Virus record (IMG/VR): IMGVR_UViG_3300037189_011463 | Location: 1-23,519 of that record | Source: a virus | Direction: 5' to 3' (one strand) | Length of the DNA stretch: 23,519 nt | Shown: in pieces, positions 1 to 23,519 of the stretch | Layout: each line of letters opens with the position of its first letter | Numbering within the stretch: position 1 is the stretch's first letter | The notes under the pieces: model-generated | Told to the model about the DNA's origin: nothing | Seen by the model: only the letters and a program-made list of their open reading frames with translations | The model's database searches: none | Position numbers and translations under genes: made by a program

Positions 1-372
1 AGAAATTTATCTGCCAAGTTTTATGCCAAAGACAAACAATTTTATCAAGGTAATTATTTGTTTACAGTAGACCATTCTGCTCCTGACTTAAATATTATAG
101 ACACAAGTTATGCAGAGTGGCCAGAGGATCACAAAAGTTTTAATTTTATAGAATTAGATAATGGTCAGTATGCAGCACAACCAAACAATAGGTGTTTGTT
201 TTTAGACGCAGCAAGTAATCCAAAAGAATTAAAGTTTCCTGATTTTAAAGTTTGCACCAAGAAATATGTCGTTGAGCAAAATCCAAAATGGGCATTGGGG
301 GATACCGATACGGTAATGTACGAAAAAGAACAAGAAATAACTAAGGAAAGTAATGACAAAAACAAAAAGTAA
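1..372 (+). CDS. Unknown phage protein, 5'-truncated by the window edge
   Basis: The reading frame is open from the first base and ends at 370-372, so the gene starts outside the window; at least 123 residues are visible. I do not recognise the family. The visible part is soluble, rich in aromatic residues and Asn/Asp, and ends in a charged Lys/Glu/Asn-rich tail. No membrane segment, signal peptide or zinc motif is visible. A TTG lies at 58, but the frame continues upstream with protein-like sequence (NLSAKFYAKDKQFYQGNY), so an internal start there is unlikely. Its last 20 nt overlap the start of nrdB in another frame, which suggests translational coupling and co-transcription with the ribonucleotide reductase gene. 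A role in nucleotide metabolism would be a guess from position only. Confidence 0.8.
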   Translation, partial: RNLSAKFYAKDKQFYQGNYLFTVDHSAPDLNIIDTSYAEWPEDHKSFNFIELDNGQYAAQPNNRCLFLDAASNPKELKFPDFKVCTKKYVVEQNPKWALGDTDTVMYEKEQEITKESNDKNKK

Positions 373-1342
373 ATTAACAGACGAAAGAAGTTCATTCAAA
401 CCATTTAATTATCCCTGGGCATACGACGCATGGCTAAAACACGAGCAATCGCATTGGCTCCATACGGAGGTACCTATGTTGGAGGACGTCAAGGATTGGA
501 AGAAAAAGTTAACCGAGTCAGAGAAACAGTTCTTGACGAACATCTTTCGATTCTTTACACAGGGAGACGTGGACGTAGCTGGAGGTTATGTCAAGAATTA
601 CCTTCCATACTTCCCACAACCAGAAGTGAGGATGATGCTTGCAGGGTTTGCAGCGAGAGAGGCTCTACATATTGCTGCCTATTCTCACCTTATCGAAACA
701 CTTGGTATGCCTGAGTCTACATATAGTGAATTTTCAGAATACACAGAAATGAAGGATAAGCATGATTATGTTCTTAGTATTAGCTCACAGAATGGCGATA
801 GGGCTTCTACTGCTACTCACATTGCAGTATTTAGCGCTTTCACCGAAGGAATGCAACTATTCAGTTCCTTTATCATGCTACTTAACTTCGCACGCCATGG
901 CAAAATGAAAGGCATGGGGCAAATTATTACTTGGTCTATTGTGGATGAAACACAACATGCTGAGTCAATGATTAAATTGTTCCGTACCTATATCGAAGAA
1001 AACAAGGAGATATGGAACGATGAGCTTAAAGGGAAGATATACACGATTGCGGAGAAGATGGTTGATCTGGAAGATAAGTTTATTGAGCTTGCTTTCAAAT
1101 CTGGCGCTATTCAAGGCTTAACGGTAGAAGATGTTAAAGAATATATTCGCTACATTACTGATAGAAGACTAATTAGTCTTGGTCTTAAAGGTATCTTTAA
1201 GCGCAAAAAGAATCCTTTACCTTGGGTTGAGGAAATGATAAACGCACCTACACATACTAACTTCTTTGAGAATAGAGCAACAGATTATGCTAAAGGTGCA
1301 TTAAGTGGAAACTGGAATGAGGTGTGGGGCAAAGCCGCATAA
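353..1342 (+). CDS. nrdB: Class Ia ribonucleotide reductase small (beta) subunit
   Basis: The small subunit holds the di-iron/tyrosyl radical that starts reduction of ribonucleoside diphosphates by the large subunit NrdA, supplying dNTPs for phage replication in the cytoplasm. The metal-ligand pattern is visible: D72 (TQGDVD), E103 and H106 (REALHIAAY), E165 (FTEGMQLF), and E199/H202 (DETQHAE). The radical tyrosine fits Y110, seven residues after E103 as in the E. coli enzyme. At 329 residues it is shorter than E. coli NrdB (about 375), mainly at the ends, and appears complete. The start has a good Shine-Dalgarno (AAGGAAAG) and overlaps the upstream gene by 20 nt. No nrdA is in view; it probably lies upstream. 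The first third is more GC-rich than neighbouring DNA. No intron or inserted endonuclease interrupts it. Confidence 0.97.
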   Translation: MTKTKSKLTDERSSFKPFNYPWAYDAWLKHEQSHWLHTEVPMLEDVKDWKKKLTESEKQFLTNIFRFFTQGDVDVAGGYVKNYLPYFPQPEVRMMLAGFAAREALHIAAYSHLIETLGMPESTYSEFSEYTEMKDKHDYVLSISSQNGDRASTATHIAVFSAFTEGMQLFSSFIMLLNFARHGKMKGMGQIITWSIVDETQHAESMIKLFRTYIEENKEIWNDELKGKIYTIAEKMVDLEDKFIELAFKSGAIQGLTVEDVKEYIRYITDRRLISLGLKGIFKRKKNPLPWVEEMINAPTHTNFFENRATDYAKGALSGNWNEVWGKAA

Positions 1343-1346
1343 ATTT

Positions 1347-1622
1347 ATGGATATGGTTAAAATTGCAGGAATAACTTACAACATTGAATTAAAATCAAAA
1401 GAAGAAATGAATGGATTGGTTGGATCAGCAGATTTCAATCGTCAACTAATTTCTATTAATAAAGAACATACTGAGCAAACACAAAGAATTGCAGTATATC
1501 ATGAAATACTTCATTTATTAAGTGATGCGTATGGATTAAAATTAACTGAAGAGCAAGTGAAAATAGGCACACATGCGTTAATCGCATTTGTTGAGGAAAA
1601 TAAAGATATATTGACAATATAA
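1347..1622 (+). CDS. Mini zinc metallopeptidase-like protein (HExxH)
   Basis: A 91-residue protein with a clear HExxH zinc motif at residues 52-56 (YHEILHLLSDAYG), typical of short ImmA/IrrE-like or phage zinc peptidase domains. The rest resembles a minimal fold: a beta-rich N-terminal half, the HExxH helix, and a C-terminal helix with acidic residues (E68, E69, E85, E86) that could give a third ligand. ATG at 1347 was chosen because it lies 4 nt after nrdB; a second ATG at 1353 is possible, and the frame also extends upstream into nrdB. No Shine-Dalgarno is obvious, suggesting reinitiation after nrdB. The next gene begins one base after its stop. Substrate unknown; ImmA-like proteins often cleave repressors, but no partner repressor is seen here. 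Confidence 0.8.
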   Translation: MDMVKIAGITYNIELKSKEEMNGLVGSADFNRQLISINKEHTEQTQRIAVYHEILHLLSDAYGLKLTEEQVKIGTHALIAFVEENKDILTI

Positions 1623-1623
1623 T

Positions 1624-1815
1624 ATGGAAATAGAAAAATTGAAAAAACAAGTAAACTTCGTACAAATACGAAGAGATATTTGTAACTCTTGCGAGCATTT
1701 AAAAACCTTTGTCGGAATAGAATCCTGTGATGCATGTGGTTGTTCTATATGGGCAAAGACTAGAATTAAATCTTCTAGCTGTCCTAAAGGAAAATGGAAT
1801 GCCGAGAAAGATTGA
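1624..1815 (+). CDS. Small cysteine-rich zinc-binding phage protein
   Basis: A 63-residue basic protein with six cysteines: C20, C23, C35, C38, C40 and C53, in the order CxxC, CxxCxC and a later CPKGKW. The spacing suggests a zinc-ribbon-like fold. From memory, similar proteins with a C-terminal CPxGKW motif are widespread in T4-like marine phages and have no assigned function. The start follows the upstream stop by one base, and the 3' end overlaps the dCMP deaminase start by 17 nt, so it sits in the nucleotide-metabolism operon. A nucleic-acid or protein-adaptor role is inference only. Confidence 0.8.
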   Translation: MEIEKLKKQVNFVQIRRDICNSCEHLKTFVGIESCDACGCSIWAKTRIKSSSCPKGKWNAEKD

Positions 1816-2227
1816 TTATGCCCATTTACAGGTAGCCGAAACATATAGTCAGCTATCCCATGCAATACGATTGAAGGTTGGTGCAATTATAACTAAAGAA
1901 GATAGAGTAATATCTATTGGTTATAATGGTACACCTGCAGGTTGGGATAATAGTTGCGAGGATCACACTTATATTGATGATATGCATGTAGAGCTAAAAA
2001 CTAAACCAGAAGTTATACATGCTGAAGCAAATGCTATTGCCAAGCTTGCAAAATCTTCTGAGGCAGGAAAAGATGCAGATATGTACATAACACACGCACC
2101 TTGCTTGGATTGTGCTAAGCTTATATATACTGCGGGTATCAAAAAAGTTTTTTATCGTCATGCCTATAGAAGTAACGCAGGTATAGAATTTTTAGATAAA
2201 TGTAAAATTGAAGTGGAGCAACTATGA
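1799..2227 (+). CDS. cd: dCMP deaminase
   Basis: Converts dCMP to dUMP, the substrate of thymidylate synthase, and so feeds dTTP production. The 142-residue product has the zinc deaminase signature: H74-A-E76 (VIHAEANAI) with E76 as the proton shuttle, and P101-C102-x-x-C105 (APCLDCAKLIY). Upstream, the SIGYNGTPAG segment (residues 39-48) is the usual dCMP deaminase substrate loop. ATG at 1799 was chosen over an earlier in-frame ATG at 1727 because AAAGGAAAA precedes it and the protein then begins at the family's usual place. It overlaps the upstream gene by 17 nt and the downstream gene by 4 nt (ATGA). The symbol follows phage T4 naming. Confidence 0.95.
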   Translation: MPRKIDYAHLQVAETYSQLSHAIRLKVGAIITKEDRVISIGYNGTPAGWDNSCEDHTYIDDMHVELKTKPEVIHAEANAIAKLAKSSEAGKDADMYITHAPCLDCAKLIYTAGIKKVFYRHAYRSNAGIEFLDKCKIEVEQL

Positions 2228-2712
2228 AAAACCAAACAGTAGGATTTACTTGTTCGACATTCGATTTATTTCATGCAGGTCACGTTGTTATGCTTGAAGA
2301 AGCTAAAAGACAATGTGATTATTTGATTGTAGGCATTCAATTAGATCCTACATTAGATCGAGAAACAAAAAACAAACCAGTACAATCTATTATTGAAAGG
2401 CAAATACAAGTTAAAGCCTGCAGATATGTAGATGAAGTAGTCATATATAGTACAGAGAAGGAATTAGAAGATATTCTAATGACTTTGCCAATTGATACAC
2501 GTATTCTCGGTGAAGAATATATGGACAAAGAATTTACCGGCAAAGATATATGCCTTAAGCGAGGAATTCGATTCCATTACAATAAAAGAGATCATTACTT
2601 TAGCTCGACAGATTTACGAAAACGAGTGTTTGAAGCTGAAGTAAAAAAGAGAGGAATAACATGGCCAGAAAACACTACGAATGTTTCGAATGTGACGCCG
2701 TCTTCAAAATAA
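2224..2712 (+). CDS. TagD-like cytidylyltransferase/nucleotidyltransferase
   Basis: A 162-residue protein of the HxGH nucleotidyltransferase superfamily, closest in pattern to glycerol-3-phosphate cytidylyltransferases. Such enzymes join CMP from CTP to a phosphorylated substrate. Visible motifs are the N-terminal GFTCSTFDLFHAGH with HxGH at 17-20, ERQIQV around 58-63, and the C-terminal YFSSTDLRKRV (126-136), corresponding to the family's STT.. signature. The true substrate is unknown; in marine T4-like phages such genes often sit beside nucleotide-metabolism genes. The start overlaps the dCMP deaminase stop (ATGA). The last 17 residues, after KKRGITW, are read through the start of the next gene (52 nt overlap), so the tail may be non-essential. 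Confidence 0.88.
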   Translation: MKNQTVGFTCSTFDLFHAGHVVMLEEAKRQCDYLIVGIQLDPTLDRETKNKPVQSIIERQIQVKACRYVDEVVIYSTEKELEDILMTLPIDTRILGEEYMDKEFTGKDICLKRGIRFHYNKRDHYFSSTDLRKRVFEAEVKKRGITWPENTTNVSNVTPSSK

Positions 2713-2831
2713 GTCACGAACTAGACGAAAACTACTACAAAGTAACACATTGTCCTTTTTGCGGTACTGCAATGGATGAGGAAGAAGAAGATAGGTATGT
2801 AGATAATAGCGAAGATGAAGACGTGTCCTAA
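2661..2831 (+). CDS. Small zinc-ribbon protein (56 aa)
   Basis: A 56-residue ORF starts inside the 3' end of the nucleotidyltransferase gene. It has two paired-cysteine knuckles, C8xxC11 (YECFECDAVF) and C31xxC34 (HCPFCGTAM), the pattern of a phage zinc ribbon, followed by a strongly acidic tail (EEEED ... EDED). GAGAGGAATAAC directly before the ATG is a strong Shine-Dalgarno and supports the start. It overlaps the upstream gene by 52 nt and the downstream gene by 17 nt, each in another frame. Very similar small proteins occur in T4-like marine phages (from memory). Binding of nucleic acid or a polymerase partner is plausible but not shown. Confidence 0.85.
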   Translation: MARKHYECFECDAVFKISHELDENYYKVTHCPFCGTAMDEEEEDRYVDNSEDEDVS

Positions 2832-3165
2832 ATGCGGAACAGAGCACAAAAAACCTGGCACATTTTGTAGCCGGGTTTGTGCCAATTCTAGACAATGGAC
2901 AACGGCACAAAAAAAAGTATTCTCGCAGAAACAAAAAGAATACATGGCCAAGGATGAATCTGAGGGTCATAGATATAAAAAGTCTATACAAGTAACAATG
3001 CAGCATAAGACTGGAGTTATGGGTAAGGGTTTAGCAACAGAACGTATTGAAGATGTTATGACTGACCCTGATGATTACTTTTTAGTACCACCTAGCAACG
3101 ATACAGACCATATAGTAGAAGATGGAGATTACTGGGAGGTGGTTGACAGCCATAATAAATACTAA
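2815..3165 (+). CDS. Zinc-finger protein, homing-endonuclease-like N-terminus
   Basis: A 116-residue protein. Its N-terminus carries C4PKC7G ... C18SRVC22ANSR, the C2C2 finger often found at the start of phage HNH or other homing endonucleases. A basic Lys/Gln-rich segment follows (residues 30-70), then an acidic C-terminal third (DPDDYF, DNDTDH-type region) with no HNH catalytic motif. It may be a finger-only remnant or a DNA-binding protein; I see no nuclease core. The start overlaps the previous gene by 17 nt. It is followed by the GIY-YIG-like gene at 3185, so a split or paired nuclease arrangement is possible but speculative. Confidence 0.8.
   Translation: MKTCPKCGTEHKKPGTFCSRVCANSRQWTTAQKKVFSQKQKEYMAKDESEGHRYKKSIQVTMQHKTGVMGKGLATERIEDVMTDPDDYFLVPPSNDTDHIVEDGDYWEVVDSHNKY
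3154..3161 (+). promoter_or_regulatory. Possible T4-type late promoter box (one mismatch)
   Basis: AATAAATA matches the T4 late box TATAAATA in seven of eight positions. It lies inside the 3' end of the preceding gene, about 24 nt before the ATG at 3185, ahead of the nuclease and the 3584-6142 structural genes. The match is weak by itself; support comes only from its place before late-type genes. Confidence 0.3.
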
Positions 3166-3184
3166 TTTAGAATCGGTATTTATT

Positions 3185-3580
3185 ATGTGGATATATAAGA
3201 ATGAACCTTTAGAAGAGGTTCCTGAAAATGCGTATGGATATGTGTATTTAATTACCAATAATCTAACAGGCAGAAAATATATAGGTAAAAAACTATTTTG
3301 GTTTAAGAAAACTAAAGTAGTTAAAGGCAAGAAAAAAAGATTAAAAGTAGAATCAGATTGGCGTACCTATTGGTCATCCTCGGACGAGGTTAAAAAAGAC
3401 GTACAGGAAATAGGTCAAGAAAATTTCACCAGAGAAATATTACATGTCTGCCCTAATAAGGGATCTTGTAATTATTTAGAAGCCAAAGAACAAATGCTGC
3501 GAGAAGTACTTGAAACTAATCTATATTATAATAGTCAGATTCAATGCAGAGTACATAGAACACATTTAAAGTTAGGGTAG
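3185..3580 (+). CDS. GIY-YIG-like nuclease
   Basis: A 131-residue protein with the paired motifs of the GIY-YIG fold: GYVYLITN (18-25, replacing GIY) and RKYIGKK (30-36, YIG). A basic Lys-rich loop follows, then YWSSSDEVKK (62-71) and YLEAKEQ (97-103), where E99 is the likely metal-binding glutamate. Family members are homing or repair-type endonucleases that make one nick per active site. The ATG at 3185 was preferred; an in-frame ATG at 3122 would add residues that overlap the previous gene and do not look like part of the fold. Placement just before a fibre gene fits the usual habit of phage homing nucleases of sitting between genes. No intron is visible nearby. Confidence 0.75.
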   Translation: MWIYKNEPLEEVPENAYGYVYLITNNLTGRKYIGKKLFWFKKTKVVKGKKKRLKVESDWRTYWSSSDEVKKDVQEIGQENFTREILHVCPNKGSCNYLEAKEQMLREVLETNLYYNSQIQCRVHRTHLKLG

Positions 3581-3583
3581 TTC

Positions 3584-4603
3584 ATGAAAATAGAAGGTAG
3601 AGTAGCAATATCAGGAAGATTTAGTACAAAACCTCCGACAGCGGCGGCAATTGTTACTGGTCAACAAGCTTACGTAACCCCCGGTATATATTATTGGACA
3701 GTACCAGACAACGTAACAAGTGTTTCGGTAGTTTGTATTGGCGCAGGCGGAAGCGGCAAATCTGGTTCAGTAGGTAATGATAGTGGAAGCAAAGATGGTG
3801 ATGCAGGGGTAGGAGGAGGCGGTGGCGGATTAGGATACGTTAATGATATTCCAGTTGTGCCCGGCACAACACATATGATTATAGTTGGAGCCGGAGGAAC
3901 AGGTTCCATAACGCAAGGCGGAGGCAGCGCAGGCCAATCTAGTTATTTTAAATCCAATGCAGGTGCAAATATTATTATTGCATATGGTGGAGGATTTAAT
4001 TCGAACAATACCGAAGCGACAGGCGGATTGCTAGGTGGCGCCGGAGGAACATATTTTGTAAGTAACGTATATGGTACGTATGGCGGAGGCAACGGCGGCA
4101 ATGGTGGATTTGCTGAAAACAATTTTGCAGGAACGGGTGGCGGTGGTGCTGGTGGTTATTCTGGCAACGGCGGCAATGGTGGTTATGTAAGTGGCACGTA
4201 TAATGGAACTAATGGTTCCGGTGGCGGTGGAGGTGGCGGTGCTGGTTTTGAAGGCGGAGATGGTTCAGGTGGTAGTGGCGGCGCCGGCGGCGGTACTGGA
4301 ATTTTAGGAGAAGGTTCCAGTGGTATAGGCGGGACATATATGACTTCAAACGCACCTGTAGGTGGAGGAACTGGCGGGTCAGGAGCTCCAGCAGGAGGCG
4401 GAGGTGTGTATTCTGGTGCAGGGGTGAGTCAAGGCGGTACAGGTGGTTCGTATGGCGGCGGTGGAGGTGGTGCTAACAACTTTGATAATGTATTCTTTGG
4501 CGGAAATTATGGTAGATCAGGTGATGGAGCGGGAGGTGCCGTAAGAATTATTTGGCCAGGAAATACTAGAGCATTCCCAACAACCAGCACAACAGATCTA
4601 TAA
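3584..4603 (+). CDS. Glycine-rich tail fibre/adhesin-like protein
   Basis: A 339-residue protein. About 60 N-terminal residues (MKIEGRVAISGRFS...) include a beta strand-rich segment with PGIYYWTVPDNVTSVSV, typical of glycine-rich phage structural domains. Residues about 65-320 consist of dozens of GG, GGG and GGxGG clusters spaced by short linkers, ending with GAVRIIWPG. The Gly-rich pattern resembles polyglycine-II adhesins such as the gp38-type tips of T-even relatives (family knowledge), in which the variable loops contact the receptor. It is the first of three such genes here, with 10003 and 10938. It starts 3 nt after the nuclease gene, with AGGG as a weak ribosome site. Expected location: distal tail fibre or virion surface. 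Exact role inferred. Confidence 0.82.
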   Translation: MKIEGRVAISGRFSTKPPTAAAIVTGQQAYVTPGIYYWTVPDNVTSVSVVCIGAGGSGKSGSVGNDSGSKDGDAGVGGGGGGLGYVNDIPVVPGTTHMIIVGAGGTGSITQGGGSAGQSSYFKSNAGANIIIAYGGGFNSNNTEATGGLLGGAGGTYFVSNVYGTYGGGNGGNGGFAENNFAGTGGGGAGGYSGNGGNGGYVSGTYNGTNGSGGGGGGGAGFEGGDGSGGSGGAGGGTGILGEGSSGIGGTYMTSNAPVGGGTGGSGAPAGGGGVYSGAGVSQGGTGGSYGGGGGGANNFDNVFFGGNYGRSGDGAGGAVRIIWPGNTRAFPTTSTTDL

Positions 4604-4613
4604 TAGGTAAGAT

Positions 4614-5306
4614 ATGCAGATAACAGGCCCAGGTTTTATTTTCGAAGGTGCAGGTATAAATGTGTCTCCTGTTCCTCCAGATTTAGGGGTTATAAGTGGA
4701 GATGCAAATGTATCAATAGGTACACAAGTTGCCTGGACATCTAATACTTATTTTTATACAACAAACTCAAGTACAGTTAGAGGATCAGATTTTGTATATG
4801 ATACCAATAATATGGTATGGCAAGTATTTTATGCACATAAGCAAATACGTCTTTTTACCGGAGCAAATCGTTGGGGACCTATTCCACGTAGTAGCGGAAG
4901 TAATACTATAGCGTTATATCAAGCCTCATCTACAGCAACTAATACCAAATCATCTTTTAATTCCAATGTAGATGTTGCATTATCTGCTGCTATTTCTGCT
5001 AGTTATAGTGCGAATACTTTATATCAAGCAGCAACACAGACTGCAGTAACTATTCCAGCAAAAAGATATTTTTTACTTGGAATAACAGGTGGCCCTTTTT
5101 ATAGAAGTTTCTTAAGGACTGCGAATAACATAACTGCAGTTTTTGGGGGTGAAGCAGTAGTTACCGCCCTTAATGAGGTGTATGTTGGCCCTTGGCCCTC
5201 AGGGCCTGGTCGAGGCATTCCTACTCTTTTAGGAGGCAATACCGCGTCTTATGTTAGATATACAAGTAACATATATTATTCTGCGTTTAAATTTGAAATC
5301 GTATGA
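4614..5306 (+). CDS. Putative tail/fibre-associated structural protein
   Basis: A 230-residue protein of unknown family. It starts with ITGPGFIFEGAGI, similar in style to the start of the glycine-rich gene just upstream. The remainder is Ser/Thr/Asn/Ala-rich, with alternating hydrophobic residues and many aromatic-Gly turns (TGANRWGPIPRSS, GITGGPFYRSF), as in beta-sheet virion domains. There is no signal peptide or cysteine cluster. It begins 10 nt after the upstream stop, and its stop overlaps the start of the membrane-protein gene by ATGA. From position and composition it is probably a receptor-binding or fibre-tip component, but nothing in the sequence proves this. Confidence 0.75.
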   Translation: MQITGPGFIFEGAGINVSPVPPDLGVISGDANVSIGTQVAWTSNTYFYTTNSSTVRGSDFVYDTNNMVWQVFYAHKQIRLFTGANRWGPIPRSSGSNTIALYQASSTATNTKSSFNSNVDVALSAAISASYSANTLYQAATQTAVTIPAKRYFLLGITGGPFYRSFLRTANNITAVFGGEAVVTALNEVYVGPWPSGPGRGIPTLLGGNTASYVRYTSNIYYSAFKFEIV

Positions 5307-6142
5307 CGAATGATAGAATATTTACTTACATATTACTTTTAACTGCTCTAGGTATATCTGCAGTTGCAGGATACTTTTCAATCATAGGTCTTACACTAAT
5401 ATTCTCCGCTGCATTTTGGCCTATAGTTACTATGGGAGCAGTATTAGAGTTAGGGAAGTTAGTTACAGCATCCTTCATATATAGAATGTGGGATAAAGTA
5501 AATTGGTTGCTAAGAACATATTTTGTACTTAGTGTTATTATTCTTTCAGCAATTACTTCCTTAGGCATATTTGGATATCTATCAAAAGCGCATATTGAGA
5601 ATTCTGCAAAATTGGCACCATTAGTTGAAAAGGAAATGATATATGATGAGAAGATCAAAACGCTTAAAGAAACCATCGAGGCTAATCGCAAAAGTCTCTT
5701 ACAGTTGGATGCGGCAGTTGACCAAATCATGGTACGCTCGTCGGACGAAAGGGGGGCTGAAAGGTCGAACCAAATCCGCAAAGCCCAACAGAAAGAGCGC
5801 ACACGAGCGTCTGATGAGATTATTAGGTCGCAAAAAGAAATACAGAGTCTTACGGAAGAGAAGTCCCCTATCTCCTTGGAGATCAAAAAGGCTGCTTCAG
5901 AGTTGGGGCCTATAAAGTATGTTGCAGAATTATTCTATGGTCAAAATGATACTGAGACTATAGATAAAGCAGTGAGAATGGTTATAGTAATCCTTGTATT
6001 TGTGTTTGACCCCTTAGCTATTCTACTTGTAATAGGGGCAAATATGTTATTACGTCAGAGACCAAAGGTTAAGAAATCCAAGTATTCCATTGAAATCGAC
6101 AAGAGTTCGGTGCTTTCTCTGAAGAACACAGATTTAAAGTAA
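5303..6142 (+). CDS. Four-TM membrane protein with central coiled coil
   Basis: A 279-residue integral membrane protein. Predicted by eye: TM1 about 7-25, TM2 about 28-50, TM3 about 68-92, then a long charged coiled-coil region about 108-190 (Glu/Lys/Arg/Gln heptads), TM4 about 224-250 and a basic tail (RQRPKVKKSK). It has no Sec-cleavable signal. The gene is coupled to the upstream structural gene by ATGA and followed by a late promoter. Such a protein within a virion cluster is odd; it could be a late-expressed inner-membrane protein affecting lysis timing, exclusion or virion release, but I recognise no family. Bases about 5640-5900, encoding the coiled coil, are clearly more GC-rich than the surrounding DNA. 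Confidence 0.85.
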   Translation: MTNDRIFTYILLLTALGISAVAGYFSIIGLTLIFSAAFWPIVTMGAVLELGKLVTASFIYRMWDKVNWLLRTYFVLSVIILSAITSLGIFGYLSKAHIENSAKLAPLVEKEMIYDEKIKTLKETIEANRKSLLQLDAAVDQIMVRSSDERGAERSNQIRKAQQKERTRASDEIIRSQKEIQSLTEEKSPISLEIKKAASELGPIKYVAELFYGQNDTETIDKAVRMVIVILVFVFDPLAILLVIGANMLLRQRPKVKKSKYSIEIDKSSVLSLKNTDLK

Positions 6143-6150
6143 TATAAATA
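6143..6150 (+). promoter_or_regulatory. T4-type late promoter box TATAAATA
   Basis: An exact match to the T4 late promoter box, in the 33-nt gap between the membrane-protein gene and the structural gene at 6176. A start of transcription some 6-7 nt past the box would give a short leader before the ATG. This fits expression of the 6176-12561 virion cluster by the phage late sigma (gp55-type) and sliding clamp system, which is not in this window. Confidence 0.75.
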
Positions 6151-6175
6151 TAAGGGATACTAATTAGGGAAGAAA

Positions 6176-6574
6176 ATGGCTCTAACTAAAATAAAAGCAT
6201 CAAGTATAGATTCCATACCAGTTGTCGTAATGGACGATATTTCCTTTCAGTTTGATGGAGATAAAACTGTATTTGGCTTAACGTTGGATTATGCAAACAT
6301 CTATACCAAAATGGGATACACTATTGTTGATTCAAAAGATTTGGATGTGTCTATAAATTTTTATCCTATTTCACCATACGTAAGACAAGCAACTTACCCT
6401 TGGATAACAACTTTTGATTCATACAAAGGATTTAGGGTTTCTGGAGATAATATTCTTTTTTATCAAGCACCGCCTTCAGGAAGCCATTGTTCGATTATAT
6501 TTAGAAACAGAAGCCAAACAGCACAACAAAGGCGATACCCCTTTCACCCGGGTACCATAGCTCTAGGAGATTAA
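6176..6574 (+). CDS. Small virion structural protein, probably tail/baseplate
   Basis: A 132-residue, beta-rich soluble protein with no signal peptide. It begins MALTKIKASSIDSIP, a phrase common at the start of fibre-related proteins of marine T4-like phages, and ends NRSQTAQQRRYPFHPGTIALGD. The middle holds alternating strands and aromatic residues (FPISPYVRQATYPWITTFDSY-type region). It is the first gene after the exact late promoter at 6143 and precedes the 947-residue structural protein by 6 nt, so the two are presumably made together late and may touch in the virion. Precise function unknown. Confidence 0.8.
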   Translation: MALTKIKASSIDSIPVVVMDDISFQFDGDKTVFGLTLDYANIYTKMGYTIVDSKDLDVSINFYPISPYVRQATYPWITTFDSYKGFRVSGDNILFYQAPPSGSHCSIIFRNRSQTAQQRRYPFHPGTIALGD

Positions 6575-6580
6575 AAACAA

Positions 6581-9424
6581 ATGGCAAAGCATGTAATTTT
6601 AGAACAGTATACGTTTGATCCTGCGACAAGGACTGTTACTATTAGAGGTAAAAATATTCGCAGAGAACAGTTACTATTAATTACAAATGTAACTAGAAAT
6701 ACAGTAATTTTTAATTTTAGTGATCCTAACTTAGGTGCCGCGTCGTATACGAATAGTATAACATTGGGTGGTATCAATGCTGGTCTAGAAAATACAATAA
6801 TTGTATTGTCATATAATACATCTTCAATGGCAAGTACAGATAAGTTATCTATCTTAACTGAAGAAACTTATCAAGAAATAACTCCAAGTGAAACTTTATT
6901 GGACCCTGTTGGGAAAATGAGAGTTTCCGAACCACAGTCGTTAATTGATACAGACTTTGAATACGGAATTCAGCCGACTAAATGGGAAACTTTAACATTA
7001 TTAAATTTTAGACCTTCTGCTTACTATAATTCTGAAGGAACTATAACGTTTTCTAACATAACAGGTTCTTTCCAAGGAAATAATCAAGTTATAGTTAATC
7101 TTGCTAATACTCAACTTAACGGTATAGACTTATTTGTAGGTCAGCCAATATTTGTTCAAGGTTCAAGAGATCAAGCAAACGTAGATGGTTGGTTCACGAT
7201 CCATTCAATTGTTCCAAATTCTTCATTCACATATAAGACAATAGGCAGACCTGTTTGGGATGCAAATGATCCTAATAAGACTTATGTTTTTGCAGGACAA
7301 TATTATTCTAATGCAGGGATTAGCTTAAACAATGTTAGCGTTTCATCCAACGTTATTTTTATCTCAACAACTAATGCGCATGGTTTACGACCAGGCAATG
7401 GAATTTGGTTGCAAAATATAACCGGTTCGGGAACAATTCCTCAAGAACTTAATGGATCTTGGGTAGTATCAGCTACTCCGACATCTAATACTTTACTAGC
7501 AAATGCTTATAATTTTTCCGGGGCAGGTCCATTAGTTGCCACAAATGCCCCATTCGCATCTAATATTCTATACATGAGACCCTTTAGTACTGTCGTACAT
7601 AGACCATTCGACGGTGGCGTGTCTATGAGTACATCAACGTCTTCCCAAGGTTATCAGACAATTAGACAAACACGTAGATATTTTAGATACCAGTCGGGTA
7701 AGGGAATACAATTTAGTACAGGTAGTATTATGAAACCTGCATTAACCGTAGAAAGTATGACATCCTTCGGCTCGAATGTTACTGTATATTCTAAATATCC
7801 GCACAACATTAATGTAGGTTGTAATGTTATCGTATATGGCGCAGTTGATGCAGGGTACGACGGAGCATATCCAGTAACGTCTGTTGCAAATACTACAGTA
7901 TTTACATATCAATCAGGAAGTGCACCAACCGTAACTAGGGCAACAGGTTATCCTATTAATGTACATGCTAATAATTGGTACGGATCTAAAAATCGCCTTG
8001 GTATGTTTGACGACCAAAACGGATTCTTCTTTGAGTTTGACGGTCAGCAATTATATGTTGTAAAACGTTCAAGTACACAACAAATGCCAGGCGTAGTTAC
8101 AGTAAATGCGCAAAGTCCAGTGGTGACCGGAATCGGTACAAGATTTTCAGAAAATTTAATTCCTGGAGATTTTGTTAGTATTAGAGGAATGACATATTTA
8201 GTCGAATCTATACTTGGCGATACGCAAATGGTCGTTAACCCAGAATATCGAGGTGTTAATGCTTTTAATTGCACCATAAGTAAAATTGTAGATATAAGAA
8301 TACCGCAATCGCAATGGAACATTGATAGAATGGATGGTACCGGAGCTAGTGGTATGACCTTAGATTTAACCAAGATGCAGATGTTTTATATAGATTATTC
8401 TTGGTACGGTGCTGGAGCTATTAGATTTGGCTTTAAGAATAACCGAGGCGAAGTTGTTTATTGTCATAGAATTATAAACAATAATCAAAATACCGAAGCA
8501 TATATGCGTTCAGGTAACATGGCAGCTAGATATGAGACCAGCACTCGTGTACCATATTCAGTTTTAGCTGCAAGTTTATCTAGCGCAGCATCGACCGGCG
8601 CAACTCTAACTCTTCGTGATGCAACAGACTTTCCGAATGTAGGTGTTATTGTTGTGACAGGATCAGGTAATCAAGGATCGCCTATTGAGTATATTTCATA
8701 TAGTGCAAAATCTGCGAACACTTTAACAATTAATCAAAGAGCAGTATTTGGTGGAGTTGCTTCAGCAAATACATTTAATGTTACAAGTACTTCACCGGTT
8801 TCAGTAGAACTTTCTTCTCCGCAAAATGCTAGTTCATTAAATCATTGGGGATCTTCAGTTATAATGGACGGTAAATATGATGATGATAAATCTTTGATAT
8901 TTAATATTGGTCAAAATAATACTTTGATTAATTTAGCAGCAAACAGAAGAGCGCCTATTATAAGTTTACGTATTTCTCCCTCAGTAGATAGTGGTTTAAC
9001 TGGCATATTGGGAACCAGAGAACTTATTAACAGAATGCAGTTAGTTCTACGACAAATGGATGCTGTTACAACTGGTCCATATCGTGTAGAAGTTATTCTA
9101 AATGGTAGACCGTCTGATGGAGCTTGGGCACCTGTAGGTGGTTCTAGTTTAGCACAGTACGCATTCCATGCAACAGGTGCAACTATTATAGGTGGAGAAA
9201 ATATTTTCTCATTCTTCACTCAATCAACTGGACAAACTCAGCAAGATATGCAGTTGGTTCGAGATTTAGGTACAAGTATTTTAGGTGGCGGCAACTCTTT
9301 TTTTGCAAATACAGTAACAGGAAGATTCCCAGACGGACCAGACATGATCACAGTTTGTGCTACTCCGTTCTTCGGCAATACTTCTATTAATTCTCGTATC
9401 AGCTGGACTGAAGCACAGGCATAA
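6581..9424 (+). CDS. Large virion structural protein (tail fibre/baseplate type)
   Basis: A 947-residue, beta-rich protein, the largest in the window. An N-terminal domain (1-150) ends in a conserved-looking segment, KMRVSEPQSLIDTDFEYG (112-129). Similar beta units recur at about 168-220, 256-308 and 397-446: a G-hydrophobic-x-(F/W/V) strand, a G-containing turn, a WF/WV or YPV strand and a T-x-F-x-Y ending. Residues about 505-560 carry the fibre-type phrase GTRFSENLIPGDFVSIRG, and about 660-730 a further small beta unit. The C-terminal 200 residues look globular. AGGAGAT before the ATG is a good ribosome site. In T4-like marine phages such proteins are virion components attached to tail or baseplate (from memory); the exact position is not decidable here. 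Confidence 0.85.
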   Translation: MAKHVILEQYTFDPATRTVTIRGKNIRREQLLLITNVTRNTVIFNFSDPNLGAASYTNSITLGGINAGLENTIIVLSYNTSSMASTDKLSILTEETYQEITPSETLLDPVGKMRVSEPQSLIDTDFEYGIQPTKWETLTLLNFRPSAYYNSEGTITFSNITGSFQGNNQVIVNLANTQLNGIDLFVGQPIFVQGSRDQANVDGWFTIHSIVPNSSFTYKTIGRPVWDANDPNKTYVFAGQYYSNAGISLNNVSVSSNVIFISTTNAHGLRPGNGIWLQNITGSGTIPQELNGSWVVSATPTSNTLLANAYNFSGAGPLVATNAPFASNILYMRPFSTVVHRPFDGGVSMSTSTSSQGYQTIRQTRRYFRYQSGKGIQFSTGSIMKPALTVESMTSFGSNVTVYSKYPHNINVGCNVIVYGAVDAGYDGAYPVTSVANTTVFTYQSGSAPTVTRATGYPINVHANNWYGSKNRLGMFDDQNGFFFEFDGQQLYVVKRSSTQQMPGVVTVNAQSPVVTGIGTRFSENLIPGDFVSIRGMTYLVESILGDTQMVVNPEYRGVNAFNCTISKIVDIRIPQSQWNIDRMDGTGASGMTLDLTKMQMFYIDYSWYGAGAIRFGFKNNRGEVVYCHRIINNNQNTEAYMRSGNMAARYETSTRVPYSVLAASLSSAASTGATLTLRDATDFPNVGVIVVTGSGNQGSPIEYISYSAKSANTLTINQRAVFGGVASANTFNVTSTSPVSVELSSPQNASSLNHWGSSVIMDGKYDDDKSLIFNIGQNNTLINLAANRRAPIISLRISPSVDSGLTGILGTRELINRMQLVLRQMDAVTTGPYRVEVILNGRPSDGAWAPVGGSSLAQYAFHATGATIIGGENIFSFFTQSTGQTQQDMQLVRDLGTSILGGGNSFFANTVTGRFPDGPDMITVCATPFFGNTSINSRISWTEAQA

Positions 9425-9426
9425 CA

Positions 9427-9645
9427 ATGGCACATTTTGTTTCTAGAACCCAACCCCCTAACGGGGCGTTGGGGGATGAATGGTTTAACCCAGCAAACAA
9501 CAAGATATATAAGTTAGTAGTATATAACGGAGTATCTGTTGGATGGCAGGAACAATTGACTGCAAATAGTGTAGCTACTGTTTTTGCTACTAATACTTTT
9601 AACTATGATCCTTCCATAGATCCGTTTTTATTATCTGGAATGTAA
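9427..9645 (+). CDS. Small fibre-module protein
   Basis: A 72-residue protein, MAHFVSRTQPPNGALGDEWF..., whose phrase GALGDEWFNPANNKIYKL is the short GDEWFNP-type module often seen in phage fibre proteins, followed by WQEQL. It starts 2 nt after the large structural gene and ends 12 nt before the next. The protein is hydrophilic with no signal or cysteines. It may be a separately encoded part of a fibre or a small decoration protein. Function unproven. Confidence 0.75.
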   Translation: MAHFVSRTQPPNGALGDEWFNPANNKIYKLVVYNGVSVGWQEQLTANSVATVFATNTFNYDPSIDPFLLSGM

Positions 9646-9657
9646 CAAGGAAATTTA

Positions 9658-9990
9658 ATGCCTACAAGATATAAGATTTTTGGTCAACAGTCGCCCGGAC
9701 CCAACACGTTAAGTAGATTATATACTGTCCCTTTGGCACAGAGTGCAGTTGTTTCTACAGTAACTGCATGTAACTATAATGTAACTAATACCACTTTTAG
9801 AATAGCGCTTGTTCCTAGTGGAAGTCCTTTATTTCCTAATGCATATATAGCATATGACACAGCATTACCTGCGCAAGATAGCATTGCACTTTCCTTAGGC
9901 ATTACAATGGGAGCAAATGATTCTATTCAAGTATTTGCTTTTTCGGGTAATGTTGCCTTTAATGCATTTGGTGCAGAGCAATTCAACTAA
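9658..9990 (+). CDS. Small virion protein, paralogous to the FReD-fibre N-terminus
   Basis: A 110-residue beta-rich protein. From start to end it parallels residues 1-120 of the protein encoded at 20887-22113: RYKIFGQ versus TYKILGQ, SLYT/RLYT then a loop, TACNYN versus GLNICNR, IALVPSG versus SAAVIPPMG, AYIAYDTALPAQDSIALSLGITMGANDSIQVFAFSGNVAFNAFGAEQ versus AYFLAANIAINAGDNIGMVLGATLDANTQI...NLYGAER (segments quoted only in part). The shared unit is therefore a stand-alone version of a virion anchor or collar domain. AAGGAAATTTA before the ATG is a good ribosome site. It lies in the late tail cluster. Confidence 0.8.
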   Translation: MPTRYKIFGQQSPGPNTLSRLYTVPLAQSAVVSTVTACNYNVTNTTFRIALVPSGSPLFPNAYIAYDTALPAQDSIALSLGITMGANDSIQVFAFSGNVAFNAFGAEQFN

Positions 9991-10002
9991 TTGAAATGAA
10001 AA

Positions 10003-10929
10003 ATGAGCACAAGAAGATTTTCGACAAGAAATCACGCAGGTGAAGGTAAGCGCGCAAATTCACGTAACAATCGCCCAGATATATCTGCTCTAGGGTTCTC
10101 CGGTCCTCCAGCAATAGATTATTATCTGGTTGGAGGTGGTGGCGCAGGCAACGAAGGTGGCGGTGGTGCCGGCGGCGTCTCTTCAGGAACTATTCAAATA
10201 GGAAGCGGTGCATCTCCCAACGTAAAAGTAAATGTCTCAGTAGGTGCAGGCGGAACTGCCGGTAGTAGAGGTAGCAATACTACAGTTTCAACTCCTGTTT
10301 TTACGGGGTATGGAGTAGGCGGAGGAGGAGAGCAATCACCTGGTGGATCAGGAGGCGGCGCAAGACGAGACGTACCAAATAATGAAGGCAGAGGTTTAGG
10401 ATTTCCCGGACAAGGTAATCAGGGCGGAGACGGTTCGGGTAATGAACATGCTGGCGCAGCAGGAGGCGGTGGATTTTCCCAAGCAGGAAATAGAGGTGCT
10501 TCAGGCGGCGGTGGTCCAGGAGGAGAACGAGGCGGCAAAGGCGGTAACGGTACAACCAATAATTGGATAGGACCAACTATAGCTTATGCCGGAGGCGGTG
10601 GCGGCTCTTCTCAAAATGATATTTACGCACCACCTAGCGAAGGTGGTGGAGGCGGTGGCGGAGGACCTGGCAGAAATGGTGCAACCACTTTTGGCTTTGC
10701 GGGAAATGTAAACACCGGAGGCGGTGGCGGTGGAGCACAAAGTGGTCCAGGCGGTAATGGCGGATCTGGTACTGCGATCCTAAGATATCCTACAGCATAT
10801 ACAGCGGTTGCTATTACTGGAAATGTGGAAACGTTCAATAATGTGAGTGGTTATACTGTATATAAATTTAACGGTCCAGGTATTCTAAGTTTTACTCCTC
10901 TTAGAAATTATGTTGATCATTCGGATTAA
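10003..10929 (+). CDS. Glycine-rich adhesin-like protein (second copy)
   Basis: A 308-residue protein. A basic 40-residue N-terminus (MSTRRFSTRNHAGEGKR) is followed by IDYYLVGGGGAGNEGGGGAGG, then Gly-rich runs (GG, GGGG, GGxGG) across about 45-255. A C-terminal non-glycine domain begins ILRYPTAYTAVAI and ends VYKFNGPGILSFTPL. The arrangement matches the next gene (IEYALVGGGAGG start; IRYPVIYGNAY and TWTGPGSITF end), so the two are tandem paralogues. The family is known in phages as fibre-tip adhesins with polyglycine-II helices or as glycine-rich tail proteins. The start has only a weak ribosome site; it begins 12 nt after the previous stop. Confidence 0.82.
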   Translation: MSTRRFSTRNHAGEGKRANSRNNRPDISALGFSGPPAIDYYLVGGGGAGNEGGGGAGGVSSGTIQIGSGASPNVKVNVSVGAGGTAGSRGSNTTVSTPVFTGYGVGGGGEQSPGGSGGGARRDVPNNEGRGLGFPGQGNQGGDGSGNEHAGAAGGGGFSQAGNRGASGGGGPGGERGGKGGNGTTNNWIGPTIAYAGGGGGSSQNDIYAPPSEGGGGGGGGPGRNGATTFGFAGNVNTGGGGGGAQSGPGGNGGSGTAILRYPTAYTAVAITGNVETFNNVSGYTVYKFNGPGILSFTPLRNYVDHSD

Positions 10930-10937
10930 GAATAGTT

Positions 10938-12131
10938 ATGAGTATTACAAATTTCAATAGTAGAAAAATTAGTAGAACTAGATTCAATGATAGAAATCTA
11001 CCTAACATCTTTTCTAAATTAGATACCTCACGACCAGTATTCATAGAATATGCTTTAGTAGGTGGTGGCGCAGGTGGGGGACAAGGGGGCGGTGGTGCTG
11101 GCGGTGTAGCCAGAGGAACTCTAATATTAACTACTGGTTCTAATTCTACAGTATCAATATCTATTGGCGGTGGTGGCGGAGTAGGTAATACTCCTACTGC
11201 ATCGGGTCAAGCAGGTATTCACGCTGGTTCTAATGGCAGTCCAAGTTCAATAACTACCCCTGCAGGTAATGTGGGATTAACCTCATTGAGTATTATTGCT
11301 GCAGGCGGTGGTTCGGGTGGCGGTGCGCCAGGTGGAGGCAATCAAGGTATGGGATGGCCTGGTGGTTCAGGTGGAGGTCATGGGCGGGATGCTAGTAATA
11401 GTATATTTTCCGCTAATCTATATGGTTTAACCCCTAATATACTACAAGGAAGTCCGGGCGGGTTTCAATCAACCGCAGGTATTTTTGGTGGGAGCCCAGG
11501 TGCTGCTACAAATCAATTAGGTGGAGCTGCAGGTGGCGGAGGTTATTCACAAGCAGGAAGCCCAGGTCAAGCTGGAGGCGGAGATAACACGCAAGAAATT
11601 GGCGGTTATGGTGGTAATGGTTTAATTATAAATTGGAGATGGGCAAACGAAGCATTCGCTGGAGGTGGAGGCGGTGCATCTCAATCTGAAAACGGCGCAG
11701 GTGTAACTACTAACACTCCAGGTAATCCTACTAGAGGCGGTGCATTTATGGGAGGTGTAGGTGGCATAGGTGGGGGCGGATGGGGAGGTGGACCAAAAGG
11801 TGCAAATGTTCTATATGGTGCATCTATTGCAGGTACAGGTGGTGGCGGCGGAGGAGCAACATCTCCAGGAATGAGCACTGCGGGATCTGGCGGTAGATGT
11901 ATGATTCGCTATCCGGTGATATATGGTAATGCATATTCAACTGCAGGGTCTCCGAATATTATGTTAAGTCCAGATGGGAATCTTTCAAATAATCAAGGGT
12001 ATTGGGTATTTACATGGACAGGACCCGGATCAATAACTTTTCCAGGTGGTCCTGCGGGCAATCAAGGCATTTCTGATAACGACGTAAGAGCTTATCTTTC
12101 TGGGGCTTTCCCGCCCGCAGGAGGAATTTAA
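10938..12131 (+). CDS. Glycine-rich adhesin-like protein (third copy, longest)
   Basis: A 397-residue protein: a basic N-terminal 35 residues (SRKISRTRFNDRN), a strand-rich entry VFIEYALVGGGAGGGQGG, about 270 residues of Gly clusters with interspersed Asn/Ser/Ala loops, and a C-terminal domain RCMIRYPVIYGNAY...WVFTWTGPGSITF. It is a tandem paralogue of the gene at 10003, with the same order of segments but longer, differing loops, as expected where host range is under selection. It starts 8 nt after its neighbour. The likely place is the distal fibre or other surface-exposed virion part; the receptor is unknown. Confidence 0.82.
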   Translation: MSITNFNSRKISRTRFNDRNLPNIFSKLDTSRPVFIEYALVGGGAGGGQGGGGAGGVARGTLILTTGSNSTVSISIGGGGGVGNTPTASGQAGIHAGSNGSPSSITTPAGNVGLTSLSIIAAGGGSGGGAPGGGNQGMGWPGGSGGGHGRDASNSIFSANLYGLTPNILQGSPGGFQSTAGIFGGSPGAATNQLGGAAGGGGYSQAGSPGQAGGGDNTQEIGGYGGNGLIINWRWANEAFAGGGGGASQSENGAGVTTNTPGNPTRGGAFMGGVGGIGGGGWGGGPKGANVLYGASIAGTGGGGGGATSPGMSTAGSGGRCMIRYPVIYGNAYSTAGSPNIMLSPDGNLSNNQGYWVFTWTGPGSITFPGGPAGNQGISDNDVRAYLSGAFPPAGGI

Positions 12132-12147
12132 CTTATGAGAGGATAAA

Positions 12148-12561
12148 ATGGGGCATTTTGCAAAAGTAATAAACGGCATAGTTGATACTGTCATAGTTGC
12201 TGATCAAGAAGATATTGATAGTGGCAGACACGGCGATATATCTCAGTGGATTCAAACAAGTTATAATACCAGAGGTGGAGTACATTATATCTCAGGTACA
12301 AATCAACCATCTGATAATCAAGCAAAAGCTTTAAGGAAAAATTATGCAGGTCCTGGGATGACGTACGATGCACAAAGAGACGCATTCATACCAGTAAAAC
12401 CATATCCAAGTTGGATATTAAATGAACAATCTTGTACCTGGGATCCCCCGGTACAGCTACCCGCAAATGATGGTCAACCGCACCCGCAAGGTGGTGCAAT
12501 TGGCTATAATTGGGACGAGGAGAATCAACAATGGGTACTAAACTGCCTACCACTAGAATAA
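12148..12561 (+). CDS. Conserved small phage protein of the tail cluster
   Basis: A 137-residue soluble protein with the sequence style MGHFAKVINGIVDTVIVADQ...WIQTSYNTRGG...NYAGPGMTYD...FIPVKPYPSWILNEQSCTWDPPV...YNWDEENQQWV. From memory this pattern recurs in T4-like cyanophages and other marine myoviruses near fibre genes; no function is established that I know of. Tryptophan-rich repeats of the type W-x-L/W-D-P resemble fibre-assembly or attachment modules. GAGAGGATAAA before the ATG is a strong ribosome site. It is the last gene of the late tail cluster, followed by an inverted repeat and a new promoter. Confidence 0.82.
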   Translation: MGHFAKVINGIVDTVIVADQEDIDSGRHGDISQWIQTSYNTRGGVHYISGTNQPSDNQAKALRKNYAGPGMTYDAQRDAFIPVKPYPSWILNEQSCTWDPPVQLPANDGQPHPQGGAIGYNWDEENQQWVLNCLPLE

Positions 12562-12566
12562 TCAAA

Positions 12567-12607
12567 TTTGAAAGCCTCGGACAAACCGGGGCTTGACATC
12601 TTTCAAA
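12567..12607 (+). repeat. Nested inverted repeat enclosing the -35 box; possible terminator/operator
   Basis: Outer arms TTTGAAA (12567-12573) and TTTCAAA (12601-12607) are perfectly complementary. Inside, GCCTCGG (12574-12580) pairs with CCGGGGC (12586-12592) with one G-U, around the loop ACAAA. The right-hand bulge between the stems, 12593-12600, contains the TTGACA -35 box. As RNA the inner stem could end late tail transcripts, but there is no proper U-tract. As DNA it could be an operator. Confidence 0.5.
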
Positions 12608-12621
12608 ACATACTATATAAT
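12593..12621 (+). promoter_or_regulatory. Consensus sigma-70-type promoter for the envelope genes
   Basis: TTGACA (12593-12598), a 17-nt spacer and TATAAT (12616-12621): both hexamers match the consensus exactly. The expected start is near 12628, giving a leader of about 60 nt before the ATG at 12689. Such a host-type promoter points to early or constitutive expression of the glycine-zipper and SleB genes, unlike the late tail genes before it. Confidence 0.85.
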
Positions 12622-12630
12622 TAGGCATGC

Positions 12631-12669
12631 GATAAGAAGGTAACCTTATCCTCTACGTAAATTCGTAGA
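12631..12669 (+). promoter_or_regulatory. Two hairpins in the mRNA leader
   Basis: GATAAG (12631-12636) pairs with CTTATC (12645-12650), and TCTACG (12652-12657) pairs with CGTAGA (12664-12669) around TAAATT. Both lie between the predicted transcription start and the AAAAGGT ribosome site of the gene at 12689. No known riboswitch is recognised. They may stabilise the message or bind a regulator. Confidence 0.5.
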
Positions 12670-12688
12670 CTTCTTAAAAGGTAAAATC

Positions 12689-13156
12689 ATGAAAAAATTA
12701 ATACTGATAGGTACTCTTTGCCTTTCTAGTTTGGCAATGGCCGAAGTGAGAGTTCAAAATACAAATAAGATGCCGGGGGTAAATACGCCTGTTGCAAAAG
12801 TTATAGAATCAATTCCAGTATACCAAGATGAAAAGGTATCAAATAAGGATTGTACTCAGAATAATAACGAAGGAATAGGGGCTCTTTTAGGAGCTGTTAT
12901 AGGTGGAGCAATTGGAGCACAACATAACGCCGTTTATGCAATTACAGGAACAATAATTGGCGCAGGAATTGGTTCTGATATAGCTAGTCCATCCAAGGGA
13001 GCAAGGCAAGCATGTGCATCCCAAAATAGATCATATTCAAAAATAATTGGATATGATGTAAAATATGTATATGATAATTTAATATACATACAAAGACTTG
13101 ATTATGATCCGGGTGTTGGTTCTTTCTTAAAGACATCGATAGCCGTTACAAGGTGA
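12689..13156 (+). CDS. Exported glycine-zipper envelope protein (17-kDa antigen/SlyB type)
   Basis: A 155-residue protein. A signal peptide (MKKLILIGTLCLSSLAMA) has a likely cut after A18; no lipobox cysteine is present, so it is probably not lipidated. Residues 62-98 form a glycine zipper of two hydrophobic stretches, GIGALLGAVIGGAIGA and ITGTIIGAGIGSDIA, as in the 17-kDa surface antigen/SlyB group of outer-membrane proteins. The C-terminus (IGYDVKYVYDNLIYIQRLDYDPG) fits the family's beta-rich tail. Two cysteines (C55, C109) could form a disulfide in the periplasm. It is driven by its own consensus promoter with a structured leader and followed by the SleB-type gene. A phage copy might change the outer membrane, for instance for superinfection exclusion; this is inference. 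Confidence 0.85.
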   Translation: MKKLILIGTLCLSSLAMAEVRVQNTNKMPGVNTPVAKVIESIPVYQDEKVSNKDCTQNNNEGIGALLGAVIGGAIGAQHNAVYAITGTIIGAGIGSDIASPSKGARQACASQNRSYSKIIGYDVKYVYDNLIYIQRLDYDPGVGSFLKTSIAVTR

Positions 13157-13182
13157 GCGTGTTCAACAACTAGGAGGAATAG

Positions 13183-13740
13183 ATGAAAATAAGCATAACT
13201 GCTTTATTCAAAGCTATTAGCCTTACGCTTTTATTATGCATGTACACAGATGTGCCAAGTATTAGCGCCAAAACTTTAGAAATTAACGTAATAGATATAC
13301 AGACACAATACGAAAGAGCAAAACAGAAACATATAAGTTTAACAAAACAAGAAAATTGTTTAACTAAAAACATATACTACGAAGCAGGCTCAGAACCCTT
13401 CGAAGGTAAAATTGCTGTTGCTCAAGTTACAATGAACAGAGTAGAATCTGGAAGATTTCCTAGTTCGATATGTGGCGTAGTATATCAAAAAGATAAAATT
13501 GAAGAAAAGACAATTTGTCAATTCAGTTGGTTTTGTGAAGATTATGCAAATAAGCCTGTAAATAGAGAACGATGGGCAGAGAGTAAAGAAGCAGCTAGAA
13601 AAGTATTATTTAATAATGTACGTCTAGCTAAATTAGAAGGTGCTTTATACTTTCATAATGATCAGGTAAACCCCAAATGGGGCAAACGAAAAGTAGCAAA
13701 AATAGGCAGACACATATTTTATGCAGAAAAACGAAAATAA
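13183..13740 (+). CDS. Exported SleB-family cell-wall hydrolase (putative endolysin)
   Basis: A 185-residue protein. The N-terminus has a positively charged start and hydrophobic core (about residues 8-28, ISLTLLLCMYTDVPSISA) consistent with a Sec signal or signal anchor. The catalytic domain spans about 58-182: CLTKNIYYEAGSEPFEGKIA, then VAQVTMNRV and the Cys pairs C97 and C112/C118 in ICGVVY, CQFSWFCE. E67 is the expected catalytic glutamate of SleB-type peptidoglycan lytic enzymes. The ending with KIGRHIFYAEKRK also fits. GGAGGAATAG upstream is a strong ribosome site. It is co-transcribed with the glycine-zipper gene and could act as a self-exported lysin without a holin; no holin is recognised nearby. 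Confidence 0.88.
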   Translation: MKISITALFKAISLTLLLCMYTDVPSISAKTLEINVIDIQTQYERAKQKHISLTKQENCLTKNIYYEAGSEPFEGKIAVAQVTMNRVESGRFPSSICGVVYQKDKIEEKTICQFSWFCEDYANKPVNRERWAESKEAARKVLFNNVRLAKLEGALYFHNDQVNPKWGKRKVAKIGRHIFYAEKRK

Positions 13741-13942
13741 TTTGCCAAGATATACCGCTAATGTATCAGAGATTCTTGAGGATGGATCAGCAGTATTAGA
13801 TCTTCCTCAAGAACTTCTAGACGAAACTGGGTGGGAAGAAGGCACCGAACTAATTGTTGAGGAGAAAGATGGAACAATTATTCTCTATAGAAAAGATAAC
13901 AACAAAACAGGGAGCACATCTGATACAGTATTACCCCTTTAG
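13721..13942 (+). CDS. AbrB/MazE-like small DNA-binding protein
   Basis: A 73-residue acidic protein. Residues about 10-57 (ANVSEILEDGSAVLDLPQ, then ELLDETGWEEGTELIVEE and GTIILYRK) match the swapped-hairpin SpoVT-AbrB pattern of antitoxins and transition regulators: a strand, the L-P hinge, a helix, then G-W-x-x-G and two strands. No toxin gene is adjacent, so it is more likely a stand-alone phage regulator or a structural copy. It overlaps the SleB gene by 20 nt, and its last 74 nt overlap the next gene in another frame. The C-terminal tail (NNKTGSTSDTVLPL) is probably disordered. Confidence 0.75.
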   Translation: MQKNENNLPRYTANVSEILEDGSAVLDLPQELLDETGWEEGTELIVEEKDGTIILYRKDNNKTGSTSDTVLPL

Positions 13943-14045
13943 CAGAGACGGGGTAGCGTGGAGATGTGTCAGTTGTGGCGATATTTGGCTCAAGCAAACA
14001 AGTGCAAATACTCACATATGTGACGGGCGGTTATTAGATATATAA
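13869..14045 (+). CDS. Small zinc-finger-like protein (58 aa)
   Basis: A 58-residue protein with WRCVSCGDIW (C35xxC38) and a later HIC (H50, C52), a CCHC-like arrangement for one zinc. ATG at 13869 was chosen because AGGAG lies just upstream (TTGAGGAGAAAG before the ATG); a TTG 15 nt earlier is also in frame. The first 74 nt overlap the AbrB-like gene in another frame, so its first 24 residues come from overprinted sequence and may be less conserved. It ends before the intergenic dyad at 14048. Function unknown. Confidence 0.65.
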   Translation: MEQLFSIEKITTKQGAHLIQYYPFSRDGVAWRCVSCGDIWLKQTSANTHICDGRLLDI

Positions 14046-14047
14046 TA

Positions 14048-14077
14048 TTAACAACTTAATAATTATTAAAGTGTTAA
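14048..14077 (+). repeat. 30-bp near-perfect dyad upstream of a promoter
   Basis: Arms 14048-14062 (TTAACAACTTAATAA) and 14063-14077 (TTATTAAAGTGTTAA) are reverse complements at 13 of 15 positions, with no spacer. The dyad lies 12 nt upstream of the -35 box at 14090. Being all AT at the centre it would be a weak hairpin, so an operator for a dimeric regulator is more likely than a terminator. Confidence 0.6.
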
Positions 14078-14089
14078 TTCAAAAAGTGC

Positions 14090-14118
14090 TTGACAACTGT
14101 ACCATTTTGTGCTATAAT
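14090..14118 (+). promoter_or_regulatory. Consensus sigma-70-type promoter, extended -10
   Basis: TTGACA (14090-14095), a 17-nt spacer and TATAAT (14113-14118), preceded by TGC (extended -10). The spacer end CCATTTTGTGC is nearly repeated in the promoter at 19824. Transcription is expected to begin close to 14125, which is the first base of the ATG of the following gene. Confidence 0.85.
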
Positions 14119-14124
14119 AGTGGT

Positions 14125-14430
14125 ATGATGAGAAAAAAGAGATCTGATCGTAGACATATCGTATATAGTATCACCAACACAGTAACGGGTGACTTCTATA
14201 TAGGTATTACTCAGGGCTTTCGTCAGAAAGACCTTAAAATCCGTATACAAAAACATATTAGAAGAGCATTGACCGAAGATAAAAATTGGTCATTGTGCAA
14301 AGCCATTCGTAAGTTTGGCCCTGAGCAATTCTATGCACAAATTTTAGAAGTTGTACGAGGTAAACCTGTAGCACATAAACTTGAACGTGAATTTATTAAT
14401 CAATATTCACCAAAACTTAATAGTCAATAA
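14125..14430 (+). CDS. GIY-YIG endonuclease, apparently leaderless
   Basis: A 101-residue protein with a complete small GIY-YIG domain: HIVYSITN (11-18, the GIY strand), DFYIGIT (23-29, YIG), R40 in LKIRIQKH as the likely catalytic arginine, and E89 in KLEREFINQY as the metal-binding glutamate. Such proteins nick DNA and are usually homing endonucleases. Because the -10 box ends at 14118, the ATG at 14125 (followed at once by another ATG at 14128) sits at the predicted transcription start. An earlier in-frame start at 14071 would lie upstream of the promoter and is rejected. It heads the run of small genes that follows, with a 9-nt gap to the next. Confidence 0.82.
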   Translation: MMRKKRSDRRHIVYSITNTVTGDFYIGITQGFRQKDLKIRIQKHIRRALTEDKNWSLCKAIRKFGPEQFYAQILEVVRGKPVAHKLEREFINQYSPKLNSQ

Positions 14431-14439
14431 GGATATATT

Positions 14440-14778
14440 ATGAAACTCGTTATTCAAACACAAGTATATGAAAACTATGGCGCACACACTTGGGATGGCA
14501 AAGGTGAATGCCCTCAGTATTGGAAAGCTAAAGGCGGAGATGACTATTGGTATGATTTAGGCGAATATAGTCGTAGTGGGCAATCTATTCGTAGTCTAAT
14601 AGATTTTTTCCGTCCTCGTGTAGAGTCAAATGATAATTACTTTCGTGAACACATCGTGTATTTTAGTATTGAGAAGGACAGCTATCTTACTCCTTACGAG
14701 CAAGATCAACTTGATTATGATGGTCAGATTCAGTTTCCAGCTAAGCAATTATTTATTCGAGAAGAGGTAGCAGCATGA
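14440..14778 (+). CDS. Conserved phage protein of unknown function
   Basis: A 112-residue acidic, aromatic-rich protein (MKLVIQTQVYENYGAHTWDG...). It has no signal, membrane segment or zinc motif; Trp/Tyr/Asp clusters (GGDDYWYDLGEYSRSG) suggest a compact soluble fold. From memory, proteins with this N-terminal pattern are common in T4-like marine phages. TAAGGATATATT before the ATG gives a moderate ribosome site, and the stop overlaps the next start by ATGA. Confidence 0.8.
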   Translation: MKLVIQTQVYENYGAHTWDGKGECPQYWKAKGGDDYWYDLGEYSRSGQSIRSLIDFFRPRVESNDNYFREHIVYFSIEKDSYLTPYEQDQLDYDGQIQFPAKQLFIREEVAA

Positions 14779-15080
14779 GTGCACAAGAAGATAAGGATAA
14801 GCGAAGCAAACGCTTGCTAAAAGATCAAAATGCAATCAATAAGCAAGTACGTATTGCAAAAGATTACCATATGCATAAGAATGGTAAATGGAAGTATATT
14901 GAACAACCACATCGAAACCATAAGACACATATTTTGAATTGTGGTGATCCTAAATGCACAATGTGTATGAATCCTAGAAAAGCGTTTGGCGAAAAGACAA
15001 TGCAGGAATTGAAATTTGAGCAAGATGTAGAAACTATACGCGATAAACGCAGCAATGGAACCCCTATGGAGAATCTATGA
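14775..15080 (+). CDS. Basic protein with CxxxxCxxC motif
   Basis: A 101-residue, strongly basic N-terminal half (DKDKRSKRLLKDQNAINKQ) followed by PHRNHKTHILNCGDPKC and TMCMNPRKAFG: C56, C61 and C64, with histidines H46, H49 and H52 before them, could bind one zinc. The C-terminal part is a charged helix (QELKFEQDVETIRDKR). This type is frequent in marine T4-like phages (from memory); function unknown, nucleic-acid binding plausible. It is coupled by ATGA to both neighbours. Confidence 0.8.
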   Translation: MSAQEDKDKRSKRLLKDQNAINKQVRIAKDYHMHKNGKWKYIEQPHRNHKTHILNCGDPKCTMCMNPRKAFGEKTMQELKFEQDVETIRDKRSNGTPMENL

Positions 15081-15283
15081 GTGACCGATTTGATTTGGAG
15101 CAGCAAATATTGGATTGTTGGAGAGTGACAGACGACATTAACATACTTTATGATAGGCAGGAATATATGTCCAAAGATGAACAAATGAATTACTTACTTG
15201 GTTTGAATTCTTTATATAAGCAGAAGTTTGATATACTCTGGTCTACTTTTGAACAACTTGTTCATGACAAGAAGCTCACATGA
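15077..15283 (+). CDS. Small acidic conserved phage protein
   Basis: A 68-residue helical protein, MSDRFDLEQQILDCWRVTDDINILYD..., ending FDILWSTFEQLVHDKK. Similar small proteins with FDLEQQI-CW-VTDDI occur widely in T4-like phages (from memory) with no known role. Its ATG overlaps the upstream stop. The last 20 nt contain the -35 box of the promoter at 15264, so the transcription unit appears to be topped up here. Confidence 0.8.
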   Translation: MSDRFDLEQQILDCWRVTDDINILYDRQEYMSKDEQMNYLLGLNSLYKQKFDILWSTFEQLVHDKKLT

Positions 15284-15292
15284 ATATATAAT
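15264..15292 (+). promoter_or_regulatory. Sigma-70-type promoter
   Basis: ATGACA (15264-15269, five of six to consensus), a 17-nt spacer, and TATAAT (15287-15292). It spans the 3' end of the preceding gene. The predicted start near 15299 gives a leader of about 24 nt with ACGGAGATGTGA before the ATG at 15323. Support is good but the -35 lies in coding sequence. Confidence 0.6.
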
Positions 15293-15322
15293 TAGCATAT
15301 AAACACTAATACGGAGATGTGA

Positions 15323-15475
15323 ATGATGCGAGAGTTTTCCTTTTATTTAGATGCATGGAAATTTTGTTATCTAAACAAAATACCATTAGACCGCATTCAA
15401 AAGCGTTCATGGGGCGTTTGGATAGTTGAGTATGGTAACAAGAAGGTGGTGGAAGCTGCGCCAGCAGTTGCATGA
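15323..15475 (+). CDS. Small phage protein (50 aa)
   Basis: A 50-residue protein, MMREFSFYLDAWKFCYLNKI...RIQKRSWGVWIVEYG..., with an aromatic-rich amphipathic N-terminal half and a basic middle. CGGAG upstream is a good ribosome site; a second ATG follows directly at 15326. The stop overlaps the next start by ATGA. Similar short proteins are known in T4-like phages (from memory); no function recognised. Confidence 0.75.
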   Translation: MMREFSFYLDAWKFCYLNKIPLDRIQKRSWGVWIVEYGNKKVVEAAPAVA

Positions 15476-15660
15476 GACCGCTGACTCCCCTAGAGTTAAT
15501 AATCGTTTGTATATTAGCATTTGCCATTGTGATATTCCTTACTGTTGGATTCCCTAGGCAAAATGCTAAGCACCCGTGCGAAATTATAGAACTAAACGGG
15601 TCGGCTGACTATAAAGAAGGTTGCAAAAATTTAAAGGAATGGTATGAAAAGAGCTCCTGA
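15472..15660 (+). CDS. Small single-TM protein
   Basis: A 62-residue protein with one membrane helix at about 7-28 (LELIIVCILAFAIVIFLTVGF) and a soluble tail with two cysteines, C36 and C51, flanked by charged residues (HPCEIIELNG, KEGCKNLKEWY). The short N-terminus before the helix and the Cys pair suggest an N-in, C-out topology with the tail in the periplasm. It is coupled by ATGA to the upstream gene and overlaps the next by 17 nt. It could be a lysis accessory, but no known family is recognised. Confidence 0.75.
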   Translation: MRPLTPLELIIVCILAFAIVIFLTVGFPRQNAKHPCEIIELNGSADYKEGCKNLKEWYEKSS

Positions 15661-15862
15661 GGATAAACCTAATACAGGCATAACTATAGATTATGAAACT
15701 GCTGATAGAATAACTATTGGCAATCTACGGAATCTTTCAGAAATGCTTAAAGATGAAAATATGAGTGGGAGATATTTAAATATTGATAAGGACTATAACG
15801 ACACTATTATCAATTCTATTAACAATATTTTAGATTATATGGGAGCAGCAGATGAATATTAA
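15644..15862 (+). CDS. Small conserved hydrophilic protein
   Basis: A 72-residue soluble, mainly helical protein (TIDYETADRITIGNLRNLSEMLK...). The pattern YETADRIT...L...LK resembles small hypotheticals of T4-like marine phages (from memory). No motif gives a function. The start overlaps the previous gene by 17 nt, and its end overlaps the entericidin-like gene by 11 nt, implying coupled translation through this run. Confidence 0.75.
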   Translation: MKRAPEDKPNTGITIDYETADRITIGNLRNLSEMLKDENMSGRYLNIDKDYNDTIINSINNILDYMGAADEY

Positions 15863-15980
15863 AATGCTTTTACTAATTAGTATAGTATGTTTTATCACAG
15901 CATGTAATACTACAGCTGGGCTAGTAACAGGTGCAGGCAAAGATCTACAAAGCTTAGGTGGTTGGATTTCTACAAAATAA
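15852..15980 (+). CDS. Entericidin-like mini-lipoprotein (42 aa)
   Basis: A 42-residue protein. A hydrophobic signal (MLLLISIVCFITA) ends in a lipobox ITAC with the lipidated cysteine at position 18, followed by NTTAGLVTGAGKDLQSLGGWIS. This is the layout of the entericidin A/B family: lipobox, CNT, a Gly-rich turn, KD/ED-(L/I)-Q, then GG. Bacterial entericidins are tiny membrane lipoproteins of an antidote/bacteriolytic pair. A phage version might weaken the envelope or exclude other phages. The +2 residue after Cys is Asn, not Asp, so outer-membrane sorting is expected. Only one of the A/B pair is visible. It overlaps the upstream gene by 11 nt. Family assignment is by eye. Confidence 0.7.
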   Translation: MNIKMLLLISIVCFITACNTTAGLVTGAGKDLQSLGGWISTK

Positions 15981-15992
15981 CGAGGATATATT

Positions 15993-16169
15993 ATGATTAC
16001 GAAACAGTATTTTACAAGCAAAGATGAATATATTGCAGTATTACAGACAGAGGCAGAAACTCTACGTCGCTATTACTATAACCCTAGTACTGAAGGCACT
16101 GGTCATTTTAATACTGCAATATCTGTATTAGAACAACGTATTCAAGAATTGCAAGATGAAAGAGCCTGA
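15993..16169 (+). CDS. Small phage protein (58 aa)
   Basis: A 58-residue hydrophilic, probably helical protein (MITKQYFTSKDEYIAVLQTE...), with an aromatic-Arg centre RRYYYNPSTEGTGH and a C-terminal helix VLEQRIQELQDER. CGAGGATATATT upstream gives a moderate ribosome site. It starts 12 nt after the lipoprotein gene and overlaps the next gene by 14 nt. Not recognised. Confidence 0.7.
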   Translation: MITKQYFTSKDEYIAVLQTEAETLRRYYYNPSTEGTGHFNTAISVLEQRIQELQDERA

Positions 16170-16293
16170 ACTAAAGAAGTTCATATGTAAAGTGTGTAAA
16201 ACACAATACTTTGATACTAAACTTTATTTCTTTGGTAATAAATCTGAAAAATGTCTTTGGTGTACTAAATATCCTAAAAAGATAAAAAAATGA
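16156..16293 (+). CDS. Small zinc-ribbon-like protein (45 aa)
   Basis: A 45-residue basic protein with C11xxC14 (FICKVCKTQYF) and C33xxC36 (EKCLWCTKYP), a minimal four-cysteine zinc ribbon, and a Lys-rich tail (KKIKK). It overlaps the upstream gene by 14 nt and the next by ATGA. GCAAG upstream is a weak ribosome site, suggesting translational coupling. Nucleic-acid binding is plausible, not shown. Confidence 0.72.
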   Translation: MKEPELKKFICKVCKTQYFDTKLYFFGNKSEKCLWCTKYPKKIKK

Positions 16294-17120
16294 AATTGAA
16301 AAATGCTATATTGGCATCTTTATTATGTTCTATTATTCCTGCTCATGCGGAATGGTATAAAACTTCAGCAGATGAATACTTCGGTCCCGAAGTATCAGAA
16401 AAGACTGCTTGTCGCAATGCTGAGAACACAGCATTAAGCGGAGCTATTCAAAGAGCAACAGGTCAAACTATTACTGCATCACAATTTCAGATATGCAACG
16501 ACACTAATAAGTATAAGACTGCAAATAAAGATATATGTCAATTGTTGACTTCAACATCTGCAACCACAGAAGGAATAGTTGTTGCAATCAGAGATAAATC
16601 TCAAGAAGTTATACAATTAACTAATCAAAGAATATGCAGAGTGTCTCTTGAAGCAGATATTAAAAGAGATGCTGGTCAAATAGATACAAGCTTTGACCCC
16701 GAGATTCGATTAGAAAAGACAATGCTCAAAGATGGTGAAACAGTTAGAGTTATTGTAAGACCAAACGTTCCATTGTATATAACTTTATTTGTATACTCAC
16801 CGTATCTTCAAGAATTCGAACAGGTTCAAAGAATATATCCAAACAACTTTGAACCTAGTAAAAGAATTAAACACTATACAGAATTCCCATCAAGAGATTC
16901 TGCCTACTCGTTTAATGCATATTTTCCTTCGTCGTATGACGATACCGAGCAAGTAGGGGAAATATTAATTGCTGTAGCAACAAAGACAGAAATTCCTTTT
17001 AGAACACGTTTTAACTTTGCGGAATTTAATTCCCGTTTGCAAGAGATTCCAAAGAGTGATCGAAGGATAGTTAAAATACCTTATTTCATTGCATCATCTA
17101 AATCTGAGAAGTTTCGTTAA
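16290..17120 (+). CDS. Secreted DUF4384-type envelope protein
   Basis: A 276-residue protein with a Sec signal peptide (MKLKNAILASLLCSIIPAHA), cut after A20. Residues 21-125 form a first domain with paired cysteines (C41, C69, C83, C116) and the phrase ACRNAENTALSGAIQRATGQ, similar in style to N-terminal domains of flagellar/outer-membrane accessory proteins. Residues about 137-235 look like DUF4384: LKDGETVRVIVRPNVPLYI, then TLFVYSP and RIYPN. These are periplasmic or surface proteins of Gram-negatives. The next gene, an LPP20-type lipoprotein, begins 2 nt later; such pairs occur in bacterial envelope operons (from memory). Function in the phage unknown; both family calls need a profile search. 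Confidence 0.72.
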   Translation: MKLKNAILASLLCSIIPAHAEWYKTSADEYFGPEVSEKTACRNAENTALSGAIQRATGQTITASQFQICNDTNKYKTANKDICQLLTSTSATTEGIVVAIRDKSQEVIQLTNQRICRVSLEADIKRDAGQIDTSFDPEIRLEKTMLKDGETVRVIVRPNVPLYITLFVYSPYLQEFEQVQRIYPNNFEPSKRIKHYTEFPSRDSAYSFNAYFPSSYDDTEQVGEILIAVATKTEIPFRTRFNFAEFNSRLQEIPKSDRRIVKIPYFIASSKSEKFR

Positions 17121-17122
17121 TT

Positions 17123-17722
17123 ATGAAAGATATCAAAATGAGAAATCTAACTATAATCGCAGCCATGCTAGCAATGGTAGGATGTAGTACCCCTAGCCCA
17201 GGTTCACGTGAAGCAATTCATAAAGAAATGGTTAAGTCTGTAGACAATATGCCTAGTTGGTATACTAAACCACCAAAGGATCCTGAAGCCCTTTATGATC
17301 GTGCATCAGCTAGATCTCGAGATATGCAAATGGCAATTAATAAAGCCCTTATGCTAGCAAGAGCACAGATGGCAGTAACAATTGACGGTGAGATTAATTC
17401 TACAATGAAATTATTCATGGATGAGATAGGGCCCTCGCGTTCTGCAGATGTTTCTAATCAGGCATCCGTAACTACATATCAAGATGCGTTGTTAGTTAAG
17501 CTATCTGGTCTTCAGCAAGAGGATGCTAAGATTCTAGTAGAAGGCGATCAATATGTTGCATATGTATTGATTAAATATCCAATAGGTGAAATGAATAAAA
17601 TGCTGATGGATCGAGTCCATCAGAACAATGCATTGGCAGCTAAATTGCGAGCAAGTGCATCATTTAAAGAACTAGAAAGAAAAGTTGAAGAGGCACGTAA
17701 ACGTGAGATGAAAAATGATTAA
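17123..17722 (+). CDS. LPP20-type outer-membrane lipoprotein
   Basis: A 199-residue lipoprotein. The signal and lipobox (IIAAMLAMVGC) put the lipidated cysteine at C21, followed by Ser, which predicts outer-membrane sorting. An alternative ATG at residue 6 would not change this. Residues about 43-160 fit the LPP20 pattern: MPSWYTKPP, then AINKALMLARAQMAVTIDGE, a variable loop, and ILVEGDQYVAYVLIKYP. The last 35 residues are a charged coiled coil (KELERKVEEARKREMKND). LPP20 proteins are found with flagellar outer-ring and CsgG/LpoB-like envelope factors in bacteria. It is 2 nt downstream of the DUF4384-type gene and presumably works with it. It overlaps the next gene by 8 nt. Confidence 0.75.
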   Translation: MKDIKMRNLTIIAAMLAMVGCSTPSPGSREAIHKEMVKSVDNMPSWYTKPPKDPEALYDRASARSRDMQMAINKALMLARAQMAVTIDGEINSTMKLFMDEIGPSRSADVSNQASVTTYQDALLVKLSGLQQEDAKILVEGDQYVAYVLIKYPIGEMNKMLMDRVHQNNALAAKLRASASFKELERKVEEARKREMKND

Positions 17723-17927
17723 ATTTATATTGCTTATTTTACTCGTTTTAATGTTACCCATTATTGCAATTAAACGAGGCGAGCTAAATGAGTCACAAAA
17801 GAACTTTGATAACTGCTTAACATATTTTGACCGCATGCCTTTGCACGAAATCAAACCGTTATGTCGAGATATATTAGATGGTGTTAAGAAAACTGATCCG
17901 TTTGAGGATCCGGAGCTACATAGATGA
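17715..17927 (+). CDS. Small membrane-anchored protein
   Basis: A 70-residue protein with an N-terminal hydrophobic segment at about 2-19 (IKFILLILLVLMLPIIAI) followed by KRGELNESQKNFDNC and a soluble tail with cysteines C34 and C49. The run could be an uncleaved anchor or a signal peptide without a clear cut site. The pattern NFDNCLTYFDRMPLHEIKPLCRD suggests an intramolecular disulfide if exported. It overlaps its neighbours by 8 and 4 nt. Its close coupling to the LPP20-type gene makes a joint envelope role possible. Confidence 0.75.
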   Translation: MIKFILLILLVLMLPIIAIKRGELNESQKNFDNCLTYFDRMPLHEIKPLCRDILDGVKKTDPFEDPELHR

Positions 17928-18136
17928 GTGTATGGCGAAAACGACAGATTACTGATTATGATATGATTAAACTATTTGAGCAAGAGTACACTGGCGATCA
18001 GATTGAAAGAATCACTATGGATTTGCAGCAAGCATTTGATCCATTGTATAATGCAGCAATGGTTGCTATTCCCGCAAATGAAGATAACTCAATGATGGGT
18101 AAGTTTAAAGTTAGAGTCGAATGGATTGATGCATGA
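17924..18136 (+). CDS. Small soluble phage protein
   Basis: A 70-residue acidic protein (MSVWRKRQITDYDMIKLFEQEYTGDQIERI...) with a basic start and a helical middle, then a strand-like end, GKFKVRVEWIDA. There is no signal, cysteine or known motif. Coupled by ATGA on both sides. Not recognised. Confidence 0.72.
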   Translation: MSVWRKRQITDYDMIKLFEQEYTGDQIERITMDLQQAFDPLYNAAMVAIPANEDNSMMGKFKVRVEWIDA

Positions 18137-18276
18137 TATTCATTAGTATAATATTTTGTATATTGTTCTGGCATTGGTCAATGATAGCATTCGAAGAGGG
18201 TAGTATGGGGTGGGGATATTGGCACCTATTCTGGTCTGCTTTAAATGCCGCTTTTGTCCTTGGGCGTATCTTTTAA
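18133..18276 (+). CDS. Small hydrophobic membrane protein (47 aa)
   Basis: A 47-residue protein with a hydrophobic first helix (MIFISIIFCILFWHW) and a second aromatic-rich segment, GWGYWHLFWSALNAAFVLGRIF. It resembles small phage inner-membrane proteins with two short helices. No known family is evident; lysis- or membrane-associated roles are guesses. It is coupled by ATGA to the upstream gene and ends 2 nt before the inverted repeat that holds the late promoter. Confidence 0.7.
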   Translation: MIFISIIFCILFWHWSMIAFEEGSMGWGYWHLFWSALNAAFVLGRIF

Positions 18277-18278
18277 TT

Positions 18279-18308
18279 CCGTAAAACTATAAATATTATT
18301 ATTTACGG
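18279..18308 (+). repeat. Inverted repeat enclosing the late promoter box
   Basis: CCGTAAA (18279-18285) and TTTACGG (18302-18308) are perfect reverse complements; one U-G and one U-A pair could extend the stem. The 16-nt loop contains the TATAAATA box (18288-18295). On read-through RNA this would be a hairpin just after the small-gene run; on DNA it gives dyad symmetry around a late promoter. Confidence 0.6.
18288..18295 (+). promoter_or_regulatory. T4-type late promoter box TATAAATA
   Basis: An exact match to the T4 late box in the 40-nt gap before the LxE-punctuated gene at 18317. With transcription starting some 6-7 nt past the box, the leader would be about 15 nt. It supports late, virion-time expression of that gene. 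Confidence 0.78.
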
Positions 18309-18316
18309 GATTTAGC

Positions 18317-19651
18317 ATGAAAACCTTACGAAAGCTTAGAGAAGGTCTTAAAGTAGTAGCAGTTGACACTTTAGGTAAAACTATTCCCAAGAGCAAGATC
18401 AATAGCCTGCAGGGTGCCATAATGAAACGAGATATTCAGGGCACTAGACAGGACGAGTCCACCATGGGTGTTGGTGAGATTGACGCTGGTCTATATACTA
18501 AAAAGAATACATATCCAAAGACCAAAACAAAGTCTGCTGCTGTAGGGGAGACCTCTAATCCCGCATTTCACAATCCCTTTAGTTCGACTAAATCCTCATC
18601 TACTGTAGATAAAATACAAAAAGCTAAGACTAGAAAAATCAATCAACCTGGTCAAGGTGTGTATAAGAAACAGACTCCATCTACACGAAAACGTGTTGTC
18701 AATAATTATATGAAAATGCTTAAGGATATTGGTGAGCAAACAGAATATACTGTTAAGCACGGAGATACTGAACAAACAGTTAATGACTACGATCACGCTA
18801 TAAACAAAGCTCGAAGCATTTTAGCATACGGTAAAGCAAAAGAAGTTTATATTCATACCAATGGTAATCCTACGCATAAATGGCAACTTGGCAAGCATAT
18901 CGAAAAGATAAAAGAAGAAGTTGATCTTGATGAGGCAGTTGAAGTTCAGTCACATCATTATGAATTTAGCCATGGCAAGCGCCCGGCAGGGGAAGGTATG
19001 TGGATGTTTACTCCGCATAAAAATATTGATTTTTCTAAGCATAAAGAGGGTGAGCACTATATCAGCGTGCATGGCAAATATGGTGAGGCTAAAAAGAAAG
19101 CACAGCAATGGGCTAAATCAAAAGGTCATCGTATCATTAAAATAGCTGAAGAAGTTGAACTAGATGAAGCTAAGCGTCCAGATAGACCACTACCTAAAAC
19201 CAACTTACGTGTTGGAGATAAAGTCGTAGCTGATACAAGTAAAGAAGATTATCCTGGCGGACACAAACAACGTGTAGGTGTAGTCACACGAGTTGGCGAA
19301 AAGGGTGTTCATATTAAAACAGATGATAGCAACGAACCAGAATGGCATCCGCATAAAATTGTAAAAAAGCAGATGAATGAATTAGATGAAGCAGGTCGCT
19401 GTTGGACAGGATATAAACCTAAACCAGGTAAGAAAGCATATTCACCAGGTTCCTGCGTAAAAGAAGAAGAAGTTTTTGATCAATTAGATGAAAGAGGTTT
19501 AGATGTAGGTCATCAAAAGAGACAAATGTCTAAACACTTTGATAGATATATTCAAGCTGTGCGTGCAGGCAAATTTAATCAAGCAAGAATGCACTACAAG
19601 AAATATAATGAGCATAAACAAACACTGCAGAAAACAGGCCATACAACTTAA
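18317..19651 (+). CDS. LxE-punctuated multidomain protein, putative head-packaged polyprotein
   Basis: A 444-residue, very basic protein with a low-complexity first third (Lys/Ser/Thr-rich, 10-135). Small globular units follow, each ended by an acidic linker with Leu-Asp-Glu: EEVDLDEA (204-206), EEVELDEA (282-284), NELDEA (356-358) and FDQLDER (390-392). LRE at 7-9 and IGE at 138-140 also fit the (L/I)xE rule of the T4 prohead protease (gp21). The resulting units are about 10-140, 141-206, 207-284, 285-358, 359-392 and 393-444. Unit 285-358 (LRVGDKVVADTS, GVVTRVGEKGVHIKTDD) looks like an SH3/KOW barrel; the unit after 358 starts GRCWTGYKPKPGKK with C362 and C380. The upstream late promoter supports a virion role. 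Cleavage is an inference. Confidence 0.75.
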   Translation: MKTLRKLREGLKVVAVDTLGKTIPKSKINSLQGAIMKRDIQGTRQDESTMGVGEIDAGLYTKKNTYPKTKTKSAAVGETSNPAFHNPFSSTKSSSTVDKIQKAKTRKINQPGQGVYKKQTPSTRKRVVNNYMKMLKDIGEQTEYTVKHGDTEQTVNDYDHAINKARSILAYGKAKEVYIHTNGNPTHKWQLGKHIEKIKEEVDLDEAVEVQSHHYEFSHGKRPAGEGMWMFTPHKNIDFSKHKEGEHYISVHGKYGEAKKKAQQWAKSKGHRIIKIAEEVELDEAKRPDRPLPKTNLRVGDKVVADTSKEDYPGGHKQRVGVVTRVGEKGVHIKTDDSNEPEWHPHKIVKKQMNELDEAGRCWTGYKPKPGKKAYSPGSCVKEEEVFDQLDERGLDVGHQKRQMSKHFDRYIQAVRAGKFNQARMHYKKYNEHKQTLQKTGHTT

Positions 19652-19653
19652 TA

Positions 19654-19812
19654 ATGTATACAGATGATCAAAAGAAAGCAATTGAAGATTGTATTAACGA
19701 TTTAATAATTGCTAAGAAACTTATACCCGTAAAGAACAAGACCGACTTCCATAAAAAAGTCGGTTTTCAGTTTGCTATCGAATATCTTAAAGCAAAATTA
19801 GCAAAACAATAA
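19654..19812 (+). CDS. Small phage protein (52 aa) containing a terminator-like hairpin
   Basis: A 52-residue basic, helical protein (MYTDDQKKAIEDCINDLIIAKK...IEYLKAKLAKQ). It starts 2 nt after the upstream stop, with no clear ribosome site. Its middle (codons for TDFHKKVGF) coincides with the hairpin at 19741-19764, so either the gene tolerates the terminator or the ORF is chance. The reading frame is composed like its neighbours, which mildly favours a real gene. Confidence 0.55.
   Translation: MYTDDQKKAIEDCINDLIIAKKLIPVKNKTDFHKKVGFQFAIEYLKAKLAKQ
19741..19767 (+). terminator. Rho-independent-like terminator
   Basis: ACCGACTT (19741-19748) and AAGTCGGT (19757-19764) form a perfect 8-bp stem around the loop CCATAAAA, followed by T at 19765-19767 (TTTT including the last stem base). 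The stem is strong but the U-tract is short. It would end the late transcript of the LxE gene, before the promoter at 19824. Confidence 0.6.
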
Positions 19813-19823
19813 TAAAATAATGC

Positions 19824-19852
19824 TTGACTTCTTGTCCATTTTATGCTATAAT
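19824..19852 (+). promoter_or_regulatory. Sigma-70-type promoter, extended -10
   Basis: TTGACT (19824-19829), 17-nt spacer, TATAAT (19847-19852), preceded by TGC. The spacer and -10 run CCATTTTATGCTATAATA differs from that of the promoter at 14090 in one base. The predicted start is near 19859, with AAGGAG before the ATG at 19880. Confidence 0.82.
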
Positions 19853-19879
19853 AAGATATAATGAAGATAAGGAGAAACA

Positions 19880-20071
19880 ATGAGTCGCAAAACCAAAGAG
19901 CAAATTAAGCAAATGACAGCAGAAGAACTGCACGTCGAAATGGAAATGGTCTACGAATCTATGCAGCATTGGAAAAGGTTAGGTGATAGCGGTGACTTTG
20001 GTCGAGCATTGCAAGATGCAGGTTATTATGAGTTACGTGATCAATTAGAGAAACTTACGGAGGCTAGTTAA
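19880..20071 (+). CDS. Small phage protein (63 aa)
   Basis: A 63-residue highly charged helical protein (MSRKTKEQIKQMTAEELHVEMEMVYESMQ...). The TAEEL-type phrase and heptad-like pattern suggest a short coiled coil. AAGGAG 7 nt upstream is a good ribosome site. It is the first gene of the 19824 promoter. Function unknown. Confidence 0.78.
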   Translation: MSRKTKEQIKQMTAEELHVEMEMVYESMQHWKRLGDSGDFGRALQDAGYYELRDQLEKLTEAS

Positions 20072-20072
20072 T

Positions 20073-20225
20073 ATGGGCTGGAAACTTAATGCTTTTCTAA
20101 ATAAGAACTTTCCGAGAGTTCTTAGTGTATTGCAAAATTACACCATTCTAGAATGGGTAATTACATTTGGAATTATGTATATACTATTCATTGTTCTGTT
20201 AGGTATATCATTTTATTCTAAGTGA
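20073..20225 (+). CDS. Small single-TM protein (50 aa)
   Basis: A 50-residue protein with an amphipathic basic N-terminus (MGWKLNAFLNKNFPRVLSVLQN) and one membrane helix at about 25-47 (ILEWVITFGIMYILFIVLLG). ACGGAGGCTAG upstream is a strong ribosome site. Its stop overlaps the oxygenase start by one base (TGATG). No known family; might be a membrane-associated phage factor. Confidence 0.75.
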   Translation: MGWKLNAFLNKNFPRVLSVLQNYTILEWVITFGIMYILFIVLLGISFYSK

Positions 20226-20863
20226 TGAAAGTATTTCCAATCTTTAGCGTAGGACTCGGCGTAGCAAATATGTCCGAATATCTACCTTTGGCTAGAAAAA
20301 TATTTGCCGAAAATAGACACACCTTAGTAGATGGTGATAGAACAGTTACTAATTTTGTAAAACAAAATGCAAATAAGCATGTTGTAAAAGATAACTATAC
20401 TAATCCTGAAGATGTAGATAAACTAAAATTAGCTATACTTAGATGGGGTACAGAGTATCTTAAGAAAGTAGGATTTCATATGGATTTCTATTCATATGAA
20501 GTTAGAAACTTATGGTTAAACGAGTATGCTAACCCCGATGCTAGGCAATTTGTTCATAATCACTATGGTTATATGATTAGTGGAACGTATTATGTAGATA
20601 CACCTGAGGGGTCAGCACCTATAATATTTACTAATCCAATGTATCAGTTTAATGCCGCATTTCCTGCAGATGAAATTAGAGAACATGATGTTTTTAATTC
20701 TGACTTTTGGAGAGTAGTTCCAATTGAGGGTGAAGTCGTATTTTGGAATTCAAATCTATTACATGAAGTGCCTGAGGGAACTAACAAAGAGCCAAGACGA
20801 TCTATTTCGTTTGATATAACGGTAGACAAGTATGTAGGGAGCGCTTACTCTAGTCATAAATAG
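20225..20863 (+). CDS. 2OG-Fe(II) oxygenase-like protein
   Basis: A 212-residue protein of the putative 2-oxoglutarate/Fe(II)-dependent oxygenase group found in marine phages and bacteria. Visible motifs are FVHNHYGYMISGTYYVDTP (109-127), with H111/H113 in the position of the first metal ligand, PIIFTNP (132-138), and EVVFWNSNLLHEVPEG (170-185), with H180 as the distal ligand and R192 (PRRSISFDI) as the 2OG-binding arginine. Such enzymes hydroxylate proteins, nucleobases or small molecules; the substrate is not deducible. ATG at 20225 was preferred over a GTG 3 nt earlier. The gene lies directly before the fibre-like gene at 20887. The family call rests on the spaced motifs. Confidence 0.82.
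   Translation: MKVFPIFSVGLGVANMSEYLPLARKIFAENRHTLVDGDRTVTNFVKQNANKHVVKDNYTNPEDVDKLKLAILRWGTEYLKKVGFHMDFYSYEVRNLWLNEYANPDARQFVHNHYGYMISGTYYVDTPEGSAPIIFTNPMYQFNAAFPADEIREHDVFNSDFWRVVPIEGEVVFWNSNLLHEVPEGTNKEPRRSISFDITVDKYVGSAYSSHK
20855..20862 (+). promoter_or_regulatory. Possible late promoter box (one mismatch)
   Basis: CATAAATA matches the T4 late box in seven of eight positions and overlaps the stop of the oxygenase gene, 25 nt before the ATG of the fibre-like gene. A 5-bp hairpin (TCCTA/TAGGA, 20864-20879) between the box and the ATG includes part of the ribosome site. Support is modest. Confidence 0.35.
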
Positions 20864-20886
20864 TCCTATAGTCTTAGGAGCTAATT

Positions 20887-22113
20887 ATGGCATATTTTTA
20901 TACTTATAAAATTCTTGGTCAAGTAAATACTGCGAACGTAGCAAACAGTTTGATTTCATTATATACTTGCCCCCCAGACGCAACTGCAACGATATCTGGT
21001 CTTAATATTTGTAATAGATCATCTACAATGAATAGTTGGTTTTCTGCAGCGGTTATCCCGCCGATGGGAACTAATGCTCAAGTATCACCGTTAACTGCAT
21101 TTACCGGAGCATATTTTTTAGCAGCGAATATAGCTATAAACGCCGGTGATAATATTGGTATGGTGTTAGGTGCAACATTAGATGCAAATACTCAGATTGC
21201 ATGTATGGGTACTAACGATAATCTATCATTTAATCTATATGGTGCTGAAAGAAGATTACTACCAGGTGGAGAATATTCTGATGGCACACCTGTACCTGCA
21301 CCGCAATTTGGATTTACAGGTCCTTCATGGCTACCACCTGATCCGATTATTCAATGGGGCTCGTCTTCAGATCTTTCAGCATGTAGCGCAGTATTCATTA
21401 AAGCACAGACCAATACAAATACAGATGGTATGTATTGGATTACGTTAAACGGTACTCCTACACAAACCTATTGCATTATGGATTCGGCTGCAGATGGTGG
21501 CGGTTGGATGTTAGCCATGAAGGCAACTAATTCGGGGTCAACATTCCAGTATGGTGCAAATTATTGGACAACTACTAATACATTAAATCCTTCAGATGTA
21601 ACTAGAGGCAATGCTGATGCTAAATATGATACATTTAACTATTACGCATCTAAAGACATAATGGCTGTATGGCCAGACATATTAACAACAGGTGGAGGTT
21701 TCGGTACATCCCCCTCAACTAATCCATTCGGTTGTTGGACTTGGTTAGAAAATAACTATAACGGTGGCACAACACAAACATTGGTTAATTGGTTTGGTAC
21801 TACTGCAGGAAATAGAAGATTTATAAGATTAGCAAAATCATCTAACTCTTGGCAGAACGGAATTTTCTCAAGCCAATCAGATATTAACTTCTATGGATTT
21901 AATTGGACAGATAATTATAGTGCAAGATGGGGATTTGGCTGGAATGAAAATGGTGGAGGAAGTTGGCCAGGTGGCAATACTGGTTCAGATGATGTAGGCG
22001 GTGGTATAGGTTTATCGGGTGGTCAAACTTGGTCAGCGGGTGACTATATTAGTTGTTGTCAAGATTCTACAGGTATTAATCGTCAAGCAAGAGTAGAAGT
22101 TTACGTTAGATAA
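20887..22113 (+). CDS. Fibre-like protein: virion-anchor domain fused to fibrinogen-like (FReD) lectin domain
   Basis: A 408-residue protein. Residues 1-122 parallel the whole protein encoded at 9658-9990. A linker (123-160, Pro/Gly-rich) leads to a C-terminal domain at about 163-408 with the marks of fibrinogen-related domains: CSAVFIKAQT (C166), GMYWITLNG, QTYCIMD (C196, 30 residues after C166), DGGGWMLAMK (203-212), Trp/Gly-rich strands, and an ending ARVEVYVR like that of intelectins (AAVLLFYR). Cysteines C283 and C390/C391 may pair. Animal FReDs and intelectins bind acetylated or exposed glycan groups; here it may bind host surface sugar. AGGAGCTAATT is a good ribosome site. No signal peptide, consistent with a virion protein. 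Confidence 0.82.
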   Translation: MAYFYTYKILGQVNTANVANSLISLYTCPPDATATISGLNICNRSSTMNSWFSAAVIPPMGTNAQVSPLTAFTGAYFLAANIAINAGDNIGMVLGATLDANTQIACMGTNDNLSFNLYGAERRLLPGGEYSDGTPVPAPQFGFTGPSWLPPDPIIQWGSSSDLSACSAVFIKAQTNTNTDGMYWITLNGTPTQTYCIMDSAADGGGWMLAMKATNSGSTFQYGANYWTTTNTLNPSDVTRGNADAKYDTFNYYASKDIMAVWPDILTTGGGFGTSPSTNPFGCWTWLENNYNGGTTQTLVNWFGTTAGNRRFIRLAKSSNSWQNGIFSSQSDINFYGFNWTDNYSARWGFGWNENGGGSWPGGNTGSDDVGGGIGLSGGQTWSAGDYISCCQDSTGINRQARVEVYVR

Positions 22114-22124
22114 TGGAGAATAAA

Positions 22125-22505
22125 ATGGGTGAAGATGGTGATATGATTGTTGAGTCGTATATGGCAAAGAAGGCTTTAGGCATTACAGATAAACCATTAG
22201 ACATTAAGTATATTGTTGCCGGCAACTTTAAAGAGTATACAGATTTTTTAAATCGAGATATTGAAAACGGCATTTCTTCAAGAGTAATAAAAGGTCAAGG
22301 TAGCCCATATCGATATGTGTTCATTGATATAGGTGACGGTGGGATTCTAGCCAAAGCAAAAAAGATGCAGGGATATTTTGTAGGGACTTGGGCGGATAGA
22401 CCAGATATTGAAGGAATACAAAGAATAATTAAACAAAAGAAAGATATTGAGAAGGATCAAGAGCTTGAGTTAAAAATACGTTTGGAAGAATCAAAATATG
22501 GTTAA
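22125..22505 (+). CDS. Unknown phage protein next to the FReD fibre
   Basis: A 126-residue mixed alpha/beta protein. ATG at 22125 was chosen because GGAG precedes it (ATGGAGAATAAA); an in-frame ATG at 22113, overlapping the fibre stop by one base, has no ribosome site. Content: YMAKKALGITDKPLDIKYIV, a strand-helix middle with GSPYRYVFIDIGDGGI, then a long charged C-terminal helix (KQKKDIEKDQELELKIR). No signal or zinc motif. By position it could be an assembly factor for the fibre, as small genes following fibre genes often are, but nothing shows it. Confidence 0.75.
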   Translation: MGEDGDMIVESYMAKKALGITDKPLDIKYIVAGNFKEYTDFLNRDIENGISSRVIKGQGSPYRYVFIDIGDGGILAKAKKMQGYFVGTWADRPDIEGIQRIIKQKKDIEKDQELELKIRLEESKYG

Positions 22506-22512
22506 CTATTAT

Positions 22513-22541
22513 TTGACTTTTTGGCAAGGATGCTATATAAT
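22513..22541 (+). promoter_or_regulatory. Sigma-70-type promoter
   Basis: TTGACT (22513-22518), 17-nt spacer, TATAAT (22536-22541). The predicted start near 22548 is followed at once by the hairpin at 22551. It stands in the 99-nt gap before the micro-ORFs at 22604 onward. Confidence 0.78.
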
Positions 22542-22550
22542 AGCATAAAA

Positions 22551-22569
22551 GTCTGCCAACATCGCAGAC
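22551..22569 (+). promoter_or_regulatory. 5'-terminal hairpin in the mRNA leader
   Basis: GTCTGC (22551-22556) pairs perfectly with GCAGAC (22564-22569) around CAACATC, within a few bases of the predicted transcription start. Such 5' hairpins can protect messages from 5'-end-dependent decay. No known riboswitch is recognised. Confidence 0.55.
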
Positions 22570-22603
22570 CCACCCAGAAAGCAGTTTTAACCAAGGAATA
22601 CAA

Positions 22604-22723
22604 GTGTTTGATATATTTTGGACATGGCTAGAAAATAACTGGATTTACATACTTTCAGTAGAAGTTTTCATTATTGGCTTATGCTGGGTTTGGATAGCGC
22701 TTAAAATGACAGGGCAAGTATGA
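22604..22723 (+). CDS. Small membrane protein (39 aa), GTG start
   Basis: A 39-residue protein beginning at GTG with AAGGA upstream. It has one hydrophobic helix at about 13-33 (WIYILSVEVFIIGLCWVWIAL) and a short polar tail. It is the first gene after the promoter at 22513; its stop overlaps the next ATG by ATGA. Too short for function assignment. Confidence 0.65.
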   Translation: MFDIFWTWLENNWIYILSVEVFIIGLCWVWIALKMTGQV

Positions 22724-22809
22724 ACTTTATTATGAAAATTATTGATTGGATCAGAGGTCCTCAGTTGACCTATCCGCCTGTACGAATAGAACCAACACTG
22801 AATGATTAA
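22720..22809 (+). CDS. Micro-ORF (29 aa)
   Basis: A 29-residue peptide, MNFIMKIIDWIRGPQLTYPPV..., with an amphipathic start and a Pro/Arg-rich end. It is bracketed by ATGA overlap upstream and an 8-nt overlap downstream, so translational coupling supports it, but the length makes it uncertain. Confidence 0.45.
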   Translation: MNFIMKIIDWIRGPQLTYPPVRIEPTLND

Positions 22810-22924
22810 CGTGTTATATGGTTTAAGTATAGGCGCAGGCATTGTATATTTGATGACACATCAAATTATATCATTTTTATTAGGCGCAGTTGCGGTAGCA
22901 CTTGCTTTATTATTGGAGGAATAG
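22802..22924 (+). CDS. Small hydrophobic membrane protein (40 aa)
   Basis: A 40-residue protein with two hydrophobic stretches (VLYGLSIGAGIVYLM and ISFLLGAVAVALALLLEE). No signal cut site or motif is visible. Its end overlaps the GTG start of the next gene by one base, where GGAGGA inside the gene serves as the ribosome site. Small holin-like topology is possible; no evidence beyond hydrophobicity. Confidence 0.6.
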   Translation: MINVLYGLSIGAGIVYLMTHQIISFLLGAVAVALALLLEE

Positions 22925-23298
22925 TGAACGAGAAAATCAAAATACTGGCTGAGGAAGCAGTTAACGCTGTTCAGTCACGTCCAAATGGTACTTGCGATAT
23001 GAGCAAATACAATCAAAAGTTCGCAGAATTAATTATCAATAGATGTATTCAGATAGACAAAGATAATCCTGATGCTGCACCGGGTGTTGAGATAGCAAAA
23101 TATTTTGAAATGAATGAAGATAAGTTAGTATATCATGCATGGCGCAATGCCGAATCTTATCAGGTACCAATGACTGAACAAGGACAGAAACTAGCTGATG
23201 CAAGATACTATGCATTTAAGAAAGGTTGGGCGTATGCAGAGTTTTATGCTAAGCATGGGCATATTGATATGAAAGAATACAATGAACGAACGGATTAA
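22924..23298 (+). CDS. MNEKIK-family protein (first of three)
   Basis: A 124-residue soluble protein with a GTG start and GGAGGA ribosome site. The N-terminal part (MNEKIKILAEEAVNAVQSR ... YNQKFAELIINRCI) matches the pattern of a family common in T4-like marine phages, beginning MNE(K/R)I(K/R)-LA and continuing KFAELI(I/V)-(E/N)-(S/C)I (from memory). The C-terminal half (YFEMNEDKLVYHAWRNAESY...) has a different sequence from its neighbour. No function is known to me. The end overlaps the next gene by 17 nt. Confidence 0.78.
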   Translation: MNEKIKILAEEAVNAVQSRPNGTCDMSKYNQKFAELIINRCIQIDKDNPDAAPGVEIAKYFEMNEDKLVYHAWRNAESYQVPMTEQGQKLADARYYAFKKGWAYAEFYAKHGHIDMKEYNERTD

Positions 23299-23491
23299 AT
23301 TACTTGCGGATAAAGCAGACATTGGCTGGGATGACAAGTATCAATGGTATGTTGGCAGACCATCGCTTGAAAAGTTTGCTAAGCTTATTATCGAAGATAG
23401 TATTAACATTGCAAAAGAAATAAATGTTACTCAGGATAATGCTTGGTATCTTTCTCGTATATTAAAAGATCGGTTTGGTATTGAAGAATGA
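23282..23491 (+). CDS. MNEKIK-family protein (second of three)
   Basis: A 69-residue protein: MNERIKLLADKADIGWDDKYQ...LEKFAKLIIEDSINIAKEINV. Compared with the upstream gene it repeats the opening MNE-IK-LA and the helix KFA(E/K)LII--(S/R). The rest differs, as expected for diverged tandem copies. Its stop overlaps the next ATG by ATGA. Confidence 0.78.
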   Translation: MNERIKLLADKADIGWDDKYQWYVGRPSLEKFAKLIIEDSINIAKEINVTQDNAWYLSRILKDRFGIEE

Positions 23492-23519
23492 ACGATAAAA
23501 TTAAAGAGTTTGCTGGTAA
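23488..23519 (+). CDS. MNEKIK-family protein, third copy, 3'-truncated by the window edge
   Basis: Only the first ten residues are visible (MNDKIKEFAG) before the end of the window. The opening resembles the two preceding genes. Start overlaps the upstream stop (ATGA). Assignment to the same family is from this short opening. Confidence 0.6.
   Translation, partial: MNDKIKEFAG

What the first reader, a model, noticed from the sequence alone, without database searches (positions are those of the whole stretch)
12689..17722. Dispersed set of envelope-directed genes in a phage accessory block
Within 5 kb there are an exported glycine-zipper protein, an exported SleB-type hydrolase, a single-TM protein, an entericidin-like lipoprotein, a secreted DUF4384-type protein and an LPP20-type lipoprotein. 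All carry signals for inner membrane, periplasm or outer membrane, and several sit behind strong host-type promoters, not late ones. Inference: a phage programme that rebuilds the host envelope early (exclusion, lysis priming or surface change).
Basis: partly seen in the sequence, partly recalled or inferred. Interest (0 to 1): 0.7.

Follow-up and report, generated by a model that had tools for sequence, protein, structure and literature searches.

The report
Phage outer-membrane lipoprotein pair, bacterial relatives
Several kinds of virus of bacteria carry a matched pair of genes for a secreted protein and an outer-membrane lipoprotein, and bacteria carry the same pair next to a caspase-like protease, which makes an unstudied way in which viruses may alter the envelope of their host testable.

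Summary
The genes are real, but not six equal parts. Hydrolase_2 (SleB-type) is firm. The glycine-zipper and entericidin labels stay below Pfam cut-offs. The durable core is the last pair: an exported protein with a DUF4384-like domain (16290-17117) and an LPP20-like lipoprotein (17123-17719). Alone they fall just under Pfam cut-offs; relatives and a predicted fold (H. pylori Lpp20, Z 12.1) support both. IMG/VR holds 365 stretches encoding relatives of the lipoprotein. In marine T4-like phages the order is exported protein - small membrane protein - LPP20 - SleB; at least three other phage types carry the DUF4384-LPP20 pair among replication genes. Bacteria carry homologues of both genes, usually adjacent and next to a caspase gene, in Gemmatimonadota and once each in two other phyla sampled. 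My searches of a held library found no paper on the phage pair or on this operon. Early-type promoters precede the block in the window and the lipoprotein in 8 of 15 T4-like representatives. An early programme that conditions the host envelope is therefore better supported than a late lysis cassette, but no function is shown. Most novel reading: the phage pair interferes with a caspase-linked envelope system.

The parts
12593..12621 (+). consensus sigma-70 type promoter TTGACA-N17-TATAAT upstream of the glycine-zipper gene
   Evidence: 12 of 12; 2 such sites in the window, 0.04 expected
12689..13156 (+). exported small protein with glycine-rich repeat (glycine-zipper-like), 155 aa
   Evidence: sequence; Pfam 18 bits against 25; no tblastn match in 50,697 phage records
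13183..13740 (+). exported cell wall hydrolase, SleB type (Hydrolase_2), 185 aa
   Evidence: 97.7 bits against cut-off 27; PHROGs endolysin 1e-21
15264..15292 (+). promoter-like site ATGACA-N17-TATAAT, 11 of 12, upstream of the run that leads to the core pair
15472..15660 (+). single-TM protein, 62 aa, two Cys in the predicted periplasmic tail
   Evidence: no Pfam family
15852..15980 (+). small lipoprotein, 42 aa, lipobox ITAC; entericidin-like only in size and topology
   Evidence: Pfam Entericidin 14.9 against 23.3. A small lipoprotein also precedes the module in many T4-like phages
16290..17120 (+). CORE 1: exported protein, N-terminal FlgT_N-like stretch plus DUF4384-like beta-sandwich, 276 aa
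   Evidence: full-length homology to the bacterial partner
17123..17722 (+). CORE 2: LPP20-like lipoprotein, 199 aa, lipobox Cys21
   Evidence: predicted fold matches H. pylori Lpp20 5ok8, Z 12.1, 106 residues, 2.9 A
17715..17927 (+). single-TM protein, 70 aa, overlaps the end of the LPP20 gene; two Cys in the tail
   Evidence: position analogue of the small TM genes of relatives, homology not shown

Best explanation
The core is a mobile two-gene envelope module: a secreted periplasmic protein (FlgT_N-like stretch plus DUF4384-like domain) and an LPP20-like lipoprotein. Shown by sequence: the pair is conserved, adjacent, present in at least four phage genome types, and homologous over its whole length to a bacterial gene pair that usually sits beside an exported caspase-type protease. 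Inferred: the lipoprotein is sorted to the inner face of the outer membrane, docks its periplasmic partner there, and is made early from host-type promoters. The role I think most likely is to condition the envelope of the infected cell (exclusion of further phages, or blocking of an envelope stress or death response) while the phage replicates; in T4-like relatives a small inner-membrane protein and a dedicated wall hydrolase were added. Confidence: identity and partnership about 0.85, early expression about 0.6, this class of function about 0.4.
For: Conservation: 365 IMG/VR stretches encode LPP20 relatives, 80 fetched. In the 79 loci with a usable centre, of 70 with at least 900 bases upstream 57 have the exported partner within three genes and 54 a small TM gene directly upstream; of 74 with 600 bases downstream 49 have SleB next. 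After reduction to 23 representatives below 85% DNA identity, 15 have the partner and 8 SleB. Exported partner of the T4 type is homologous to the window's N-terminal part (hhalign 91.9%, E 7e-7, 56 columns). Mobility: the window's LPP20 lies in a 100/100 supported clade with five proteins of other phage types. Cellular pair: phage DUF4384 against bacterial, hhalign 98.0%, E 1.4e-13, 231 columns; phage LPP20 against bacterial, 99.95%, E 9.7e-38, 187 columns. In 150 Gemmatimonadota-phylum genomes LPP20 is in 13, the DUF4384 protein in 11, both in 10, and in 7 of these 10 they are adjacent in the phage's order. Position among early genes: DNA polymerase upstream and helicase downstream (L005), DnaB-type helicase and exonuclease (L021), primase upstream and terminase downstream (L018), late-transcription coactivator, helicase loader, thyX and ssDNA-binding protein downstream in Melnitz. 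Promoters. Lipobox Cys invariant in 13 of 13, none with Asp at +2 (the +2 rule is recalled).
Against: No expression, localisation or interaction data. Promoters are consensus matches; one search finds 42 looser sites against 36.9 expected. The late motif is not clearly depleted in the module (1 in 25.6 kb against 15 in 159.7 kb, 15 representatives). SleB next to the lipoprotein in T4-like phages suits lysis too. 13 of 70 loci lack the recognisable partner, including the isolates Mosig and HTVC008M, though an exported small protein often fills the place. The FlgT_N label rests on one Pfam match at E 0.016 of 17. Exclusion itself has no direct evidence.
Confidence: 0.42

Rival explanations
1. 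Lysis module: SleB is the endolysin or an accessory wall hydrolase, the small TM protein a holin-like regulator, and the LPP20-DUF4384 pair disrupts the outer membrane in the way spanins do.
For: SleB-type hydrolase directly downstream of LPP20 in 49 of 74 loci; PHROGs calls the hydrolase endolysin; exported protein, TM protein and lipoprotein resemble lysis-gene topologies; weak spanin matches, phrog_1267 E 0.085 and phrog_16495 E 0.034. In T4 the endolysin gene is also read from an early promoter (statement seen in PMC9004378).
Against: Placement among replication genes in four phage types; no SleB match in 14 of 15 further records searched, which carry LPP20 (records may be fragments); bacteria keep the same pair without lysis genes beside it; T4-like relatives have a separate GH108 enzyme (cluster 11); early-type promoters.
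Confidence: 0.25
2. Decoy or immunity reading: the phage pair mimics the non-protease half of a bacterial caspase-DUF4384-LPP20 envelope system and titrates or blocks it, preventing caspase-driven death of the infected cell.
For: Same two genes in the same order, homologous over full length; caspase homologue beside the pair in 8 of 8 Gemmatimonadota-phylum loci, Peptidase_C14 over cut-off in 4 of 4 tested, and caspase-DUF4384-LPP20 in order in L119; no caspase in 10 of 10 phage records searched.
Against: Hosts of these phages are mostly unknown, and no host was shown to carry the operon; the bacterial operon is not known to be a defence system; phage and bacterial LPP20 proteins separate in the tree, though weakly (59/64).
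Confidence: 0.12
3. Ring or scaffold reading: the pair assembles an outer-membrane ring like FlgP/FlgT of the flagellar motor.
For: LPP20, FlgP, FlgT and dodecin share an SHS2-like fold (PMC12222027, passages); the LPP20 model also matches FlgT 3w1e, Z 5.6, 70 residues.
Against: The model shows a low-confidence helix, not a beta-hairpin, in the insert that the paper links to ring formation; Z 5.6 is in the range of common arrangements; A3 against A5 gives 2.9%.
Confidence: 0.08
4. Ordinary unrelated accessory genes that happen to be exported; no joint role.
For: The glycine-zipper protein, 15472, 15852 and 17715 have no demonstrated homologues in the module of other phages; the enrichment is modest.
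Against: Does not explain the conserved order of the core pair across phages and bacteria. It remains likely for the peripheral genes.
Confidence: 0.13

Closest known systems
H. pylori Lpp20 and the LPP20 family (PF02169; FlgP belongs to the broader fold)
   Same: lipoprotein signal, SHS2-like fold: 5ok8 Z 12.1, rmsd 2.9, 106 residues
   Different: window protein below the Pfam cut-off (18.3 against 25.9); phage-borne; paired with a DUF4384 protein
Bacterial caspase - DUF4384 - LPP20 operon (Gemmatimonadota; single cases in Marinimicrobiota and Bacteroidota searches), found here
   Same: two homologous genes in the same order
   Different: the phages lack the caspase gene (10 records) and add a small TM gene, or SleB in T4-like phages
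T5 Llp and Cor superinfection-exclusion lipoproteins
   Same: phage-encoded lipoprotein acting from the periplasmic side of the outer membrane; exclusion proteins are made early in many phages (PMC9586334, passages)
   Different: no meaningful sequence match (8a60_B E 0.71); much larger, and has a secreted partner
CsgGF curli-pore genes of Melnitz and pelagimyophages
   Same: outer-membrane secretion-type proteins borrowed by related phages, in the same genome region of Melnitz (PMC9004378, section 9 part 1 and passages)
   Different: other proteins, about 9 kb away; the module described here is not discussed in the parts I read
SleB / Hydrolase_2 cell wall hydrolases
   Same: domain far over cut-off in the window and in Melnitz gp77 (77.8 bits)
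   Different: in the window separated from the core pair by about 2.5 kb

Membership tests
LPP20 (PF02169) | Pfam gathering score | tested here: inconclusive
   window 18.3 against 25.9; 5 of 13 phage relatives match at E <= 0.1, best 9.9e-7; 2 of 15 phage records over cut-off in a whole-record search. Filed as LPP20-like.
LPP20 (PF02169) | lipoprotein signal with lipobox Cys | tested here: met
   Cys21 invariant in 13 of 13; no signal-peptide predictor was available
LPP20 (PF02169) | Lpp20-type SHS2 fold | tested here: met
   5ok8_B Z 12.1, rmsd 2.9, 106 residues, model pLDDT 72.8
FlgP (flagellar basal disk) | beta-hairpin insert between SHS2 helix and second strand | tested here: inconclusive
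   model shows helix 108-124 with pLDDT about 50 there; criterion from PMC12222027
DUF4384 (PF14326) | Pfam gathering score | tested here: inconclusive
   window 25.1 against 27; 4 of 17 aligned relatives match at E <= 0.1, best 5e-8; bacterial partner L095 29.4 over cut-off. Filed as DUF4384-like.
FlgT_N (PF16548) | profile match | tested here: inconclusive
   1 of 17 members, E 0.016
Hydrolase_2 / SleB (PF07486) | domain over cut-off | tested here: met
   97.7 bits against 27
Hydrolase_2 / SleB (PF07486) | cell wall hydrolysis | not testable with these tools
   needs an enzyme assay
Entericidin (PF08085) | Pfam gathering score | tested here: not met
   14.9 against 23.3
Glycine zipper (PF13488, PF13441, PF05433) | Pfam gathering score | tested here: not met
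   18 against 25, 15.7 against 28.9, 13.9 against 24.2
Spanin (PHROGs Rz-like) | profile match | tested here: inconclusive
   E 0.085 and 0.034, covering mostly the signal region
T5 Llp / Cor exclusion lipoproteins | sequence relationship | tested here: inconclusive
   8a60_B E 0.71 over the first 38 positions
Superinfection-exclusion protein (function) | blocks infection by a second phage | not testable with these tools
   needs expression and plaque tests

The most novel reading that the evidence does not exclude
Phages of several unrelated types carry the non-protease half of an undescribed bacterial envelope system (exported caspase - DUF4384 protein - LPP20 outer-membrane lipoprotein) and use it early as a decoy or immunity pair to keep an envelope-sensing caspase from killing the infected cell.
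Probability: 0.12. Interest if true: 0.88.

Novelty: new variant of a known kind. Interest (0 to 1): 0.6.

Why it matters
LPP20 and DUF4384 proteins have no agreed biochemical role outside flagella and a few Helicobacter antigens (recalled). A pair that is kept together in several phage types and in bacteria, next to a caspase in the latter, gives both families a partner and a testable context. If the pair acts early on the outer membrane it is a candidate host-takeover module of abundant marine phages; if it touches the caspase it links phage infection to a protease system in the bacterial envelope. [quoted passage not shown]

Tried and rejected
Entericidin and glycine-zipper membership: scores below cut-off. 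Six-gene programme: dropped, because only the core pair and, in T4-like phages, SleB are linked in relatives. FlgT_N domain of the exported protein and LPP20 as two copies of one domain: A3 against A5 gave 2.9%. PDB sequence searches with the exported-protein profiles A3 and A4: no match at E <= 1. Fold search with the DUF4384 model: only generic beta-sandwich matches, best Z 7.8, none informative; its N-terminal part was barely tested. L075/L077: the exported gene after LPP20 looked FlgT_N-like by eye but did not align with the bacterial profile (0.5%); dropped from the claim. Glycine-zipper protein against the Mosig 17-kDa-antigen-like protein: E 0.15, rejected. Caspase in phage records: 0 of 10. 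DNA similarity of the whole window to phage records: none. Paper searches on the phage module or the caspase operon: LPP20 + bacteriophage (16 listed; none looks relevant by title and start of abstract), DUF4384 + phage (1, a caspase review), caspase + DUF4384 + lipoprotein (0), DUF4384 + outer membrane (1, the same review); only listings were seen. Promoter depletion test for the late motif: not informative (searches used different spans and sets, hence 0 of 64 loci in one and 1 site in the other). Rows dropped: of the 80 loci, 76 entered the neighbourhood count together with the window and three isolates; L017 (same population as the window), L004, L008 and L023 were left out as repeats; L074 had no complete gene; several T4-like rows were left out of A5 after coordinate errors.
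Full report
WHAT IS THERE. The window is a 23,519-base virus record. It matches the last part of the 42,370-base contig IMGVR_UViG_3300032320_002033 (window 6290-23519 at 99.94%, 11 mismatches; the first 649 bases at 100% in the adjoining piece). It has no DNA match in 50,697 phage records. It is T4-like: the structural protein 6581-9421 has 167 record matches, mostly cyanophages at about 41% identity, and it carries ribonucleotide reductase, dCMP deaminase and, on the contig upstream, primase.

FAMILY TESTS. Only the SleB-type hydrolase passes its Pfam cut-off (97.7 against 27). DUF4384 (25.1 against 27) and LPP20 (18.3 against 25.9) fall below, Gly-zipper_Omp and Entericidin further below. 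Relatives strengthen the first two: DUF4384 matches 4 of 17 aligned relatives, best E 5e-8, and LPP20 5 of 13, best E 9.9e-7. AlphaFold2 with 13 sequences gives an LPP20 model (pLDDT 72.8) whose best solved match is H. pylori Lpp20, Z 12.1 over 106 residues at 2.9 A, well above the rest. The DUF4384 model (pLDDT 73.8) has a beta-sandwich C-terminal half and no informative match.

CONSERVATION IN PHAGES. A profile of six LPP20 relatives finds 388 pattern matches in IMG/VR, of which 365 encode a relative; the best 80 were fetched. Of 80 loci examined (76 of those 80, plus the window and three isolates), 79 have a usable centre. Of 70 with at least 900 bases upstream, 57 have the exported partner within three genes and 54 a small TM gene directly upstream; of 74 with at least 600 bases downstream, 49 have SleB directly next. 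These loci are redundant: at below 85% DNA identity there are 23 representatives, 15 with the partner and 8 with SleB. Two arrangements stand out. T4-like marine phages such as the OM43 phage Melnitz (L010) have small lipoprotein - exported protein - small TM - LPP20 - SleB. Other phage types have the DUF4384 form of the partner directly before LPP20: L018-L020 (primase before, terminase genes after), L021/L025/L027 (replicative helicase and exonuclease nearby), L005/L007/L009 (DNA polymerase before, helicase after). The T4-type partner is homologous to the window protein in its N-terminal part only (hhalign 91.9%, E 7e-7, 56 columns; shared F-G-P and A-C motif). In a tree of 28 LPP20 proteins the window groups with five proteins of non-T4 types (100/100), so the pair has moved between phage types.

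CELLULAR COUNTERPART. One scan of bacterial genomes found seven LPP20 relatives. In the Gemmatimonadaceae locus L095 the gene before it has a DUF4384 domain over cut-off (29.4 against 27). In 150 genomes of that phylum LPP20 occurs in 13, the DUF4384 protein in 11, both in 10; in 7 of these 10 they are adjacent on one strand in the phage's order with gaps of about 60-220 bases, in one they are 1.6 kb apart, in one 1.6 kb apart in reverse order, and in one on different contigs. A homologous caspase-type gene precedes the pair in 8 of 8 loci fetched (one only as a contig-edge fragment); Peptidase_C14 is over cut-off in 4 of 4 tested. A sample of the L100 (Marinimicrobiota) phylum gave 7 of 100 genomes with the DUF4384 protein, a sample of the L096 (Bacteroidetes) phylum 1 of 99. 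Of the six such loci that I fetched, one (L119) has caspase - DUF4384 - LPP20 in order and one (L123) has LPP20 with caspase and DUF4384 genes nearby; the other four show no LPP20 hit, two of them on short or contig-end pieces. Homology to the phage genes covers the whole of both proteins (hhalign: DUF4384 98.0%, E 1.4e-13, 231 columns; LPP20 99.95%, E 9.7e-38, 187 columns). No caspase was found in 10 phage records.

TIMING. Two perfect sigma-70 sites precede genes of the block (0.04 expected) and an 11-of-12 site at 15264 precedes the run that leads to the core pair. In T4-like relatives a site of at least 11 of 12 lies 150-420 bases upstream of LPP20 in 8 of 15 representatives, against 0.083 expected in each; these loci are related, so they are not 15 independent trials. 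The late motif is uninformative in number. Placement among replication genes in four phage types also points to early or middle expression. None of this is a measurement.

HOW IT PROBABLY WORKS. Shown: a conserved lipoprotein with an Lpp20-like predicted fold and a conserved secreted partner, in phages and bacteria. Inferred: outer-membrane sorting (Cys21 followed by Ser; the sorting rule is recalled), docking of the partner, early synthesis. The most likely use is conditioning of the infected cell's envelope, as T5 Llp does for one receptor (PMC9586334, passages), though with a different and larger protein pair. Lysis is the main rival because SleB adjoins LPP20 in T4-like phages. The paper on Melnitz attributes lysis regulation to CsgGF and gp67 and says that Melnitz lacked other lysin-like genes (PMC9004378), but the record carries gp77, a Hydrolase_2 protein (77.8 bits). 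The flagellar comparison is structural only: FlgP, Lpp20, dodecin and FlgT share the SHS2-like fold (PMC12222027, passages), but the ring-forming hairpin is not seen in the model.

VERDICT. The interesting object is smaller and more widespread than described: a mobile DUF4384-LPP20 pair shared by several phage types and by a bacterial caspase-linked operon. I found no description of either in the searches listed under Tried and rejected, which cover an open-access library only.

Noticed in passing
window 13721-13942 (+): MazE/AbrB-like small DNA-binding ORF (26.3 against cut-off 24.7) overlapping the end of the SleB gene; no toxin gene recognised beside it.
   Followed up: no
window 14071-14430 (+): GIY-YIG nuclease gene; the perfect promoter at 14090-14118 lies inside the annotated start, so translation more likely begins at ATG 14125 or 14128.
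   Followed up: partly
window 5303-6142 (+): Multi-TM protein with a long charged middle that matches the Tetraspanin profile below cut-off (26.2 against 32.1); probably a topology match.
   Followed up: no
window 6143-6150 and 18288-18295: The only two TATAAATA motifs, before 6176-6574 and the structural gene 6581-9424, and before the 444-aa ORF 18317-19651, which may therefore be a late gene.
   Followed up: no
L010 10657-11184 (Melnitz-2 gp77): Hydrolase_2 cell wall hydrolase in a phage whose paper states that it lacked other lysin-like genes.
   Followed up: partly
L110-L117, L119, L123: Bacterial cluster of exported caspase, DUF4384 protein and LPP20 lipoprotein in genomes of three phyla; function unknown.
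   Followed up: partly
L096, L098, L101: In three Bacteroidetes loci the LPP20 gene sits between a 677-aa exported protein (PEGA domains in L096) and an ABC-transporter ATPase gene.
   Followed up: no
L010 9087-9245 and relatives: Conserved small lipoprotein (about 48 aa, ending CPVEV.GDWLNG) before the exported gene in many T4-like phages; the window's 42-aa lipoprotein may be its counterpart by position only.
   Followed up: partly

Follow-up and report, generated by a model that had tools for sequence, protein, structure and literature searches.

A 444-residue phage protein with Leu-Asp-Glu sites between its units as a candidate head cargo polyprotein

The viral record IMGVR_UViG_3300037189_011463 (23,519 nucleotides, analysed in full and called the window here) encodes a 444-aa protein in which the tripeptide Leu-Asp-Glu recurs. 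The question raised by this locus is whether the product acts as one protein or is loaded into the phage head and cut there into several internal proteins that are injected with the DNA, as a preliminary description of the sequence had proposed.

The gene, its promoter and its predicted cleavage sites

The gene, its promoter and the sites predicted in its product are listed below; a slash marks a predicted cut.

18288..18295, + strand: T4-type late promoter TATAAATA, exact match, 21 nt before the ATG of the 444-aa ORF
18317..19651, + strand: 444-aa mosaic protein, candidate head cargo polyprotein (ORF, ATG start, translation)
18317..18343, + strand: capsid-targeting-like N-terminus MKTLRKLRE, predicted cut before G10 (by comparison with T4 ipII and ipIII and with clade relatives)
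18710..18736, + strand: second targeting-like stretch MKMLKDIGE, residues 132-140 (pattern scan of the window)
18926..18934, + strand: predicted protease site LDE206/A207 (from sequence)
19160..19168, + strand: predicted protease site LDE284/A285 (from sequence)
19382..19390, + strand: predicted protease site LDE358/A359, which aligns with the targeting-sequence junctions of proteins in contigs L064 and L114
19484..19492, + strand: weaker predicted site LDE392/R393

The exact late promoter of the preliminary description was confirmed, with one other copy of TATAAATA in the window (6143), likewise located just 5' of an ORF. The promoter sequence predicts for the 444-aa gene the late transcription that characterizes the T4 internal proteins. 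An 11-nt inverted repeat (91%; window 18275-18312) was observed on both sides of this promoter. The gene is surrounded by mixed genes, with no adjoining head operon in the window, whose genes include those for a virion structural protein (approximately 41% identical to cyanophage virion proteins), nrdB, an endolysin-type protein and a 2OG-oxygenase. Glycine-rich ORFs at 3584-4603 and 10003-12131, with a GC content of approximately 0.46-0.49, above that of the rest of the window, are probably of the tail-fibre or adhesin type.

An identical copy of the 444-aa protein is encoded in the 42-kb contig IMGVR_UViG_3300032320_002033. The whole protein matched no Pfam family at E<=0.001, the only match of a whole-protein tblastn search against phage records was a CW module in cyanophages, and no function was obtained from Pfam, PHROGs or fold searches.

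The four Leu-Asp-Glu sites claimed earlier were found, ending at residues 206, 284, 358 and 392, together with LRE at residues 7-9. In composition-preserving shuffles of the 444-aa protein, L[DE]E was observed 4 times versus 0.16 expected (p=0.0002) and [LI]xE[AG] 4 times versus 0.37 expected (p=0.0002); composition alone as the source of the LDE sites was ruled out by these shuffles. The density was also high compared with the rest of the window, where the remaining 34 listed ORFs together contain four L[DE]E in 6488 aa, versus four in 444 aa here. The EE-V-(D/E)LDEA linker described before is complete at 206 and 284, whereas the third site reads MNELDEA and the fourth FDQLDER. Arginine occupies P1' in 6 of 99 [LI][DE]E sites of the protein class defined below, and both LDE392/R393 and IGE140/Q are poor, doubtful cut sites. 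Of the two further (L/I)xE sites proposed earlier, LRE9 is followed by G and IGE140 by Q.

The N-terminus MKTLRKLRE/G carries L4, L7, LRE at 7-9 and G10 and resembles MKTYQEFIAE/A of T4 ipII and ipIII, LRE9 being one residue nearer the start than IAE10 of T4. It thus combines hydrophobic residues at positions 4 and 7, an (L/I)xE at about 8-10 and a small residue next. In the T4 capsid-targeting sequence (CTS), residues 4 and 7 chiefly direct loading, residues 8 and 10 direct the cut, and the sequence by itself is enough for loading (PMC9026906). An aspartate at position 10 of the T4 CTS prevents processing while leaving loading intact (PMC9026906). The second stretch, MKMLKDIGE, may be a relic of the start of a fused gene, left by an old gene fusion.

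Units of the chain and their predicted structure

The sites divide the chain into the following units.

18344..18736, + strand: unit 0 (residues 10-140), basic (net charge +15, pI 10.1), mostly disordered, pLDDT mostly <50
18737..18934, + strand: unit 1 (residues 141-206), predicted beta-beta-alpha-beta-beta-alpha, ending EEVDLDE, pLDDT approximately 77-88 over 141-190
18935..19168, + strand: unit 2 (residues 207-284), small alpha/beta domain with homologues, mean pLDDT 73 in its own model
19169..19390, + strand: unit 3 (residues 285-358), weak matches to phrog_2251 (E=6e-5) and PF24203 (E=3e-4)
19391..19492, + strand: unit 4 (residues 359-392), CWxGYK...GSCVKEE module common to >100 phage ORFs
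19493..19648, + strand: unit 5 (residues 393-444), basic helical hairpin, net charge +9, pLDDT 94-98 over most of its length

Modelled with AlphaFold as a full chain, the protein gave low overall confidence (mean pLDDT 57.9, pTM 0.28), with units 1 and 5 predicted confidently. The pLDDT fell below 50 at residues 1-11, 138-140, 198-203, 207-220, 274-299, 301-362, 379-383 and 387-391, and all eight [LI]xE of the protein lie in or beside such stretches of this model, which is supportive but not strong, half of the chain being below 50. The predicted structure agrees better with cuts made between domains than with cuts that would destroy them.

When the units are taken singly, as the preliminary description had suggested, the outcome is mixed. 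Units 1 and 5 are confident, and unit 2 modelled alone loses confidence (pLDDT <50) at its linker end (residues 74-78 of the unit), whereas AlphaFold left unit 3 unfolded. For the SH3/KOW-like fold once assigned to residues 285-358, unit 3 gave only the weak family matches: the phrog_2251 profile is 74 positions long, and the score against Phage_ProQ_C_like (PF24203), 21.9 bits, lies under the curated cut-off of 27, so that unit 3 was not placed in that family. The segments had also been described as basic and of DNA-binding type. This was borne out in part, by the net charges of residues 10-140 and 393-444, whereas residues 141-206 (-3) and 359-392 (0) are not basic; uniformly basic, DNA-binding units were rejected as unsupported. 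Fold matches of unit 5 to helical hairpins (Z up to 8.6) were dismissed as a guide to function because this arrangement is common.

No homologue of unit 0 was found in the fetched loci beyond the identical copy. Unit 2 belongs to a family with nine invariant residues and has no PDB match at E<=0.001. Its homologues follow EEVELDE/A in L091 and INE/A in L037, so that the placement after LxE/A is seen in three proteins in all, and it also stands alone, as a small gene of Rhizobium phage RHph_I4 (78 aa) and as a short ORF in contig L327. Unit 4 follows ELDE/A in the window protein and a targeting-like start in two others, MKTFKQYLDE/ in L064 and MKTFKQHLDE/ in L114.

The mosaic class, its sites and the protease of related phages

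Among 2.9 million viral contigs, at least 120 stretches encoding EEV[DE]LDEA were detected, compared with 24 in all when these eight residues were scrambled. Two or more EExELDE-type linkers occur in 57 ORFs of the fetched loci, with up to seven per chain (for example in L037, 1417 aa; L008, 839 aa; and L063, 765 aa). An LDE-linked CTS mosaic class was defined by a CTS-like start, at least two (L/I)xE linkers and units common to members at the linker, all of which are present in the 444-aa protein; mosaic proteins of this class are numerous in T4-superfamily phages. No description of this class was found in the literature, of which subscription papers lay mostly outside the search. Pfam scanning of 60 members detected 19 families, including cytidyltransferase-like (9), DUF5824 (9), HNH (2) and RMF, HicA and DUF192 (one each). 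In an 800-aa mosaic relative (L091, 10071-12470), one stretch resembles ribosome modulation factor (PF04957, E=4e-5, slightly below the curated cut-off), which suggests a ribosome-targeting cargo. CW-type modules were also observed in cyanophage proteins encoded between gp16 and gp17 (L002 1778-4558, L003 3720-5843 and L004 3978-5594); those of L002 and L003 additionally combine a DACYxKVK...WPSAYASG module with a C-terminal GGLNEKGRKSYERENPGSDLKAP module. SSM1_115 (T4-GC119) of phage S-SM1, a mosaic that includes a CW-type module, bears the label hypothetical in the S-SM1 record, and some other S-SM1 proteins bear the label virion.

Targeting-like starts were counted with a pattern for which T4 ipII and ipIII served as the positive control, and 30 of 126 non-redundant mosaic proteins have one. 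The first expression showed no enrichment against the other ORFs of the same loci (p=0.34). Because many of those ORFs bear targeting-like starts themselves, random contigs were chosen as the control; the expression was revised between the two counts using the T4 CTS positions known to matter, so that the resulting frequencies are descriptive and do not represent a pre-set test: 244 of the 1895 ORFs on contigs that encode a mosaic-class protein or a CW module, versus 3 of 827 in random contigs. Many tagged ORFs look like enzymes, such as a nucleotidyltransferase-like protein starting MRSFRELTE/A. T4-type targeting starts were observed on many ORFs of L006-L225, of nucleotidyltransferase-like, HAD-like, NTHMEHIED and HIHHAEDRP families, and these could yield a catalogue of predicted head cargo. 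The S-SM1 protein T4-GC190 (SSM1_190) begins MKKFSAFLNE/A and is the sole experimental anchor for a tagged protein: the putative citidylyltransferase T4-GC190 was among the proteins detected by mass spectrometry in purified S-SM1 virions (PMC3037559).

In ORFs taken independently of the LDE pattern scan, A, G or S occupies the position after L[DE]E (P1') in 64% of 58 cases, versus 17% of 253 after other [DE]E and a background of 23%. Among mosaic proteins, 13.6% of partial-alignment ends fall within 3 residues of [LI][DEN]E, compared with 5.9% for random placement. The segment that directly follows a targeting sequence was also sought within other proteins; of the 316 junctions projected in this way, 96 (30%) fell no more than 1 residue from an internal [LI]xE, versus 4% at random. 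The 316 cases are interdependent, a few unit families supplying many of them, and an LxE lies within 8 residues of just about half of these junctions. For example, one protein has a unit starting AVDAKGYKSS... after MLSFKEYITE/, and others have it after EEVELDE/, EELLE/, TNLDE/ or SIDE/; the sequence ahead of the site differs between the proteins. The alignment of relatives agreed with the expectation of shuffled units with conserved LxE: units recur in unrelated architectures with LxE at the unit boundary.

An S77 protease (PF03420, gp21-type) is encoded in all 15 sampled contigs >120 kb that carry LDE or CW proteins and in 8 of 36 fragments of 30-90 kb, versus 1 of 34 control contigs (random 14-mer or scrambled motif), the positive one belonging to the 4 that exceed 100 kb. 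This co-occurrence indicates compatibility rather than proof of cutting, and shared ancestry could explain it. No S77 gene was found in the 23.5-kb record or in the 42-kb contig that carries the identical copy, both of which are fragments; we infer the protease of the window phage from its relatives. In genomes with class proteins, the site of the major capsid protein just before the conserved core is mostly LFE/A, LLE/A, LYE/A or LFE/T, the gp23 cut positions being assigned by position and conservation, and gp22 in several of these genomes has LDE/A among several [LI]xE[AGS] in all. Since the P1' preference agrees with the major capsid protein and gp22 sites, the LDE linker is what the local protease would be expected to cut.

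The clade of the window was defined by relatives of the 947-aa structural protein. S77 is encoded in 5 of 6 clade relatives >100 kb, the 444-aa protein in none of the 17 searched, and a coding match to V[DE]LDE[AG] was found in just 1 of the 17. Because clade relatives are without the protein, its gene is an accessory gene of the lineage. Two clade relatives (222 and 190 kb) encode, between the portal and the S77 protease, mosaics of 209 and 198 aa whose start, MKKFKELRE/S, closely resembles the tag of the 444-aa protein. The first part of the two is common, the units after their EEV-type linkers differ, and one ends in a GLYANIHAK unit that also occurs in mosaic proteins elsewhere. The same portal-protease slot holds LDE-linked or tagged ORFs in L229, L234 and L239. 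In L237, a gp67-like protein beside the protease carries EEVELDE/A followed by a strongly basic tail. T4 gp67 and gp68 are prohead core proteins, and the LDE linker therefore occurs in a head-core operon. Fusions of gp67-like prohead core proteins via EEVELDE/A to very basic, protamine-like tails were observed in L237, L076, L108 and L077.

Proposed processing, alternatives and known systems

The preliminary idea of a head-loaded protein with gp21-type sites between swapped modules is thus partly supported. It survived the sequence tests that were run, namely targeting enrichment, P1' preference, boundary and register, synteny with the portal-protease operon and S77 co-occurrence; at the level of sequence, class membership, a targeting-like N-terminus, sites in register with unit boundaries and a protease in relatives are in place. 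Loading, cutting, ejection and a role of the pieces in the host are what we infer from them. In the proposed course of events, the gene would be transcribed late, the first 9 residues would act as a T4-type capsid-targeting sequence and recruit the product to the prohead core, and a gp21-type (S77) prohead protease would cut after LRE9, LDE206, LDE284 and LDE358, and perhaps after LDE392. Several small domains would be left inside the head and then ejected with the DNA. Because the internal linkers are of the same site type as the targeting junction, units would be exchangeable between chains or usable alone. On the sequence evidence, we consider this course from late expression to ejection probable, with considerable room for doubt. 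Against it count the missing protease gene in the two fragments, the absence of the 444-aa gene from the closest relatives, of which nearly all also have no V[DE]LDE[AG], the hypothetical rather than virion label of SSM1_115, the shift of LRE9 by one residue relative to T4, and the share of projected junctions, about half, that have no LxE within 8 residues.

The same protein might be loaded and cut only at its targeting sequence, the internal LDE stretches being uncut flexible linkers of one multi-domain protein that is ejected in the manner of polyvalent proteins. The sufficiency of the targeting sequence for T4 loading (PMC9026906), the disorder predicted by AlphaFold for the linkers and the packaging or transfer of some polyvalent-type proteins unprocessed (PMC5512222) all agree with this. 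However, a plain linker needs neither the A/G/S preference nor the in-register exchange of junctions, and the protease would encounter several consensus sites in exposed linkers, which makes this explanation unlikely. Sites might also serve destruction, as in the degradation of gp22 or the propeptide cutting of phiKZ-type phages, and gp22 of the same phages indeed has several [LI]xE[AGS] including LDE/A, just as multiple cuts remove SPN3US propeptides (PMC10052503). Such a core- or scaffold-like role is improbable, as the sites fall between conserved or confidently folded units and not through them, and the occurrence of unit 2 as a stand-alone gene fits products rather than waste.

The least probable explanation, to which we give little weight, is that of a multidomain protein that stays in the cell and never enters the virion, with acidic EEVELDE as an ordinary spacer and a likeness to targeting sequences that arose by chance. 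It would suit a gene that lies among mixed genes outside a head operon and is missing from close relatives. Targeting-like starts are nevertheless rare among random ORFs (the 3 of 827 above), a clade mosaic starting MKKFKELRE lies inside the portal-protease operon, and the promoter is an exact late one.

If the preferred reading of head loading and cutting into units is true, a single gene lets T4-type phages package and inject an exchangeable set of proteins. If the linkers are cut, many 'hypothetical' mosaics become readable as injected protein sets with predictable boundaries, and early host takeover becomes open to study through semi-tryptic peptides in virion data. The linker could also offer a ready-made natural way to put several proteins into T4 heads. 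For a wider reading the chances appear even: a general capsid-matured polyprotein system in T4-superfamily phages, in which EEVELDE/A linkers that copy the capsid-targeting junction join arrays of small, swappable host-takeover or DNA-binding domains, some of which are independent genes elsewhere, for loading in one piece, cutting by gp21 within the prohead, equimolar release and injection.

The closest known systems are the T4 internal proteins IPI, IPII and IPIII and Alt, which are late gene products, as predicted for the 444-aa protein, and share with it a short hydrophobic-patterned N-terminus ending in (L/I)xE before a small residue; their phages encode an S77 prohead protease, as do 5 of the 6 clade relatives >100 kb. 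T4 internal proteins are single small units freed by an N-terminal cut, Alt being also cut near its C-terminus, whereas the 444-aa protein has four internal LDE sites and several dissimilar domains, and no similarity to the T4 internal proteins was detected beyond the N-terminus. As it is not a single unit, we do not class it as an internal protein, although it would work like one. T4 gp22, gp67 and gp68 also have several (L/I)xE sites; some mosaic class members occupy the gp67/gp68 position, and gp67-like proteins have EEVELDE/A. However, gp22 is broken down, whereas the 444-aa protein has its sites between units of which at least one is also a free gene, and neither a family match to gp67, gp68 or gp22 nor a gp20-gp21 neighbourhood was found in the window.

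In phiKZ and SPN3US, a gp21-related protease (gp175, gp245) cuts many head proteins on the C-terminal side of E, some at several sites, and the known multiple cuts remove long propeptides (PMC10052503, PMC9026906). One chain cut into several distinct head products was not described in the literature searched, of which subscription papers were mostly outside the coverage. Polyvalent proteins of the DarA/DdrB type are multi-domain, mosaic and thought to be packaged and ejected, as proposed here (PMC5512222), but they have peptidase, ART, primase and similar domains, none of which was found in the 444-aa protein, and their processing is proposed to be self-catalysed, in contrast to the gp21 sites proposed for the 444-aa protein. 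S-SM1 T4-GC190 shares a CTS-like start and further LxE sites but is an enzyme domain, a cytidyltransferase, unrelated in sequence to the units of the 444-aa protein. In summary, tag loading with a single cut (T4), multi-cut propeptides and mosaic injected proteins are known already, and the 444-aa protein can be read as the T4 internal-protein system extended to multi-unit polyproteins.
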